DNA of 64,000 nucleotides from Chitinophaga sp. LS1 (GTDB lineage Bacteria > Bacteroidota > Bacteroidia > Chitinophagales > Chitinophagaceae), in the NCBI RefSeq assembly GCF_034274695.1, contig NZ_CP128362.1, positions 8,558,501 through 8,622,500 on the forward strand, written 5' to 3'. The position numbers were made by a program, and so were the translations under genes. The notes beneath the pieces were generated by a model. That model had not been told where the DNA came from. It searched no databases and worked only from the letters and a program-made list of their open reading frames with translations. Below, piece after piece: positions 1 through 64,000 of the stretch. Each line of letters starts with the position of its first letter. The stretch's first letter is position 1.

Positions 1-59
1 CAAAGCATTTCTTCTCTTGTGAGACACTTCTCCTGTGGAGTGAGTTTTTCGAGTTTCAT
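1..59 (-). CDS. GG-leader RiPP-like precursor peptide 1 (partial)
   Basis: Start codon at 59-57 on the minus strand; the gene runs off the left edge of the window after 19 codons. The visible residues (MKLEKLTPQEKCLTREEML) match the leader of the six peptides that follow at higher coordinates, so this is the distal member of a tandem array. The rest of the leader, the GG and the core lie outside. What is seen is only the leader; a peptide natural-product role is inferred from the family. Confidence 0.7.
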   Translation of the reverse strand, partial: MKLEKLTPQEKCLTREEML

Positions 60-80
60 GGAAATTGGGATTAAAAGTTA

Positions 81-241
81 TTAATTGTCTGCATCATCAT
101 AGTCCTGGACTGTCGATGCGCCGACGTTAGTGAAGTGGGCTTTCGTACCCGTTAATGATGGTGCGAGGATACCTCCATACAGGGAAAGCATTTCCTCTCT
201 TTTGAAGGATTTCTCCTGAGGAGTGAGTTTTCCAGTTGCAT
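81..241 (-). pseudogene. GG-leader RiPP-like precursor peptide 2, frameshifted
   Basis: The start at 241-239 gives MQLEN and then leaves the family frame, because the A-run after GAA has four A's where intact copies have five. Adding one A restores a leader matching its neighbours (LTPQEK.FKREEML.LYGG) and a core with the family's TGT, GAST and DYDDADN elements, ending at the stop at 81-83. Length is 161 nt (3n+2). The defect is a single homopolymer deletion, either a real mutation or a sequencing error; with it the peptide would not be made. Confidence 0.6.
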
Positions 242-264
242 GCGAGGTTGACTAATTATTGTGA

Positions 265-429
265 TCAATCACCATCAGCGTCATCGTAATCATCAGCTGT
301 AGATGTGCCGAGGTCTGTGCTATGCCAGTTTGTACCTGTTAAGGTTGGATTGACGTTACCACCGTGCAAACAAAGCATTTCTTCTCTTGTGAGTGATTTC
401 TCCTGTGGAGTGAGTTTTTCGAGTTTCAT
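265..429 (-). CDS. GG-leader RiPP-like precursor peptide 3
   Basis: Intact 54-residue peptide. The leader (about residues 1-24) is lysine/glutamate rich with KLEKLTPQEK, LTREEML and a terminal Gly-Gly, the usual mark for cleavage by a C39-type peptidase/ABC exporter. The core (about 30 residues) has Thr/Ser (TLTGT, STDLGTST) and a strongly acidic end (DDYDDADGD) with no Cys. Lack of Cys argues against a lanthipeptide; Thr plus Asp would suit ester-linked graspetides, but no modifying enzyme is in view. One of seven tandem paralogues. Confidence 0.7.
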   Translation of the reverse strand: MKLEKLTPQEKSLTREEMLCLHGGNVNPTLTGTNWHSTDLGTSTADDYDDADGD

Positions 430-461
430 AAAAACTGGTTTAAATGGTTAATAAAAAAAGA

Positions 462-619
462 CTAAGATTGTTGATCATTGTCTGCATCATCATTAGATGC
501 GCCGAGATCTGTTGTGTGCCCTTGTGTGCCGGTAAAGAATGCAGAAAGGCCACCGCTCAGTGTGAGCAGCTGTTCGCGAGAAAGGGTTTTCTCCTGGGAA
601 GTGATTTTTAGAGACTCAT
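462..619 (-). pseudogene. GG-leader RiPP-like precursor peptide 4, frameshifted
   Basis: From the ATG at 619-617 the reading is M-S-L-stop. Shifting by one base recovers a typical member: KITSQEKTLSREQLL.LSGG leader, then a core with FTGT, DLGAS and DDADND, ending at the stop at 462-464. No start codon exists in the restored frame before an in-frame stop, so one base is missing near the A5 run at about 605-610. Length 158 nt is 3n+2. Either decayed or an assembly indel. Confidence 0.55.
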
Positions 620-648
620 AATAATTGGGTTAAGTGATTAAAAAAAGA

Positions 649-801
649 TTAGTCAGCATCGTCGTAATCTATTGCTTCCTCCGTTCCGGTAAGATGTGCG
701 GCACGGGTGAAGGTCTGCGAAGGCGTATTGCCACCTGCTAATGCAAGCATTTGTTCCCTGCTAAGAGTTTCATCAGAAGGGTTGAGTTTTTCCAGTTTCA
801 T
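649..801 (-). CDS. GG-leader RiPP-like precursor peptide 5
   Basis: Intact 50-residue peptide. Leader MKLEKLNPSDETLSREQML followed by ALAGG; core of 26 residues with Thr (SQTFT, LTGT) and the acidic tail DYDDAD, no Cys. It matches neighbours in leader length, GG position and C-terminal acidic motif while the core differs, as expected of a diversified precursor family. The modifying enzymes are not in the window and may lie to the left. Confidence 0.7.
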   Translation of the reverse strand: MKLEKLNPSDETLSREQMLALAGGNTPSQTFTRAAHLTGTEEAIDYDDAD

Positions 802-936
802 ACTTTTTGTTATTTAAATGATGAAGATCCAGGCATGACCGTTCTGTTCTCAATAATTATTGAGAATAAAGCAAAGCATAAATGTCCACTCCCAATATTC
901 GTTATAGAGAAAGTAAAAGTAGATGATCACTATTTA

Positions 937-1057
937 TCAGTCTGCGTACTGATCATCCCTACTAATGGCTGTAAATGATCCGAGATCCTTGTTATACGCG
1001 CCTTTGGTGGTAAAGTATTAAACATTCTTTGGTGGGGGGAAGTTTCTCACGTTGCAT
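937..1057 (-). pseudogene. Decayed GG-leader peptide 6 (remnant)
   Basis: Starts like a family member at 1057-1055 (MQREKL), but the leader is shortened and lacks the GG. In another frame the 3' part reads as a recognisable core (TTKGAYNKDLGSF...DDQYAD) ending at the stop at 937-939, with the family's DLG and acidic tail. It is shorter than its neighbours, so there was a deletion in the leader as well as a frame change. A dead copy. Confidence 0.5.
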
Positions 1058-1123
1058 GGACATTGGATTAGCTAAAGTTAACTAAAATAGAACATTCTTA
1101 AAAGCGACCTTATATTAATGGCA

Positions 1124-1285
1124 TCAATCTGAATCGTTGTCCTCATAATCTGTTGATGCAGATGCTCCGGGATCTATGCCGGTAGGGCCTGATAATGTTG
1201 ATGAAGGAGCATTTCCTCCCTGCACAGTTAATAATTGGTCTCTAGTAAGGTTATTTCCCTGAGCTACGATTTTTTCGAGTTGCAT
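1124..1285 (-). CDS. GG-leader RiPP-like precursor peptide 7
   Basis: Intact 53-residue peptide, promoter-proximal if the array is co-transcribed on the minus strand. The start at 1285 is chosen because it aligns with MKLEKL/MQLEK of the other copies; the frame stays open another 19 codons upstream. Leader MQLEKIVAQGNNLTRDQLL then TVQGG; core rich in Ser/Thr/Gly/Pro with an acidic end (TDYEDNDSD), no Cys. It is the most divergent intact copy. Confidence 0.65.
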   Translation of the reverse strand: MQLEKIVAQGNNLTRDQLLTVQGGNAPSSTLSGPTGIDPGASASTDYEDNDSD

Positions 1286-1375
1286 AGAACAGTGGGTTAA
1301 GGTTACCGAATTTAAAAAAAATTCCTGTAGAAATAACATCAATTTTTATGAAAATAATATTTTAAGGACTTTTTA

Positions 1376-2770
1376 ATGACGTCGGCCGACTCTGCCATTT
1401 TTTCGATTTTGACTGATGAAGATTTTAACAACCCTGCTATTGGCGTTGCAAATTCATTTATTGAAATTATTCCAGGGCACTTTTTCCTGAATAATGTAGC
1501 GGAAATCATTAAGGATGAAATTCTGGCGAATGGCTGCGTGCCGTTTGAATTCAACACGATCGGTGTTGACGACGGTATTGCGATGGGGCATGAAGGTATG
1601 TTGTATTCATTGCTGAGTAGAAAACTGATTGCGAGTTCGGTGGAGAGTGTGATGAATGCACATAAAACGGATGCAATGATCGCGATTCCTAATTGTGATG
1701 AAATTGTGCCAGGCATGATCATGGATTCACTCAGGGTGACTATACCTACTATGTTTGTGAGCAGTGGACCTATGGCGAAAGGGTATAAAAAAGATGGTAC
1801 TCCTATCGATATGGCTACTGCTTTTGAAGCGGAGGAAAACATACAGCAGGGATACTGTGTGTAATGCCTGTCCCAGTGGTGGTAGTTGTTCCGGTATGTT
1901 TACAGCGAACTCTATGAATACGCTGATGGAAGTGATGGGTATTGCGCTGCCAGGGAATGGAACGATACTCACGCAAACACCTGAACGGGAAGCATTGTTA
2001 GAAGAGCAGCGAAGAGAATTTGTGAGATAGTAAAAGATGATGTAGCAAGAGAACGATTCAGGCTGGCGGGGGTGAATGCGATGAATAAAAGAGGCAATGG
2101 GGTGTTAATTGATCACCTGACGGTGAGTGGGGAGACGATCTTTGAAAAGATTGAGGATGCGGAGATTAAGGACGAGCGGATCATTCACCAGATTGATCAT
2201 TCTTATAATCAGGTAGGTGGATTGGCGATTTTGTATGGGAACCTGGCGGAACATGGAGCGGTGATTAAGACGGCGGGTATTACGGGTGCCAGGGTGTATA
2301 CGCGGGAAAGCGGTGTGTTTTGATGGGCAGCCGAAGGTGATTGAAGGGATATTGATGGGGAAAGTGAAGGCCGGAGATGTGGTGGTGATCAGGTATGAGG
2401 GGCAGAAAGGCGGGCCTGGGATGCAGGAGATGCTGACACCGACGAGTTTGATTATGGGGGGGGATGGGATTGGGTAGTTCTGTGGCGTTAATTACTGATG
2501 GAAGGTTTAGTAGGGCGACGAGGGGAGCGTCTATTGGACATGTGTCACCGGAGGCGCTGAAGGGGGGTGATAGGATTGTAGAGATGAGATTCATATTGAT
2601 ATGGATAGGCATACTTTGGAGGTGAGATTGGGGAATGAGGAGATAGAAAAGAGGAAAAAGGAGTTTATGGTGGTAAAAAAGGTGTTGACTTCAAGATGGC
2701 TGAGGTAGTATAGGGCGTTAGTGACGAATGCTAGTAGTGGCGCGGTTTTGAGGAGTGATTTGTAGGTGTT
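1376..2770 (+). pseudogene. ilvD: Dihydroxy-acid dehydratase, multiply frameshifted
   Basis: Fragments in successive frames match IlvD, the Fe-S dehydratase of branched-chain amino-acid synthesis: an N-terminal part (1376-1863) with [20 protein letters not shown] and NCDEIVPGM; a segment from about 1860 with [17 protein letters not shown], the Fe-S cysteine region; then [70 protein letters not shown] and a degraded C-terminus near 2750. At least four frame changes and a missing middle portion rule out function. It is older decay than the single-base lesions elsewhere in the window. Confidence 0.85.
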
Positions 2771-2849
2771 TTTGGGCGGGTTGGTGAGATATATTTGAAA
2801 AATGTTTTACACATTTTGAAAAAATATTTGGAGATTTTCATTCAGTTTT

Positions 2850-4408
2850 TCACATTTGCAGCGGAGAAATGGCAGAGCGGTCGAATGCGGCGGTCTTGAA
2901 AACCGTTGACTGTAACAGGTCCGGGGGTTCGAATCCCTCTTTCTCCGCTAAAGGGGACTGATTATCGAAAAGATGATCGGTCCCTTTTTCGTTTTGGGGT
3001 GGATTGCCCGATAGGTGGGCAATCCGTGAGAAAATGTAGTTCACTTTTGGGGTTCGAAATGCCTCATTTTGGCGGTCGTAGATGATTCCGTTGGGGAATA
3101 CTAGGGTTTGCAGCTTCTCCTTTGCGCCTGTATCACTGGAACGCCATATCATAGCGAGTTTGGAAGAAAGAGATATGGCTTGGTTTATTACTTCTTCCGG
3201 GTTCGAAATACTTCCGGTGCATTTTTCAAGTTTGGTGGAAATAAGATTCCGCTCCTTACTATACCGGGAATAAAACTTATCGAACGTCTCCTGCCCTATT
3301 TCTTTTAATACATACCTACTTTCCTCCAAGCCGTCGATCTTGTTATCGATCTCTTTTAATTGGGCGGTTAATATTTTCTGTTGTTCGATGTTTTCCCTGT
3401 TCATTTCATAATACTCCTCAAGAAGTACCTTTCTAAGGCAATCTATCTGATTATCATCGAAATAGAATTGACTTAACAACTGCTCAAATAGTTCATGCAT
3501 CCTTTTGGCGCTTTTATTACATTTACAGCCATCCTTCCGGCACTTGTAATACCACAGTGATTTTGCTTTGACTACATAACCTGTAAATGGCTGGTTACAG
3601 GTATCACATTTAATGAAGATTTTAAGAGGCACAGCGTCTTGTTCCTTTTTGTGTGGCACACCGTAACCTCCTGAGCCCTGATGAATGTTATTGACCTTTA
3701 AAAAGATTTCAGGGCTGATCATCTTCTCATGGTCACCTTCCACTATTTTACCTTCCAATAACCCGTGGTTAATCATACCACAATAGAAAGGACGTTTAAA
3801 TATCTTAGTTAACTGCTGTTTATACATCTTAACTCCCATAGCCTTCAGCCTGGAAATAATTTCCTCATTCTTCATACCCTCGGCCTTCCAGATAAATGCC
3901 TTCTTTATCTTTTTACCTACTTCGTTTACAACAATTTTACGTTGACCGTTAATCTTCACAATATCATATCCCTGTGGTGGCTTAGTTACCCAAATACCTT
4001 TGTCAAACTTTTCTATCATGCCTGCCACCGCTTTTTGCTTACGAAGTTGGTTATCGTACTGACTAAACAAAAACGTGATATTCTGATGCAATACACCACT
4101 AGGATTGGAAGTATCTGTTGGCTGAGTAACTGCAAATATGGTAACACCATAATTCTCCCTTAATTCCTCGGCTAATTTAATAGCAGCACCTCCTGTTCGG
4201 GAGAAACGATCAAGTGTATAAACTAATATGTGACTCACTTTTCCCTTACGGGTTTTAATAAAGTCCAACATCCGGTTAAACTCTTTACGACCATCGGTTT
4301 TCGCGCTTTCATAAGTGCCCCCGAAGTAACCAATGATACCCAGGTTGTTCTTACGGGCAGATTCTTCGATTGATTTACGCTGAACATCCAGGCTTAAATT
4401 ATGGTCTG
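2850..4408 (-). CDS. Large serine recombinase, exon 2 (interrupted by a group II intron)
   Basis: Together with exon 1 at 8695-8806 this encodes a 556-residue large serine recombinase (112 + 1559 nt = 557 codons). Joining the exons gives VSSKEQ-ADHNLSLDVQRKS, the normal start of a resolvase domain; the catalytic Ser is in TRVSSKEQ. Exon 2 holds the rest of the catalytic domain (HILVYTLDRFSRTG), the recombinase domain, a zinc ribbon (CDTCNQPF...CRKDGCKC) and a coiled coil. The last ~30 codons run through the tRNA-Ser antisense (FEPPDLLQSTVFKTAAF), as seen for recombinases that use a tRNA as attachment site. It presumably integrates the island to its right. Expression requires both introns to splice. 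Confidence 0.85.
2863..2947 (+). tRNA. tRNA-Ser (anticodon TGA)
   Basis: An 85-nt class II tRNA. The acceptor stem GGAGAAA pairs with TTTCTCC (2940-2946), discriminator G; the anticodon arm is CGGTCTTGAAAACCG with anticodon TGA, so it reads UCN serine codons. There is a long variable arm (TTGACTGTAACAGGTC region) and a T-arm GGGGGTTCGAATCCCTC. The recombinase gene on the other strand ends inside it, a classic integration arrangement at a tRNA 3' end. Confidence 0.95.
2950..2989 (+). terminator. Terminator hairpin after tRNA-Ser
   Basis: AAAGGGGAC-TGAT pairs with ATCG-GTCCCTTTTT across a short loop and ends in a T-run, directly after the tRNA. It is probably the native terminator of the tRNA transcript. 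The same order, a tRNA-like 3' end followed by a hairpin, recurs at the scars further right. Confidence 0.65.
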
Positions 4409-4502
4409 ATCGAGTAAGGCAGGGACTTTCACCCTACCTTCTCACAGAACCGTACGTGAGACTCTCATCTCATACGGCTCTTCTCATTGGTCAATCTCTT
4501 TC

Positions 4503-5152
4503 TCATGGTAAGATGCCATGTTCCCAATGTACAAAGAGTTTAGGATTGGCTTTCGCCAGTGCTTTATTGCGTAACACTGCACGCCTGATATTAAGCTTGT
4601 ACTTATCCTTAATCCAGTTAGTCAACCGTTTGTTTAACTGATGAAACACTCGCCTCAGTTCTGATTTCCTGAACTTCCCATAGTAGGTAATCCAGCCACG
4701 GATTTGTGGGTTTAGTTCTTTGGCAAATATTTCAAAATTGTCGGTGATTCTGCTGCGGAGGTTTCGTGCCTTTATAGCATTACCTATCTTCACTTTTGAT
4801 CTTGTGCTGATGGCCGGTGTGAAGCTATAAAATATATGGTTGTTTGCCTTCTTACGACATTGCCTTGCTTTAAATGTAAATCCTAAAAAGTCGAAGCTTA
4901 CAACAGGATGATCACTTTTGTTACGTTTCTTATCTCTGCAATAAACAACTTTTGTCTTTTCTGGATGAACCTTCAACTTACAAGTTCCAAACCTCTCCTG
5001 AATACGATTAAGGATAAATAAAGCCTCTTTCTGTGTACGGAAATGTAACACGATATCATCCGCGTACCTTTCAAAGCGTACTTCCGGGTAACGTAACTGC
5101 ATCCATTTGTCGAAACAATAATGTAGGAACAAATTCGCAAGTAAAGGACTAA
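4503..5152 (-). CDS. ltrA: Group II intron reverse transcriptase, 3' part (outer intron)
   Basis: C-terminal half of the same enzyme. It starts with SPLLANLFLHYCFD and the catalytic RYADDIV, followed by the DFLGFTF motif and the maturase X domain (LNPQIRGWITYYGKF). The apparent start of an open frame at 5174 is intron sequence; the true exon begins at 5152 with TT completing the Ile codon after GTA-A. The stop lies just before domain V (4447-4480). The enzyme would help splice and mobilise the outer intron once the inner one is removed. Confidence 0.8.
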
Positions 5153-7564
5153 ATAGAGTAGGAACAGGACGCACCTTTGTAGTTCACACCACCTGTGTTT
5201 CCCCATTCCTCTCTCCAAACCCATCGTGACACTTTTGCGTCAATAGGCTTTCCAGATTGCAACATTATTTCTTTTGTCTACCGTACGTGGGCGTTTTAAT
5301 ATGACACGATTCACAGAGTAGTTGCGCGTTTTCTTTTGTATCCTTGCCTCCTGTTTTCTTCGCCTTTATATGATGCAAATCAAGATTACTCAGGCTGCCA
5401 CATATTTCACAACGCGCACCTCTTGCTGCTTTTAATTCAGCTTTGATCACTCTCCATGATTCATTATCTGCATTTCCGAACCATACTTTATCTGGTATTG
5501 ATACTTCTCGTACTGTCACTGCTTCCGTTCTTATTATGGCATCCTTATTCAAATAAAGGTTTGCCGGCTTACGTGATTTGTACTTCGTAAGGGGTTGGTC
5601 AAACATCTTGAACAGATATTTTATCCTATTCCCGTCTTGAATACCTAAATTATTTCTGGTACCATTCTGCCGTTTCTTATACATTTTCAGTATTCTTCTT
5701 ACAGGTAAACGATGACGCTTTTTCAACCAGGACACTAAACGGCGATTTACCCATAGGTCAAGTTGCTTGGCTATAGTCTTGACGTTACTATGTCGATAAT
5801 AAGCAATCCAACCTCTGAGCAGTGCATTCAGGGCAGAGAACTTTAAAAGGGGAACATCTTTAAATCTTTTCCTTGCTGTCATTTCCTTAACCTTCATCTT
5901 TAACTTCTCTATTGACCTTTTAGTGGGCGTAATAAACATTTTGGGCTTGTCATTATTTCTAACATGCCGACGAATATTAAACCCCAGAAAATCAAATCCT
6001 TTATTCACATGAGTTATGTGCGTCTTTTCCACTGATAATTCCAGATGTAATTTCTCCTTCAGGAACTTCTCAAATTCATTTCTCAATCTATATGCTTCCT
6101 GTTTGGTGCCATTGGTTAATAACAGCCAATCGTCAGCATATTTTATCAATGAACAATTCCCTTTCTTCTCTGTTCTTCTTTTCTCTTTTGCCTTTCGATG
6201 TAATCCGCCATAATGTTCCCACCAATATTTATCCATTTCATGCAGATAAATATTGGCCAGTAAAGGCGAGCAAATACCACCCTGAGGTGAGCCAGATTCG
6301 CTCTTATGGAATAATCCATTTTCCATGACGCCTGCCTTCAGAAATTGATTAATCAGATTTAAGATTCTCTGATCACCAATCCTTTTGGATAAAATACTCA
6401 TCAGTGTTTCATGATGAATATTATCAAATGCTCCCCTAATATCTCCTTCAATGATCCAATAGTATTTATTTCGCTTATTGATATAGCTATCCAGTAACGC
6501 AATACAATCCATTGTCCTGCGTTTTGGGCGGAACCCGTTGGAACAGTTCATAAATAAACTCTCCCATATAGGCTCTAGCAACATTTTGATAAGCATTTGT
6601 ACTACACGATCCTTGACAATAAGTATCCCAATCGGCCGTTTCTGATCTCTCCCTTTAGGTATGTATACTCTTCTTACTGGTTTGGGATTAAACTTCTTCT
6701 CCCGAAGTTCCATTTCCAATTCTGTTACCAGCGCTCTTTTTGCGTCATCCGATTGAAGTGTCTTTTTGGTTACGCCGTCAATACCGGCTGTTTTGGCTCC
6801 TTTGTTCTGTAATACAGCTTCAAGAGCCTCTGTAATCCATTCTCTGTTGCAAATAATACGATAGAGATGACCGAACTGATGGTTCGTATCACTATGCGCC
6901 TTTCTGGCGAGACTATGTTGAACTTTGATAATATCGGACATACATTTTATTCCTCTCTATTTTCAAACATAAATCTTTACAATCCTGCGGTCCTTCGCCA
7001 TGTGCAGGACTCTTTTCCTGCTCGGACTACTACGACCACTCTGCCAGGTAGATACCACGTCAATCGCAGCTGATCCATTCTTACGCATCTTTAAATACAT
7101 AAGACCAGTATCTAACCTTCCTACGTTCATGTACAAGTACATCTGCGCAAACCTTAGGTTCTCTCTTTACGCCCATGAGATATACACTAATATCCCCGAC
7201 ATGGCTGATGGTTTATACCCCTATAACCAGAGCAGTTTGACATCGCAGCAAAAATGCCTTTTCATAGAATCGAACAGATATTCTATTACCCAATGTCTCG
7301 TACCATCTCCGTTGTTTGACAGTACGTTCAAGGTGAGGAACGCTTCTAACAAGAGTTTCTTTCGTAACCATAGTTTGCATCAGGCTCGGGATCTCATAAC
7401 GTAACGGAGTGCCGTCATTTTATCCCTTGTTCTCCGGGCTCCAGACAATCTAATGCTCATTATCCATTGCCTGCCGGATCAGCCTTAGTGCTTTGGGGAA
7501 AGCACTATCTTGTACAGGAGGATTAATCCTGCCAAGCATTACTTGTACACGCTTCGCAGCGCAC
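5153..7564 (-). mobile_element. Group II intron (inner), in the outer intron's RT gene
   Basis: 5' end GTGCG at 7564-7560; 3' end ...CCTACTCTAT at 5153. Domain V is the 34-nt hairpin at 5217-5250 (AAGCCTATTGAC, loop, GTGTCACGATGGGTTT), with the AGC triad and the two-base bulge, followed by a domain VI hairpin. Excision rejoins GGTGTAA with TTAGTCC, the conserved QGGVISPLLANLF of the host reverse transcriptase. About 2.41 kb. Insertion at a conserved RT motif of another intron makes a twintron. Confidence 0.85.
5265..6941 (-). CDS. ltrA: Group II intron reverse transcriptase/maturase with HNH (inner intron)
   Basis: 558 residues. Reverse transcriptase motifs are complete: KGAKTAGIDGVT, FNPKPVRRVYIPKG, SNGFRPKRRTMD, GDIRGAFDNIHH, GSPQGGICSPLLANIYL, and the catalytic KYADDWLL. 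A maturase X domain follows (ALLRGWIAYYRHSN), then a C-terminal HNH endonuclease (CEICGSLSNLDLHHIKAK...LCESCH). Full length for the family, so this intron is plausibly active. It lies wholly within the 5153-7564 intron, upstream of its domain V. Confidence 0.92.
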   Translation of the reverse strand: MSDIIKVQHSLARKAHSDTNHQFGHLYRIICNREWITEALEAVLQNKGAKTAGIDGVTKKTLQSDDAKRALVTELEMELREKKFNPKPVRRVYIPKGRDQKRPIGILIVKDRVVQMLIKMLLEPIWESLFMNCSNGFRPKRRTMDCIALLDSYINKRNKYYWIIEGDIRGAFDNIHHETLMSILSKRIGDQRILNLINQFLKAGVMENGLFHKSESGSPQGGICSPLLANIYLHEMDKYWWEHYGGLHRKAKEKRRTEKKGNCSLIKYADDWLLLTNGTKQEAYRLRNEFEKFLKEKLHLELSVEKTHITHVNKGFDFLGFNIRRHVRNNDKPKMFITPTKRSIEKLKMKVKEMTARKRFKDVPLLKFSALNALLRGWIAYYRHSNVKTIAKQLDLWVNRRLVSWLKKRHRLPVRRILKMYKKRQNGTRNNLGIQDGNRIKYLFKMFDQPLTKYKSRKPANLYLNKDAIIRTEAVTVREVSIPDKVWFGNADNESWRVIKAELKAARGARCEICGSLSNLDLHHIKAKKTGGKDTKENAQLLCESCHIKTPTYGRQKK

Positions 7565-8147
7565 TTACACCACCTTGTGGCGTACCCTTTGTTCTTGCTT
7601 CTGATTGCTGTTCTTTATGAATGGGAGCTGTTAGCCACCTTCTGATATAAAGCAGTACCCACTTTTCAGAAGTATGCCGCTCTATTGCCTTTAGTAGTAG
7701 CTCATGATCTATGTCATCAAAGAATGACTGAATATCCAAATCCACCGCCCAATCCAGATCCCAACAATTCCGCCTTGCCTGTTCCACTGCCTGTAAAGCA
7801 TTCTTTCCAGGTCGATAGCCGAACGAGTTTGGATGAAAGATCGGTTCAATAATCGGCTCCAGGTAATCCTTGACGACCATCTGTGCAATACGGTCACTGA
7901 CAGTTGGAATACCCAACTTTCTGACCTTGCCATCTCCTTTCGGAATGGCAACTTCCTTAACAGCAGGCGGAAAATAGCTACCGGAACGGAGGCGATTCCA
8001 TAACTTATACAGGTTGCCAGATAAATTCTGATCGAACATTGAGATCGTCTCTTCATCTACACCTGCACTGCCATTGCTACGCTTAACCTTTCCGTAAGCA
8101 TGCCATACCATCTCTTTGGTTATAGGTAAAGACCTTGACGCCATCAT
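7565..8147 (-). CDS. ltrA: Group II intron reverse transcriptase, 5' part (outer intron)
   Basis: N-terminal half of an LtrA-type reverse transcriptase/maturase: AYGKVKRSNGSAGVDEETI, the RT0-RT3 motifs with YFPPAVKEVAIPKGDGKVRKLGIPTVSDRIAQ and SFGYRPGKNAL, then GTPQGGV where the inner intron begins (GTGCG at 7564). Joined to 5152-4503 it gives V-I-SPLLANLF and a 410-residue protein with no HNH domain. The residues that follow GGV in the raw frame (SALRSVYK) are intron sequence. Confidence 0.8.
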
Positions 8148-8694
8148 ATTAATCCTCCCTTTTTAAGGTTGTTAATACAATATTGTCCAATGAGCTGTGG
8201 CCTTCGCTCCATCCCCATTACAGGAACTTCTTCACTACTATGCCACAGTCTGCCACAGTATTGTCCATTGGTACTTTCAGCCTCAGATTGCGTCCTTGTG
8301 CCTTTCCCTTTACATGACAATACTGTTTCTCCTGTTCCGTAACAAAGCCTATGTAAAAGTCTTGCCACCTCTACACCGGACACCATGCAGCCAGTAAACA
8401 AGTCGTCTGCTGCACTTATCCCGCTGGTAACAAGAACACCTGCGGTTTTGATGTCGACTCCTATTTGCAAATTTCGATGCTTCATCAGTGGTTTACTTTC
8501 GTTCAACTCTTTTACATGTACCTGATAGAACTTCTGTCCTACCTTTTGCCCTAATGCTCACCACACAAGCTTTTGACTTATGCAGCTTAGGGTGGTTTGA
8601 TAGCTGCTCTTGCCAGCCGCTACCGGAGGGCCTACCTCCATCTGTGTTACAGCACCCTTCAGCTACTTACGCAGCCTCAGGTTTCAGGACGCAC

Positions 8695-8806
8695 CCTGTT
8701 CCTTGCTGGATACCCTGGTATATACCACAGCTGCCTGTGCGGCCACTTTAACAGGTTGTTTTTTGGAATAGTTTCCAAATTTTTTAAAAGCGTTAATAAT
8801 ACTCAT
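8695..8806 (-). CDS. Large serine recombinase, exon 1
   Basis: Codes for 37 residues (MSIINAFKKF...VVYTRVSSKEQ) plus one base. The Ser in YTRVSS is the expected nucleophile position of serine recombinases. The group II intron begins right after the final G (GTGCG, first base at 8694). The last G joins CA at 4408-4407 to make Ala and keep the frame into exon 2. The start ATG at 8806 overlaps the stop of the small upstream ORF (GCATGAG). Confidence 0.8.
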
Positions 8807-8979
8807 GCGGCTAATTTTTCAGGTGGATTAAGATTTACAAATGGTGTCTCAATGTGTTCAGAGTGGTTAACAGATAGTAGAATCCTCGCGAATATTTTAA
8901 GTGTTATTAAAAGCTCAGGGTCTGATATATTATGGCTTTCAGTATTCTCTGATGGTTCAGTTAACTCAGTGTTGCACAT
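8803..8979 (-). CDS. Small ORF coupled to the serine recombinase
   Basis: A 58-residue frame (MCNTELTEPSENTE...NPPEKLAA) whose stop overlaps the recombinase start in GCATGAG, suggesting translational coupling. It ends in an amphipathic stretch (LLITLKIFARILLSVNHSEHIE). I do not recognise the family. The tight overlap with a site-specific recombinase is the main support that it is a gene; it might be a recombination directionality or regulatory factor, but that is a guess. Confidence 0.45.
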   Translation of the reverse strand: MCNTELTEPSENTESHNISDPELLITLKIFARILLSVNHSEHIETPFVNLNPPEKLAA

Positions 8980-9061
8980 AGGAAGAAATTAAAATGAAAA
9001 AATAATACTCATAATGTAATAGGGAATATAAAATTAATTACACTCCCTATTACGGATACAA

Positions 9062-9313
9062 CTATTCATTCTGGTCATCATCATCTTCTTCGTCCTCGTC
9101 ATCTTCTTCATCACTGTTATCAACTATCATATCCTCTATCCTATGAATTACATTCCTGTCTTGTTTACTATACTGTAATTCAAGACTGATTGTATCTTCA
9201 TCCTCATCTACTTCCATTATGGTATGCTCAAGTTCGTGTTCGCAAATTAAATTGCATACGTCCAGCATAATATTGGCCGGTATATCAAATACCTGTCTTG
9301 TGAGTTTAGTCAT
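9062..9313 (-). CDS. Small acidic protein
   Basis: 83 residues, with a folded-looking N-terminal half (MTKLTRQVFDIPANIMLDVCNLICEHELEHTI) and a long Asp/Glu tail (SDEEDDEDEEDDDDQNE). No family recognised. It sits between the recombinase module and the XRE regulator, all on the minus strand, with two 17-bp direct repeats upstream that could be operators. Such acidic proteins in mobile elements can be DNA mimics or antitoxin-like, but nothing here proves it. Confidence 0.5.
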   Translation of the reverse strand: MTKLTRQVFDIPANIMLDVCNLICEHELEHTIMEVDEDEDTISLELQYSKQDRNVIHRIEDMIVDNSDEEDDEDEEDDDDQNE

Positions 9314-9493
9314 AGTTTTTTTCTACAAAATTACCACCGTCGAAAAAGGCAATGTCCGGATTATGTAGATTTGTGTAGTTTTATGTCGAATTTTACCTGA
9401 TTATGTCGAATTATGTCTAATTAGTTAGACCAGCCATAAAAACAAGGGAGCAGTAATGCCTAGTCCAGGATTATCTCACGAGACATTGCCATT

Positions 9494-9532
9494 TGAAAAC
9501 CGATTGAAAACATAATGAAAACCGATTGAAAA
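9494..9532 (+). repeat. Two 17-bp direct repeats
   Basis: TGAAAACCGATTGAAAA occurs at 9494-9510 and again at 9516-9532, 22 bp apart (about two helical turns), with a further half copy after. They lie upstream of the acidic-protein gene and downstream of the XRE gene, so they may be operators for the regulator encoded next door. This is inference; only the repeats are seen. Confidence 0.45.
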
Positions 9533-9568
9533 TGATTGAACACAATTTGATTTCAGTTGAAAGTATGT

Positions 9569-9853
9569 TTAAATAGTGTTGTTCCGGTCTTTATCCTCTG
9601 CACGACCTAACATTTCCACCATGTCAACCTTATAATACTTACAAAGTCGCAGTAATCTTGAGACATAGAAGTTTTTGTACAGTCCTCTTTCTATCTGACT
9701 TATTATGCTGGATGACATTTTTGTATCCTTTGCAACGACCTTTATACTTTTCTTTTGACTTTTCCTCAATGAATACAATTCTACCCCAAGACAATATATA
9801 AAGACCTTCAATCTTTGTTCTGTATTATGCCTCTTACTACTAGGCTGCCTCAT
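9569..9853 (-). CDS. XRE-family helix-turn-helix regulator
   Basis: 94 residues. An HTH_3 domain fills most of the protein: LRKSQKKSIKVVAKDTKMSSSIISQIERGLYKNFYVSRLLRLCKYYKVDM. A basic N-terminus (RQPSSKRHN) precedes it. Its start overlaps the stop of the nucleotidyltransferase-HEPN gene by 4 nt, so the two are probably co-translated. It would act as a DNA-binding repressor in the cytoplasm, perhaps of this operon. Confidence 0.75.
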   Translation of the reverse strand: MRQPSSKRHNTEQRLKVFIYCLGVELYSLRKSQKKSIKVVAKDTKMSSSIISQIERGLYKNFYVSRLLRLCKYYKVDMVEMLGRAEDKDRNNTI

Positions 9854-10752
9854 TGGCTATCTAAATTTAAAGGAAAGCTAATTGGTTGAATGGCTTCTAT
9901 GCAAAGCTTTTTCTTCTCATATAGTTTTTCTACTAAGCCAATTAAGGTTGCAACTCTTTCCATTATTATTTGGGCTACTTCAATAGATACTGTGAATTTC
10001 TCGTTATAACGAGCGTCTGAATATGCCCTATTTAGTGTATTAAAAAGGTATGTTTCTTCCTTTGTAAGTCGTGGGAAAACAACATGTAATTCCTGGGAGA
10101 AATTACATGTCAGGTCTAACAACCGGGAAAGGTTACGGGTTGTAGGTCGATAGCCTGTACAAACCTTTAATATAGCAATACAGGCATGTTCTACTGAATG
10201 GTGTAAATCAATAATGGTCTGTTCATACCAGCCATTCTCAAAAGAATAGTTAGCCGTCTTGAAAAAACGATGCGCCAAACCAAAATATCTTTGCCAGTTA
10301 TCATCTATCAATTTATTCAATACAGTGCTTTCCAGTTTTTTTGCTTGAACGGGTATATCGGTGTCATTATTATATAGGATCGCGCCATAACGAAATACAG
10401 TAGAAACAAACCGCTTACCATTCTCTAATCCCTTGTTAACAGCTTTCTGATGCTCCACAATCGTAGTAGCATCACACTCTACCGCAGCTGCATGTTTCTC
10501 TACAATTTCAATTATTTCATGATTGGGTCTTTTCTCATTATCATTGGTTATGAGCAATAAATCAAAAGTTGGATACATTGTCCTAACATTGGTTTCGCTA
10601 TCGAAGAAGCAACTCCAATCACTCATGGTAGTGGTACGATAGCCATAACATATAATTTTTATAGGAGAAACAGTTTCTACAATTTTTTGAATTAATTGTA
10701 CCAGTATCGCTAATTGTGGTTTAGAAAGCTGTTGGATATTCATTGTGTTCAT
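9850..10752 (-). CDS. Nucleotidyltransferase-like/HEPN fusion protein
   Basis: 300 residues. The N-terminal ~110 residues look like a minimal nucleotidyltransferase fold (VSPIKIICYGYRTTTMSD...FDLLLITND), though the usual GS motif is replaced by YGYR, so catalysis is doubtful. The C-terminal half is HEPN-like (YFGLAHRFFKTANYSF...IIDLHHSVEHACIAILKVCTGYRP). MNT-HEPN pairs are often toxin-antitoxin systems in which MNT AMPylates the HEPN ribonuclease; fused forms are common in Bacteroidetes. It sits between a histidine kinase gene and an XRE gene on one strand, with spacing of 1 nt and a 4-nt overlap. Confidence 0.7.
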   Translation of the reverse strand: MNTMNIQQLSKPQLAILVQLIQKIVETVSPIKIICYGYRTTTMSDWSCFFDSETNVRTMYPTFDLLLITNDNEKRPNHEIIEIVEKHAAAVECDATTIVEHQKAVNKGLENGKRFVSTVFRYGAILYNNDTDIPVQAKKLESTVLNKLIDDNWQRYFGLAHRFFKTANYSFENGWYEQTIIDLHHSVEHACIAILKVCTGYRPTTRNLSRLLDLTCNFSQELHVVFPRLTKEETYLFNTLNRAYSDARYNEKFTVSIEVAQIIMERVATLIGLVEKLYEKKKLCIEAIQPISFPLNLDSQ

Positions 10753-10753
10753 A

Positions 10754-11515
10754 TTAATGAATTAAATTTTTAACAATTGGGTTGGCCTGACATTGTGTAT
10801 CAATAAGAAATAAAAAGGTCGTTCCTTTCTTATCGCTTTTAGCCAACATTAGATCACCGCCTAAAGAAGAAGCATAGAGTTTACTGATATATAAACCTAA
10901 TCCCATTCCCCCTAAACCTTTATCAATTGGCTGAAACGGCTGAAATAAGAAAGGAATTTTATCAGCAGGAATTCCCTCCCAATGATCAGATATTTGAAAT
11001 AACAAACGGGTTTCTCCCAAAGAACTGATACATATTAAGACATCTGTATCAGAGGGGGCAAATTTCAAAGCGTTGTCTATTAAGTTCTTTAAAATCTGCT
11101 CCAGCTTTATTTCATCCGTCACAATGAACTCTGGCACCGCACGGCGAAGACTGATTCTGATTTTGACCGAACGGGTGGAAGTGAGTAACTTATACTGCTG
11201 AATCTGTTCTTTTAACCATTGGCGGATCTGGATACGTTTCGATACTATATTTGTAGATAGTCTCCCATCTCCAATAGTGGTTGTTGCCATCATGTTATTT
11301 AAAACATGCAGCACATTCACACTCATACAATTAATGTGAGAAAGGTAAAAGTTCGCATTCTTCCTGCAATCCTTTTCATTTAGGAGCATTTTACTTGCAG
11401 TACAGATACCCGCTATTTGTGTTCTCATTTCATGGGCTAACATTCCCATGAATCGCTGCATAGCTTCTATATCTGCGGGATATGTTCCGCCCGAATTATT
11501 AGGTGATAATTTCAT
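10754..11515 (-). CDS. Compact sensor histidine kinase without sensor domain
   Basis: 253 residues. The HisKA box is near the N-terminus (MLAHEMRTQIAGI, His28 as phospho-acceptor), then a HATPase_c domain with N-box LIDNALKFAP, a degenerate G1 box (DHWEGIP, where DxGxGIP is usual) and G2 GGMGLGLYISK. No transmembrane or PAS segment precedes the H-box and no response regulator lies beside it, so input and partner are unknown. It is one base away from the MNT-HEPN gene, suggesting co-expression. Confidence 0.8.
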   Translation of the reverse strand: MKLSPNNSGGTYPADIEAMQRFMGMLAHEMRTQIAGICTASKMLLNEKDCRKNANFYLSHINCMSVNVLHVLNNMMATTTIGDGRLSTNIVSKRIQIRQWLKEQIQQYKLLTSTRSVKIRISLRRAVPEFIVTDEIKLEQILKNLIDNALKFAPSDTDVLICISSLGETRLLFQISDHWEGIPADKIPFLFQPFQPIDKGLGGMGLGLYISKLYASSLGGDLMLAKSDKKGTTFLFLIDTQCQANPIVKNLIH

Positions 11516-11554
11516 AACAGAATTTTGAGAGTGATGGCGTAAAGAACCTATTCA

Positions 11555-12138
11555 TTAATTACCTAAATCAATGGAAAATTGGTTCTCCTTTACGAATGAA
11601 ACAGAAATGGGTGGCAATTCTAAACAGACATTTTCTATCAACTCTTTTATATCATCGAAAGACTGGGGAGAATTTTCAGGAACTACGACGAGATAATCAT
11701 ATTTAGGCTCATGTTGGCTGTCTGCATCAATATTACACAGCGTGTAAATGCGTTTTGGCTTAACCGAATCTGTAATAATTTGGATAATTTTTTCTTCATG
11801 TTGCTTTTTCCAAAGTTGGACAGATGTTGAATGTCTGTCACTTCACTTACCTGCAACTCTTTCTTCTTTTTGTATTCCTCATTGATTAAATGTGCAGCCT
11901 CTATGAGTTTCTGTATTTTTTCGTATAGTTCGACAATTGAAACCCTAACATACTTATAGCTTTCCTTATTGAACTTTCCCGTTACGGCAGCTTTAAAAAA
12001 TTCCCAGAATGTTCTTCTTACTTCTGGCAATCCACAATAATCAAAAAACTCATAAAGTACCAGGTAAGGGTCTTTAATGTGTTCAGTTCTGAGATTCTGG
12101 GGGAAATATGCTGAATCTGGGTAGTCATTGTAACTCAT
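11555..12138 (-). pseudogene. Bacteroidetes hypothetical protein, frameshifted
   Basis: The start at 12138 (MSYNDYPDSAYFPQNL) reads through about residue 105 (VSEVTDIQ), after which the frame becomes nonsense. A one-base shift near 11825 opens SVQLWKKQHEEKIIQIITDSVKPKRIYTLCN...DYLVVVPENS...FDLG-type sequence to the stop at 11555-11557. Total 584 nt is 3n+2, a single missing base. The second part resembles the start of nucleotidyltransferase-like domains (KPKRIYTL...YDYLVVV). The N-terminal part matches a protein type common beside regulators in Bacteroidetes mobile regions; its function is unknown. Confidence 0.55.
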
Positions 12139-12339
12139 ACCAGGCTAGGTTTAAGGGTTAACAAATAAGCATCCGACCGAAATAGACAAGAAGTAATTAC
12201 AGTTAAAAAATAAGGGTGATAGCTGTTATTAGCCTTACAATTCATAGCAAAAGTTAAAAGGTGAGAAATAGGAATTGAATTGCTTGTAAGGACTAACCAG
12301 CCTGGGTAGGAATAAAAGAGACGTGGGTTAGTCCTTACC

Positions 12340-12470
12340 GTCCCCATGGGCTACGACACCCTGAACCGAATAAGAACGCCCACGCCTATGACGTGAGCGA
12401 TTTACCTTATTTCTCGGGTTCTTAGAAGGTCGTAGTTTCAGGGGACCGAGAATTAAAGCAAACGCGCTTA
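12340..12470 (+). other. GC-richer, possibly structured intergenic segment
   Basis: In an AT-rich gap this stretch is distinctly GC-richer and carries a stem TTCTCGG (12411-12417) with CCGAGAA (12446-12452) around a 28-nt loop. No open frame on either strand is convincing. It could be a leader or small RNA, or a remnant; orientation is not established. Confidence 0.25.
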
Positions 12471-12587
12471 ATATTTTAAGTGTTTGCAATTTAGATTATT
12501 GTCATGAAGTATTGAAACACATTGTTATATAATTTTTTAATAGTACAGAAAGTCTTTAAATAAGTATCGATTTTCGGCACTATTTTA

Positions 12588-12902
12588 GTGAAAATCTATC
12601 ATAATTTCAAATATGATGACAGAATTTCTATAATTTTTTATTTTCCCTCTATAAATATTTATAGAAAACCTTTACAATCAATAACTAAGCTAGGGGAATA
12701 TCTTATACTCAAATCTGTTAATAAGTCAGAAGTGGCACGTAAAACAGGGTTAAGTAAAGCACGATTAAGTGAATTAACCTTAAAGGAGAAAGCCTGGTTG
12801 AGAGCAGAGGAATTATATATCATTGCTTTAGCGATTGGGGTAGAGCCATGTGAAATATTAGAATTTACATGTGGACATTTACGAAAAAAAAAGGATTTAT
12901 GA
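12588..12902 (+). CDS. XRE/Cro-like helix-turn-helix protein
   Basis: About 104 residues if the GTG at 12588 is used; there is no in-frame ATG, and the first ~30 residues are poorly HTH-like, so the true start may be later. The core (LGEYLILKSVNKSEVARKTGLSKARLSELTL...ELYIIALAIGVEPCEIL) is a clear HTH_3 fold. It stands alone on the plus strand upstream of the HEPN gene and may regulate it. Confidence 0.65.
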   Translation: MKIYHNFKYDDRISIIFYFPSINIYRKPLQSITKLGEYLILKSVNKSEVARKTGLSKARLSELTLKEKAWLRAEELYIIALAIGVEPCEILEFTCGHLRKKKDL

Positions 12903-13262
12903 GATACCGGTATTATTAAACTTGGTTAATTTACCGTACCAACATACGTTGATTCTTTTACATATTTTTATGTAACAAAAAGGCTGTACAAGTATTAAAT
13001 TAATCCTCTCTCGGAATTTATCTACATAATTCTATCATATATTATTATCCAAATATCAAGTTTGATTTTATTGATCTAAATTCCTTTTTTAAAAACCCCA
13101 ATATCGTCTTCAAACTTAACTTTCGAAGTTATAAATTGAGGGGAAAATTCTTAAGCCCAATTCTATATCGAAATAAAATATATTTTACTACGCAAAAAGA
13201 CTTCGCACTTGTAACATATTTTGACCACCGTATATATCGTAGCTAATAATAACGTTAATCAC
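12903..13262. other. Non-coding gap
   Basis: About 360 bp of very AT-rich DNA between the HTH gene and the HEPN-like gene. No convincing frame, hairpin terminator or repeat was seen. Confidence 0.4.
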
Positions 13263-13916
13263 ATGTCTTTTCATCATTCAAAAATCAATCTTACCCTAGG
13301 TTTAATAAACAATGCATATAGTGATTATATAGCAGCCAGAGTTTTATTAAATAAAGATCTTATAATACAAGGAGCAATTCTAGCAAGTACCGCTATTGAA
13401 AAATATCTCAAAGTTTTAATTTGTGCTTGCACGGGTAAAATAGTACAAATTCATTTAACTAAACTAGAAGAAATCAAGGCCCAGATTGAAAAAATCGGAT
13501 ATTCAGTATTGTTTGAAAAAATTGATCTGAAATTTCTTGAAATTTTATCTAAAGTATATAAGCTCAGATATTACGATACGATCAAAAAACCTACAACAGT
13601 AGGCTTTTTTAAAAATCAATTTTTAGGGGAATTGGACGGTACTGAAGCATTATTTAAAAAGATTATTAATCCCTATAATAGTGAGACTAATGAAGTTATT
13701 CTTACTCCATTTAAGCGGGAGTTAAAAAACAGTAATCCTGATTTACTTACTAACAATTGGGTAGCCACAGGTGATAAGAACAAAAAGAATTTTATGGAAA
13801 CTGATGCCGTTGGATTTGCTATTCATATATTACCTTACAATCTATTGGAAGAAATTCATATACATTCCAGGCCTATGAATTTATTATATGAAGGATCAAT
13901 GGACGATAGATGTTAA
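13263..13916 (+). CDS. HEPN-like protein
   Basis: About 217 residues from the ATG at 13263 (an open TTG start at 13221 is less likely). The N-terminal half resembles HEPN helices: LGLINNAYSDYIAARVLLNKDLIIQGAILASTAIEKYLKVLICACTG, followed by HLTKLEEI where HEPN proteins have their His-containing helix. The C-terminal half is unassigned. HEPN proteins are often RNases or their inactive relatives in defence and toxin-antitoxin loci; I do not see an unambiguous Rx4-6H motif, so activity is uncertain. Confidence 0.6.
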   Translation: MSFHHSKINLTLGLINNAYSDYIAARVLLNKDLIIQGAILASTAIEKYLKVLICACTGKIVQIHLTKLEEIKAQIEKIGYSVLFEKIDLKFLEILSKVYKLRYYDTIKKPTTVGFFKNQFLGELDGTEALFKKIINPYNSETNEVILTPFKRELKNSNPDLLTNNWVATGDKNKKNFMETDAVGFAIHILPYNLLEEIHIHSRPMNLLYEGSMDDRC

Positions 13917-14168
13917 ATCTGATAAGGGATCGACTCAATAAGTGATAATAGTATCGAGTGAGCTTCCTCATTACCTTTTTTTCATTTTAGTTCGGTTATA
14001 AGACTTTTTTAATTATGAACATCGCTTTTCCATATAGTCTCCTAATTAAAAGTTACCGGACCATTGGTTGTGAAAAATTAATAGAATTACTATTTCCAGA
14101 GCTACAGGTAAAACATTGATAAATTCCCTTTGATCCATTAAATTTAATCTTAAAAAAAGCCCCATTAA

Positions 14169-16388
14169 ATGCAACCAGAAGAATCTACACCACATGAATA
14201 CTCAAGGGAGCAAATTGGTAATTTCCATGAAGAAATGCTTGGATCTCTTCCGGACAAGATTAAGCAAAACTATCAAGTGCTTCAAGAGAGATCCAAGCCT
14301 TTCAACAGTTTTCAGCTGATTGCCAATATAAGCCATTACAACCATCAGCACGATGCAAATGAGTATAGTGATTACCGGGATGGCAGGATGTTTATAATCT
14401 CGGAAATCGTGGCTATTCATTGCCTAAAAAGTAGCTTCAAAGAAACATGTGAGGTTCCTGCTCTTGAGTTTTATGAGGCGGTCCAGGAAATTCAGGAGAG
14501 TACTTCAAGCTATTTTGGATTAAGTTCTGCTTTGGAAATGGACCAGCAGTATAACCAAAATGCCTCAACCCTAGAGCAGATTACCCATAAGCTTCACAGA
14601 GATGAAGTTGTAGTCAGAAATCCAGGGCACCCTGACTATCATTTACTTTTCAATTCTGAACTTTACGAACCTCTTAAACAAGAATTGACTAATTATTTTG
14701 GTTTCAGCCTCGAGGAATCAATCATTATACGCCAGCAGGTGTTTAAAATGATTAATGAGAGGTTCCAGGTGCAGATAAAAAATGTAAAGCTCCAAGCAAG
14801 CAAGCTTGTTGAGCAGGTTGAAAACTATAAAAGAAATGGAAAGTTTCCCGAGGAATCTCCTTTGATAAAGGAGCAATTTAAAGAACTTAAAAACACGCCC
14901 GCTAAGCGGTTATATAAGTTGTTCCTAGGACATTATACTAATGAAATATTATTTAATCTTCAGAATGTTTACGCCTTCACTGCGGAGGAACTTGCAGTAT
15001 ATTGTAAGCTTTCGGTTGACTCCGTCAAAAAATTCCTCACACAATTATCGGTAAGATTCGGAGAAGTGGATCCTAATCAGGATTTAATAATAGCAAATAG
15101 TATCCTAAAAAGTAAACCCATCATTAATCATGGCGAGTACTACATTATTCCATCTTTTTCATTACTCACTTGGAGCGTAGAACCATTATATGAAAACTTT
15201 ATTAAAACAAGCCCTAAATTATCTGCCAAATTTAAAGATAATAAGCACGATTTCCTTCTAACCAAAGGTATGGAGTACTTCTCTAGATTGTTTAGCCACG
15301 GTACCATGCATCCTCAAAATCTTTTCTATGAAAAAGATGGGAATGTCTGCGAAACTGATGGACTAATCGCATACGACACTATATTATTTGTGATTGAGGC
15401 TAAAGGAAATCGAATCACGAGCAAGGCTAAAGAAGGTAATTTTCAACGCACCGAATCGCATTTAAAAGACCTAATAAAAGATGCCACGCTTCAGGGTAAA
15501 CGAACTGTAGATTTTATTAGGGAGTCAGGGGAAGCAGTGTTTTTCACCAAAGGAAAAAAAGAAATTATCATAATTGACTCCAAAAAATATGACGAAATAT
15601 TTATTGTCAGCCTCACCCTTGAGCCTGTAGGTCATTTGACACCGTTGATTAAGGTAGCTAACGACCTAAATTTCTTTCCAGAACATGTATTCCCTTGGAT
15701 TATCAGCTTGTACGACCTAGTAGTTATAGCTGATCACATAGAACTAGACATACTGTTTCTACATTATTTAAGGAGACGCCAGCGCTTTCTTCAGTTCGAA
15801 TATTTTCAGATATACGAAGAAATCGATATGCTTGCCTACTACCTTAACAATGGATTGTATGTTGAGCATATATTGAATGAGATTCAAGAAAATAGTATTA
15901 CTGGGATGAGCTTTGATAATAACACAGATGCCATTAATGACTATTATAACTACATGTTTGGACACAAAAAAAAGTTTACTCCGAAGGTGAAAAGCCATTT
16001 GCCAGAAGACTTTATTAAACTTTTGATAGCAATAGAAAATTCTAGTATCTCGCATCGAACCAAGATCATGCTGGAAATGTTGTCTGCCAATACAGAATCT
16101 ATTAAAAAGCTCATGGCATACATCAAAAAGGTCAGAAATCAATATCGTAAAGATAGAAAACTACATGACTGTTCGATTTGTTTTGGAAGTGGTGACAATC
16201 AAACAGGTATTACTTATATGATAGCCAAGGATCATCAGGAATTGGATTTTATGCTTTATCATTTCTGTTTGAATAAATTCAACAGTTTAAAGCCTGTTGC
16301 CTGGGTAGGCATCGGCGATGTTGATCCAGATAATAATTATAATATTCGTTGTAGTTTTATCGCTATGGTGCAATTCGAGGAGCAATAG
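14169..16388 (+). CDS. Large protein with PD-(D/E)XK-type nuclease core
   Basis: 739 residues, start ATG 14169. The N-terminal half is helical with no recognised domain. Around residues 394-415 there is a restriction-endonuclease-like signature: ETDGLIAYDTILFVIEAKG, i.e. an Asp, a strand, then E-x-K. After it come helical regions and a C-terminal part (SICFGSGDNQTGITYMIAKDHQELDF). It is the first gene of a four-gene plus-strand run with a GHKL ATPase and a second E-x-K protein, a layout typical of antiphage systems. Specific function is unknown. Confidence 0.65.
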   Translation: MQPEESTPHEYSREQIGNFHEEMLGSLPDKIKQNYQVLQERSKPFNSFQLIANISHYNHQHDANEYSDYRDGRMFIISEIVAIHCLKSSFKETCEVPALEFYEAVQEIQESTSSYFGLSSALEMDQQYNQNASTLEQITHKLHRDEVVVRNPGHPDYHLLFNSELYEPLKQELTNYFGFSLEESIIIRQQVFKMINERFQVQIKNVKLQASKLVEQVENYKRNGKFPEESPLIKEQFKELKNTPAKRLYKLFLGHYTNEILFNLQNVYAFTAEELAVYCKLSVDSVKKFLTQLSVRFGEVDPNQDLIIANSILKSKPIINHGEYYIIPSFSLLTWSVEPLYENFIKTSPKLSAKFKDNKHDFLLTKGMEYFSRLFSHGTMHPQNLFYEKDGNVCETDGLIAYDTILFVIEAKGNRITSKAKEGNFQRTESHLKDLIKDATLQGKRTVDFIRESGEAVFFTKGKKEIIIIDSKKYDEIFIVSLTLEPVGHLTPLIKVANDLNFFPEHVFPWIISLYDLVVIADHIELDILFLHYLRRRQRFLQFEYFQIYEEIDMLAYYLNNGLYVEHILNEIQENSITGMSFDNNTDAINDYYNYMFGHKKKFTPKVKSHLPEDFIKLLIAIENSSISHRTKIMLEMLSANTESIKKLMAYIKKVRNQYRKDRKLHDCSICFGSGDNQTGITYMIAKDHQELDFMLYHFCLNKFNSLKPVAWVGIGDVDPDNNYNIRCSFIAMVQFEEQ

Positions 16389-16583
16389 CAATGATATACC
16401 ACCTTACATTTTCAGCGTGTAAACATTTAAAATAAAGATTAAAATATCATTATATGGTAAGTAAGCATGAAACTGGAAAATATATGTAACTACGCATCAC
16501 ATATATTTTATTATACTTTTTACTTTAAAGTAGAATCTAAGCTAAATAAATGGTTATTAAAAATCCCCCATCAATCTACCAAT

Positions 16584-16958
16584 ATGAATGAAATTGTGCG
16601 CAATAAACTCATAGCAACTGCACGGGCAAAAGGAGAGCAGACTATAACCTATCAGGAATTATCAGACCAATGTGAACTAGGTTTGGTTATGCGAGATTCC
16701 GAATATGCACGGTCGGAGATAGGTAGAATATTAGGTGAGATATCGGCTTATGAGCATAGGCATGAACGCCCCCTATTGAGCGCACTTGTATTGACTAAAG
16801 GAAGTAATTATGAAGGTGATGGCTTTTTTAAGATTTGCGAAGAACTAGGCTTTGGCCCATGGCGAAAACTTCAGAAGGATATAACGTTTCCTATAATTCA
16901 AATGAAGCGCTGTTACGCTTTCTGGAAAGATGAAGAAAATTTTGGACGCTATTACTGA
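16584..16958 (+). CDS. Small hypothetical protein in the nuclease/ATPase run
   Basis: 124 residues from the ATG at 16584 (MNEIVRNKLIATARAKGEQ). The frame is open from 16467, but the extra 39 residues are AT-rich and unlike a protein start, so the internal ATG is preferred. It ends with FWKDEENFGRYY and has a conserved-looking middle (LVMRDSEYARSEIGRILGEISAYEH...LTKGSNYEGDGFF). I do not recognise the family with certainty; it resembles short proteins that accompany restriction-type genes. It lies 26 bp before the GHKL ATPase gene. Confidence 0.6.
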   Translation: MNEIVRNKLIATARAKGEQTITYQELSDQCELGLVMRDSEYARSEIGRILGEISAYEHRHERPLLSALVLTKGSNYEGDGFFKICEELGFGPWRKLQKDITFPIIQMKRCYAFWKDEENFGRYY

Positions 16959-16984
16959 TAGAAAGACAAAAAACATTAAATGGC

Positions 16985-19900
16985 ATGTATACTTGGGAAC
17001 AAATCAATGAAGAAAAGGATAAAATTTCCGTAGAAAGTCATAGCGAGGCTGTTTTTACGGGTATTAATGAAACTATTCTTGAAGGAGATAACCAGGCACG
17101 CTGGTTTTGGGAACTTTTGCAAAATGCTAAAGATGCTGTTGAAGATAACCAAACAGTCAGTGTACGGTTAATTATTACAGAGAATGAAGTTGTATTCAAA
17201 CATGACGGCAATACTTTTGAACTGGCTGAAATACTTAAGCTGATCACACAGGGCTCCAGTAAAAAAGGCAAAGCCGGTAAAACAGGGCGCTTCGGGACCG
17301 GTTTCATTGCTACTTATATTTTATCAAGAAAAGTTCGGATCCGGGGTACATTAGACGATAGTACAACATTTAATTTTATACTGGACCGGGAAGCAGATAA
17401 AGCGCCTGATTTCCTGATAAAACAGCAGCAGTCCACAATGGATTTTTATACATCTTTCAATAGGGAGAACCAAGCTGACCTCGGACCTTTTACAACCAGC
17501 TTTACTTACCAACTGAGCGATATTGGTAAAACCGCATCAACTTCAGGGCTTGAAGAGATTGCCGAATACTTGCCCTATGTACTTGCCTTCAACCCGAAAT
17601 TTAAAAATATAAGCGTTAATGTCAAAGGGGTGGAAATGCTTTATGAAAAATTGAAGTCCATAATATACCAAGGCTATTCTCACTTGTTGGAAGAAGTTGG
17701 CATTACATATAGCATTGAAGGAGAACCTGCCCAACAATCGGTTATTAAAGTAATTGGAGATAATTGGCAATCAGGTTTCAAAATTGAGATCACAGGGGAT
17801 AGCCGCACGTTTACATCACCGAATACACACACGCCGAATTTATTTGCGTCTTTTCCGCTTTTGGGCACCGAAGTCCTCGGCTTGCCATTCGTTATACACT
17901 CCGCAACGTTTGGCCTTAAGCATGAACGGAACGGGGTATTTCTTGGTACGGGCACCAACGAAGTCATATTGCAGAATAAAAAAAGCATTGAGGAAGCAGT
18001 TGCGACGCTGCCATCGATCTTAGAATGGTCTTTGGCGCAAAATGTTGAACATCGGTTTAATATCATCACATTTTACGACCGGCAGGGACCTAAATGGCTG
18101 GATGAACAGTGGCTAAAGTCCGTTAAACTTTCAGCGATTACTAATATTATTTCGATTCCATTAGTTACGACCCAGGGAAGTGATAATACACCTATAACAA
18201 TCGCTGATCTCATTATTCCTGGAGAAGGTGATACAGCCACACGCAATACAATGCTTACGCTGCTTAAAGATTTTGCACCAGCAAAAATCCCACTTGAAGA
18301 TGAAGCGGATAAGTGGCATCAATTTGTTGTGAATGCTGCATCTTTTCCTGATGAAAACCAGACAATTCAGAAGAAAAAATTTATGCTTCCCGATTTCTGC
18401 TCTCTGATAGAGAACGAGGATAATCTGCCCAGCTTGCAGAAGAAATTGGGCACAAGGGCCGCCATTCCATGGTTGAATGAGTTGTATATATTGCTTGGCG
18501 GTGGAGATATCAGCCTATTTTATAAATCAGCGCTAGTACCCGTGCAAAGCAAGCAATTGGTTAAAGTAGATGTAAGTATCAAAATTGACGAAATAAAAGA
18601 TGAAACTTTATACGCCGTTTCAGAGTTATTGGGTACAAATTTGTTCCCTACATTAGTTGAACCTGGTATCGAGCTTCCGATTGATCTTTGCGGATCATAT
18701 AAGAAGGAAGATCTCGTCAATAAACTGATCGCTGAAAATGCACTTCAGCCTGTTACCGCTTTTTTGGATCCGAAACTGATGAAGGCGAATGCCCTAATGT
18801 TAAAATGGTTGATTGTAAACAAGAGGGGAAATTTTATTAATGCTTTCTTAGTTATTACCGCAGGTGAAGATCAAAGTAGGAACATTATTTTCTTTAAGCA
18901 CCCTCTTGGCGCTTATTCGGATAAAAAGCAAAAATTACTGGCACCAAAATCTATCTGGCGCAATACGTTTAAGTTGTTTGAAAAGCTGGTTAGAGACCGT
19001 GATTGCCTGCATCATGTCTATGCAGAAATTCTAAGTAAAGACGAATTGGAATGGTTGGCGGATAACTGGTTTATTCATTTGTCGCCATTGATCAAATGGA
19101 CAACTCCCCTAAACAAAAGTGTAGCTACCCAACTGTTGAAAGACCCAGAAAAGGAGAATTTATTGTTTGATGAAAATGAGTTTAGCAAAATTGAGGAAAT
19201 AACTTACAGTGATTTCGCGTTTTTTACAGCCACTGACAACCATATTTTATCTAATAGTTCGACTGCGCAATCGTCTATAGAAATTTTGCAATTTGCGCTT
19301 GAGGAAGCGGTAATGGTGGATGACGACTATAATCAATTTCATATGGTAACACTGAAGTCAGGACAGCAGGTAGAATTTAGAAAGGCTTTATGGGTAGGCC
19401 GTCTGAAAAACAATCAGTGGATCAACGTTAAAAACATTTCCGGCGAAGCAGCCCAGCATTATTCGGCAGAGCGTCCATCATCTCAAAATCTATCAGGCTT
19501 GATCAACTCAGCGCCATATCTTAAAACACTCATCAGGAATGAAAAGGCAACTGAGTTACTAAATCTACTTGGAGTTAGCGTCTCTGACCTACTTAAAAAC
19601 ACTTTAAGTACTGACGCTGAAAAAGTTGCCTGGGAACGTGCTTTTACCGCTTTATTGACCGCAAATTTAGACCCTGTACTAGCTGAGGTTATGTTGAAAG
19701 ACAGAAGTCTTCAAAACGAGTATCGAAAGCGCCAGCAAAATATGGAGTTAATCAACCGTAATCAACAAATTGGTGGACTATTAGAAAAGGAATTCAAGAA
19801 GCTATTTTTAAGACCCGAACTCCTTCATCTTGACATTGAGCGAAGGCCATTTGGAAGTGACTATATTATCTCACCGGAGAGTTCTGATTTGGTTGATGAA

Positions 19901-20287
19901 AATGGAGAGAAAATTGTCTTCCGGGTCGGTTCGTGGTATCTCGAGCTCAAGGCTACTGGAAAAGATTATGCAGCGATGACAAGATTGCAGGCCCAACGTG
20001 CGGTCGAAAACCCATCCAGCTATGCGCTAGTAGTATTACCATTGAACAATTATGAAATTAATGCAGATAACATTCTAAAGTACATCAGGTTTGTAAGGAA
20101 TATTGGCGAAATACTAACCGCAAAATACAATGAGGTCAACTTGCTGAAGACACAACAGAGCCTAGTTGCTATTCCGACTGATAAGATAGAAGTGGCAATG
20201 GAAGAAGAAGATATTAGATACAATGTTAAAGCATCTGTGTGGACACACGGCGAAATAATGATGGACTTTGTCAATAGCTTAAAATAA
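16985..20287 (+). CDS. GHKL ATPase (sacsin/Hsp90-like) with C-terminal DUF3883-like nuclease domain
   Basis: 1100 residues. An N-terminal histidine-kinase/Hsp90-type ATP-binding fold is shown by the N-box FWELLQNAKDAV (about residues 42-53) and the glycine loop GRFGTGFIATYILS (about 101-114), with a later FGLKHERNGVFLG typical of sacsin-like ATPases. The long middle is unassigned. Near residue 980 the sequence WYLELKATGKDYAAMTRLQAQRAV matches the DUF3883/NO VEIN type PD-(D/E)XK-like domain (E-x-K). Such fusions occur in antiphage loci; here the neighbours at 14169 and 20494 also carry E-x-K motifs. An ATP-gated nuclease is inferred. Confidence 0.8.
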   Translation: MYTWEQINEEKDKISVESHSEAVFTGINETILEGDNQARWFWELLQNAKDAVEDNQTVSVRLIITENEVVFKHDGNTFELAEILKLITQGSSKKGKAGKTGRFGTGFIATYILSRKVRIRGTLDDSTTFNFILDREADKAPDFLIKQQQSTMDFYTSFNRENQADLGPFTTSFTYQLSDIGKTASTSGLEEIAEYLPYVLAFNPKFKNISVNVKGVEMLYEKLKSIIYQGYSHLLEEVGITYSIEGEPAQQSVIKVIGDNWQSGFKIEITGDSRTFTSPNTHTPNLFASFPLLGTEVLGLPFVIHSATFGLKHERNGVFLGTGTNEVILQNKKSIEEAVATLPSILEWSLAQNVEHRFNIITFYDRQGPKWLDEQWLKSVKLSAITNIISIPLVTTQGSDNTPITIADLIIPGEGDTATRNTMLTLLKDFAPAKIPLEDEADKWHQFVVNAASFPDENQTIQKKKFMLPDFCSLIENEDNLPSLQKKLGTRAAIPWLNELYILLGGGDISLFYKSALVPVQSKQLVKVDVSIKIDEIKDETLYAVSELLGTNLFPTLVEPGIELPIDLCGSYKKEDLVNKLIAENALQPVTAFLDPKLMKANALMLKWLIVNKRGNFINAFLVITAGEDQSRNIIFFKHPLGAYSDKKQKLLAPKSIWRNTFKLFEKLVRDRDCLHHVYAEILSKDELEWLADNWFIHLSPLIKWTTPLNKSVATQLLKDPEKENLLFDENEFSKIEEITYSDFAFFTATDNHILSNSSTAQSSIEILQFALEEAVMVDDDYNQFHMVTLKSGQQVEFRKALWVGRLKNNQWINVKNISGEAAQHYSAERPSSQNLSGLINSAPYLKTLIRNEKATELLNLLGVSVSDLLKNTLSTDAEKVAWERAFTALLTANLDPVLAEVMLKDRSLQNEYRKRQQNMELINRNQQIGGLLEKEFKKLFLRPELLHLDIERRPFGSDYIISPESSDLVDENGEKIVFRVGSWYLELKATGKDYAAMTRLQAQRAVENPSSYALVVLPLNNYEINADNILKYIRFVRNIGEILTAKYNEVNLLKTQQSLVAIPTDKIEVAMEEEDIRYNVKASVWTHGEIMMDFVNSLK

Positions 20288-20493
20288 TATAAGAGGATTT
20301 GTTTATAGCATGTTGGAGAAGCAACCGGAATGAATCATTAAAAAGGATCACTAAATAAGTCATAGCATTCCAAATCTGCATGCATGTGTTATCAGGGATG
20401 AATAGCCATATTCCGCAACAGAAAGGACGTGTGTGGAATCTACTGATTTAACCCAAATAATATCAATCAACATACAAAAATTATTCTGTTACT

Positions 20494-22131
20494 ATGGTCA
20501 TATATATTTCAGCTGAAGAAATTTTCATTACTTACGAACAGCGTTCTGCCACGAAATATCATACGCAAATAACGAACCATATCATTCAAAAGTTTAATCT
20601 TAAGGAAATTGGCGATCCTTCAAATCTTGGGGCCATCTTAGAAGAATGTTACGATTGGTGCGCACAAGAATTTACCAAGGTTATATCGGTGATTGACGAT
20701 AAACTATTTGTAAACTACTTGTTTGCATTCCATGAATCTTCAATAAAACTTTGGACCCGTTTGTTAAGTGGGGAGAATATTTACCAAACGATTGCCATAA
20801 AGGAAGATGACTTAGCAATAAACAGGAGGATATTAAAACTTGCATTGGAACAGACTTGTGACGTAACCTATACTCGTATTTCCCAAACAACTGCAGCCAT
20901 ACTCCGTCAATATGATGAAATAATAGAAGACCTATTGTTTCTTGGATCAGAACTAATCGGTTTTGCTCAATACCTAGCCGAAATGCGAATGATCCGTGGA
21001 ACGCTGCTACTGGACATTGATACAGATGGATATTTGAAATTGGTAAGACCTCCGGCAATTGAGGCGATATTCTCAAAATTGATAGAGGTTATGAACGAGG
21101 ACTTCAAGTATGGCATATTTGACGAAAAGGGAGTTGATGAGATGAAAGACGCGTTAAAAAATTGTTTGGGTATAGATTATGACTTTGCTGGCCATCAAAT
21201 AGTTCACATAAAAAAGCACCACAGTCCTCAAGGCTGGGAATTTCAAACAATAGAACCTGGCATCCTTATTCAAAACCAAGTGAGCCAGGGAACCAGCCGG
21301 GAGAACGCTACGAACTTTTATAATGGTCTTACTTTCAACCGTCAGAATAAGTTGCCTATCAAAGAATCCGTATATAAAGTTAATTCCATGGAAAGACATC
21401 TATTTCGTCCAATTCTTGTAGTTAACGAAAATGGAAACGACCGCCATCTCATTGGTGTGCAAAAATGGGCAGAAAGCATTACTGTTCTTGCGACTAATGG
21501 TTTTCAATGGAACAAGGCCGCCAGCGAATGGAAAAATAATCCCTGTTTTGTAAAGTACTTGGATAAAAAAAGTGAGGAACATGATAGTCTTTTGGAAGAT
21601 GAAGTTGTAAAAATATTAGAACATCTACATCTACCCTATGATAGAAATATACTTTCTTTTTCGGACGGAAGGAAGTATTCTGTTAAGGTTGACGTACAAG
21701 GTATCGGTGAGATGGATTTTGTCTGGGTTGATCCGAAGAGAAATGTAATCGTAGTCGCTGATTGTAAATATAATCGTGCCAGATATGATATGCTTTCCTT
21801 TTCAGCCGATTACTCCAATTTCAAGCAAACTTATGAACTCAAAATTGCCAATAAAGTCAGTTGGGTTCAGGTAAATAGGGAACTTGTTTGTAATCATCTC
21901 ACCCACAAATATCCTGGTCTTTCCATTAAACCGGCAGCTTTCAGGGTGGAAGGGATGTTCATAATCAATACACCTACATTTTATATGGTTAATGGAGCTG
22001 TTAAAACTGTTTGCTTTTTCCGTCTTGCGGATTTTATAAATAATAATTATATGCCTCCTCGTCTTGCAGTCTCCGAAAGGTCATCAAGAGGCTGGCGCAT
22101 AAAAGTAATCGACTATCCATATTTTAAGTAG
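20494..22131 (+). CDS. PD-(D/E)XK-type nuclease-like protein
   Basis: 545 residues. The C-terminal third has a restriction-endonuclease-like core: VKVDVQGIGEMDFVWVDPKRNV then VVADCKYNRARYD (about residues 400-432), giving E/D-D...D-x-K. Such cores occur in McrC-like and other defence nucleases. The N-terminal ~300 residues are helical and unassigned. It is 206 bp downstream of the GHKL gene and convergent with the graspetide operon. It may belong to the same system as the three genes before it or stand alone. Confidence 0.65.
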   Translation: MVIYISAEEIFITYEQRSATKYHTQITNHIIQKFNLKEIGDPSNLGAILEECYDWCAQEFTKVISVIDDKLFVNYLFAFHESSIKLWTRLLSGENIYQTIAIKEDDLAINRRILKLALEQTCDVTYTRISQTTAAILRQYDEIIEDLLFLGSELIGFAQYLAEMRMIRGTLLLDIDTDGYLKLVRPPAIEAIFSKLIEVMNEDFKYGIFDEKGVDEMKDALKNCLGIDYDFAGHQIVHIKKHHSPQGWEFQTIEPGILIQNQVSQGTSRENATNFYNGLTFNRQNKLPIKESVYKVNSMERHLFRPILVVNENGNDRHLIGVQKWAESITVLATNGFQWNKAASEWKNNPCFVKYLDKKSEEHDSLLEDEVVKILEHLHLPYDRNILSFSDGRKYSVKVDVQGIGEMDFVWVDPKRNVIVVADCKYNRARYDMLSFSADYSNFKQTYELKIANKVSWVQVNRELVCNHLTHKYPGLSIKPAAFRVEGMFIINTPTFYMVNGAVKTVCFFRLADFINNNYMPPRLAVSERSSRGWRIKVIDYPYFK

Positions 22132-22192
22132 CCTACTTTATGAAATAGTGTTTGCAATTGCTGTCAATTGCAACAGCATTTGCCAAAAAAAT

Positions 22193-22963
22193 TTAACGAA
22201 ATGAATTCTTTTCCTTTTTCTCCGGCACCGTGATTTGTACATTCACTATGGTTGTATCCTTCTTTTTGCCTAACTGCTTAAGCTCTCCGTTAATGCTTCT
22301 TAAGTCCTTAATGACTACTGGGCCCTCGATGCTAACAGAATTTTTTTCAGGTTTGTAAAAAACCATTGCAATAGCGAAACACGCAATCAATAGACCAGTA
22401 AGCACGTTTGCATATTTGAACGCAACGTATGCATGCAAAAGATTAGTTCCCTTTTTATTGTTATTATGGACATTTCTTGTCTTACCAGACAAATAATCTC
22501 TTATCTCCTCTGCGAGAAACTCAGCCTCACTTTTATCTTTAAAATCAATTACGTTTTGGGCACTTGGACGAACATACTGGAAATCACTAAGTCTGTAGTT
22601 TTTGAGGGCGTTGTGTATACTTAACACATAAAATAGCGCAGAGAATATCAGCAGGATAATCAGTAATACTTTATATGTGACATGGAACGATGCTGTCTTA
22701 TCCATGATAAATGGGATAAAAAGACTGAGCAGCGCAAATATAATCCCTACCTGGGAAATAAGCTGTGAGCCCTTTGTATCAATCGAATCAAGTCGATTTT
22801 GTTCCTCTTCCTCCAAGCCTTTTAAGAAATCTCTGTGTGTTTTTAGTTTTTCTACCTGATCATTTTGGTTTTGATATGTGCCAGAAGGCAAATCCGCACC
22901 AGCGTCCGGGTGCTTATACCCCAGTCCAAGCGACTGGAAAAAATCTTTTAACTTCTCACTCAT
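22193..22963 (-). CDS. Three-helix membrane protein, last gene of the caspase-graspetide operon
   Basis: 256 residues. A soluble N-terminus carries the helix EEEEQNRLDSIDTKGSQLIS, then two close transmembrane helices (about residues 70-90 GIIFALLSLFIPFIM and 97-116 LLIILLIFSALFYVLSI), a cytosolic linker, and a third helix near 185-205 (LTGLLIACFAIAMVFY); the C-terminus is charged (VPEKKEKN). The layout, with D-x-K before the first helix, recalls membrane effectors of nucleotide-signal defence systems (SLATT or PycTM type), but no firm assignment is possible. Its start overlaps the ligase stop by 8 nt, so it is translated with the ligase. Confidence 0.7.
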   Translation of the reverse strand: MSEKLKDFFQSLGLGYKHPDAGADLPSGTYQNQNDQVEKLKTHRDFLKGLEEEEQNRLDSIDTKGSQLISQVGIIFALLSLFIPFIMDKTASFHVTYKVLLIILLIFSALFYVLSIHNALKNYRLSDFQYVRPSAQNVIDFKDKSEAEFLAEEIRDYLSGKTRNVHNNNKKGTNLLHAYVAFKYANVLTGLLIACFAIAMVFYKPEKNSVSIEGPVVIKDLRSINGELKQLGKKKDTTIVNVQITVPEKKEKNSFR

Positions 22964-23885
22964 TGCTAGACTTATTTATCAATTCTTTGATAATTGCATC
23001 GCTGATTTGCAGGCCAGTTTCATTTTCAATCCATGCCCACTGTCCATTGGGGTTAATCTCCAAGAACGTATAGGATCCATCAGGTGACAATATCAGATCG
23101 ATAGCACCGAACAAAAGCCCTAAATTGCTCACCAAGGAGATGCATTTTGAGGCGATTTCCGCTGGGAGTGAAAATGTTTCAAATTTAAGTGCCTTACGCC
23201 GCCAGTCGACCTTACTCTCTTCGTTCTGTTGTGAATCGACGGATGCTGCAAAAACATCCTTGCCTACAACAGTGACCCTTAGCTCAACATGTTTACTGAT
23301 CTCTTCCTGAAAGATACAAGGGGTTAGATCAAACTTGGAGATATTTTCAAGATGTTGTTTCTCAACACGATTGGTATAGATGAACATCGGCTCCTTTGTA
23401 CTGCTACTTCGGGTGGCAGAAATTGGTTTAACAATCATTTCCCCCACTTGGTTGGAAAATGAGATCAACTTTTTATGATCCGTTGTCACTAATGTTTTAG
23501 GAATCTTAAACCCAACTTCCATTGCAGTCCTCAGCTGAAACAGCTTATTTTCTGCCCGATAAACATGCCATGGGCTGCTTAACCATTTCGCCTCAATGAC
23601 TGTGAAAATATTTTTTAGCAGGCTATCGTACTCCGCCTGTAGATAAGTAACCTCGTCCTCAACCAACCCTTGTATGAACGGTATCTTTGTTCTTCGAAAC
23701 CATACTGAGGTAAAGTTCTTCACACCAAAAATTTCTGATTGAAAATTTCCATCATATAACAGGCTAACTCCCGAGGTCATAACATCCTCACAGTTGAACC
23801 TTTTGTAGGGAATACTTCTTTGGTTTAAGATATTGATGAGGTAATCTGCCGTATAGTCTTGCTTGTGGGTAATAATCAGGATCAT
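22956..23885 (-). CDS. ATP-grasp graspetide (microviridin-type) peptide ligase
   Basis: 309 residues. Matches the MvdC/MvdD class of ATP-grasp ligases, which join side chains of Ser/Thr or Lys to Asp/Glu of a precursor peptide as esters or amides. Visible motifs: SVWFRRTKIP (about 60-69), WLSSPWHVYRAENKLFQLRTA (101-121), MIVKPIS (ATP binding), FGAIDLI (259-265) and the Mg/ATP loop LEINPNGQW (275-283), complete for catalysis. The start codon shares its A with the precursor's stop (TAATG), so the two are coupled. It is the only graspetide enzyme in the operon. Confidence 0.9.
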   Translation of the reverse strand: MILIITHKQDYTADYLINILNQRSIPYKRFNCEDVMTSGVSLLYDGNFQSEIFGVKNFTSVWFRRTKIPFIQGLVEDEVTYLQAEYDSLLKNIFTVIEAKWLSSPWHVYRAENKLFQLRTAMEVGFKIPKTLVTTDHKKLISFSNQVGEMIVKPISATRSSSTKEPMFIYTNRVEKQHLENISKFDLTPCIFQEEISKHVELRVTVVGKDVFAASVDSQQNEESKVDWRRKALKFETFSLPAEIASKCISLVSNLGLLFGAIDLILSPDGSYTFLEINPNGQWAWIENETGLQISDAIIKELINKSSNE

Positions 23886-24226
23886 TAAAAATCGTTGTCT
23901 GGTTGTTCCTGGATCACTCTCGTTTGGGTGGATGTGGCCATCAACATATGAAGGTTGTGGCGATCCTTGTCACTCTCCGTAACCTCATTACTCACCAAGG
24001 TCACTAACTCTGTGCCCATCATCGCCTGAAAACTGGTTGGATCGGAATCAGATGACTCACTTAATACTTTTGTACCAGTAACGGTTCCCATCTTTAAAAT
24101 ATCAATGGCGGGCTTACCCGTTGATAGATCAATGTTCAAATTGAGATTACTATCGTATGAAATTTTTGAATAGTCCACGTCCGCTGATTCAGCTGTTTCC
24201 CTGAATTGAAAGATAAATGGCTTCAT
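23885..24226 (-). CDS. Graspetide precursor peptide
   Basis: 113 residues. The N-terminus KPFIFQFRE is the leader type bound by graspetide ligases in Bacteroidetes, followed by DYSKISYDSNLNLN. The C-terminal half is rich in Thr/Ser and Asp/Glu (SESSDSDPTS, SNEVTESDKD, ATSTQTRVIQEQPDND), the residues that become linked. No Gly-Gly export site and no Cys. It is long for the class. Directly upstream of and overlapping its ligase. What the modified product does, and whether it leaves the cell, is unknown. Confidence 0.85.
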   Translation of the reverse strand: MKPFIFQFRETAESADVDYSKISYDSNLNLNIDLSTGKPAIDILKMGTVTGTKVLSESSDSDPTSFQAMMGTELVTLVSNEVTESDKDRHNLHMLMATSTQTRVIQEQPDNDF

Positions 24227-24320
24227 AAAGCGTCAAATTGATATTAATATCAAATATATGGAAAACTTAATCGTATTCACAATGATTCTAAACCCGCAAA
24301 CCTGTCAAAAATGTGTTGAG

Positions 24321-27300
24321 TTAAGGCTTGGCTGTATTATTCTTGAGGGCACTAATCACTGTGCTAAATTCGTTAGCTCCCCTATGCGCATTTAGACACT
24401 CCTGCTCAATCGTCTCAATTCTGTATTGCAAAGTGGTAAGTCTGGGAAATGACTCCATGTGATCAACTTGGAACTGACGTAACTCCTGACATACGGCCTT
24501 TCCATTGGCAATAGATTGCTTTGCTATGTTGGTCAGCCCACTAATGACCGTATTTTCCAAATCATTGAAAACATCACCTTTATTGACCGGCTCCTGTGCC
24601 AGCTTTAATAGCGTCAATAATTGCGGTAAGAAATCAATTTTCGTTAATTTGGTAAAATCCGCGTAATGGACATCATAATATCTACCCGCGGTCAAATCCT
24701 CAACCAATAAATTTAAGCCTATTCCCAGATCTTGTTCGATTAGGATATTTACGAGCCGCTGTCTCTCATGTTCATGCAAATTACCTTGGGCCAATAGCGC
24801 TTGTGCCCTCTCCTGTACAAAGTCTAGATATTGCTCTGCCTTTGAAATCACCCTTAGCACCCCTATCTTTAAGGTTATTGATTTCGTTTGATCGACAAAC
24901 CATTTAAGCGATTGATAATTATTGGTAACCTTAATCCAAAAATGGATCAGCTCATCTTGTTGATGCCGATCTCCCTGTTCTGCGAGTTTGCTCATAATTA
25001 GATCATAGGCCGCTATGATTTGCTTTCTTAACGCATATGCAGCATTATTGATCCAGACAGAAAAACGACTATCGTCCTCAAGATTGGTTAATACCCTTGC
25101 TTGCAGCTCATCTTTTCCAATATACTGTTCGAGGATCTCCAATTGGCTCTCCGCGTTAATCTGGTTATTTGCGGGTAAGGCGAACTGGCTTGACATATCT
25201 AGTAATCTAGGTTGGTCAACTTCCAAAATACCCTTTCGCGTCAACGACCAAAACAGTCTGTCATGTCCTGGGAATTGGCCCATTGCCTTTCTAATGTATT
25301 CCAACTGGGTATCGTTGAGCATCTGAGGCGTTAAATCGGCAACTTGATCTAACCGCTCCAATTGAAAGAAAAGCAATTTTTTTTCGTTCGATAGCCAATT
25401 TAACACCAGATCAAGGGAAAGGTCACGCTTCAGTTCCTTTCTGATATGGTAAAGTAGATTAAACGCAAATTCATGAACGTAGTCCTGGCTTGACTTAAAG
25501 GACGTGTTACTTAGTTCTCCAATCTTTCTTAGATCAAGCACATTTTTGCCCGCTATTTGAAAAACACCTTTCACTTCCCCCTTGATAAGTTCTGGATCGG
25601 TTAATAATATCCTACCATAGTCTTTCCGCTCTGCTCGAATTCTTTCCCAATCAATTTCTGCTGGCATATCACCCCTAAAGTCATGCCTTTTGATTGATGT
25701 CGTTTCAAATGAGCTTAAATATTCCGGGCTATTTCTTCGTTGATCATATAGCATTCGATGAAAGTACCTCGTTCGATCAACACTAATCTCTGATGCGACA
25801 AACGATTCTGCAATCTGCTGGCATCCATTTGGCGACAGCAGCGGATAGCTCAATTGTTCCAAGTCATAAGGATCCAGATCACCCTTAATCCAAATATCCA
25901 TTAATACAGAGACATCGTTGCCTGTTGAGATAAATACATTTGCACAGTCTCGCCGCAGGTCGTAGTGATATCCCTTATAGATTCCGATGTACAGGTCGAT
26001 AAGAGTTGGCAAAAGGTTTTGGTCAGTATTTAGGGCATTTTTGAAATTATCCAATATTTTCACGAAGCCCTCTCTGTGATGATAGGATAGCACGCCGACC
26101 AGCTCTGCATCGTCCTTGAGTAGATTGCCTATTAAATCTCCTATGCCAGCTGAAGAGGTAATTGTCAGTAGAGCATCGAAAAGTCCGCTTTCCTCATCAC
26201 CCAAGTTGGTACAATCACGACCTGTACTTGATATACCCCCAGATAACATTTGGAGCCCATTCAATAAGTAGGACACCTGTGCTTCCGCATCTTCAATGTC
26301 CTTAATGAGGTTATAAATCATAGCGCGGTTGTAGGCATTATCATTTGATTTATAGGTGGTCAAGACCTTATCATAAAATTCCCTAGCGGCCATTTTTTTA
26401 CGAATCATCAGCTTAACCACCCCTAACCGATCGGAGGGGTCTAAACGCATATCGAAAACAAGTCTAGCCAAATAGAGTTTAAATTCCTCCCATTGTTCTT
26501 CCTTGCCGCTTAAGTCAACATAGTTCAGGATATAGACCAGATTCATCAATCCAATTCGAGTAGTTTGTCTATTCCTGAGCTGGTCGATGATAAAAGATAT
26601 AGTTGAGTCGTTATTGGCAAGGTGGCCTAAATCAATTACGGTATAGCGGTTCGACATCATCCAAAGGTCTTTTTCCACGTAACTGTTATAAAGCTGTTGG
26701 AATAATGTAGCCCGTAAATCTTCGTTTAGCCTTTCCTGCTCGAACTTTAAAATGCTGACGGGGTCATTTTCTTTTAGCCAGCCCACTAACTCACTTCGCA
26801 ATTCCTCATTGCACATACTGAATAGAAAAGTTAGGATGTTAACCCATAAGGGGTTTATACCCCTCCCGACTAAGCGTTCCTCGCTCACTAGCTTGATTAG
26901 TGCCTCAAAACTCAACTCCGATAAGTGCTTAGCGCATAGGAATTCTTGAAGGTTCTTATGTGTAAAAGACCATTTACCGGTATCGTTGTCCCTTACCAAA
27001 ATAGATTGTTGGTCCAAGATGGGCAATTCATAGCCCAGTTCCTCAAGCTCTTGTTGCGTAATGAAAACTCCTCCGCTATATGAGAGTGCAAATGCAACTC
27101 CCTTTACAAGGCGCTCTATCGGTGTTCCTACTAACACCCCACCTTCTACTAACGTCTGTTCATTCAACAGCCAGCGTGCAACATTCAGGTTATGGTGTTT
27201 TTTGTAGTTTGCGATCAACTGAAATAGACTATAGGGTTTTCCGATCAAGTCTGTAAAATGATTGATCTGAACTTGCTGAAAGAACTCATCTGCATTAATT

Positions 27301-28607
27301 CCCTCAGCCCCCAAAAGGGCGATGATTCCCTCGTATTCAAGATTATCTACTTCAAGGGTCAGAAACCCAGGTAGTAGGTCAATGCTTTCCCTTTCAACAT
27401 CCCTGAGATAGATATTTTTCCGACAGCTAACAATAATCTTTGCCATAGGGTAGCGCTTGGTCAAATCAAGGATCGTGATTACCGTTGCTTCAAAATTCTC
27501 TGGCGAAACCTCATCTAGGCTATCTAGGAAAAATATACTTCTTTGCTCTCCATCTATACCTATCCTATGTTCAATTTGAGCCATAAGCAAACCTGGTGAG
27601 AGGCTTGCCAAACTTTGGAAAGTTGGTACTAGATAAGAATGATAGTCCTCCATGTACCTGGCAGTCTCGATCAGCTCTCTACTCTTTCCACTTCCCGCCT
27701 CTCCAATAACAACGATGTGATTATGCGATTCGATTGCCTCATTGAGTGAGTACCCCTGAAAACCAATGCCCTGAGAGGTAAATTCACCGACAACGGTCCT
27801 ACGGGCTAGTGTTCTTGCTATGTATCCACTTTGGACTAGGTGGGTAGGAATAGCCAAGGGGCCTGAAGCTCTTGGGGCACTGTTTCGGTCAAGCTCAAAT
27901 AAAAACTCTCCATGTTCATTCCCAAAGGAATCAATCTCTGTTGCCAGGGGTGTTTGATAGCTTCTGCTTGGCGTAATTTTTTTGATTTGGCCAATTACCT
28001 GGTAAATCGATACAGCGGGTTTTGTGTTGGCTTCAAGGTATGAGCAAAGAGTCTTGCTAAAGGGGCTGTTAAATCCGGGAGCGCCGTCTCCTACAGGTTC
28101 TAAGCGTCCGGCGGAGATAGCGATACGTGAGGAAAGCTTTTTGGGGTTTCCCATGTTGGGCCGAAGCGGAAAATGCTCATCAGTCAGTGATCCGGAGAAA
28201 CAACTATCGGATATAACGATAATGTGCTTTGCCCATTGGTTCATTCTGACATAGTTCAATATCGCCTCATGGGATATCGTATCAGATAGTTTCCCCGTAC
28301 TGTCATAGGGTACCCAGTGTCCCTTTCCCCTGGGCTGCTCAATTCCGTGCCCGGCAAAGTAAATGAGCAGTGTTGCGTCCTCATCATCATGCCATTCCCA
28401 ACTTTCCTCAAGCGCCCGGTGGATATTTGCATAGGTGGCATCCTCATCGAGCAATGGACTTCTCAATTGCTTAAATCCATATCTCTTCTCCAAGACTTGC
28501 GTCAGCCTTTTAATATCAGCCTTCGAGTTTTTTAAATCCCCTATCTTATTTTCCGGAAGGTATTGATCAATCCCGATCCCCAAAAAATATCTGCTCCCAG
28601 TCTTCAT
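24321..28607 (-). CDS. Caspase-like peptidase fused to a P-loop NTPase (STAND/NACHT-like)
   Basis: 1428 residues, first gene of the operon. Residues 1-240 form a C14 caspase domain: YFLGIGIDQYL start, catalytic His87 in LIYFAGHG and Cys136 in VISDSCFSG, both intact. A P-loop NTPase follows: Walker A GEAGSGKS (302-309), Walker B SIFFLDSLDEV (about 357-367) and SCRKNIYLRD, as in NACHT/AAA STAND proteins. The remaining ~900 residues are helical repeats with no clear domain, a plausible sensor. Family knowledge: such proteins act as ligand-triggered proteases in bacterial immunity. Here it is coupled to a graspetide precursor, ligase and membrane protein. The modified peptide could be its substrate, activator or inhibitor; that is inference. 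Confidence 0.88.
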   Translation of the reverse strand: MKTGSRYFLGIGIDQYLPENKIGDLKNSKADIKRLTQVLEKRYGFKQLRSPLLDEDATYANIHRALEESWEWHDDEDATLLIYFAGHGIEQPRGKGHWVPYDSTGKLSDTISHEAILNYVRMNQWAKHIIVISDSCFSGSLTDEHFPLRPNMGNPKKLSSRIAISAGRLEPVGDGAPGFNSPFSKTLCSYLEANTKPAVSIYQVIGQIKKITPSRSYQTPLATEIDSFGNEHGEFLFELDRNSAPRASGPLAIPTHLVQSGYIARTLARRTVVGEFTSQGIGFQGYSLNEAIESHNHIVVIGEAGSGKSRELIETARYMEDYHSYLVPTFQSLASLSPGLLMAQIEHRIGIDGEQRSIFFLDSLDEVSPENFEATVITILDLTKRYPMAKIIVSCRKNIYLRDVERESIDLLPGFLTLEVDNLEYEGIIALLGAEGINADEFFQQVQINHFTDLIGKPYSLFQLIANYKKHHNLNVARWLLNEQTLVEGGVLVGTPIERLVKGVAFALSYSGGVFITQQELEELGYELPILDQQSILVRDNDTGKWSFTHKNLQEFLCAKHLSELSFEALIKLVSEERLVGRGINPLWVNILTFLFSMCNEELRSELVGWLKENDPVSILKFEQERLNEDLRATLFQQLYNSYVEKDLWMMSNRYTVIDLGHLANNDSTISFIIDQLRNRQTTRIGLMNLVYILNYVDLSGKEEQWEEFKLYLARLVFDMRLDPSDRLGVVKLMIRKKMAAREFYDKVLTTYKSNDNAYNRAMIYNLIKDIEDAEAQVSYLLNGLQMLSGGISSTGRDCTNLGDEESGLFDALLTITSSAGIGDLIGNLLKDDAELVGVLSYHHREGFVKILDNFKNALNTDQNLLPTLIDLYIGIYKGYHYDLRRDCANVFISTGNDVSVLMDIWIKGDLDPYDLEQLSYPLLSPNGCQQIAESFVASEISVDRTRYFHRMLYDQRRNSPEYLSSFETTSIKRHDFRGDMPAEIDWERIRAERKDYGRILLTDPELIKGEVKGVFQIAGKNVLDLRKIGELSNTSFKSSQDYVHEFAFNLLYHIRKELKRDLSLDLVLNWLSNEKKLLFFQLERLDQVADLTPQMLNDTQLEYIRKAMGQFPGHDRLFWSLTRKGILEVDQPRLLDMSSQFALPANNQINAESQLEILEQYIGKDELQARVLTNLEDDSRFSVWINNAAYALRKQIIAAYDLIMSKLAEQGDRHQQDELIHFWIKVTNNYQSLKWFVDQTKSITLKIGVLRVISKAEQYLDFVQERAQALLAQGNLHEHERQRLVNILIEQDLGIGLNLLVEDLTAGRYYDVHYADFTKLTKIDFLPQLLTLLKLAQEPVNKGDVFNDLENTVISGLTNIAKQSIANGKAVCQELRQFQVDHMESFPRLTTLQYRIETIEQECLNAHRGANEFSTVISALKNNTAKP

Positions 28608-29330
28608 GATCGTGTTATCATTAATTTAGTTCGGCTTAAAATATAGCCGCTCTAAATTTAGTGTTTAAGACGGATTTTGCAAATGGGGCTTTCATTGTGG
28701 GAGAACATTTTTTGCAGGTTACAAAATCTTCGTCCTTTTCGACATTAAGTGGAGATTTCGCTGAAATTGACCACTCCGTTTCGGTTTAAAGCAGAATGCT
28801 GGTAAACTTTGGTCGGAATAAGCATTCAGCTGGTTCTAGCCGCCGATCCTTTACAGCATTTGTATTATATGTATTTCCAAAGAGATTGTCCACTCGATCT
28901 TTATTTTACTAGATTTCTGATAGGGTGTATGTTCATTTTGTTAAATGAACTCACCATTGTTTTCCCCCCCCGCCCGCCCGGAGGAAAAGGAATTCTGGGG
29001 GAAGGATGGCTCCGCGGCAGCAGCCTCCTTTCCCCAGAATTAGTAAGCGTATGCCCAGGAAATTTTTCCTGATTACCTTGCAGCTAAGTATATTACTGCT
29101 ATTATTTTTACTACTAATTTAAATCTCACTCATGGATAGCTGCCGCCGATAATATAAATAAGTACTCCTTTGATCGGAATTTTGTTCTTGGTTATTTGCG
29201 GGGAATGCAACCCATGTGAGTTATTAAAATTTTCATTTCCATCAATCATTAGCTGTAATAGATCCACTGAGCTATATGTATTTATAAATCCTTGGATTGA
29301 TAATTAATTTCACTAATAAAAATAACAATC
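28608..29330. other. Long divergent intergenic region
   Basis: Non-coding from the caspase start to the first scar repeat. It must hold the promoter of the caspase operon (minus strand); a TATATTTT element near 28640 is a weak candidate for the Bacteroidetes -7 box but lacks a good -33 match. It also contains the long hairpin at 28991-29041 and a C-run next to it. No convincing gene. Confidence 0.4.
28991..29041. repeat. Long imperfect palindrome (hairpin)
   Basis: AATTCTGGGG (28991-29000) pairs perfectly with CCCCAGAATT (29032-29041), and the stem continues inward as GAAGGATGGCT against AGCCTCCTTT with one bulge, about 20 bp in all, around a GC-rich loop. It stands in a GC-rich patch within an AT-rich gap and lacks a T-run, so it is not a simple terminator. 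A REP-like palindrome or a recombination/attachment structure are alternatives. Confidence 0.6.
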
Positions 29331-29381
29331 TTAGATAAATCTTCCAAAAATCGGTTCGAAAGTTGTCTCCTCGTAGCCCGC
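29331..29381 (+). repeat. Scar repeat R1 (tRNA-3'-like)
   Basis: First of a family of ~50-bp repeats, all on the plus strand. TTAGATAAAT, then CGGTTCGAAAGTTGTC, then GTAGCCCGCTAAG. The GTTCGAA box and the CCGCTAA end recall the T-arm and 3' end of a tRNA (compare 2926-2950). A degenerate hairpin (AGCTTTTAGATG/CATCTGAAGGCT) follows, as terminators follow other copies. Confidence 0.6.
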
Positions 29382-29472
29382 TAAGTTTTGAAGCTTTTAG
29401 ATGGATCATCTGAAGGCTGTTTTGCGTTTAGAATATTGGAGATCAGATTTTGCCAGGCATGGCTTAAATGAT

Positions 29473-29517
29473 TTTGACTATAACAGGTCTAGGGGCGAAT
29501 GCCTTTTCTCCGCTAAA
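29473..29517 (+). repeat. Degenerate copy of the tRNA-Ser 3' half (putative att remnant)
   Basis: TTGACTATAACAGGTCTAGGGG...TTTTCTCCGCTAAA aligns with 2905-2951 of tRNA-Ser, from the variable arm through the acceptor 3' strand, with a few substitutions and small gaps. A hairpin (GCCTTCGGATG...CTGGAGGTTTTTT) follows. The tRNA plus adjacent recombinase at 2.9-8.8 kb and this copy could mark the two ends of one 26.6-kb island. Confidence 0.65.
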
Positions 29518-29674
29518 TAAACGGAGACGTTTGGCAAAAGATTGAGAGCCTTCGGATGTGAAATCTGGAGGTTTTTTGTATTTGGTAAGGTCACATCTTT
29601 AGATTGCATAAAAAATGCTTGCATGAATACAATTCACTATGCGTATCTTTAAATAAACCATATTTATAGTTATC

Positions 29675-31573
29675 ATGGAATCAGTAACAAAAGCCAAGCC
29701 CCTAACCTCAGTTATTCGAACAATCCTTAAATGGCTTGCTTGGCCATTCATTCGACTTTGGAAATTGCTCCAGCGGGGTTATTGGATGGCAGAGTACCGA
29801 CTCAAACATCAAATTCGTATCAAGGAATTTGTTGTCATTGATTTCCGGGTAGTTATCATTATAGGATTTGCCATCACTGCCGCCTATTTTCTTTGGTATC
29901 AGAAACCGCTGTACCTCACGATTCCATCATTGGCTACGGAGCTTTACATCGTTGAAAACACCCTACGCACCGTAAGCATCTTTGTCGGTATTGTATTTTC
30001 TTTTATTGTCTTGTCTTTTAATGTTTTTTATAAATATTTTGGCAGGTTAACTTTTCTCAGGTTTTTCACCAGTAGACAGATAAAATATATCTTCACTTTA
30101 TTCATCTGCGATATGGTGTTGCTACTGTATACCAGCGGGTACTTGAAAGAGGGTTCAGCTAGAAATAGCTATGGAGACAGCCTGTTCATCATTTCACTTT
30201 TGGTGTCGGTCGTGCTGGTATTATCGATCATTCCCACGTTGATATTATTGCTCCGTTCTTCGCAAAACCGCAATAACATTAAGGAGCTGATCAGGGATTT
30301 CAATGTGGACTGGTCTTTGAGTTATCACATGAATGTATTGTGGGAGCATGGGGATAAAAACAGCCACTACCAGCGGGACCCTATTACTTTACTCATTGAG
30401 ATTGGCACAGCTGCGATCAAAGATTTTGATAGAACGAGTTTATGGGCGATTAAGGATGGCTGTTTGGCGCATTTAAATAGAATACATGAGGATTATAAAA
30501 AGGAGAAAAAATTTCATCCGAATGCATTTTACGAAAAATTAGATGATCTCCTGCGGCCGCTTTTCAATGTAGCGATTAAAGAGCGTAACGAGACGGCCGC
30601 TTTAATGATCGTCAATATGTACTATGAAGTAGAGAATTTTTATGTCAAAAATTTTGCAGACTTTAATATTTACCAGAGCACCGAACATCATTATGATGGC
30701 ATCCGGTTTATAGTCGTTATGTCGCAATTCCTAGCGAAATCATTACAGTTTAATGAAGATACCGTGAGCGAACGTGTCATCAACGTATTGAGGGAATGGT
30801 GGGATGACATCGTTATCAAGGTGTATTTGCCAGCAATTCAATATGACTACCCTAAAGATGAACGCTTTCCGACGGATAAAACTTCATTCTTTCTCAGCTC
30901 GACTTATTATCAGTTAGCGATCACTTTTGACCTGGTGTTCACTTATAAGAAAATGTCTCTTTATAAAGAGATATCAAAATTTTATTCAGTCACCAACCTT
31001 TCAATATTGTCTTCGGAAAATACCCGGAACACCAAGGTTTATCTTCTGCAAATAAACGGCAATAACGCGCAGACACAATTCGAGAAATTTTTGCCGAAAC
31101 TGGATTTGGATATTGCCTCAGAAATCTATCCATTTGGCTCACTTGCCATTGACCAGGAAATGGATTATATCAGAAGTCTGGTTCCCTTCCACTATGAAAT
31201 GCGGGGGGTTGACTTCTTATTTCGGAACAATAAATTGAACGCTTATATCATCAACGATATAAAAGCAATCGCATATCATGCGATGCATAAATTTAATGAG
31301 CATACGGTCTATAAAAATGCATTAAAAGCGATCATTGAGAAATTTGACTATTTACGTTCTTTGATAAGCCAGTCGGCGACAGACTATCAAAAAGAAATTT
31401 ATATCTTATTAGAACGCTACCTCAGTTATATTCAAGAATGGCTGCCAGAATATAAAGTAAGAGACAAGGAAATAGTACAGCTAATCGCAGATACACTTAA
31501 GAAATTTTCCTTTAAAGGACAATTTACCGAGGAGTTGGAAGGAAAAGGATATTTGGTCAGAGATGTACGATAA
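29675..31573 (+). CDS. Large membrane protein, unknown family
   Basis: 632 residues. The N-terminal ~210 residues hold four predicted transmembrane helices (VVIIIGFAITAAYFLWY; TVSIFVGIVFSFIVLSFNVF; YIFTLFICDMVLLLY; SLLVSVVLVLSIIPTLILLL); the C-terminal 420 residues are soluble and helical. The topology resembles DUF2254-type proteins, but the assignment is weak. It is the sole gene between scar repeats R1 and R2, so it was probably acquired as a single-gene module. A defence role is only suggested by context. Confidence 0.65.
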   Translation: MESVTKAKPLTSVIRTILKWLAWPFIRLWKLLQRGYWMAEYRLKHQIRIKEFVVIDFRVVIIIGFAITAAYFLWYQKPLYLTIPSLATELYIVENTLRTVSIFVGIVFSFIVLSFNVFYKYFGRLTFLRFFTSRQIKYIFTLFICDMVLLLYTSGYLKEGSARNSYGDSLFIISLLVSVVLVLSIIPTLILLLRSSQNRNNIKELIRDFNVDWSLSYHMNVLWEHGDKNSHYQRDPITLLIEIGTAAIKDFDRTSLWAIKDGCLAHLNRIHEDYKKEKKFHPNAFYEKLDDLLRPLFNVAIKERNETAALMIVNMYYEVENFYVKNFADFNIYQSTEHHYDGIRFIVVMSQFLAKSLQFNEDTVSERVINVLREWWDDIVIKVYLPAIQYDYPKDERFPTDKTSFFLSSTYYQLAITFDLVFTYKKMSLYKEISKFYSVTNLSILSSENTRNTKVYLLQINGNNAQTQFEKFLPKLDLDIASEIYPFGSLAIDQEMDYIRSLVPFHYEMRGVDFLFRNNKLNAYIINDIKAIAYHAMHKFNEHTVYKNALKAIIEKFDYLRSLISQSATDYQKEIYILLERYLSYIQEWLPEYKVRDKEIVQLIADTLKKFSFKGQFTEELEGKGYLVRDVR

Positions 31574-31704
31574 GCTGGTATAGGAGTTTTAATTGACGAA
31601 GAAGGTAAATATCCGAATATGATTTGAAATAGCTCTGATTTAATCTGACAGTTAGGGTTAACTTTAAGTTACCACACTTTCATTAACTCTTTAAACTGCT
31701 AGAA

Positions 31705-31779
31705 ATGAATACAGCCTTAAAGTTCATTAAAAACAAGATAGGCCTGTTAAAACTAGCCGAGAAATTAGCAAATGCCTGA
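31705..31779 (+). pseudogene. IS481-like transposase N-terminal fragment
   Basis: A 24-residue frame (MNTALKFIKNKIGLLKLAEK) resembles the conserved start of IS481-type transposases (…IRNKLGLLKLAEKLGNV) and then stops; weakly similar coding continues for a short way. A remnant of an old insertion. Confidence 0.4.
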
Positions 31780-31892
31780 AAAATATAGTTTGCTCTTGGA
31801 ACCCTGGCCATAAAAAACCTCATCTCTGGAATGACGGATAAGATAGTCAATAATGAGTTTAGTACTGCATCTCACTAATATATTCATGAATT

Positions 31893-31942
31893 TTAGATAA
31901 ATTCTCTATAAATCGGTTCGAACTTCGTCCCCGATAGCCCGC
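31893..31942 (+). repeat. Scar repeat R2 (tRNA-3'-like)
   Basis: TTAGATAAATTCTCTATAAATCGGTTCGAA then CTTCGTCCCCGATAGCCCGC, same order and strand as R1, R3 and R4. A strong terminator follows immediately. It separates the membrane-protein module from the RHS module. Confidence 0.65.
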
Positions 31943-31984
31943 AAAACTACAAGACCCGCTCTATGAGCGGGTCTTGTAGTTTTA
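31943..31984 (+). terminator. Strong terminator after R2
   Basis: AAAACTACAAGACCCGCTC, loop TAT, and the perfect complement ending in TTTT. It nearly matches the hairpin after R3 (50895-50935), which shows the repeat and terminator moved or duplicated together. Confidence 0.85.
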
Positions 31985-32508
31985 TCCAATTTTCTCTTTT
32001 TGCCCAAAAGAATTAGAATTCAAACTGGTAAAGGATTCTGTTGGTTCGAAATCACTAAACTTCATTTGGTTTAGTGAAAATAAGAGGTGAAAGAGCTTCT
32101 AAACACCTTCGTCTATTATTGATAATCCTCTGAGTGAATTACTTTTTCAAGGCCATACAACTACAATGCTATGTATGCTCCCGTAGATTCGACTTGGAAA
32201 TTTAGAGATTGACAAATGATTTGAAATATTATATCGGCCCAACTGCACTATAAGTTACGAGATTTAATTTCTAATAGGTACTGTAAGACCGTCAATCATT
32301 CAATTATACAACCTACATGTTATAACATTTATCCCCAACTATAAATACTTTTACTATCAAACCCAACCTATAACCCGGGTTTCCCTGTATCTTTTCCTGC
32401 TATATTGTCATGAGCATCAAAATGATATACCCTTATTCGCAAACCGTTGGTTCTCTGATGATATTATTTACCATCCCAGACCCATTCCCTATACCATTAG
32501 TATTTATA

Positions 32509-35500
32509 ATGAAAAAAATTGTATTCTCCTTATTCCTATCTGTCATTGCTATGAACTTCGTCACGGCACAGGTCAATCCTGTCGTTCCTCTTCCCGCGGA
32601 TCAGGCAGAATTATTTAAATATACCAGTACTCCTGTCAGCATGTATACTGGTGTTCCACAAATCTCTTATCCGATCTACGAGATTAATACAGGGAAGATT
32701 AGAGTTCCCATTACACTCAGTTACCATGCGTCAGGTATAAAAGTCGGACAAAAAGCAACCTGGGTAGGCCTCGGATGGACTTGCATGCCCGGCGGAAACA
32801 TTTCCAGATCCATCCGTGGCTTAGAGGATGAAACCACAGCTAAAGGCTGGTTTAACCATTACATCAATATTGACACGGTTGAACTGATCAATGATTATTA
32901 CCTGATGCGTTCCTGGGGAGAAAGCGGCGGCCTTGATTTACAACCAGATTTCTTCAACCTAAGTATACCTGGTAAATCCTGCCGGTTCTATTACTCCAGG
33001 CGAGATAAGAAATTTGTAACCGCCCCTTATCAGCCTGTCATCATCACCAGAACAAGCGACAATAATTATCAGGTTACTGACGATGACGGTACGCGCTATA
33101 AATTTGAACAAAAGCTCTATTCGTTTTCCGATGACCAAGGCGTAAAACGACATATTGTTGGCTGGAACCTGACAAGTATCATTTCCAACGACTCAAAAGA
33201 TACTGTGACATTCACCTATGTGGCAGATACTAATTCTGCGGACAGGGGACTAGATGAAACACATTCTTATAGCAAGTTGTATCATTATAATCAAAAACAG
33301 GATGAACAAGGCGGCTATGTGCCCGATGATGCAATAAAATCCTATTCCTACTCCTATAGCAATACGCCCAAAATATCAGAAATCACTTTCCGTCAGGGAA
33401 AAGTCAGGTTCTACGCGGGTACAGTCCGTTTAGATTACGGTGGTAATGCGCTGGACAGCATTGTGGTATATAGCAATGATAATGGTAGCTATCAACGTAT
33501 TAAAAAAGCAACCATGGCATATGACTACTTCTATGATGGGAACAGCTATCCAACATTTGGTGATTACAGGTTAAAACTTCTTTCTTTTTCAAAGGAGGAT
33601 ATGGAAGGACAACAACCAGAACGTTATAGTTTTGAATATGACAATACTACACTACCAAATACCGCCTCCAATGGTGTAGACTGGTGGGGTTTCTATAACG
33701 GGAATGCTAATCAGTTTACGTTGTTACCACAGGCACTTCCGGAAAAAGAATTTCTTCAAAATTTTGGGAATCTTGGTATTGCAAACAGGGAACCTTCTGC
33801 AACCGCAATTCTTGCAGGAACACTCAACAAGGTTATTTATCCTACTGGAGGTTATACAAAGTATAATTTTGGCATTTCCAGGTATTACGATGTCTCCACA
33901 TATACCAGCTTACAGAACCTGGTAGATGTCACGTTTACAGGATTATCTGCATCCAGGCAATCAATTCATGATACAAGTATTATCTTTCAGGTAAAGCCTC
34001 CCTTCAATAAGAGTCTCACAAACTCAATTGTTATCAATCTTACTTACTCCACACACTCACCGAATTCAAAGACGAATGCTCAATTAGTGGAATTATATGA
34101 CCTGGACATCAGCACCACCAGCCAATTGCCATTGTCTTTAGATGCAAAAGGAAATGGCACATCGCCTGAAATAATTACCGCTTCATACAATTGCGATTCC
34201 AGTCATACCTACAAATTGCGCCTTTATATTGATGATTATAGCACTACTAGTATAAAAGCGACCATAAGTATGTCCATCCTTAACCAGGTAGGAACAAGTT
34301 CAATGGGCGGGGGTATTAGAATCGAATCTATCGAATCATATAATTTAGACAATATCCTCCAGAAAAAAGAAGTATATAAATACGGACCATCACAAAATGA
34401 AGGAGGTGCCTTGTTGATACCAGCAGATGAGATCCGTAGCAAAAACTATACTGGCATTGAAACTTACAGAAATATGGTTCATGGCACTGCATCATGTATT
34501 TCTACATTAGGTTACCGGTATACCTTCTATGGCCAGTCATATTATCCGGCTGTTACATTCCAGGGAGCAAATGTTGTATACAACTATGTGTATAAATATG
34601 AGTATAACAACGACAAGCCCAATGGTTTGACAATGTATCAGTATGCACTGCCAACAGATTATACAACGATTGCAAATCCCAGTACCTTTGGAGGCAAGGA
34701 AAGAGTGGATAATTCATTGGCAGATGAGCTGCTGCTGGATGAAAAAGTATTCAGGTTTAATATCGCTGACAGTACTTTCAGTCTTATTAAATGGACCAAT
34801 AACTCATATGGGGTTAATAATCTCTCAATTGATACGGCTATCCTCATTTATCCAAAACGGATATACCTGGACGACCTATGTGGAGACGAAACCGCCCAAA
34901 ATAGCTTTGGATTTAGCTATATACCCTTAAAAAGCGGGGCTCGTAATATAGCCGCAACCACCGTTCGTGAATATGATGACAATGGAACCATGTTTGAAAA
35001 TGTAGTCAACTACACCTATAATAATAAAAACTATCCCAGATCAATTACAAGGATCAATAGCAAGCGTGATACGATCGTTAACAAAATATATTATCCAGGA
35101 GAACATGCAGCTACTGACGGTAATGCATCCGTTCTCAATAGCATGGTATATAGAAATATGATTCGCCAACCTTACTGGCAGGGTAATTATACCAATAGCA
35201 ATTTATTGAGCTATAAACACACCTTGTTCGGTAATAGCTGGGGAACCAACGATAGTCTGATCGCTCCAAAAATGGATAGTGCATGGCAGTTAGGAAACGA
35301 CAACAGTTTACCAGCTACTACCATTGCTTATCAGAGCTATGGTCCCTATGGTAATATCCGTCAACTAAGAGATGACAAAGGCATCACCTCTGCTTACACC
35401 TGGACAGCTGATGGCACCTATCCTGTCTCTCAAACCGCGGGGGCACCTATCAATCAGGTATTATATGATGGCTTTGAAGATGCCGGTTCCTGGACAGGCA

Positions 35501-37122
35501 TAACCAGAGACGCTACTGTTGCCCACACCGGTAAATACGCTGGTTTGATCAACGGTTCAGGCACCTATATAAATTCTACCTGGCTGAATGTGTCTCTGCC
35601 AAATACTACTTCCTTCCGTTTTTCTGGATGGGTGTATAGTAATGGAGCTGGTGCTACTATCAATCTCCTGACAAAAAATACGGCAACCAGCACCTCCTAT
35701 ACCAATGTAGCCAACATCACTACCTCCGAAACAGGTAAATGGGCATATGTTGAAAAAGAAATATCAATACCCTCTGGAATAGCTGGTATCGGTATCAGTC
35801 TTGCAAACAATGGTAGCGGTAAGGTTTGGTTTGATGATATCAAAGTACGCCCATCTGCTGCACAGATGAGCACTTATACTTATAATCCGCTCATTGGCAT
35901 GAGTAGCAAGTCTGACGAAGGAAATCATACTTTGTACTACGAGTTTGATGGCATGAACCGACTGAGGCTGATTCGCAATAAGGACAGGAATATTCTGAAA
36001 ATGTACTGTTACAATTACGCCGGTGAAATTGACCAATGTGATGGAGCTGTCTATTACAATAATTATCAAAGTAAAAACTTTAACAAAGCCTGCTCATGGG
36101 GTGGTAGTGCTGTTGTAACTTATGTCGTAGAAGCAGGTAGATATTCTTCCAGAGTAAGTGTAGCTGATGCTAATGCCAAAGCACTGGCTGACATTAATCA
36201 AAATGGACAGACCTATGCGAATGCAATGGGTGATTGTAGCTATTACCTGAGTGAGCAGATGGAAGATACCTTCTACAACCAGAATTGTTCAAGTTCAACG
36301 AAGCTACCCATTATATATAGACTACCAGCTGGTACAGACACGTCTACTATCAGTCAATCTGATGCAAATGCAAAAGCGGAGGCTAAGTTTACAGCCTTGG
36401 GTCAGGCCTACGCCAATCAGAATGGGCAATGTTTATACTATAATACCGCTCAAACCGGCACTTACAAAAAATCAAATTGTAGTGATTCAAAGGCAGAAGG
36501 TACTGCAGTCACCACAACGATACCAGCCAATACCTATTCCTCATTAGTCAGTTTGGATAGTGCCAATGCAACAGCATTAGCTGCATTAAAGGATAGTGGA
36601 ACCGCCAGGGCAAATAGACTGGGATTATGCTATTACTACAACGATGCCCAACAGTACAGCAGGACCAAACAATGTGATACCCAATATGTTGGTACCGTTG
36701 TAACCTACACCGTACCCGCCAGACATGACTCCTCCACCATCAATAAAGACACTGCAAATACTATGGCGTTCAGATACGCTGTCGCCAATTCCCAGGCCTA
36801 TGCAAATGCAAATGGGCAGTGTCTTAGTTGTGTATTGTTGTTCAGTAGCCCTGATCCTACAGCATTAGACAACTTCACTATTACGGTCACAAATTCAGCC
36901 AATGAAACAGTATATAATAAAACATTCAAGATTGTTACCGAAACAACACTGAATGCCTGCGCGAAAATCCCCTCAGGTGTACCATATACTGTTAAAATTG
37001 TGTCATTGAATGCCATGTCTGTTACTGTCAATGGTACGACTAAAACTGTTGCAGCTAACGGCACACAATATTGGTATCCAACAGCACTTCCTACTGTGAG
37101 CATAGTGTTGAAAAAACAGTAG
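32509..37122 (+). CDS. RHS-associated secreted protein with DUF5977-like repeats
   Basis: About 1537 residues from the ATG at 32509, chosen because it starts a clear signal peptide (MKKIVFSLFLSVIAMNFVTAQ); the frame is open from 32410. The N-terminal region (PLPADQAELFKYTSTPVSMYTGVPQISYPIYEI) is typical of the first protein of Bacteroidetes RHS pairs. Near the end four ~58-residue repeats (about 36070-36830) each carry N-x-C, a VTY-VPA stretch, DANAKA and GQ-YAN-NGQC, i.e. DUF5977-like. A short beta-rich C-terminal domain follows. Probably exported and working with the next gene as shell or carrier. Confidence 0.85.
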   Translation: MKKIVFSLFLSVIAMNFVTAQVNPVVPLPADQAELFKYTSTPVSMYTGVPQISYPIYEINTGKIRVPITLSYHASGIKVGQKATWVGLGWTCMPGGNISRSIRGLEDETTAKGWFNHYINIDTVELINDYYLMRSWGESGGLDLQPDFFNLSIPGKSCRFYYSRRDKKFVTAPYQPVIITRTSDNNYQVTDDDGTRYKFEQKLYSFSDDQGVKRHIVGWNLTSIISNDSKDTVTFTYVADTNSADRGLDETHSYSKLYHYNQKQDEQGGYVPDDAIKSYSYSYSNTPKISEITFRQGKVRFYAGTVRLDYGGNALDSIVVYSNDNGSYQRIKKATMAYDYFYDGNSYPTFGDYRLKLLSFSKEDMEGQQPERYSFEYDNTTLPNTASNGVDWWGFYNGNANQFTLLPQALPEKEFLQNFGNLGIANREPSATAILAGTLNKVIYPTGGYTKYNFGISRYYDVSTYTSLQNLVDVTFTGLSASRQSIHDTSIIFQVKPPFNKSLTNSIVINLTYSTHSPNSKTNAQLVELYDLDISTTSQLPLSLDAKGNGTSPEIITASYNCDSSHTYKLRLYIDDYSTTSIKATISMSILNQVGTSSMGGGIRIESIESYNLDNILQKKEVYKYGPSQNEGGALLIPADEIRSKNYTGIETYRNMVHGTASCISTLGYRYTFYGQSYYPAVTFQGANVVYNYVYKYEYNNDKPNGLTMYQYALPTDYTTIANPSTFGGKERVDNSLADELLLDEKVFRFNIADSTFSLIKWTNNSYGVNNLSIDTAILIYPKRIYLDDLCGDETAQNSFGFSYIPLKSGARNIAATTVREYDDNGTMFENVVNYTYNNKNYPRSITRINSKRDTIVNKIYYPGEHAATDGNASVLNSMVYRNMIRQPYWQGNYTNSNLLSYKHTLFGNSWGTNDSLIAPKMDSAWQLGNDNSLPATTIAYQSYGPYGNIRQLRDDKGITSAYTWTADGTYPVSQTAGAPINQVLYDGFEDAGSWTGITRDATVAHTGKYAGLINGSGTYINSTWLNVSLPNTTSFRFSGWVYSNGAGATINLLTKNTATSTSYTNVANITTSETGKWAYVEKEISIPSGIAGIGISLANNGSGKVWFDDIKVRPSAAQMSTYTYNPLIGMSSKSDEGNHTLYYEFDGMNRLRLIRNKDRNILKMYCYNYAGEIDQCDGAVYYNNYQSKNFNKACSWGGSAVVTYVVEAGRYSSRVSVADANAKALADINQNGQTYANAMGDCSYYLSEQMEDTFYNQNCSSSTKLPIIYRLPAGTDTSTISQSDANAKAEAKFTALGQAYANQNGQCLYYNTAQTGTYKKSNCSDSKAEGTAVTTTIPANTYSSLVSLDSANATALAALKDSGTARANRLGLCYYYNDAQQYSRTKQCDTQYVGTVVTYTVPARHDSSTINKDTANTMAFRYAVANSQAYANANGQCLSCVLLFSSPDPTALDNFTITVTNSANETVYNKTFKIVTETTLNACAKIPSGVPYTVKIVSLNAMSVTVNGTTKTVAANGTQYWYPTALPTVSIVLKKQ

Positions 37123-37149
37123 TGCATGTTAATCTGGAAAAATCAACAA

Positions 37150-40100
37150 ATGAAAAAGCCTAAATTATTACCTCTATTATATTACTGCCTGCTGGGAACA
37201 ATTGTTCCCGGCATGGCACAGGTGCCATCAACAGCACCACGCACACTGGCCATACCCGTGGCAAAGCCTGGACCTTTGAAAACATTAAAAGCAAGTTCGG
37301 TGCGTGTTTGGACACCTGCTATGATTACAACCGATCCAAATGCAGTATTTGATACAAGCCGATCCACTGCTGATGTAAAACTGACCACTCAGTACCTGGA
37401 TGGTTTAGGCCGCCCTTTCCAAACAGTCGTCAGAAGAATAAGTCCCAAAGGGAATGACATGGTGACGACTGTTGCATACGATTCCCTGGGTAGAGAACAA
37501 TATAAATACCTGCCATATGTACAACAAAAAGACAGTGCGCACAATGGGAAAATAAAATCAGACCCATTTGCGGCACAGGCATCTTTCTACCAGGATGTTA
37601 ATCTTAACCCAGGTATAGCAGATGAACATGTATACTATAGCCAGACTGAATACGAAAACTCTCCTTTAAACCGGGTACTCAAAACCTGGGCACCAGGCGA
37701 TAGCTGGGCGAAAACTGGCGGGAATCATCCGATAGAAATGAAGTATTACTATAATAGTAATGATGATGCTGTTCGGATATGGAATATAGGTATTACCAGA
37801 AAAACATGCTCTGGGGATGTTAGCTATGGTGCAAGCAATACTATAATTCCTACCAGTTCAACAACCTATAACCCAGGTCAGCTCATAAAAAACGTCGTCA
37901 TTGATGAAGCTGGTCATCAGTCAATAGAGTATAAGGATAAAAATGGGCAGTTAATATTGAAAAAAATGCAGCTGGCAGATTCTCCTGGTCCTGCACACGA
38001 CGGATGGCTATGCACTTATTATGTATATGACGATATGAACAACCTACGGTTTGTCATCTCTCCTCTGGCTGTTCAAAAAATTTCATCGTCAAATTGGGTC
38101 ATTTCTCAAACTATAGCAGATGAGCTGTGTTATCAATACCAATATGATGCACGTGGGCGATTGATTGATAAAAAAATCCCAGGTGCTGGCGCAGTTTATA
38201 TGGCATATGATAGCAGGGATAGATTAGTATTCACACAAGATGCTGTGCAAAGACAAAAGTCCAGTCCTGAATGGTTCACTACTTTTTACGATGGGTTAAA
38301 TCGGCCATACGAAACAGCAATCTACACTTCAACCGCTACGAGAGATGCTTTACAATGCAGTATAACTACTAACTTAGACGACACTGCTACAATAAATCTA
38401 AATTTATCATCCATACCTGCTGACTTAGTTGTAACTGCTTATAAAAGCACAGACAATCCATATAGGGCTACCAATTCAATTACATTTGATGCTGGATATT
38501 CTAGTCCCGATGCAGCTGAAATAGAAGCATATATTGTGAATGGAGGTGGAATTACTAACCTGGTAGCAACTAATCCAATTCCGAATATTTCAACGTCAGC
38601 ACTTACACCACTTACTTATACTTTTTACGATAATTATAATTATAGCGGTGTCCAAACATTTGTAAGTGGCGACTTACCAAAACTTCAGGCAGGTAACAAC
38701 CCATATAGTCAGCCGGCCACGTCACAGAGCGCAAGAATTAATACCCTCACTACTGGTAGCAAAGTTAGGGTGATTGGAACTGACAATTGGTTGACTACGA
38801 CTACATATTACGATGACGAGGGCCGCACTATTCAAGCTATTGCTGATAACAATGTCGGGGGTAAAAACATACAAAGCTCCCTGTATGACTTTAATAACAA
38901 GTTACTAAGTACTAATATAACACATACCAATCCTTCGGGCAAAGCAACACCTCAAACTAATGTATTGACGATGCTGACGTACGATGATGCCGGGCATCTC
39001 ATTAGTAACAAAACCAGATTAAATGACAATGCGAATACAGATCAAACAATATTCGCTACAGCTTATAATGAACTCGGATTTATCCAACAAAAAAGATTGG
39101 GGGTAACCGGCACTTCGACACAGCTCGATACCCTCACATACACCTATAATATCCGTGGCTGGTTACTTGGTATCAATAAAGCATTTGTCAATTCGTCAAA
39201 CACAGGTAACTGGTTTGGAGAAGAACTTAATTATGATAATGGTTTTGACTTCATGCAATTTAACGGAAACATTGCTGGCACTAAATGGAAATCCCTTTCA
39301 AATGGTATTGCAAGAGCATATGGTTACAATTATGACGCCATCAACAGACTCACAAAAGCTACTTTCAATGAACAAAAAACTGCCGGTGCTGCATGGGCTG
39401 TTGACAAAGTGGACTTTACCGTTAATGGAATTTCTTATGATGAAAATGGTAATATCTCTGCATTAAAAGAACAAGGTCTGGTGGGCACTGCAAGCACGAC
39501 CATAGATGATCTGACATACACGTACCAGGATAATAGTAATAAACTATTATCAGTGAAGGATCCAAGCAATACGGCTACTGCCAAATTAGGTGACTTTATA
39601 GATAAGAACCTGTCAGGAAATGATTATGATTATAATGGAAACGGCAATCTTATAAAAGACCTGAATAAGAATATTAGCGCCATTACCTATAATTATCTCA
39701 ACCTCCCTGAACAAATCACTATACTGGAAAATAATCAAGCCAAAGGTACAATCACCTATCAGTATAGTGCCACTGGTGTCAAACTTTGTAAAACAGTCGT
39801 TGACAATTCTGTCTCCCCTGCCATTACAACCGTTTCCGACTATGACGGAATTTTCATGTATAAAAAAGATACCTTACAATACATCGCTCACGAAGAGGGT
39901 CGTATTCGTCCGGTATACGATTCCGGCAAAGCAGTAAAATATGCATACGATTACTTCGAAAAGGACCACCTGGGAAATACCCGTATTGTCTTAGGCGCTC
40001 AGACAGATACAAGTGTGTATGCAGCCACTATGGAAACTGCAAAAAGTGGGTATGAAAATGCTTTGTTTGCCAACATCGATAATACCCGTGAGGCTATACC

Positions 40101-41586
40101 CGCTGGTTATCCTGCAGATGCTACGACCAATCCCAATACATACGTAGCAAAACTCAATGCGGTGAGTGGACAGAAAGTAGGTCCATCTATTGTATTACGC
40201 GTGATGGCTGGAGACACTATTCAACTAGGAGTGAAGGCATTTTATAAGAGTACCGGTACTAATACATCCAGTGCTACAAGCGAGAATATTCTGTCTGCAC
40301 TGGTTCAGGCACTCAGTGGATCTACTATTTCAGATGGTACCCATGGTGTAGTAGATGCCAGTTCAGCATTCAATGCTTCCATTACTCCGGCTAACTATGA
40401 TCAGCTAAAAAGCAAAGACCCTGCTGAAAACCTCTCAAATAAACCAAAAGCCTATCTAAATTATGTCCTCTTCGATGACATGTTCAATATGGTAGATGAA
40501 AACAGTGGGGTAAAACAGGTACAAGGCAGCCCGGATGAATTGCAAACACTGGCTGTTGGAAAAACAGCGATAAAGAAAACAGGTTTTCTTTATATTTATA
40601 CAAGCAATGAGAGTGCGGAGAATGTTTATTTTGATAATTTAATCATATCTCATAATAGTGGACCTTTGTTGGAAGAAACGCATTATTATCCTTTTGGTTT
40701 GACAATGGCGGGGATTAGTTCAGCGGCTATTAAGGGCGCAAAATATGCCGAGAACAGGATGAAATATAATGGGAAGGAATTGCAGAGTGGAGAGTTTAGT
40801 GATAAGTCTGGCCTTGAATGGTATGATTATGGCGCGAGGATGCAAGACCCGCAAATTGGTAGATGGATGGTTTTAGATCCTTTGTCAGAAAAAATGAGAA
40901 GATGGTCGCCCTATAATTATGCTTTTGATAATCCGATTAGGTTTATTGATCCGGATGGAATGCAGGCAAATGACATAAGGATTATTGGTGATGCAACATT
41001 CAGGCAAAAATCTTTTGAGGCTTTGCAAAAAGCAACAAATGACAAATTAGTGTTGCTTACTAATGGGCAAGTGGTTAAAGCTGGCAGCAAGGAAATATCT
41101 TTATCTAATACTGAGATTATCGGACAGCCATCTAAAATAAACTCTGTATCAACCATCAATATTACGGCAAGTAAAAGTACCAAAATTGTTTCTGACTTAA
41201 TCTCGTCTAATAAAACTACTTGGATCTCAGAAACAATGGACGGCAATGCAACAAGCGCTGCGGATGATAATGCTGCAAGTTTAAAAGATGATGGTAGTAA
41301 AGGAACTGGTTCTGATGTATACATTTATTTCAATGCATACAATACTGAAGCATCTACCGATGTACATGGAGGTCATCAAAGGCCAACGTTCCTTGGACTA
41401 ATACATGAAATGATTCATGCAACTCATATGGTAAATGGGCAAGTTGATAATAAATCATCAGGTAAACAAGATCCTGAAATCACCAACAAAGTCCATCTTT
41501 TAGATAATGATGAATTAAATACAAGAAAGGAGGAAAATATTATTCGAGCGGAACATAACTTACCAAATAGAATTTTACCGAAATAA
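37150..41586 (+). CDS. RHS/YD-repeat polymorphic toxin with M91-type metallopeptidase tip
   Basis: About 1478 residues from the ATG at 37150 (MKKPKLLPLLYYCLLG signal peptide, ending GMAQ). A DUF6443-like N-terminal domain (YLDGLGRPFQTVVRR, AYDSLGREQYKYLPY) is followed by YD repeats forming a shell and the RHS core (HYYPFGLTMAGIS; YNGKELQ; YDYGARMQDPQIGRWMVLDPL; YNYAFDNPIRFIDPDGM). After DPDGM the C-terminal ~215 residues are a toxin domain with IHEMIHATHM, an HExxH zinc site as in M91/NleD-like peptidases. Its neighbours are the RHS partner and a lipoprotein that is the immunity candidate. Confidence 0.88.
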   Translation: MKKPKLLPLLYYCLLGTIVPGMAQVPSTAPRTLAIPVAKPGPLKTLKASSVRVWTPAMITTDPNAVFDTSRSTADVKLTTQYLDGLGRPFQTVVRRISPKGNDMVTTVAYDSLGREQYKYLPYVQQKDSAHNGKIKSDPFAAQASFYQDVNLNPGIADEHVYYSQTEYENSPLNRVLKTWAPGDSWAKTGGNHPIEMKYYYNSNDDAVRIWNIGITRKTCSGDVSYGASNTIIPTSSTTYNPGQLIKNVVIDEAGHQSIEYKDKNGQLILKKMQLADSPGPAHDGWLCTYYVYDDMNNLRFVISPLAVQKISSSNWVISQTIADELCYQYQYDARGRLIDKKIPGAGAVYMAYDSRDRLVFTQDAVQRQKSSPEWFTTFYDGLNRPYETAIYTSTATRDALQCSITTNLDDTATINLNLSSIPADLVVTAYKSTDNPYRATNSITFDAGYSSPDAAEIEAYIVNGGGITNLVATNPIPNISTSALTPLTYTFYDNYNYSGVQTFVSGDLPKLQAGNNPYSQPATSQSARINTLTTGSKVRVIGTDNWLTTTTYYDDEGRTIQAIADNNVGGKNIQSSLYDFNNKLLSTNITHTNPSGKATPQTNVLTMLTYDDAGHLISNKTRLNDNANTDQTIFATAYNELGFIQQKRLGVTGTSTQLDTLTYTYNIRGWLLGINKAFVNSSNTGNWFGEELNYDNGFDFMQFNGNIAGTKWKSLSNGIARAYGYNYDAINRLTKATFNEQKTAGAAWAVDKVDFTVNGISYDENGNISALKEQGLVGTASTTIDDLTYTYQDNSNKLLSVKDPSNTATAKLGDFIDKNLSGNDYDYNGNGNLIKDLNKNISAITYNYLNLPEQITILENNQAKGTITYQYSATGVKLCKTVVDNSVSPAITTVSDYDGIFMYKKDTLQYIAHEEGRIRPVYDSGKAVKYAYDYFEKDHLGNTRIVLGAQTDTSVYAATMETAKSGYENALFANIDNTREAIPAGYPADATTNPNTYVAKLNAVSGQKVGPSIVLRVMAGDTIQLGVKAFYKSTGTNTSSATSENILSALVQALSGSTISDGTHGVVDASSAFNASITPANYDQLKSKDPAENLSNKPKAYLNYVLFDDMFNMVDENSGVKQVQGSPDELQTLAVGKTAIKKTGFLYIYTSNESAENVYFDNLIISHNSGPLLEETHYYPFGLTMAGISSAAIKGAKYAENRMKYNGKELQSGEFSDKSGLEWYDYGARMQDPQIGRWMVLDPLSEKMRRWSPYNYAFDNPIRFIDPDGMQANDIRIIGDATFRQKSFEALQKATNDKLVLLTNGQVVKAGSKEISLSNTEIIGQPSKINSVSTINITASKSTKIVSDLISSNKTTWISETMDGNATSAADDNAASLKDDGSKGTGSDVYIYFNAYNTEASTDVHGGHQRPTFLGLIHEMIHATHMVNGQVDNKSSGKQDPEITNKVHLLDNDELNTRKEENIIRAEHNLPNRILPK

Positions 41587-41607
41587 AAATTCGCTACAAA
41601 TAAAAAA

Positions 41608-42090
41608 ATGAAGAATATAAAATTAATTGGATTACTATTTTTACTTTCATGCAACCAATCTCCAAAAGAATGCATCAATCCCTATACAATTGATCTATGG
41701 AATATTAATGGGTCACTCGCATATAATAGGTCTTACCATATACATGAGGATACATTAAGAATTTCTTTTAATGATAAGCTTGAAAATGGAAAAGATTCCG
41801 TTTTGTACGAAAAGGTTTTAGATAAAAATCAATTGAATGAATTTTGTAACTATATCTCTTCTTTTAATATTGACACTTTAAAATCGGAATATATTAACCA
41901 TTCCATTACTGATGGAGATCAAAAAATTTTAGATATTACTATAGGGGTAAAAAGAAAATCTGTATATATATCCAACGTTTATATCACAAACATAGCAGAC
42001 TTGATTAATCACATTAATGAATTAATAGATTCGTCAAAATTGAAAATAAAATATGCTAATTATAATTTCAAGCCACCTGAGGTGTATTGA
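41608..42090 (+). CDS. Lipoprotein, candidate immunity protein
   Basis: 160 residues with a lipoprotein signal (MKNIKLIGLLFLLSCNQ, lipobox LLSC). The rest is a small alpha/beta domain of no recognised family. It starts 21 bp after the RHS toxin gene, the usual place for an immunity gene. A surface- or periplasm-anchored inhibitor would fit a secreted peptidase toxin. The role is inferred from position only. Confidence 0.6.
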   Translation: MKNIKLIGLLFLLSCNQSPKECINPYTIDLWNINGSLAYNRSYHIHEDTLRISFNDKLENGKDSVLYEKVLDKNQLNEFCNYISSFNIDTLKSEYINHSITDGDQKILDITIGVKRKSVYISNVYITNIADLINHINELIDSSKLKIKYANYNFKPPEVY

Positions 42091-42185
42091 ATTATCCGGA
42101 CAGAGTATTTGTATGCCTCCGGGCAGTTTAAACTTGAATACAATTTTTCATACTAGCTTTGCGTAGTCCTTCTATTCGCTGAAGA

Positions 42186-42387
42186 TTATTGGCCTTTCCA
42201 GTTATATGGTAGCAAGGTTTTGATCCGATTGATAGGCATTTCATTAATATCTTGGCTTAGAACATCCTTCAGCCAATTATATGGATTGACATTGTTCAGT
42301 TTGCAGGTAACTAATAACGAGTAAAGTAATCCTGCTCTTTGTGCAGCATCATGAGAACCACAGAAGAGATAGTTTTTTCGGCCCACT
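42186..42387 (-). pseudogene. tnpC: IS66 transposase tnpC, 3' fragment
   Basis: Encodes the C-terminal element of IS66 transposases: VGRKNYLFCGSHDAAQRAGLLYSLLVTCKLNNVNP...NRIKTLLPYNW. It continues the reading of the large fragment at 48299-49662, which ends in RNVAVG, across the RIT element. The 6 bp AGTGGG is present at both junctions. Confidence 0.8.
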
Positions 42388-42390
42388 TTA

Positions 42391-44822
42391 ATCGGGTAGC
42401 TAAGAGCATTGCTGCTCTTTTGCCCCCTAAGAACCGGATATGATAGTTTCCCATCATCCGGCTCAAGCCTGTTTTAAGCCATCTTTTTTGTTGGTGGCCG
42501 GTTTCACATATGCAATGTTTTCGTTTGCCACTTTTCATAACACTTTTTGTGAATGACATTCATATTCTCTGATTTGTATTCTCCACCTTTAGAGGCTTTC
42601 CTTCTCAGACTTATACACCAGTTTTGATTAACCTTTAATTCTTCCAAACAGCAGGGGCATTTACCTTTTTGAAAGTTACCAATGTGCTTTTCGATGTTTA
42701 ATCTTTGGCTGTTGTACTTCCATTTCTCAGATGTTCGCATTTCAAAATATTCATCGTACTTTATGTCAAAAGGGTGTGCTGATTTAAGGATCTTAACATG
42801 TCTACGAATAGATGTGTAAGACATCAAAAAGAGAGGTACTTCTTGTAGTATTCCATTCTTTTGTAAATCATTGCCGCTGAACCTGTGGTTTACCCCTTTA
42901 ATACGTTTATAGTATTTCGATAGTATCCACTTTACGCTCTTATTTGAATGACGGCGTTTGGCCCATCGAAGACTCAAGTGCCAAATTTCATTGTCAATTC
43001 TGGAAAAGGTCTTTTTTGATACAACACCTCGATGGAAGTTGGCCCATCCTCTGATTTTGGGATTTAGTTTTTGGATGAGTTGGGCTTGTGTGGTGCTCCG
43101 CGCCAGATGGAATAATTCCCTGATATTTTCGAGAAAGGAATGAATATTCTTCTCCGAGGGTTTAATCAGGAGTTTGAGCTTTCCCCGAGAGGGGTATTTG
43201 CGCACGTTTTGTCCGAGGAAGTCAAAGCCTTCTGTTATATGGGTGACTTTGGTCTTTTCTTCTGATAGTTCCAGTCCCCTTTCTTTCAAAAAGGCTGTAA
43301 TAGCCGGTTTGACCTCCTTTTCCAGTGTTTCTTTAGAATGTCCTGTTACGATGAAGTCGTCTGCATATCTGATGAAGGTGATGCCCTTGTGTTGCTTAAA
43401 GTTGTTTGCTAACATTTGCGCGATCCCGTCCAGTGTCATGTTACACATGACGGGCGAAACCATCCCACCCTGGGGAATACCATCTAGTGAAGGAAATAGC
43501 TTGCCGGTTTCGATAAATCCAGCTTTTAACCATTTGTTCATAATCACTTTGTCTAGGCAAATATTGTTGTCCATCCATTCGTGACTGATATGGTCGAAGC
43601 ATCCCTTTATGTCACCCTCCAGTATCCATGTAGGAGACCCCCTTCTTGCCAATGTAATAAAAGATTGGGCTATAGCATCAGCGCAGCTTCTTTGGGGACG
43701 AAAGCCATAACTGTTCAGATCTGCGGTGACTTCGGATACTGGTATCAGAGCCAACGTGTATAGTGCTTGCTGGCACCTGTCAGTAATGGTAGGAATTCCT
43801 AACGGCCTGAGCTTTTTCATATTGCCGGCTTTTGGAATATAGATGCGTCTGAGCGGTGAAGGTTGGTATCCCCTACGCTTCATGTTCTTTGCTAATGTTA
43901 GCTTTTCTTCTGGTGTTTTGATAATGATGCCATCCACTCCTGGTGTTTTACTCCCTTTGTTTTGCATAACATTCCTTACTGCCAGCAATTTGGCAGAAAA
44001 GGAATGTGTAAGGAGCCATTGGAGGGTTTTAACCTTCCTGAACTTCTTTAACTGTGTAGCCTTCGCAATCCTCAACTGAAGCTTCTTGACGATTGTGCGG
44101 TGGTAACTCCATTTGATGGAATCCCAATTTTCCGCAGACCTGAGGACCGCATTCGCAGACTTTTTATTTACCAGTTTTGCCGGCTTTTTATTGGTTGCAA
44201 TCATTTGCTTGCCTTCCTGATTTGAAGTTCTTCTGTTTTAATTACGATAAACAGACCTTAGGCACGTTAGCCGGTTTTCACCGTAGGATTATGTTTCAAC
44301 CCTTATGGCAACCATTACAGCCACCCCTTCGCTTTTTGCCCATTCTTACTCCCACTTCCCAACAGTTCCCTTTACAGGAAACCTGCCCTATTCACAGGGC
44401 GGTACATGGGGTTCCCCTGTTGCCACTTTTGGACACGGATGGGTTAGCGTCGAACTTTTCACCGAACATGTTGGTTGTCCACGTAAACTGATTTACAAGC
44501 AGTTTAACCCATGTCGTTGCCTTTTGGCTGAAGCTTTTCAAACTCTTAAGCTTCTTGTAAATTACGATGATTCAAGTGTTCGTTCAATTACTTTACGCAT
44601 ACCACCCAACCTAGCCCTACACCGATTGAGTTTATCGGTTCTTTCAAGTTCCTCACGGACTTCAAAAGCCAGTCACAAGACTGCTCGGTACATTGTCCCG
44701 GGGGCTTCCTACCCCTCAGTTACCTAAGACGCAGGCCCCGGTAGGTTACTACCCGTGGAAGGGTAGGTTTAACTTATGGTTTCCCATAAAAACAATCCAA
44801 AAGTGACCTTTGCAGGTCGCAC
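42391..44822 (-). mobile_element. Group II intron at the RIT end
   Basis: 5' end GTGCG at 44822-44818 (minus strand). Domain V is the 34-nt hairpin at 42431-42464 (GAGCCGGATGAT, loop, ATCATATCCGGTTC); domain VI follows and the intron ends ...TACCCGAT at 42391. The exons are CTTTACA and TAAAGTGGGC, so the intron splits the palindrome TTATGTAAAGCTTTACATAA at the outer end of the RIT element. About 2.43 kb, with one intact reverse transcriptase gene. The 5' ribozyme domains occupy roughly 44205-44822. Confidence 0.85.
42504..44204 (-). CDS. ltrA: Group II intron reverse transcriptase/maturase with HNH-like end
   Basis: 566 residues. RT motifs: KTPGVDGIIIKT, PLRRIYIPKAGNMKKLRPLGIPTITDR, SYGFRPQRSCADA, GDIKGCFDHISH, GIPQGGMVSPVMCNM, catalytic RYADDFIV, then the maturase X domain (NPKIRGWANFHRGV) and a C-terminal zinc/HNH-like region (CPCCLEELKVNQNWCISL...NVIHKKCYEKW). 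It differs from the RT at 5265-6941, so the window holds three distinct introns. Full length; the intron is plausibly active. Confidence 0.92.
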   Translation of the reverse strand: MIATNKKPAKLVNKKSANAVLRSAENWDSIKWSYHRTIVKKLQLRIAKATQLKKFRKVKTLQWLLTHSFSAKLLAVRNVMQNKGSKTPGVDGIIIKTPEEKLTLAKNMKRRGYQPSPLRRIYIPKAGNMKKLRPLGIPTITDRCQQALYTLALIPVSEVTADLNSYGFRPQRSCADAIAQSFITLARRGSPTWILEGDIKGCFDHISHEWMDNNICLDKVIMNKWLKAGFIETGKLFPSLDGIPQGGMVSPVMCNMTLDGIAQMLANNFKQHKGITFIRYADDFIVTGHSKETLEKEVKPAITAFLKERGLELSEEKTKVTHITEGFDFLGQNVRKYPSRGKLKLLIKPSEKNIHSFLENIRELFHLARSTTQAQLIQKLNPKIRGWANFHRGVVSKKTFSRIDNEIWHLSLRWAKRRHSNKSVKWILSKYYKRIKGVNHRFSGNDLQKNGILQEVPLFLMSYTSIRRHVKILKSAHPFDIKYDEYFEMRTSEKWKYNSQRLNIEKHIGNFQKGKCPCCLEELKVNQNWCISLRRKASKGGEYKSENMNVIHKKCYEKWQTKTLHM

Positions 44823-44843
44823 TGTAAAGCTTTACATAACTTA

Positions 44844-44874
44844 GGTTATGCATAGCTGAGTATTATGTAAAGTA
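44844..44874 (+). repeat. RIT inverted repeat, left
   Basis: 31-bp sequence starting GGTTATGCATAGCTGAG and ending TAAAGTA, the exact reverse complement of 48270-48300. It marks the RIT boundary downstream of the third recombinase gene. Confidence 0.85.
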
Positions 44875-44948
44875 TGTAACAATTTATTGCTTGTATTTCC
44901 AACCGAGCAACGATTTTTCTGTCACATAACTTTACATAATAAACTGGG

Positions 44949-45959
44949 TTAAAATTGCTTAAGCCAGTCAAGTAGGTGCTCATTCGACAGCCAAACAGGT
45001 GCTTTTTCAGGCACAACGGATATATAAGCCTTTTGAATAGCTTCTCGTTTGGCACGAGAATCGGCCCGGGCGTAGATCTCTGTCGTTTGAACAGATACAT
45101 GACCTAGAATATCCCTTATGTATACAAGATTAACACCAGCCTGCAACAAATGAATTGCTTTTGAATGCCGCAGCACGTGACAACTGATCTTACCTGACAA
45201 ATGAACATCGCTGTTTATCTTGGCCATTGTCACATATTTGAACAGAATATAATTCACTCCAGCACGGGTAAGTTTATCACCTCGGTTATTAAAGAACAAG
45301 GGATGCTCATTATTGCAAGCCTGGCCAAGTTCGTGCTCTGCCAGGTAAGGTTTTAACAACTTTACCTGCTCGTCAAGCATTGGGACGATTCGGGTCTTAT
45401 TACCTTTACCGGAGATTCGGATAGTACTCAGTTTATCAAGTCTCAGACTGGATGGCTTCAAATCAATGATCTCCTGTACCCGTGCACCTGTATCGTACAT
45501 CAGGGAAAGCAAAGCCAGGTCGCGTCTGCCTTTGATGGTGCGTATATCTGGTTGTTGTAAAAGTACCTTTATTGCATCGACAGACAGATAGTTCATTGGA
45601 ACACTGACCTTTCGTTTCATCGGTATGTTCAGTATCTTCTGGCATTCATGCAAATGCTCCGGATGTTGATACTGGATGTAGCTAAAAAAAGCATGGATAG
45701 CAGCTAGTCTTGCATTTCGTGTCGCATTGCCGTTCTTGCGTTCTACTTGCAGCCAATCGAGGAAGCCAACGACAGTTGCCTGAGTGATCGTTTGCAATGT
45801 CAGCCGAGATACCATAATGTTTTGCGTCTCCATGTAGGCGATGAACAGGACGAAAGTGTCCCGGTAAGCACAGATCGTGTTTTTACTGGCACCGCGTTCG
45901 TGCGACAAATATCCCATCAGAAAACCGGACAGATATTTTGAAAAGTCAGTAGGTTTCAT
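44949..45959 (-). CDS. Tyrosine recombinase, third of the RIT trio
   Basis: 336 residues. N-terminal SAM-like core-binding domain (SHERGASKNTICAYRDTFVLFIAYM) and a catalytic domain with the Arg in YDTGARVQEIIDL, HVLRHSKAIHLL, and LGHVSVQTTEIYARAD with the nucleophilic Tyr. All key residues present. Its start overlaps the preceding gene's end by 14 nt, so the three are one translation-coupled operon. Confidence 0.88.
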   Translation of the reverse strand: MKPTDFSKYLSGFLMGYLSHERGASKNTICAYRDTFVLFIAYMETQNIMVSRLTLQTITQATVVGFLDWLQVERKNGNATRNARLAAIHAFFSYIQYQHPEHLHECQKILNIPMKRKVSVPMNYLSVDAIKVLLQQPDIRTIKGRRDLALLSLMYDTGARVQEIIDLKPSSLRLDKLSTIRISGKGNKTRIVPMLDEQVKLLKPYLAEHELGQACNNEHPLFFNNRGDKLTRAGVNYILFKYVTMAKINSDVHLSGKISCHVLRHSKAIHLLQAGVNLVYIRDILGHVSVQTTEIYARADSRAKREAIQKAYISVVPEKAPVWLSNEHLLDWLKQF

Positions 45960-46917
45960 AAGCTGTCTTATTTGGGAAAACGTTAATACATATCCTGTCC
46001 ACGTCTTTTAGCAAGCCAGGGTACATCGCAGAAACCAACCTGACGTAGTGGTTTGTCGATTCGATCGCTTTATGTCCAAGGTAGGTAGATAACACCGGTA
46101 ACGAACAATAAATATCTGTTCCCCGCTCTGCCATCATTGCCAAAGAGTGCACGCTGAATGAATGACGCAATGCATGCGGTGTCACACCTCGTCCTCTCGG
46201 GATACCTGCAATGGTCAACAAACGACCGAACCAGTGACTGAAGCAATCGTGTTTGATCCTCCTTCCATCAGGTGCAATGAAAAAGTGATCATCTTTCACC
46301 AGGCTCGCAGGTAGTTGGTTTCTATAGGAGACATATTGTCTCAGTACAACTGCCAGAGAATCTGAGAAAGGGATAGCACGCTCCTGACCATTCTTACTAT
46401 CACATACAATAATGAATTGATCATCCAGGTTCACATTGCTTATGGTTAGTTCTAAAGCTTCTCCACCTCTTAGCCCTGTCGCATAAAGTAATCTTAGAAG
46501 TGCAGGCATAGTAAACATGACTTGTCGAAGACCCTTTTTTACCCGGAAGTTATCTGCCGCATCAAAAAGTCGTCGAAGCTCATCCTGTGAATAGATATAT
46601 GGCGTAAACTCCATTTTGCATAATGGTAAACGCATCACGTATGAAGGAATACCCTTTTCATTAAGGAAAGTTGCCAACTGATTGAGGAGTATAGCTCTAT
46701 GGAATTTGTACGATGACGACAGGTTATTGGCGGCTTGCATCCACGCTTTTGAAAGATCAGGAGTAATACCTAACCGATCTTCCCCTCGCTCAATCGTAAA
46801 ACGATCAAAGATGGCAAGTATAGTTTCTTCTGTTACCTGTTTGAAACCTAACTGCCTTTTATAAGCCAGGTATTGTTCAATATATGGTGCATAAATGCCC
46901 ATGAAATGCTTACGCAT
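45946..46917 (-). CDS. Tyrosine recombinase, second of the RIT trio
   Basis: About 323 residues from the ATG at 46917 (MRKHFMGIYAPYIEQYLAYK), which overlaps the stop of the first gene by 8 nt; an upstream ATG at 46971 in the same frame is less likely. Catalytic residues: ATGLRGGEALEL, TPHALRHSFSVHSL, LGHKAIESTNHYVRL. Complete and intact. Confidence 0.88.
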   Translation of the reverse strand: MRKHFMGIYAPYIEQYLAYKRQLGFKQVTEETILAIFDRFTIERGEDRLGITPDLSKAWMQAANNLSSSYKFHRAILLNQLATFLNEKGIPSYVMRLPLCKMEFTPYIYSQDELRRLFDAADNFRVKKGLRQVMFTMPALLRLLYATGLRGGEALELTISNVNLDDQFIIVCDSKNGQERAIPFSDSLAVVLRQYVSYRNQLPASLVKDDHFFIAPDGRRIKHDCFSHWFGRLLTIAGIPRGRGVTPHALRHSFSVHSLAMMAERGTDIYCSLPVLSTYLGHKAIESTNHYVRLVSAMYPGLLKDVDRICINVFPNKTAYETY

Positions 46918-48199
46918 AAAAGTATCCTCCTTTCTGACTGTAAAAGTCGTTGGGGACAGCTGGCACATCAAGCATGCATTGTTTCATTGAGTTCAAGTCT
47001 ACCCGCAAGTAATACTTTGTTGAACAGGAGCTCTCATGCCCTAATACTTCGGTGATCACGGGCAATACTGTACTTTGCTCCAGCAGTAGGCCGGCAAGAC
47101 TGTGACGAAGCGCATGAGGACCATAATGGCGATGCATGATGTTAACACCTGATGCGACAAATGCAGTATTAACAAGATTTGTTACACTGGAACTGTGTAT
47201 TCGTCCGAACGGAGATCGGGCCAGCAAGAATACATAAGGTTCTTCAGATACAGGTCGACCATACTTAAGGTAATCAATGATCGCTTCGCCAACTTCTGCA
47301 AGCAATGGAAGCTGTAGTTCCCGACCTGTCTTGTACTGGTTGAACAGGATCGTACTTTGCTCCCAATGCAGGTTCTCAAATCTCATCCCAGCGATGTCGG
47401 AAGCTCTGAGGCCAAGCCTGGCAGCAAGCAGGACAATCGCATAATTGCGTTTGCCACAGGCATTAGACCTGTCAATTGAACCGATCATTTGCTGGATCTC
47501 ATCCGTTTTGAAGACAGAGGGTAGTTTTGCTTGCTTCTTATAATTGTCCTTGGGTACAGAAAGTGAAGTATCCGTTTTTAGTATTCCTTGTTCAAAAAGA
47601 TACCTTAAAAAGGTCTTTATCGCTCTTAAGGTCATATGAGCAACGGTCGGCCGGCGTACATCCAAGGTTTTAAGATAATCAAGAATAACGAACTTGTCTA
47701 ATTGATCCATGGATATCAAACCCTTCTCGTTAAGAGAAATACAAAACCGGCTTAGGTAGTGCTTGCGCTCATTTATCGTTGATGGCTTCAACCGAAGTGA
47801 TACCAGGTGAGCGACGAACTGATTTACCAGTTGGCCGATTGGACCGTCCAGAACGATCCGTTCTTTATAACTCACGAGGGTTCCGGTATCGTAGAACTCA
47901 CAGAGCACATTGATGATCTTCATCAAGTCTTTGTCGCGCTTGGAAAGGGTGGCATAGTCTAACTCACCAAACTGATTGACTAGATATTGTCTACCAACAG
48001 CGGAAGTAAACTCGCTGATGCCCTGGGCAAGTAACTGACGATACATTCGTCGCCAGTAAACACGATACCAAATGACGGTGTTCCTGGTCCTTAGTAATTT
48101 GTTTAATAACACTTCGCCTGCGTCAAAAATGAGCTGATCGAAGGTCGTCCGAATTTTTCTCATAACTGATTGCTTTAATGATCGCTGGATTGCGGTCAC
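46910..48199 (-). CDS. Tyrosine recombinase, first of the RIT trio
   Basis: 429 residues, the longest of the three, with an extended N-terminal DNA-binding part. Catalytic residues: AARLGLRASDIAGMRF, YGPHALRHSLAGLLLE and LGHESSCSTKYYLRVD. It is nearest the right inverted repeat, about 70 bp away, where the operon promoter should lie. Together with the next two it defines a RIT element. Confidence 0.88.
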   Translation of the reverse strand: MTAIQRSLKQSVMRKIRTTFDQLIFDAGEVLLNKLLRTRNTVIWYRVYWRRMYRQLLAQGISEFTSAVGRQYLVNQFGELDYATLSKRDKDLMKIINVLCEFYDTGTLVSYKERIVLDGPIGQLVNQFVAHLVSLRLKPSTINERKHYLSRFCISLNEKGLISMDQLDKFVILDYLKTLDVRRPTVAHMTLRAIKTFLRYLFEQGILKTDTSLSVPKDNYKKQAKLPSVFKTDEIQQMIGSIDRSNACGKRNYAIVLLAARLGLRASDIAGMRFENLHWEQSTILFNQYKTGRELQLPLLAEVGEAIIDYLKYGRPVSEEPYVFLLARSPFGRIHSSSVTNLVNTAFVASGVNIMHRHYGPHALRHSLAGLLLEQSTVLPVITEVLGHESSCSTKYYLRVDLNSMKQCMLDVPAVPNDFYSQKGGYFYA

Positions 48200-48269
48200 T
48201 ATAACAACAGATATGATTATGTAAAGTGTTTTGGTTCAAAACAAATTTCTGATGCAGTTTTTTTCACTG

Positions 48270-48300
48270 TACTTTACATAATACTCAGCTATGCATAACC
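48270..48300 (+). repeat. RIT inverted repeat, right
   Basis: 31-bp partner of 44844-44874, starting TACTTTACATAATACTC. It abuts the interrupted tnpC: the tnpC frame reads VAVG and then runs into this repeat and stops. Confidence 0.85.
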
Positions 48301-49662
48301 CACTGCCACATTTCTCATGCACCTCTCGATCGCATTATTATCGGGCATAAGATTACCTGTATGAGCATAAAGACTTAGTTTCTCCCATCTCTTTATACTA
48401 TAAGCAAACGCTTGTGCAATAAGGGATTTCGGTCTGAGTTGCTGATACTCTTTTTTCATCCAGTCACCTAATGCTTTCAGTATAGGTAGACTTTCTTTAT
48501 TACGGCGATCCTTTATTTGTTCTTCATTCAACTGTTCTTCCTTGCACGCCTCTTCAATCGCATACAGTTTCGCGATCTCCTTTAAAGCATATGATGCCAG
48601 TTTTTCATTATTACTCTGCGCATCATAAATCTTACGGCGCGCATGAGCCATACAGTAGAAGACTGTAATATTCTCTAATGGCAACTCGTCGTACACGGCG
48701 TAACCATCGGCCTGTAGATGACCCTTAAAATCCTTTAAAATATTGAGTGGCCTTTCACCTCCACGGCCAGGTTGGTAATCATAATAAATCATTTTTCCAT
48801 CACCTGTCAGAAAGGTCCAAAAGTAGCCTTTATGAGTTTCTTTTTGCTTAGCTCTATCCAACACTGCTATGCCGGTCTCGTCTGCATGCCAGTAGTCATA
48901 TTTGTACATCTCCTTCAGATGGATAGTGCCAAGTGGTATTAATGCCTTTGCGACCAGCCCTACCCAATCAGCCATTGTGGAGTAAGGTATTTCAACACCA
49001 TTGCGTTTAAAAGCTTCAATCTGCCGATTTAACGGCTTATGATCAACCAGCTTATCAACCGTTATCTGAGCAAGTAATGCAGGATCTGCCAGGCATTTTT
49101 TTATTGCCCGAACCGGCAAAGACGCTTTGATAATAACCTCCTTTCCCCTCTTTGAAGCTGTTTTCCTGCGATAAACATTTACTACAGTACGGTTTATAAA
49201 GATCTCTCCAGGCTTCCAGCTTAAGGTTTCTCTTACCTCTTCTCCAACCTTCTCACAATCACTAATATCTTCTGTGGGCTCCAGTATTGTTGTTTCCCGC
49301 CTCAGGTGATCAGGAAGTCTGGTTCCATTATCTGATATTTCTATATCAGCACTGGATTTCTTAGTTTTGGTATAGCTTACCTTTTTTACATCAGAAAGAT
49401 TTGTCGCAGGAGGTGCTACATCCGCACTAAACCCTAATTCTGGCTGTAAATTGGATATAGCTGAAGGTAAAAAACGTTCGGATTTAAATCCCTTCAATAA
49501 TTTCGTTAATTGTTGTAGCTGATACTGAAGCTGGGTAACCTGGTCCTGCAAACTTTGATTGCTTTTCTGCTGCTGCTCAAGGCTTTTATTTAACTGCTGA
49601 ACCATCATTATTGATGCTTCATACAGCTCTTTGTAATTAATATTTGCAGCAGATTCCGACAT
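48299..49662 (-). pseudogene. tnpC: IS66 transposase tnpC, 5' fragment
   Basis: Start taken at the ATG 49662 (MSESAANINYKELYEASI) in preference to 49710. A coiled-coil leucine-zipper region rich in Gln (LEQQQKSNQSLQDQVTQLQ) is followed by the IS66 zinc-binding region, a YWHADETGIAVLD catalytic region, DGYAVYDEL, CMAHARRKIYDA and NNAIERCMRNVAVG. The RIT element interrupts it here; the last codons of the raw frame come from the RIT repeat. The 3' part is at 42186-42387. Confidence 0.85.
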
Positions 49663-49838
49663 TACCCAAAGATAACATTGATATGCTTTGGTGCAAGTCC
49701 ATCGCATCATTTTTTATACACTATGGGAGTGGATAAACCATAATGGATTATTGATTTTATAAAGAACGGTCCGTTCCTTAAAACAAAAAAGCTAACACCC
49801 TAATGATGTTAGCCAACAATTACTGTCAGAAAATCTAT

Positions 49839-50190
49839 TTAACCCTCAGTAGCTGTATACCGCTTTCGATAGAATGCTTTTTTCAGAGAGACCCCCTGCA
49901 ATATCAGAGAAAGCTGCTTACTGGATATCTCGCTATGCGTCCCTTCCATAAATCCGGAAGGTAATTCGAATGTACCCTCTTCCAATCGCTTGTAATACAT
50001 ACCAAAACCATCCCCTTCCCAATAGCTTGATGTGAGTTTGCCGGCGATTGAGAAATATAAAAACATCACCGGACTCAATCGGTATTTTGAGTTCGTTGGT
50101 GATAAGGCCACTCAATCCATCAAAGCTTTTTCTTACGTCTGCCCATTTGGAATACAGCAGATATCTTGTCCCTGGATGAATCTGCAACAT
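49839..50190 (-). pseudogene. tnpB: IS66 accessory gene tnpB, frameshifted
   Basis: Starts MLQIHPGTRYLLYSKWADVRKSFDGLSGLI and continues to FIFLNRRQTHIKLL, the classic IS66 Orf2. The family sequence YWEGDGFGMYYKRLEEGTFELP then continues in a different frame from about 50030, ending at 49839. Total length 352 nt is 3n+1, so this lesion is not a single-base deletion like those elsewhere. The function of TnpB in IS66 is poorly known, but it is needed for transposition. Confidence 0.8.
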
Positions 50191-50192
50191 AA

Positions 50193-50504
50193 CTACCCAA
50201 TTAATTCCTTTAGAAAAGAAGCCGGTACCGGACGATAGATTTTCATGCCTTTGTATTCAGCAAAGATGGCAGAGTCAATAGAGGAGACAACATCCGGTGA
50301 TATTTGAAGCAAAGTAAAACTCCCATTTTCACTATGAGCTTCTAAATTTCTTTGCTGGTACCTTTTCTGCCAGTAAAACCATTTGCCAGAAGGAATTCCA
50401 TGTCTGGCACAAAAGGATTTAATAGATTGACCACTGGTGGCTTGCTCTGCAATGAGGGAAAACATGTATTCCTCCTTATTGACTTGTGATTTTTTAGTTC
50501 TCAT
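50193..50504 (-). CDS. tnpA: IS66 accessory protein TnpA
   Basis: 103 residues. An IS66 Orf1/transposase helix-turn-helix type: EEYMFSLIAEQATSGQSIKSFCARHGIPSGKWFYWQKRYQQ. First gene of the element, followed after 2 nt by tnpB. Intact, although the element as a whole cannot transpose with tnpB and tnpC broken. Confidence 0.85.
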   Translation of the reverse strand: MRTKKSQVNKEEYMFSLIAEQATSGQSIKSFCARHGIPSGKWFYWQKRYQQRNLEAHSENGSFTLLQISPDVVSSIDSAIFAEYKGMKIYRPVPASFLKELIG

Positions 50505-50587
50505 TATGATCTATTATTGATCATGAAAGTTAGAGAACTTACGCGTTTCCAAATTTAAACTGCCCGGAGGCATACGAGTATTTTGTC

Positions 50588-50842
50588 TAAGTTGTGGCGA
50601 AATATAAAAATTAAATTTTCAATAATTAAATTGACTATCAATTACTTATGAAATAATGTAAGCGAATTATTACTTTGCAAATAAGAGTATCAATTTTGAA
50701 TTGATCCACTAAATCCAAAGGACGATTTAAGATATAATTGCGGGATTAACGCTGTTTCAATTTAATAATGCACAAACCTTGGTAGATAAAAATTTTACTA
50801 TTTTAAGAATTTCATTTGTTTCATTTCAATAAACTCCCTGAT
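50588..50842. other. Gap after the IS66 element
   Basis: AT-rich non-coding DNA between the IS66 end and scar R3. No gene or structure supported. Confidence 0.3.
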
Positions 50843-50893
50843 GATAGACAAATCATTCTGGAATAGGTTCGAAGATTGTCCCTCGTAGCCCGC
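50843..50893 (+). repeat. Scar repeat R3 (tRNA-3'-like)
   Basis: ATAGACAAATCATTCTGGAATAGGTTCGAA then GATTGTCCCTCGTAGCCCGC; same plus-strand orientation as R1, R2 and R4. A strong terminator follows. It separates the RHS/IS66 module from the PD-(D/E)XK and toxin-antitoxin module. Confidence 0.65.
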
Positions 50894-50894
50894 G

Positions 50895-50935
50895 AAAAAA
50901 GTAAGACCCGCTCATAGAGCGGGTCTTGCTTTTTA
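50895..50935 (+). terminator. Strong terminator after R3
   Basis: AAAAAAGTAAGACCCGCTC, loop ATA, then GAGCGGGTCTTGCTTTTT. The stem core AGACCCGCTC/GAGCGGGTCT is identical to that after R2. Confidence 0.85.
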
Positions 50936-51092
50936 ATAAATATTGATAAATTCATAAGCTGTTTGTTCTGAACTCTTTGGATGTTCGAAATCTAAATTTG
51001 TTATATCATTCTTCCATAAACTTTTTCATTGATGCCCAATTGAAGTTAGTCTCAATTATGTAACGTCCGATTTTCAAAATTTCCCTTTTTCA

Positions 51093-52796
51093 TTACTCAC
51101 TAAACCCAAAATCAACAGCAGCCATCTCAAAATACTTCATCGGGTTACCGGTTGGATAAGCCTGTTCCATGAAACGCATAAAAGAAAACTGGGCATACAA
51201 ATAGGTCCAGGAGTTATTTTGTCTGAAGGCTTCTTTTAATTCTTTCTTTTTGCGATGATGATATTCTGTAATTCTGTCGCGCAGGAAATAGCGTTCAGCC
51301 TTCAATTGCGGATAATATTTAATAAAGAAATTGAGATTAATCAGTGTAAGTGGATTTATTTTTATGAACGAATTTTGAACTTCTGAAATAATGGCCTCGA
51401 ATTGTTCATCAAGAAGGGTATTCACCCCAGAAATATCCAGAGACGGTTCTGTGTAAACAATTATTGGATAAATCCTGAATTTGCTTCCGAGTGACTGGAG
51501 ATACCGGATTTGACTTTTTAGCTGATAAATCCCCTTGTTCTTTCCTCCAATGGATTTCTTCTCATTGGCAAACTGATCCTGAAGGAATTGCTGGAATCCT
51601 TGCGTGTCAGCTCTATCTACTACTGTTCCATGTACTCTTGTTGATTTGACTTCAATGACAAATACATCTTTATTATTCTGTATGATTAGAATGTCGGGAT
51701 ATTGAGGGTCATCTTTGTCTGTTTTAATACTGTCGTACTGGTGCGTAAATATTTTCCTGATTAACTGCAGCGTGATGTATTCTTCAAAAAAATACTTTCC
51801 GATTATGCCCAGATATACGTTATAATCTTTTATTCCATGATTTTTATTTAGCGAGGTAACTTTATAAAAATAATAGATGAGACTTACATCTGTTAGATGC
51901 GAGACGAAATCAAAATCGAGGACAGCTATGCCTTCCGAAAAACGGTAAAATGGTTGGTTGATGAGTGCGAAGAATTCGCCGGAAAAAACATTGTTGGATG
52001 CAGAATTTGGATCATAGATAAAAGATTTGAACACGCGTTGTAATGTTCTATCAGTTATGCAGAACCGGGGCTTCTTGTCATATTCAAAGCCATTATAAGA
52101 ATTGACTATTGTTTCCAGGAATGTGAAATAGAAATTATAGGGAGATGCTACATTAAATGCGTCGGAAAATTCCTTTAAAGGCTGCGGGCCGTATCGCTCT
52201 TCCATAAAACGAAAGAATAAAAATGCTTTCAATGCATTAACTCCATACATATTATTTTTTTTCCTGGCGAACTCCTGCTGAAATAATTCGAGCTTCCAAA
52301 GAAATTCTAATGACAACACATTTTTATTATCGGCGCGTTTGTAATACTCATCATTAATGGCAAGGATTGCGTCGAACAGTGCCATTTGCAAAAGGTCTTC
52401 ATTTTCTTCATTGATATTGTCCATATCTTTTATAGGCCTGTAGCGGGCAATTAGTTTTGCCATCAGGTTCACGATAGCCTGGGAAGTAAAGACCACTGTG
52501 TACTTTCCTTGATGAGTTGAGAATATTTGAGTTAAACGTTCATAAGCCGATTTGTGTATTTTATTAAATACAAGTCGAAATATTTCGGTATCAATTTGAT
52601 TGGGACTGCCCTGGCATTCAAAAATGATAGCATTTATTCTTGAGAGTATGATTATCAATACATCGGTAGGATATTCGGAAAGCTGATCGATCGAATCTCT
52701 GGGAGCGGACTTGCCATAAAATTCGCTATAATCGACCACTCCAAAAACTGAGAAGGTATAGTTTTTTGATTTGGAAAAAGAGCTGGGTTTTTTCAT
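51093..52796 (-). CDS. PD-(D/E)XK-type nuclease-like protein
   Basis: About 567 residues from MKKPSSFSKSKNY (ATG 52796); an ATG seven codons earlier is possible. Near residue 365-386 it has the core YPDILIIQNNKDVFVIEVKST, i.e. P-D...E-V-K, the hallmark of PD-(D/E)XK nucleases, with a QLKSQIRYLQ helix soon after. The rest is helical. It sits in a scar-bounded module with a toxin-antitoxin-like pair, and a defence function is plausible. Substrate and partners are unknown. Confidence 0.65.
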   Translation of the reverse strand: MKKPSSFSKSKNYTFSVFGVVDYSEFYGKSAPRDSIDQLSEYPTDVLIIILSRINAIIFECQGSPNQIDTEIFRLVFNKIHKSAYERLTQIFSTHQGKYTVVFTSQAIVNLMAKLIARYRPIKDMDNINEENEDLLQMALFDAILAINDEYYKRADNKNVLSLEFLWKLELFQQEFARKKNNMYGVNALKAFLFFRFMEERYGPQPLKEFSDAFNVASPYNFYFTFLETIVNSYNGFEYDKKPRFCITDRTLQRVFKSFIYDPNSASNNVFSGEFFALINQPFYRFSEGIAVLDFDFVSHLTDVSLIYYFYKVTSLNKNHGIKDYNVYLGIIGKYFFEEYITLQLIRKIFTHQYDSIKTDKDDPQYPDILIIQNNKDVFVIEVKSTRVHGTVVDRADTQGFQQFLQDQFANEKKSIGGKNKGIYQLKSQIRYLQSLGSKFRIYPIIVYTEPSLDISGVNTLLDEQFEAIISEVQNSFIKINPLTLINLNFFIKYYPQLKAERYFLRDRITEYHHRKKKELKEAFRQNNSWTYLYAQFSFMRFMEQAYPTGNPMKYFEMAAVDFGFSE

Positions 52797-53105
52797 GTGA
52801 TGTAATTCGAAATGCAATAATCAAAGAAATTCTTTAGTTTTTAATATATCCTTAAAACATGTACTTGAAAAAACACGAATTAGTCTTAATCTTCTTCAAA
52901 AGAGCGGCTATGACAATCCAACTTAATGAAATAATATAGTTAGGGTTTTTTGACTTCTGCGTTTAGCAGGAAGCAGGGAAGCTAATTGATACTTTTAACG
53001 AAGAACTTAAGAAAGAAAAACCAAATTTCTCAATGCTTCAAAATCTATGAAATGGGATTTTATTAGCAATTCCTGAAATGTTCAAAATTATCAACTCAAG
53101 GTATT

Positions 53106-53405
53106 TCAGGCAATTTGCTTTCTTGTCTTTTTACGTAAACGTTGGCTTGAAATATGGATAATTGGTTCACCGAGTTCAGCTTCTAATTTTGCTAATGTCA
53201 TTAAAGTGAAATTATGATTCCCTTTTAACCATTTATTAATCTCAGAGGATTTCTTCCCCATTCTTCCCGCGAGGTCTTTCTGTGTATATCCTCTTGCCTG
53301 CAAAATCTGTTCAATCCTTATAACAATATCTGTATATTGTCTTACAAATATTCTTACCTCCGCGGGTGTTTCTTCCTGAATTTGTTTTGCTACTTTACTT
53401 CGCAT
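53106..53405 (-). CDS. XRE/HigA-like antitoxin
   Basis: 99 residues. HTH_3 domain: LQARGYTQKDLAGRMGKKSSEINKWLKGNHNFTLMTLAKLEAELGEPII; basic C-terminus (RLRKKTRKQ). It follows the 176-residue gene by 11 bp, the toxin-first order of higBA-type modules. It should bind the operon promoter and neutralise the partner. Confidence 0.75.
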   Translation of the reverse strand: MRSKVAKQIQEETPAEVRIFVRQYTDIVIRIEQILQARGYTQKDLAGRMGKKSSEINKWLKGNHNFTLMTLAKLEAELGEPIIHISSQRLRKKTRKQIA

Positions 53406-53416
53406 ACCAATAGTTT

Positions 53417-53947
53417 TTATAAAATGATTTCCTCTCCTCCATCATTAGCTCTTATTTCCCTCTTCTTTTGATCAATGCAGATTTCCTTGTGTAGTAACGC
53501 TTCTTCTATCCTTCTTGCAAATTGGCAAGCTTCCCGCCATTTCAAATTCAGATCTCTGCTTGCTTGGTTTGTTAATGCTGATTTCACTCCCCCATTAAAT
53601 AATACTACTAGATCGGAGCGATTATTTACTCTTAAAGAGTATAATCTTAAGGGAAAATTGGGATAAAAAAATGTAATCTCGCCTAGTTTTGCTTTCCCTT
53701 GGTTGGGTAAGCCAATTACTTCATTTTCAAATCGATTGAACAACAAGTCAATTGCTCCGTAATCATCCCCTATACTATCCAAAATAAAACTTAATAGTAT
53801 TTGTGTAGGCTTTTTAAGCTCGGGAATGGCGGAATATTTCTTAAAGAATTTATCCGTTTCAGAATTCCTAGCGTCTTCCTTGCGTACCGTATAAAATGTA
53901 CATTTATCTGATTCATCGTCCCAGGTTTCTAGTACAAAGTTATTCAC
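53417..53947 (-). CDS. Putative toxin of a HigBA-like module
   Basis: 176 residues from a GTG start (53947). Features: ETWDDESDKCTFYTVRKED near the N-terminus, FPLRLYSLRVNNRSDLVVLFNGGVKSALTNQ in the middle (RelE/HigB-like beta strands) and a helical C-terminus. This family is common in Bacteroidetes directly before an XRE gene. RNase activity is inferred from the arrangement and fold resemblance only. Confidence 0.6.
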   Translation of the reverse strand: MNNFVLETWDDESDKCTFYTVRKEDARNSETDKFFKKYSAIPELKKPTQILLSFILDSIGDDYGAIDLLFNRFENEVIGLPNQGKAKLGEITFFYPNFPLRLYSLRVNNRSDLVVLFNGGVKSALTNQASRDLNLKWREACQFARRIEEALLHKEICIDQKKREIRANDGGEEIIL

Positions 53948-54332
53948 TTATAAGTTAATTTGCAAGTTTAATTTTAAATCAAAATTTCAATATAAAATAT
54001 TGATTGTTAAAAATTAATATATTTATATTTAAATTTTTCATTTTCATGACAAATCAGATTCATTTCTACTTCATAAGAACATTTATATTCTTCAGCAGTT
54101 TTGATCTACATTATAATTGCATAAGTGGCTCCATAATAATAAGGTCGTTGAATAATCAGTACTTAAGAATAGGCTGTTTAATAGTCGCCTCAGAACATAG
54201 CTGATTGAAATAGAAGGGTTAGAATTGGGAATATAGACATCATTTATATATAGGGGAATAAAAATATTTACTGAATTTCTATAATTAACAATAGCAAATC
54301 AGTGATAAATTTCACCAACCAATTGGCAAATT
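53948..54332. other. Non-coding gap before scar R4
   Basis: Very AT-rich, no convincing frame. The promoter for the toxin-antitoxin pair (minus strand) should be near 53950-54000. Confidence 0.35.
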
Positions 54333-54366
54333 TTAGATAAATCCTCCGAAAACCGGTTCGAAAGTT
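54333..54366 (+). repeat. Scar repeat R4, left half (split by an IS3 element)
   Basis: TTAGATAAATCCTCCGAAAACCGGTTCGAAAGTT up to the IS insertion. The other half (GTCCCGGGTAGCCCGC) resumes at 55690. Removing the IS and one AAGTT copy restores a full repeat matching R1-R3. Confidence 0.7.
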
Positions 54367-54427
54367 TATAATACTCCCCAAAAATCGGACAGTAAGTTTA
54401 AGTGGAAAAACATCTTAAATTTACGAT

Positions 54428-54760
54428 ATGAACAAGGGAAGAAGAAAGTTCAATGCAGCATTTAAAGCGAAGGTAGCAGTAGAAGCCTTAAAAGAACAAC
54501 TCACACTTGCAGAGCTGGCTGAGAAGTATGATTTACATCCCACTCAGATAACGGAGTGGAAGAAACAGCTGTTATCAGGCTCTGAACAGGTATTTGATCA
54601 GGGTAAGAAAGCTGATTCTGAAGCAACAGATCACCAGGAAGAAAAGGATGAACTATATAAGCAAATCGGTCAACTCAAGGTAGAGAATGACTGGTTGAAA
54701 AAAAAATCTGAACAGGTCTATGGGAAGAACTGGAAGGATGGCTATAGTAAGCAAGGATGA
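54428..54760 (+). CDS. IS3-family transposase OrfA
   Basis: 110 residues. Helix-turn-helix of the IS3/IS911 type (RRKFNAAFKAKVAVEALKEQ, LAELAEKYDLHPTQITEWKKQLL) followed by a coiled coil (EEKDELYKQIGQLKVENDWLKKKSE). An A9 run near its end might allow slippage, but OrfB lies in the +1 frame, so an internal OrfB start is as likely. Confidence 0.88.
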   Translation: MNKGRRKFNAAFKAKVAVEALKEQLTLAELAEKYDLHPTQITEWKKQLLSGSEQVFDQGKKADSEATDHQEEKDELYKQIGQLKVENDWLKKKSEQVYGKNWKDGYSKQG

Positions 54761-55673
54761 TACGGAGCTTAGCATTGTACGTCAATGTCAATTGCTTGAA
54801 GTATCCCGTAGCAGTCATTATCATGAGCCTAAAGGAGAGAGCAAACAAAATCTGGAGCTGATGGCTCAGATTGATCGTCTCCACCTTGAACATCCTTATT
54901 TCGGGGCTGTTCGGATGGCCAAACATTTGAGTACAGATGATCTGGTTGTCAATGTGAAGCGGATTAGGCGCCTGATGCGAAAAATGGATATTTCGGCCAT
55001 ATATCCGGTTCCCAATACGAGCGAGGCATATAAATACCACCAAAAGTATCCATACCTGCTAAAGGGGCTTAATATTGACAGGAACAACCAGGTTTGGAGC
55101 ATGGATATCACTTACATTCCGATGGCGAAAGGTTTTATGTATCTGTGTGCGATTATAGACTGGCATAGCCGGTATTTGCTATCCTGGACGCTAAGTAATA
55201 CCATGACTGTTGATTTCTGCCTGGAAGCCCTTCAAAAGGCCGTTTCCATCTATGGCACTCCTGAGATCCTAAACACAGATCAGGGAAGCCAGTTTACCAG
55301 TGAGGAATTCACCTCAGCGGTATTAAATGCTGAGATCAAATTCAGCATGGACGGTGTTGGAAGAGCTACAGATAATATTTGTATTGAAAGGTTTTGGCGT
55401 AGCATCAAATACGAGAACATCTATCTCAATGCTTACGACAGCACGCTGGAATTATACAAAGGAATTCACAGGTATGTGGAATTCTATAATTGGGAACGAA
55501 AACATCAAAGCCTTGGATATGTTACTCCTGCTGATGTTTATGGCGCTGCTGATAAGTTATCCACATATTCACAGCAATTCACAAAGAGAAAAAAAGTAAC
55601 AAAAAAAGAGAAAGTTTATAATAGTAGTAATAGATTTGATTCTTTAATTAATAACCCACCTATTGCTGTCTAA
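54738..55673 (+). CDS. IS3-family transposase OrfB (DDE integrase)
   Basis: About 311 residues from the ATG at 54738 (MAIVSKDDTELS); the frame is open from 54720. HTH_21 region (HPYFGAVRMAKHLS), then the rve catalytic core with the DDE residues: SMDITYIPM, NTDQGSQFTS, and IERFWRSIKYENIYL. Overlaps OrfA. Intact, so the element may be mobile. Confidence 0.9.
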   Translation: MAIVSKDDTELSIVRQCQLLEVSRSSHYHEPKGESKQNLELMAQIDRLHLEHPYFGAVRMAKHLSTDDLVVNVKRIRRLMRKMDISAIYPVPNTSEAYKYHQKYPYLLKGLNIDRNNQVWSMDITYIPMAKGFMYLCAIIDWHSRYLLSWTLSNTMTVDFCLEALQKAVSIYGTPEILNTDQGSQFTSEEFTSAVLNAEIKFSMDGVGRATDNICIERFWRSIKYENIYLNAYDSTLELYKGIHRYVEFYNWERKHQSLGYVTPADVYGAADKLSTYSQQFTKRKKVTKKEKVYNSSNRFDSLINNPPIAV

Positions 55674-55689
55674 TAAATGGGGAGTATCT

Positions 55690-55710
55690 AAGTTGTCCCG
55701 GGTAGCCCGC
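55690..55710 (+). repeat. Scar repeat R4, right half
   Basis: AAGTTGTCCCGGGTAGCCCGC: the end of R4 after the IS3 insertion, with AAGTT duplicated from the left half. Confidence 0.65.
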
Positions 55711-55717
55711 AGGATAT

Positions 55718-55753
55718 AAAAAAGCTTCAAGTTCAATGACTTGAAGCTTTTTT
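55718..55753 (+). terminator. Terminator after R4
   Basis: AAAAAAGCTTCAAGT pairs with ACTTGAAGCTTTTTT around TCAATG. Bidirectional in principle because of the flanking A- and T-runs. Same place relative to the scar as the terminators after R2 and R3. Confidence 0.8.
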
Positions 55754-55796
55754 AATTTTCATTAGTTCTATACTTTATTGATTATCAAACTACATT

Positions 55797-55815
55797 ACGT
55801 TCGAATCCCCCTGGC
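55797..55815 (+). repeat. Short tRNA-T-arm-like remnant
   Basis: ACGTTCGAATCCCCCTGGC contains the GTTCGAATCCC box of a tRNA T-arm but no other tRNA parts. Probably a worn scar of the same kind as R1-R6. Confidence 0.3.
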
Positions 55816-56071
55816 TTGAAACTAAGAATATGCTTTGTTAAATTGAGCATGCTAATAGTGCTAAAACGTAGCCTCATTTTCGTTTGTTTCGTTTTTATTA
55901 GGTATTACTGCATAGTATTGTTCAGCTTTATTGGGAGTGCATTGGCTCAAGCATAAGTTTTAAAAGTTATAATCAGGACTATAAATTCACTGTAAACTAA
56001 AAACCGGACTAAGAAATCGATACTTTTCTTTAAATTGCTTACTGTCTTTATTATTTATATTATTCGTTTTC
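55816..56071. other. Non-coding gap
   Basis: About 250 bp upstream of the Crp/Fnr gene, AT-rich, with no gene seen. It should contain the promoter for that gene. Confidence 0.3.
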
Positions 56072-56656
56072 GTGGAAGAAATTAAAGAGGAACAATTCAG
56101 AAAAGGAATACATCAATTTTATCCGGTTAGTGAAACAGACTTTCAGGAAATATGGAGCCATTGCAGGATTGTAAAATTGAAACGAAATGATTTCTTTCTG
56201 AAGGAAGGGCAGTTGTGCAATAAGATCGCTTTTATTAATTCTGGCATGATCAGACACTTCTACACTACAAATGCCAACGATGTCACTCGCTGGGTATCGA
56301 TGCCCGGAGAGTTCACCAGTTCACTTCGAAGTTTCCTCCGACAAGCCTTCTCTATTGAAAACCTTCAAGCAGTTGCAGACTGCGAACTGTTTGTCATAAA
56401 CAAAGATTCGACAGACCTCTTATTGAAAACAAATGAAAGTTTTAAAGGCTTTTGGATCCGATGTTTGGAATATAGCTATTTAACTATAGAAGACAGGGTA
56501 TATAGCCTTATTGAAAAGTCAGCCGAAGAGAGGTTCATGTGGATGGTGAAAAATCAGCCATGGTTTATTCAGTTGGTACCTGTTATGTATACCGCTTCAA
56601 TGTTAGGGATTACTCCAAGGCACCTAAGCAGGTTGCGCAAAAAATTCAAACTTTAA
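56072..56656 (+). CDS. Crp/Fnr-family transcriptional regulator
   Basis: 194 residues from a GTG at 56072. An N-terminal cyclic-nucleotide-binding-like barrel (KRNDFFLKEGQLCNKIAFINSGMIRHFY) and a C-terminal helix-turn-helix (MYTASMLGITPRHLSRLRKK). The barrel lacks the cAMP-binding RxS motif, as usual for this Bacteroidetes group. It is 80 bp before an SDR gene on the same strand and probably controls it. Confidence 0.85.
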   Translation: MEEIKEEQFRKGIHQFYPVSETDFQEIWSHCRIVKLKRNDFFLKEGQLCNKIAFINSGMIRHFYTTNANDVTRWVSMPGEFTSSLRSFLRQAFSIENLQAVADCELFVINKDSTDLLLKTNESFKGFWIRCLEYSYLTIEDRVYSLIEKSAEERFMWMVKNQPWFIQLVPVMYTASMLGITPRHLSRLRKKFKL

Positions 56657-56736
56657 GTACCAACAATGTTTTTTAGGACATATGTCCTTTCCTAATCAAT
56701 GTATCTGGCAGAAATTTGCCAATACAAATTAACGCT

Positions 56737-57561
56737 ATGCAAACAAGGAAAAAGGTCATAATGATCACCGGCGCCTCTACAGGAATAGGAAAAGCGACTG
56801 CTATTTATTTCGCAGAAAAAGGTTGGCAGGTGGCAGCAACGATGCGAACAGTAAAACCTGAAAATACATTTAGCCATCATCCAGCCATAAAAAAATTTCA
56901 ACTCGATGTTACCGACAATGAGAGTATTCAAAAAGCGATCGGCGACATTATAAATGATCTGGGCATTATCGATGTCCTTTTCAATAATGCTGGCTATGCG
57001 CTTGCTGGAGCTTTTGAAGCAACCAAAGAGGAACAGGTCCGCAAGCAGTTTGAAACTAACCTATTCGGTGTCATGAACGTAACCCGATCGATATTACCGT
57101 ATTTTAGAAAAGAAAGATCGGGCATTATTCTTAACACCACATCTTCCGGAGGAATTATTACATTTCCGCTTTATAGCATATATAACAGTACCAAGTGGGC
57201 TTTGGAAGGTTTTATGGAAGCCTTGCAATTCGAGGTAAAGCAATTCAATATCACGATCAAGAACATTGAACCCGCTGCGGTTAAAAGCGATTTCACGCAC
57301 AATATAGACTTCATTACGGATAGCAACTACGAGCAATATTCACAAGTGGTACAAAAAAATACCTTAATTGGCTATCGGAATGCACCAGGTCCTGAAGTGG
57401 TGGCCAAAATTGTATATAAAGCAGCAACTGACAATAAGAAGAAATTAAGGTATGCAGGAACCCCACAAGCTAAATTTATATTTTTTCTGAGAAAATTGTT
57501 GCCGCTAAGCAGCTTTAATAAAATGATGGCCCGAATGATGGAAAAGCCTGTGTCAGCATAA
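56737..57561 (+). CDS. Short-chain dehydrogenase/reductase
   Basis: 274 residues from the ATG at 56737 (an upstream TTG at 56716 is open but less likely). Rossmann fold motif ITGASTGIGKATA near the N-terminus, LFNNAGYALAG, catalytic Ser in TTSSGG and YNSTKWALEGF (YxxxK). All catalytic residues are present. NAD(P)-dependent; substrate unknown. Paralogous in type to 58314-59129 but not a close copy. Confidence 0.88.
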   Translation: MQTRKKVIMITGASTGIGKATAIYFAEKGWQVAATMRTVKPENTFSHHPAIKKFQLDVTDNESIQKAIGDIINDLGIIDVLFNNAGYALAGAFEATKEEQVRKQFETNLFGVMNVTRSILPYFRKERSGIILNTTSSGGIITFPLYSIYNSTKWALEGFMEALQFEVKQFNITIKNIEPAAVKSDFTHNIDFITDSNYEQYSQVVQKNTLIGYRNAPGPEVVAKIVYKAATDNKKKLRYAGTPQAKFIFFLRKLLPLSSFNKMMARMMEKPVSA

Positions 57562-58313
57562 TCGCCTTATTGCTGATTCAAAGCTTTATTACCTTCGGCA
57601 AAAGAAGGCTGGTCACTGTCCATTGTTGCGATCTTTACGCTGCCAGAGGTTTTGCCGCAAATGTAAAATCTAATCCTAGAGAGTAGGAAGTTAAAAGTTT
57701 AACTTAATTGGAACCAAGTTGTTACGCTCAATATTTCCATTTTTTGAAGGACGACCATTCAAAATTTTCAACGTATCATTTATCGCTTTAAGGTGGTGTT
57801 TTCAATCGTCGGATATTTTCTCATTTTTCACAGGTGGCTACAGCTTGTTCGGATATGGAATCGCGAAAAACAACAGGCAGCATCAGTCTTAAACCTGAAC
57901 TTCCAGTTTAATTATTGCTGAGGCTTCGGAACCGCACAAAAATTGTATGATTACTTACTTCTCCCGAATTCCTATTTCGGTCTGTTTCTGTAAAATCTGT
58001 CGATAAAGTCGGTAATCTTGTTCAGATCAAATGCAAAACGGGTCGAAAGTTGTCCCCTGCTCTCCGCAACTAAGTAAAAGTGGGTATAATCGAGCAAAAG
58101 TGCTTAATTGTAGTATTGGCCCCCTCACTTTACTGAAAAGCGAAACGCTTTCTTTAGTATTTCGACTGCCAGGACTATTGCCGGTTACTTTGGTAGCTTA
58201 AGGAAGCTGCATGGTAATAACCAGGTTGACCTTTTCAGCATAGAAACCTGGACTTTTCAACAAACCACGCACAGCAGGTTCCCAATTATCTTTGCTCCAT
58301 AAAATTTCCAGAA
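57562..58313. other. Intergenic region with scar R5 and a gene fragment
   Basis: Contains scar R5 (58038-58067). On the minus strand 58198-58303 reads WSKDNWEPAVRGLL...LVITMQLP then a stop, which looks like the very end of a TonB- or reductase-like protein; support is weak. Nothing else recognised. Confidence 0.3.
58038..58067 (+). repeat. Scar repeat R5 (tRNA-3'-like)
   Basis: ACGGGTCGAAAGTTGTCCCC then TGCTCTCCGC, followed by AACTAAG. Its CTCTCCGC end is closer to tRNA-Ser (TTTCTCCGCTAA) than R1-R4 are, which supports a tRNA-Ser origin for the family. No terminator follows directly. Confidence 0.5.
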
Positions 58314-59129
58314 ATGAAAAAAACAGTTTTAATTACAGGAGCTTCGGCTGGAATTGGAAAAGCAACGGCTATCTTACTGGCACAAAACGGCTACAATGTT
58401 TATGGTGCTGCACGCAGGATGGAAAAAATGCAGGATCTTGTAGCCTATGGCATTAAACCTATTGCATTAGACGTTACCCAGGAGGAAAGTATTCAGGATG
58501 GCATCATCCGGATTCTGAAAGAAGCGGGAAGCATTGATATTTTAGTAAACAATGCAGGCTTTGGTTTGGAAGGAGCAATAGAAGATGTAGCAATTGACGA
58601 TGCACGCTATCAGCTGGAAGTAAATGTGTTTGGTGCAATGCGTTTGGCACAACTGGTATTACCGAAAATGCGTGAAAATAAATATGGTAAAATTATAAAT
58701 ATTTCATCTGTTGGAGGTAAAATTGCCTTTCCATTAGGTGGTTGGTACCATGCAAGCAAGTTCGCATTGGAAGCTTTAAGCGATAGTATGCGAACCGAAG
58801 TCAGGGAATTTGGTATAGATGTAATAGTTGTTGAACCAGGAGCTACTAAATCTGAATGGGGAACTATTGCAACGGATAATCTCATGAAAACATCCGGACA
58901 TACAGCGTATAAAGATCTTGCAGCTAAAACGCATAAAGTATTTACCCAATTATCAAACGGTATAGCAGAACCAATAGTGATTGCAAAACTTGTTAAAAAG
59001 GGCATAGAGGCAAAAAATCCCAAAACCCGGTATGCAGGTACGGAAATGAACGCCAGGGTCTTATTGATTTTAAGAAAGATTTTATCCGATAAGCTGATGG
59101 ATAGATTAATAATGAGCCAGATAAAATAA
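58314..59129 (+). CDS. Short-chain dehydrogenase/reductase
   Basis: 271 residues. Cofactor motif ITGASAGIGKATA, VNNAGFGLEG, ISSVGGK with the catalytic Ser, and YHASKFALEAL (YxxxK). Complete. Six bp before an AraC-type regulator, which probably shares its transcript. Confidence 0.9.
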   Translation: MKKTVLITGASAGIGKATAILLAQNGYNVYGAARRMEKMQDLVAYGIKPIALDVTQEESIQDGIIRILKEAGSIDILVNNAGFGLEGAIEDVAIDDARYQLEVNVFGAMRLAQLVLPKMRENKYGKIINISSVGGKIAFPLGGWYHASKFALEALSDSMRTEVREFGIDVIVVEPGATKSEWGTIATDNLMKTSGHTAYKDLAAKTHKVFTQLSNGIAEPIVIAKLVKKGIEAKNPKTRYAGTEMNARVLLILRKILSDKLMDRLIMSQIK

Positions 59130-59135
59130 AAAACG

Positions 59136-59942
59136 ATGGACAACAATCTTTTTCTTCAACATAATATCCTGTATGCATGTGGTTATCAAAAAGCACAAAG
59201 TAGCGAACATTACTTTCCCGAGCACGCTTTAGGGATAATGTTATCAGGAGAATCGTATTATTTTTCAAACGAAGGGACATTTGTAATGAAAAAAGGTACG
59301 ATATGCCTAATGCGAAGAAATCAATTATTCAAAAAGCTGAAAAAAGCAGATCAAAATGGCGCCCCCCCTTCGTTAATTTCTATGTTTCTTGACCAAAAAA
59401 CTTTGCACCAATACGCAGTAGAAAATAATATCCCAAAACAAAGCACGTATAAAGATAAAGCTTTGATCGACCTGACAGGAGATGTGTTTTTAAAAGGTTT
59501 TTTTGATTCATTGTTGCCGTATATTAATAACCCGAAAAAACTTACTGCAAAAATTGCGGAACTTAAAACACTGGAAGCAATTGAGCTGTTGCTTCAAACA
59601 GGTGATATCTTTGAGAACTTTTTATTTGATTTTCAGGAACCACATAAGATAGATCTGGAGACGTATATGAATCACAATTATAAGTATAACATTCCCTTAC
59701 TATCGTTTGCTAAACTAACCGGACGTAGCCTTTCTACGTTTAAAAGAGATTTTACAAAGATATTTGACACAACTCCCGAAAAGTGGTTGCAACAAAAGCG
59801 TTTGGAGCAAGCCCACTATCTAATCTTACAGAAAAAGCAACGCCCCTCAGATGTATATCTTGAAGTAGGGTTTGAAAATCTATCTCACTTTTCTTTTGCG
59901 TTTAAAAAAGTATATGGAGTGACACCAACGGAGTTATCATAA
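59136..59942 (+). CDS. AraC-family transcriptional regulator
   Basis: 268 residues. A cupin-like N-terminal sensor part (EHYFPEHALGIMLSGESYYFSNEG) and a C-terminal pair of helix-turn-helix motifs (LLSFAKLTGRSLSTFKRDFTKIFDTTPEKWL and PSDVYLEVGFENLSHFSFAFKKVYGVTPTEL). Similar to ExsA-type regulators. Follows the SDR gene by 6 bp and probably regulates it. Confidence 0.88.
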   Translation: MDNNLFLQHNILYACGYQKAQSSEHYFPEHALGIMLSGESYYFSNEGTFVMKKGTICLMRRNQLFKKLKKADQNGAPPSLISMFLDQKTLHQYAVENNIPKQSTYKDKALIDLTGDVFLKGFFDSLLPYINNPKKLTAKIAELKTLEAIELLLQTGDIFENFLFDFQEPHKIDLETYMNHNYKYNIPLLSFAKLTGRSLSTFKRDFTKIFDTTPEKWLQQKRLEQAHYLILQKKQRPSDVYLEVGFENLSHFSFAFKKVYGVTPTELS

Positions 59943-60096
59943 CAAAAACAGGGTTTATGCGATGGGGTCAGTAAATTAATTTCCACAATAACGGAAGAAT
60001 TAACCTGCTTTATCAGGTACATGCTTATCCGGAAATTTTCCTTGTTGGTATTAAAGGAAATATTAACAAGCATTATGGCTACCTTAGTATCTTAAG

Positions 60097-61013
60097 ATGA
60101 AAAAAGAAGACGTTCCATATAAATTTGAATCGTTATCCGACTTTCACCGGGTGCTGGGCTTACCAAGCCTTTGCACCCGTTAATTAGCCTAATCAATAAC
60201 TCCGATGGAAAAATAACGCCTGACGATAATTTCCCTCAACAATTCATTTTATCATTTTACAAAATATCGTACAAACTAAATCTTCAGGAAAAATTTAAGT
60301 ATGGTCAGCACTATTATGATTTTGATGAAGGTGGATTGTTTTTTGTTTCTCCGAATCAATTAACCGGAACAAGTGAAAAGAACGTAGACTATACCGGCTT
60401 TACTTTGTTCATTCATCCCGACTTCTTTTTAAATTATCCCATAGCGAAGAAAATCAAACAATATGGGTTCTTTTCCTATGCTACCACTGAAATGCTGCAT
60501 CTTTCAGCGCAGGAAGAAGAAACCATCATCGCTGTTGCAAATATCATTGATATTGAGTTGAATAGCCGAATAGACGAGTATAGCCAGGACGTTATTATTT
60601 CACAAATTGAATTACTGCTGAATTACGCAAACCGGTTTTACAAACGCCAATTCATTACCCGCAAAGCGGTCAACAACGACCTGTTACAACGAATGGAAGA
60701 ATTGTTGGACGAATATTTCATTAACAGGAAATCAATAAGCCAGGGAATACCTACTGTCCAATATCTATCTGCAGCGCTTAATTTATCACCAGGTTATTTA
60801 AGTGATATGTTGCGTTCGCTGACAGGACAAAATGGACAACAGCACATTCATCAAAAATTGATAGAGCTGGCGAAAGAGAAATTATCGACAACCAGTTTAT
60901 CAATAAGCGAGATTGCATATGAATTGGGGTTTGAGCATCCGCAATCGTTTAGTACATTATTTAAAGCAAAGACTAAACTTTCTCCATTGGAATTTAGACG
61001 AACTTTTAAGTAA
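60097..61013 (+). pseudogene. AraC-family transcriptional regulator, frameshifted at the N-terminus
   Basis: An ATG at 60097 gives MKKEDVPYKFESLSDFHRVLGLPS and stops; a one-base shift near 60165 continues KPLHPLISLINNSDGK and the whole protein to 61013 (the +2 frame has only a TTG start). Total 917 nt is 3n+2, one missing base. The restored N-terminus fits AraC proteins, whose usual text is LGLPKP.HPLIS. The C-terminal double HTH is intact (LSAALNLSPGYLSDMLRSLTG and ISEIAYELGFEHPQSFSTLFKAKTKLSPLEFR). If the indel is an error, the gene is functional. Confidence 0.75.
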
Positions 61014-61180
61014 TGTTCTAATAATGGCATCTCCTTTTCTGGTAAGTAATAGATTTGCACAGAACACACACGGGTCTATGACATTTTCATTTTCTAATTA
61101 TCTGTATGTTTTTCTTTCACTTTTTGAACTCAACATCATTTGTGTAAAAAATGTCGATTTTGATCAAATCTTCAATCAAT

Positions 61181-61209
61181 AAGTTCGATAACTGTCCATC
61201 TGGCTCCGC
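61181..61209 (+). repeat. Scar repeat R6 (tRNA-3'-like)
   Basis: AAGTTCGATAACTGTCCATC then TGGCTCCGC, same orientation as the others and followed by a terminator whose sequence resembles the one after the tRNA-Ser remnant at 29473-29517. Confidence 0.5.
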
Positions 61210-61214
61210 AGGAT

Positions 61215-61250
61215 AAAAAGCCTTCAGATGTAAAAAACTGAAGGCTTTTT
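61215..61250 (+). terminator. Terminator after R6
   Basis: AAAAAGCCTTCAG, loop ATGTAAAAAA, then CTGAAGGCTTTTT. Also serves as a possible terminator of the minus-strand lipoprotein gene beside it. Confidence 0.8.
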
Positions 61251-61262
61251 GTTTGACTACAT

Positions 61263-61985
61263 TCAAGTCCCTTCAACGATTTGTAATAAACTATCATTTA
61301 TATACTCCGTAAAAGTATTAGAGTATACCTGAGCAAAAGCATTGCTACGCCCCAAGGCCAACCGACAAGGTATAGTATGTTTGCCATTAAAATGGCCAAC
61401 TTTAGAGATAATCAACTCTCCCGGCATTAAATAGATATTAGGCTGCCCTGTACCACAGAGCCACTCTTCACACAATTTCTTATTCACCTTTACCCATTGT
61501 CCACGGCTATTCAGCATCTCTCTGTGCATTTGGCTCACACTGAAGGTAATCCCCAATGACACTGCTGTATCGCACAGATTACGTATAATGATCGTTGAAG
61601 CATGATAGTAATGATTTGAGTCACAATAATGGTCAATGAATCTTTCTTTATTAAGATACTCCAAGGATTCGCATGCAGGAAATGAAGTAGCAACTTGTAC
61701 GGATACATTAGATGTTGAATATCTGAAAATGCAATATGCTGGGTACTCTTCGAACCTGCATTCTCCGCGGCGCCAGTAACGCGTTCCAATATTGATAGTA
61801 TCCTTCGAAGGCCCAAGGTAATAGATTGGAAATCCGTCATCCTCAAAAGATTGTAAATACTCATTGGCACTATGGGAAGTATCTTCAAGTGTAAATTCTC
61901 CTGTATGAAAGAAACTGACTGGTATAGGCTTGCGGAAGCAAGAGGAGAACAGCAGTATAAATAAAAGTATAATTCCTGTTCGCAT
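61263..61985 (-). CDS. Lipoprotein, hypothetical
   Basis: 240 residues with a lipoprotein signal (MRTGIILLFILLFSSCFRK). The mature part has several Cys (CRFEEYPAYCIF, CESLEY, HYCDSN, CDTA, CEEWLCG) and no recognised domain. Likely anchored in the envelope. It stands alone between a terminator and a gap. Confidence 0.6.
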   Translation of the reverse strand: MRTGIILLFILLFSSCFRKPIPVSFFHTGEFTLEDTSHSANEYLQSFEDDGFPIYYLGPSKDTINIGTRYWRRGECRFEEYPAYCIFRYSTSNVSVQVATSFPACESLEYLNKERFIDHYCDSNHYYHASTIIIRNLCDTAVSLGITFSVSQMHREMLNSRGQWVKVNKKLCEEWLCGTGQPNIYLMPGELIISKVGHFNGKHTIPCRLALGRSNAFAQVYSNTFTEYINDSLLQIVEGT

Positions 61986-62063
61986 ATTCTTTTCGATATA
62001 GATGTTATACAGGGATTATTCCATAATGGTATAAATTTGAGCAGGAGATATTAAAAACACCAT

Positions 62064-62333
62064 TTAAAATACTTCAACCATTACACCTGCACCCGTAATA
62101 AATAGATCCTGGTGAATAATTGCATTTGTGACAAACTCCCGAATAGCTATGTCTGGATATATTTTCAATTGCTGCCGCAAAGCGCCTTCTATTACTTCAT
62201 TTGTAGGTAATTGATCTATAATATAACTAATCATCTCACCAATTAAATTATTAGTGGCAAAAATTCTTATCGGTACTTGGAATATATCAAATTCTATATG
62301 GTGTTTTAAGTCCTTAATTCTACTCAGTGGATT
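62064..62333 (-). pseudogene. Fragment of an AlbA_2/ATP-binding (RecG-like) protein
   Basis: An open segment with no start ends at the stop at 62064-62066 and reads HHIEFDIFQVPIRIFATNN...LKIYPDIAIREFVTNAIIHQDLFITGAGVMVEVF. This is the HATPase_c_4 region (AIREALVNALIHQDF...G) of the divergent-AAA/AlbA_2 family, often found with mobile and defence genes. Truncated at both ends, hence a remnant. Confidence 0.55.
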
Positions 62334-62434
62334 TTATAATTGTCGGTCATTTTAGCAATATAGTACCAAACAGGTAGTGAATGTTCGTACATTTATAATG
62401 TGTGTGTTTAAATAATTTCCATATCTGAAGGTAC

Positions 62435-62769
62435 TTACCATCCGTAATATTTTATTATAGCATCTGCTAACACTTTTCCAGCAATAGCTATACCGATAGC
62501 CCAGCTTCCATCAACCGCTTTACCTAACATCTTTTTCATCCAATCGTCTACTTTTTGACCGATTTTTTTTCTTCTGGTACTGGATTATCCTGGTCAATAA
62601 TGGAATTTAATTCTTGGATATCAGTAATTTCTACCTGATTTTCTGCAAGGTGTCGTGCGAGTGCGTTCTTGTCACCCTTATTTATTGTGATATTGGTGGT
62701 AACAGTGTTTTGATCACCGGTAATTACAATATTTCCGTCACCTGAAGTGTTTATTTTATTGTTTATCAT
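62435..62769 (-). pseudogene. Small Bacteroidetes protein with GDGNIVITGDQN motif, frameshifted
   Basis: The frame opens MINNKINTSGDGNIVITGDQNTVTTNITINKGDK and stops early after EEKKSVKK. One extra A in the A8 run at about 62566-62573 continues KIGQKVDDWMKKMLGKAVDGSWAIGIAIAGKVLADAIIKYYGW to a stop at 62435. Total 335 nt is 3n+2. The restored ~111-residue protein has an N-terminal beta-rich repeat and a C-terminal helix with a hydrophobic, possibly membrane-active stretch. Function unknown. Confidence 0.6.
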
Positions 62770-62780
62770 TTTTCCTATTT

Positions 62781-63217
62781 TTAAAATTGACTTTTTTGAT
62801 GTGAATAAGGAATATTCCGCACATTCTGAATAATGCCTTGACTCTCCAGGTTTAAATTTTGAATTACTAAATATTTATCATAAAAATATTGATGCGTAGC
62901 TACATCTTCCATTCCTATAAGCTTGTGTTCGTGTGGATAAAGGAAGAATTCGGGGCATGCATTGTTAATGTAAAAATTATTTTCTCCACCAGCAATAGTA
63001 GTCGGTTCCCTGCTTCTAACATTTCGGAAATCCTTTCATTATCATCAAGAATTCCCATGCTTTTCATATTGTCTTCAGTATTGTCAGATTTTACTTTGTA
63101 GCAAGTTTTTCCAATAAAATAAGCTGTATATCTATACCTTGAGCAATTTGAAAGACGGGGGCATCTTAGTGGTAAATTTCTTTTTTCACTTGTATTATAA
63201 TATTCTTCTTTATTCAT
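62781..63217 (-). pseudogene. Bacteroidetes hypothetical protein, frameshifted; partner of 62435-62769
   Basis: Reads MNKEEYYNTSEKRNLPLRCPRLSNCSRYRYTAYF and then runs out of frame near 62960. A one-base shift at a CCCC run continues CPEFFLYPHEHKLIGMEDVATHQYFYDKYLVIQ to a stop at 62781-62783. Total 437 nt is 3n+2. Cysteines (CPRLSNC, CPEFF) suggest a metal or structural site. It precedes the GDGNIVITGDQN gene by 11 bp on the same strand, a pairing I have seen in related genomes. Confidence 0.6.
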
Positions 63218-63337
63218 GTGAATTTAATTGTTAAGAAGTCTATTGATACATCTATATCTAATACCGTCATATTATTTTAGGGTATGAAATATATGGATAT
63301 TTTATACCCTGATTACTCCATTGGATTTACCATATTT

Positions 63338-63757
63338 TCAACTAAATATTTTTTTATACCAACCCGAAACATCCTTCTGAATATCTTTATAATACTTACA
63401 AATTATTAATGCAAGTTTAAAATCAGCTCTTTTACTATTTAATTCATTTGCTGTTAAGTAGCCATAAAAATTCCCGTCTTTATCAACAATTACGGGTGGA
63501 TAACTTGCCAATGAATTAAAGGGAGAATAACTGCTTATATCACTTCCATAAGTCCCAATGATGTTCCAGATGGAGGTACTACTGATATTTGAGCCATATG
63601 ATCCGATGTCATTCCAAATTGAGTTTTGTTCTATATCGTTGCAATTCAAACAACCTAGATAAACGTCATGACTTTGGCCACCGTATAAATGCAATGTTTT
63701 TTGTCCATTGACAGTAGTCGTGAACAAAAGTAACAGGATTAATAATTTTAATTTCAT
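63338..63757 (-). CDS. Secreted protein of unknown function
   Basis: 139 residues from the ATG at 63757 (MKLKLLILLLLFTTTVNGQK, a signal peptide); the frame is open to 63850 but those residues are unlike a start. The mature protein has YGGQSHDVYLGCLNC and three ~18-residue repeats with IW-DIGSYGS / IWNIIGTYGSDIS / FNSLASYPP, then PVIVDKDGNFYGYLT. Repeats of this type occur in secreted Bacteroidetes proteins of unknown role. Confidence 0.65.
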   Translation of the reverse strand: MKLKLLILLLLFTTTVNGQKTLHLYGGQSHDVYLGCLNCNDIEQNSIWNDIGSYGSNISSTSIWNIIGTYGSDISSYSPFNSLASYPPVIVDKDGNFYGYLTANELNSKRADFKLALIICKYYKDIQKDVSGWYKKIFS

Positions 63758-63884
63758 TTTGAATAGTGTTGGTCTGGAAAAACAGCATGCTACGTAGCAG
63801 CATCTGATTTTAATCTTAACCCATGGAATTACATATAGTCGATGCACCACTTTTAATGAGGGCTAATGATTAATTAGCCTGATA

Positions 63885-64000
63885 TTAATAATCAACAGCC
63901 ACTACATTCACTTCTCTTATCAACCCCGTTAAATCCAAATCTTTCTCGATAATAGTCAATCGTGCCAACCTATCCGGTAAGCACTCTGAGAATTTAGAAA
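63885..64000 (-). CDS. C-terminal end of a gene cut by the window edge
   Basis: The minus-strand frame is open from the edge (SKFSECLPDRLARLTIIEKDLDLTGLIREVNVVAVDY) to the stop at 63885-63887. Only 38 residues are visible, too few to name a family. Confidence 0.5.
   Translation of the reverse strand, partial: SKFSECLPDRLARLTIIEKDLDLTGLIREVNVVAVDY

Follow-up and report, generated by a model that had tools for sequence, protein, structure and literature searches.

The 64,000-nt stretch of DNA analysed here (the window) carries four adjacent minus-strand genes. Three of them, encoding a graspetide precursor, an ATP-grasp ligase, and a 3-TM protein (together, the triad), are the conserved unit, and the fourth, encoding a caspase-STAND protein, is an accessory partner. 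Judged from its gene neighbourhoods, the triad is probably an undescribed way of killing virus-infected bacterial cells, because its copies lie repeatedly beside antivirus genes and once in effector position. The most far-reaching, still tentative explanation (probability roughly 0.4) is a new class of immune effector, in which a ribosomal peptide cross-linked by the ligase would gate or trigger a PycTM-like pore inside the cell. Such a cassette would have become part of CBASS, Thoeris-like, restriction-modification, and caspase/NLR-type systems, and caspase-family proteases of several architectures would have been recruited independently to fire it. Our preferred, narrower proposition, that the triad is a mobile immune effector cassette with the caspase-STAND protein as its trigger in this genome, has an even chance of being correct in our estimate.

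The first-pass annotation had described the locus as one tight operon. All four open reading frames were present at the positions given there, and the overlaps of 1 nt (precursor and ligase) and 8 nt (ligase and 3-TM gene) as well as the 94 bp between the caspase gene and the precursor were reproduced (Table 1). Gene order and spacing agree with that description; a single transcription unit is less certain, since a candidate promoter precedes the precursor. This element is a full match to TTG-N21-TATATTTG, which we take to be the Bacteroidota-type promoter consensus. Because it precedes the precursor, and the 200 bp ahead of the caspase gene contained no match of this type, the triad may have a transcript of its own, alone or additionally to a caspase-led transcript; separate transcription of the caspase gene, which had been named as a point against a joint system, is possible. 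The same TATATTTG box lies at -30 of the precursor in a Pedobacter MAG (L038). Boxes were found before 7 of 43 precursors, compared with 2.4 after shuffling, which is too weak for a family-wide claim. The upstream gene is co-oriented with the triad in 61 of 80 loci, given a background of 62% (P = 0.006), and the downstream gene in 42 of 83 (P = 0.03 in the opposite direction).

Table 1. Features of the four-gene locus, with positions in the window.
Feature	Position	Strand	Basis or presumed role
NLR-like C14 caspase-STAND protein, 1428 aa	24321..28607	-	Presumed infection sensor and protease
C14 caspase domain PF00656, residues 11-196	28020..28577	-	Pfam (E 1.7e-14); weak PDB match to metacaspase-4 (E 1.6e-4)
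P-loop STAND-type stretch, residues 290-402	27402..27740	-	Sub-threshold nSTAND3; Walker motifs
Candidate triad promoter TTG-N21-TATATTTG	24251..24282	-	TATATTTG box 32 bp before precursor start
Graspetide precursor, 113 aa	23885..24226	-	Alignment of homologues; sub-threshold Pfam PF14404
Core repeat 1, T48-D62, T-x-T-x-T-K-x3-E-x2-D-x-D	24041..24085	-	Precursor alignments
Core repeat 2, T72-D86	23969..24013	-	Precursor alignments
Core repeat 3, T98-D112	23891..23935	-	Precursor alignments
ATP-grasp graspetide ligase, 309 aa	22956..23885	-	NCBIfam TIGR04187/TIGR04185; PDB matches; invariant residues in alignment
3-TM protein, 256 aa	22193..22963	-	Presumed membrane effector, probably related distantly to PycTM

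The motifs previously reported for the caspase-STAND protein were all located in its translated sequence. Specifically, His87 of the caspase dyad lies within YFAGHG and Cys136 within SDSCFSG, and both Walker A (GEAGSGKS at 302) and Walker B (IFFLDSLDE at 358) are intact. The tentative STAND-type assignment combines these Walker motifs with a weak, sub-threshold nSTAND3 match in Pfam. An N-terminal effector domain, a P-loop that may be of the STAND type, and a long C-terminal part are shared with bacterial STAND/NACHT antiphage proteins; the window protein differs from these in matching the antiphage HyoA/EruA NACHT models of NCBIfam below threshold only, and in lying beside a second effector cassette. 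It is 44.6% identical to the L038 caspase over 1344 aa.

Its sequence places the ligase among enzymes that join Thr or Lys side chains to Glu or Asp. It is of the MvdC/MvdD graspetide type, matching TIGR04187 (E 7e-69) and TIGR04185, each below the curated cut-off of the model, and the PDB entries 5ig8 ("ATP grasp ligase", E 5e-46), 7m4s, and 7mgv; the invariant residues are present in the alignment of the family. The precursor matches PF14404 weakly and below threshold (E 5e-4). Alignments of its homologues revealed a leader, KPFIFQF...YD..LNLN, followed by the three core repeats, with T-x4-E motifs starting at T52, T76, and T102, compared with an average of 1.1 in shuffled precursors. A P-h-h leader, the motif of graspetide precursors described in the accessible text of PMC8939145, and a core of repeated Thr, Glu, and Asp were thus both found in the precursor.

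An internal role of the peptide, as suggested in the first-pass annotation, is favoured, since no exporter is found among the four genes, the window precursor has no GG/GA/GS site, and the 3-TM protein resembles an immune effector. Across the family, a GG/GA/GS site within the first 80 residues was found in 29 of 84 precursors. A second graspetide ligase lies about 24 kb away (L037), with a small ORF nearby and, judged by eye from the N-termini, a SPASM-like protein, an ABC peptidase-transporter, and a HlyD-like protein as neighbours. This cluster was judged an unlikely export route for the window precursor: its ligase is only 28% identical, it has a 72-aa ORF of its own, and the precursor lacks the site in question.

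Three hydrophobic segments (residues 68-86, 99-117, and 184-202) and a confident predicted model of three long helices (pLDDT 91) bear out the earlier description of the last gene product as a three-TM protein. PycTM is the pore effector of Pycsar, to which the 3-TM protein is probably related, though distantly, as judged from profile comparisons. In hhalign, the profile of the 3-TM family and that of PycTM aligned across 153 columns at a pairwise E of 4.7e-5, and their helices follow in the same order. In a separate search, the window protein by itself matched PycTM at E 0.005 only. Single PycTM proteins scored 19.3-34.5 in hhalign (more than 30 for 9 of 12), for the most part in short alignments of 26-131 columns, and most of them outscored the unrelated TM controls. 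The PycTM of the window's own genome (L176) scored 20.9, near the controls. Among the 70 "other" TM proteins used as control, three exceeded 20, namely L121 and L127, which are triad TM proteins missed by the clustering, and L060_u1 (27.7), and the remaining ones reached 19.7 or less; a clustered version of the control comprised one family only. PycTM was also the PADLOC name with the most matches among the 69 TM proteins of the family (models matching 7, 6, and 2 of 69), while KwaA, CorA, and two 2TM-effector models were matched by one member each. PF18967 was not among the matches listed for these proteins (25 of 29 Pfam families). Foldseek returned no significant match for the 3-TM model; fold searches gave long-helix look-alikes only, and matches without the name PycTM are compatible with the kinship. 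The triad differs from Pycsar in that its TM protein comes with a graspetide and the ligase for it, and no pyrimidine cyclase PycC was found among the neighbouring ORFs scanned against Pfam.

The membrane protein might instead be a transporter. The triad would then be an ordinary biosynthetic locus, a thuringinin-type graspetide being exported via this protein for competition and the caspase being unrelated, which we consider improbable. Thuringinin-type loci (precursor cluster 13) in the accessible text of Makarova et al. 2022 (PMC8939145) have the ATP-grasp ligase, the multi-repeat T/E/D precursor, and the P-h-h leader in common with the triad; they also encode a small uncharacterised membrane protein, cluster 18, specific to these loci and likened here by its description, for which transport was suggested, and mostly no exporter. 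DUF2207_C and MFS_1 led the Pfam matches listed for the 69 TM proteins, as stray and weak matches to three members each (MFS_1 best E 0.0025), of which the MFS_1 matches would fit a transporter. However, neither PADLOC nor Pfam revealed a consistent transporter family across these proteins, which are probably PycTM-like instead, and the missing GG/GA/GS site as well as the CBASS, restriction-modification, caspase, and phage contexts described below argue against export. Thuringinin loci were thus read as biosynthetic with a presumed transporter in that text, whereas the present loci are tied to immune operons and to PycTM.

Both partners accompany the ligase in 79 of the 91 loci with a readable ligase ORF; L056, with a broken ligase frame, was left out, and in L043, L052, and L061 the TM frame is short or absent. 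Besides the window, only L038 among these loci encodes a homologue of the entire caspase-STAND protein, so that the caspase was rejected as a core part and is not an obligatory member. L038 has the same four genes in the same order as the window, and nothing outside of them matches across the compared stretches. The exact four-gene order is known from these two genomes, one of which ends inside the caspase. The search for the same gene order in other genomes, as proposed in the first-pass annotation, was thus successful, and the result that was to refute the joint system, caspase genes never co-occurring with the graspetide genes, did not arise. The distribution of the triad is patchy, with copies on phage and on plasmids; 6 of 10 viral loci have both partners, and L123-L126 are without. 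No triad was found within the examined flanks of ten distant caspase or STAND matches. Larger samples (the class, and the family of L038) yielded one new triad, G209 (L206), and otherwise the window, L038, and L040 again.

In an Elusimicrobiota MAG (L057), a type II CBASS operon has the triad in its effector slot. The CD-NTase matches the cAAG synthase 7ljl (PDB, E 1e-81) and Cap2 matches 7to3 (E 1e-61); a JAB gene in the place of Cap3 and then the triad follow on the same strand, and the run contains no other gene. CD-NTase, Cap2, and Cap3, the latter recognised by its JAB domain, thus lie together in one run, as in type II CBASS. The operon differs from known ones in having three genes, among them a graspetide pathway, where the effector would be, and the window operon differs in having no cyclase (no CD-NTase match to its four genes in Pfam). 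The triad in the effector slot of CBASS is one clear case. Elsewhere, the triad lies next to restriction-modification genes or to a Thoeris macro domain. Proteins flanking the triad matched 246 PADLOC families (150 of 359 proteins, drawn at random) vs 59 around other graspetide-ligase loci (128 of 184 proteins), a crude contrast since it counts families and not genes. For these controls, 150 of 184 proteins were drawn at random and 22 then left out, seven of them longer than 1000 aa and picked by hand, the others mainly from the end of the list; the control loci (19 from the same genus, one from the same family), with presumed exporters, are similar to each other.

A caspase-like gene is the immediate upstream neighbour of the triad in 6 of 46 close-clade loci, with four protein architectures. 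Specifically, this gene is of the C14 type in the window, L038, L039, and L079 and of the CHAT type in L051 and L070, the latter assigned because it is homologous to that of L051 and matches CHAT weakly. The union proposed in the first-pass annotation therefore recurs with other caspase-like genes (L039, L051, L070, and L079). In L051, the order is CHAT, triad, and nSTAND3, so that parts fused in the window are split. For the remaining 40 loci, genome-wide searches limited to C14 and CHAT found no caspase-like gene directly upstream. Of the 61 co-directional upstream genes, 20 selected by small gap and size were scanned; some were ordinary genes, namely flagellin (L103), B12/radical SAM (L080), TraD-like (L071), and DUF2130 (L102), and those of L047, L048, L060, L078, and L040 had no informative match. 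On the ligase tree, the caspase-neighbour label changed at least four times, by gains or losses, and showed no clustering (equally low counts in 109 of 500 shuffles).

The caspase-STAND gene and the triad may be two uncoupled neighbours, each serving defence, the triad under its own promoter. We regard this as unlikely, though less so than the other alternatives. Defence genes cluster, as the crude flank counts illustrate, the triad has its candidate promoter, and L139 encodes a distant caspase-STAND homologue without a triad in its examined flanks. However, L038 keeps the four-gene order amid unrelated neighbours, and caspase-like genes of four architectures recur in one slot. Under random placement, four C14 genes in this slot have a chance of 7e-11, with slot and family picked after the data had been seen; if C14 genes are confined to 1% of genes, as a correction for the defence fraction, the chance is 0.004 for four cases and 0.027 for three, and the enrichment survives.

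The recurrence of caspase-like neighbours would also be expected if the graspetide were a protease inhibitor that restrains the adjacent caspase until infection, or blocks host or phage proteases elsewhere, and three core repeats would make it multivalent. This explanation has little probability, as it offers no reason for the regular retention of the 3-TM gene, no caspase-like neighbour was detected for the majority of close-clade triads, and the CBASS operon of L057 contains no caspase. The role first suggested for the peptide, that of a caspase inhibitor or substrate, cannot apply to the triad in general.

In the preferred reading, the ligase would cross-link the precursor and the product would stay inside the cell, where it would bind the 3-TM protein and hold it closed, or form its gate. 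Upon infection, the STAND part would assemble and activate the caspase, which would cut the peptide between its rings, or the TM protein. A candidate linker for such cleavage is Arg89, which lies between core repeats 2 and 3 and is conserved in the five closest precursors. Subsequently, the 3-TM protein would permeabilise the inner membrane, and the infected cell would die ahead of phage maturation. Where a locus lacks a protease, a different signal would replace cleavage, e.g., a cyclic nucleotide from the CBASS cyclase of L057. Canu, bacterial gasdermin, and caspase-type Thoeris are the caspase-gated effector systems in the accessible text of PMC12799240, with a caspase-family protease beside a presumably released effector and recurrent acquisition of such pairs. 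The effector of canu or gasdermin systems is a nuclease or a gasdermin, compared with a graspetide and a 3-TM protein here, and the four window genes have no nuclease or gasdermin match in Pfam.

Literature searches revealed no immune system in which a ribosomal peptide, once cross-linked, is a functional component within the cell. The open-licence literature contained no paper joining graspetide and caspase as a system, in agreement with the earlier remark that this union was not recognised as a named system, and none holding both ATP-grasp and CBASS. RiPP families co-expressed with antiphage- or phage-related genes in ocean metagenomes led to a suggested link in PMC11118758; in its accessible text, this is a correlation for RiPPs at large, with no cassette, membrane effector, caspase, or CBASS. 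An effector cassette swapped among several immune systems is a wider pattern than the first-pass annotation had described. If this is true, a group of gene clusters filed as natural-product loci would turn out to be a family of immune effectors, looking for secreted products of theirs would be misdirected, and what graspetide loci with no exporter but a small membrane protein do could be tested directly. As the rest of type II CBASS is understood, the operon of L057 is a clean test case. A SMODS search gave matches in 13 of 44 genomes, near the triad only in L057 and L076; in L076, the SMODS gene lies about 4.4 kb from the triad, with its own 4-TM gene in between.

An ORF check of the window bore out the first-pass annotation of four minus-strand genes. 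The first encodes a C14 caspase fused to a putative STAND-type P-loop region and an extended C-terminal portion; every motif ascribed to it (His87, Cys136, and both Walker motifs, A and B) is intact. The others encode a 113-aa graspetide precursor, a graspetide ligase, and a 256-aa protein with three hydrophobic segments, whose model (pLDDT 91) contains long helices at 37–89, 95–123, and 146–202. As stated previously, no exporter is present among the four genes; the same holds for a peptidase. The genome is one 8.67-Mb contig with two C14 genes, gene 1 included.

The conserved unit is the triad of precursor, ligase, and membrane protein (TM) gene. From named genomes, 80 loci were kept out of 289 stretches encoding a relative of the ligase. 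Ten loci on viral contigs, plus L032 and L033, brought the total to 92, and 91 were counted after exclusion of L056, where the ligase frame is broken. A small co-directional ORF lies directly 5' of the ligase in 83 of these 91 loci and a membrane ORF directly 3' in 85, with both partners present in 79 and, within the close clade (L032, L033, L038–L079, and L107), in 42/45. Leader residues and C-terminal repeats are common to the aligned precursors (n = 33); the Bacteroidota-type repeat reads T-x-T-x-T-[KR]-x3-E-x2-D-x-D, and the aligned Pseudomonadota and Bacillota sequences show a T-K-T-x4-E-R-D-D type. At least three T-x4-E motifs were found in 60 of the 83 precursors (shuffled mean, 1.1). 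Two loci (L042 and L043) carry tandem precursors before a single ligase, and L091 has three consecutive ligase genes, with no TM gene directly after them.

The gene order described for the window was also found in Pedobacter UBA5917 (L038), which has all four genes. Its caspase, cut by the contig end, is 44.6% identical to the window caspase over 1344 aa, and its precursor, ligase, and TM protein are 63–66% identical. When ORFs from 36 kb of the window were compared with those of the 13.6-kb L038 contig, these four genes were the sole matches. A caspase-family gene stands immediately upstream in six of 46 close-clade loci, window counted. On the ligase tree the caspase label needs five changes, or no fewer than four when well-supported branches alone are counted, and it shows no clustering. 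That caspase-family proteases were recruited repeatedly favours cleavage of the peptide or of a partner. In L051, predicted protease and STAND proteins flank the triad as separate genes, whereas the window has both fused.

Searching whole genomes for C14 gave 35 hits, spread over 12 of 44 triad genomes, with Flammeovirga accounting for 16. Three hits sit immediately upstream of triads, and for L038 and L039 the hit so placed is the only one in its genome. The four C14-upstream cases (window counted) compare with 0.006 expected at random, or 0.64 with all cases restricted to a 1% fraction of genes (four cases, P 0.004; three cases, P 0.027), figures that flatter the case, as slot and family were picked after the data were seen. 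An obligatory caspase is argued against by distant matches without the triad and by a good promoter match between the caspase and precursor genes of the window. Ten distant matches to the caspase/STAND region in other genomes, about half covering the STAND part alone, had no triad gene in the fetched flanks (up to ~9 kb, less at contig ends). Three proteins from related genomes (L140–L142) have the P-loop and C-terminal part in common with the window caspase and other N-termini, by eye seemingly DUF4062-like.

Coordinates and positions of features in the window and in compared loci
Locus	Coordinates	Strand	Feature	Position or basis
Window	24321–28607	minus	Gene 1, caspase-STAND	
Window	23885–24226	minus	Gene 2, precursor	
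Window	22956–23885	minus	Gene 3, ligase	
Window	22193–22963	minus	Gene 4, TM protein	
Window	14169–16958	plus	TmtA-like run	
Window	16985–20287	plus	Sacsin-like ATPase, TmtA-like run	PADLOC TmtA, E 3.9e-187
Window	20494–22131	plus	TmtA-like run	
Window	32410–41586		Two very long proteins	
Window	42504–44204		Group II intron reverse transcriptase/maturase	Pfam RVT_1, RVT_N, GIIM
Window	44949–45959		Tyrosine integrase	Pfam Phage_integrase
L039			Stand-alone C14 protein	5 bp upstream of triad
L051	7661–9583		CHAT protein	73 bp upstream of triad
L051	11599–15423		nSTAND3 protein	After triad, one run
L057	6230–11700	one strand	CBASS genes and triad	
L059	710–3368		ThsA-type macro domain gene	48 bp upstream of triad
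L060	9055–9579		174-aa 3-TM protein	Directly upstream of triad
L070			CHAT protein	Overlapping triad; homology and weak genome-wide CHAT match
L079			AbiJ_NTD3-C14 protein	104 bp upstream of triad
L201	5679–7580		Complete triad	Leptospira phage LalZ_80412

The triad has other neighbours as well. An Elusimicrobiota MAG (L057) carries a CD-NTase (SMODS) whose nearest PDB entries are cAAG synthases (E 1e-81), Cap2 (E 1e-61 to PDB 7to3), and a JAB gene at the Cap3 position; the triad follows after 82 bp, in the order precursor, ligase, TM gene. The run includes no other gene, and the flanks are ordinary-looking by eye. By its predicted gene content, L057 is a type II CBASS run with the graspetide triad in effector position. 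L059, near a contig end and beside a transposase-like ORF (by eye), is possibly a split Thoeris-like effector. Restriction-modification genes adjoin L042, L065, L066, L067 (by homology), L092, and the new locus L206; Fic genes adjoin L055 and L058 (the latter by homology), a DprA-like gene adjoins L063, and L062 and L068 have KAP-type NTPases nearby. In triad flanks 246 PADLOC families were matched by 150 proteins, compared to 59 by 128 proteins in control flanks (other graspetide-ligase loci, related genomes), a rough contrast, since families and not genes were counted and long proteins were left out of the control.

A Pfam scan of the TM family gave stray weak matches and nothing more. Among 69 members, three PADLOC PycTM models were matched by 7, 6, and 2 (best E 1.9e-5), and other PADLOC names by one member each. 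Twelve PycTM domains of related genomes were combined into a profile, to which the family aligned over 153 columns with the same helix order (pairwise E 4.7e-5, probability 68%). Single PycTM sequences scored 19.3–34.5 against the triad TM profile (>30 in 9/12), and other membrane proteins at most 19.7, except for two escaped triad members and L060_u1 (27.7, above most controls). The window TM protein is a probable distant relative of PycTM, which reportedly disrupts the membrane as a pore (PMC11224242), and is not called a member. The TM proteins of L082 (383 aa), L108 (561 aa, six TM segments), and L207 (383 aa) have long extensions, which might reveal the effector mode.

The triad is best read as an intracellular effector cassette, given its recurrent adjacency to immune genes, its PycTM-like protein, and a four-gene set that has neither exporter nor peptidase. 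The window caspase-STAND protein would serve as sensor and trigger, and the peptide as lock, gate, or substrate. The closest precedent for this logic comes from Tuck et al. (2025, PMC12799240), who show that immune systems have repeatedly taken up protease-nuclease pairs and also describe a caspase-nuclease system. Other papers describe an uncharacterised membrane protein (cluster 18) encoded in thuringinin loci, with transport suggested (Makarova et al., 2022, PMC8939145), a catalogue of graspetide groups in which group 32 has proteases of diverse kinds as neighbours (Carter et al., 2026, PMC13097080), and RiPP families tied to antiphage genes through co-expression (PMC11118758). The words "caspase," "SLATT," "transmembrane," and "defense" are absent from the main text of PMC8939145, and PMC12715929 concerns lanthipeptides, with neither graspetide nor CBASS in it. 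Among the matches listed from open-licence literature, no system unites graspetide/ATP-grasp with caspase, STAND, anti-phage defence, or CBASS. The same genome has a second, ordinary-looking graspetide cluster (L037) ~24 kb away from the four genes and slightly beyond the window, with a ligase, a small ORF, and, by eye, a SPASM-like protein, an ABC peptidase-transporter, and an HlyD-like protein.

The triad is patchily distributed. At the cut-offs used, a close ligase occurs in 2 of 395 genomes of the class, the genome studied here being one, and in 2 of 221 genomes of the L038 family, those of L038 and L040. Ligase matches occur in 63 plasmid and 2 phage records; the four of these that were inspected all carry the triad, namely those of a Leptospira phage, an unverified phage scaffold, a P. 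aeruginosa plasmid, and a Croceicoccus plasmid. In the Leptospira phage record (L201), the precursor is annotated only as a fragment. In the window, the tyrosine integrase hints that a mobile region lies close to the operon; a group II intron gene was also found. The TmtA-like run, a candidate second defence locus, ends head-on against the operon. Of the two very long window proteins, perhaps a polymorphic-toxin type pair, one has DUF5977 repeats and the other DUF6443 with a C-terminal Peptidase_M91.
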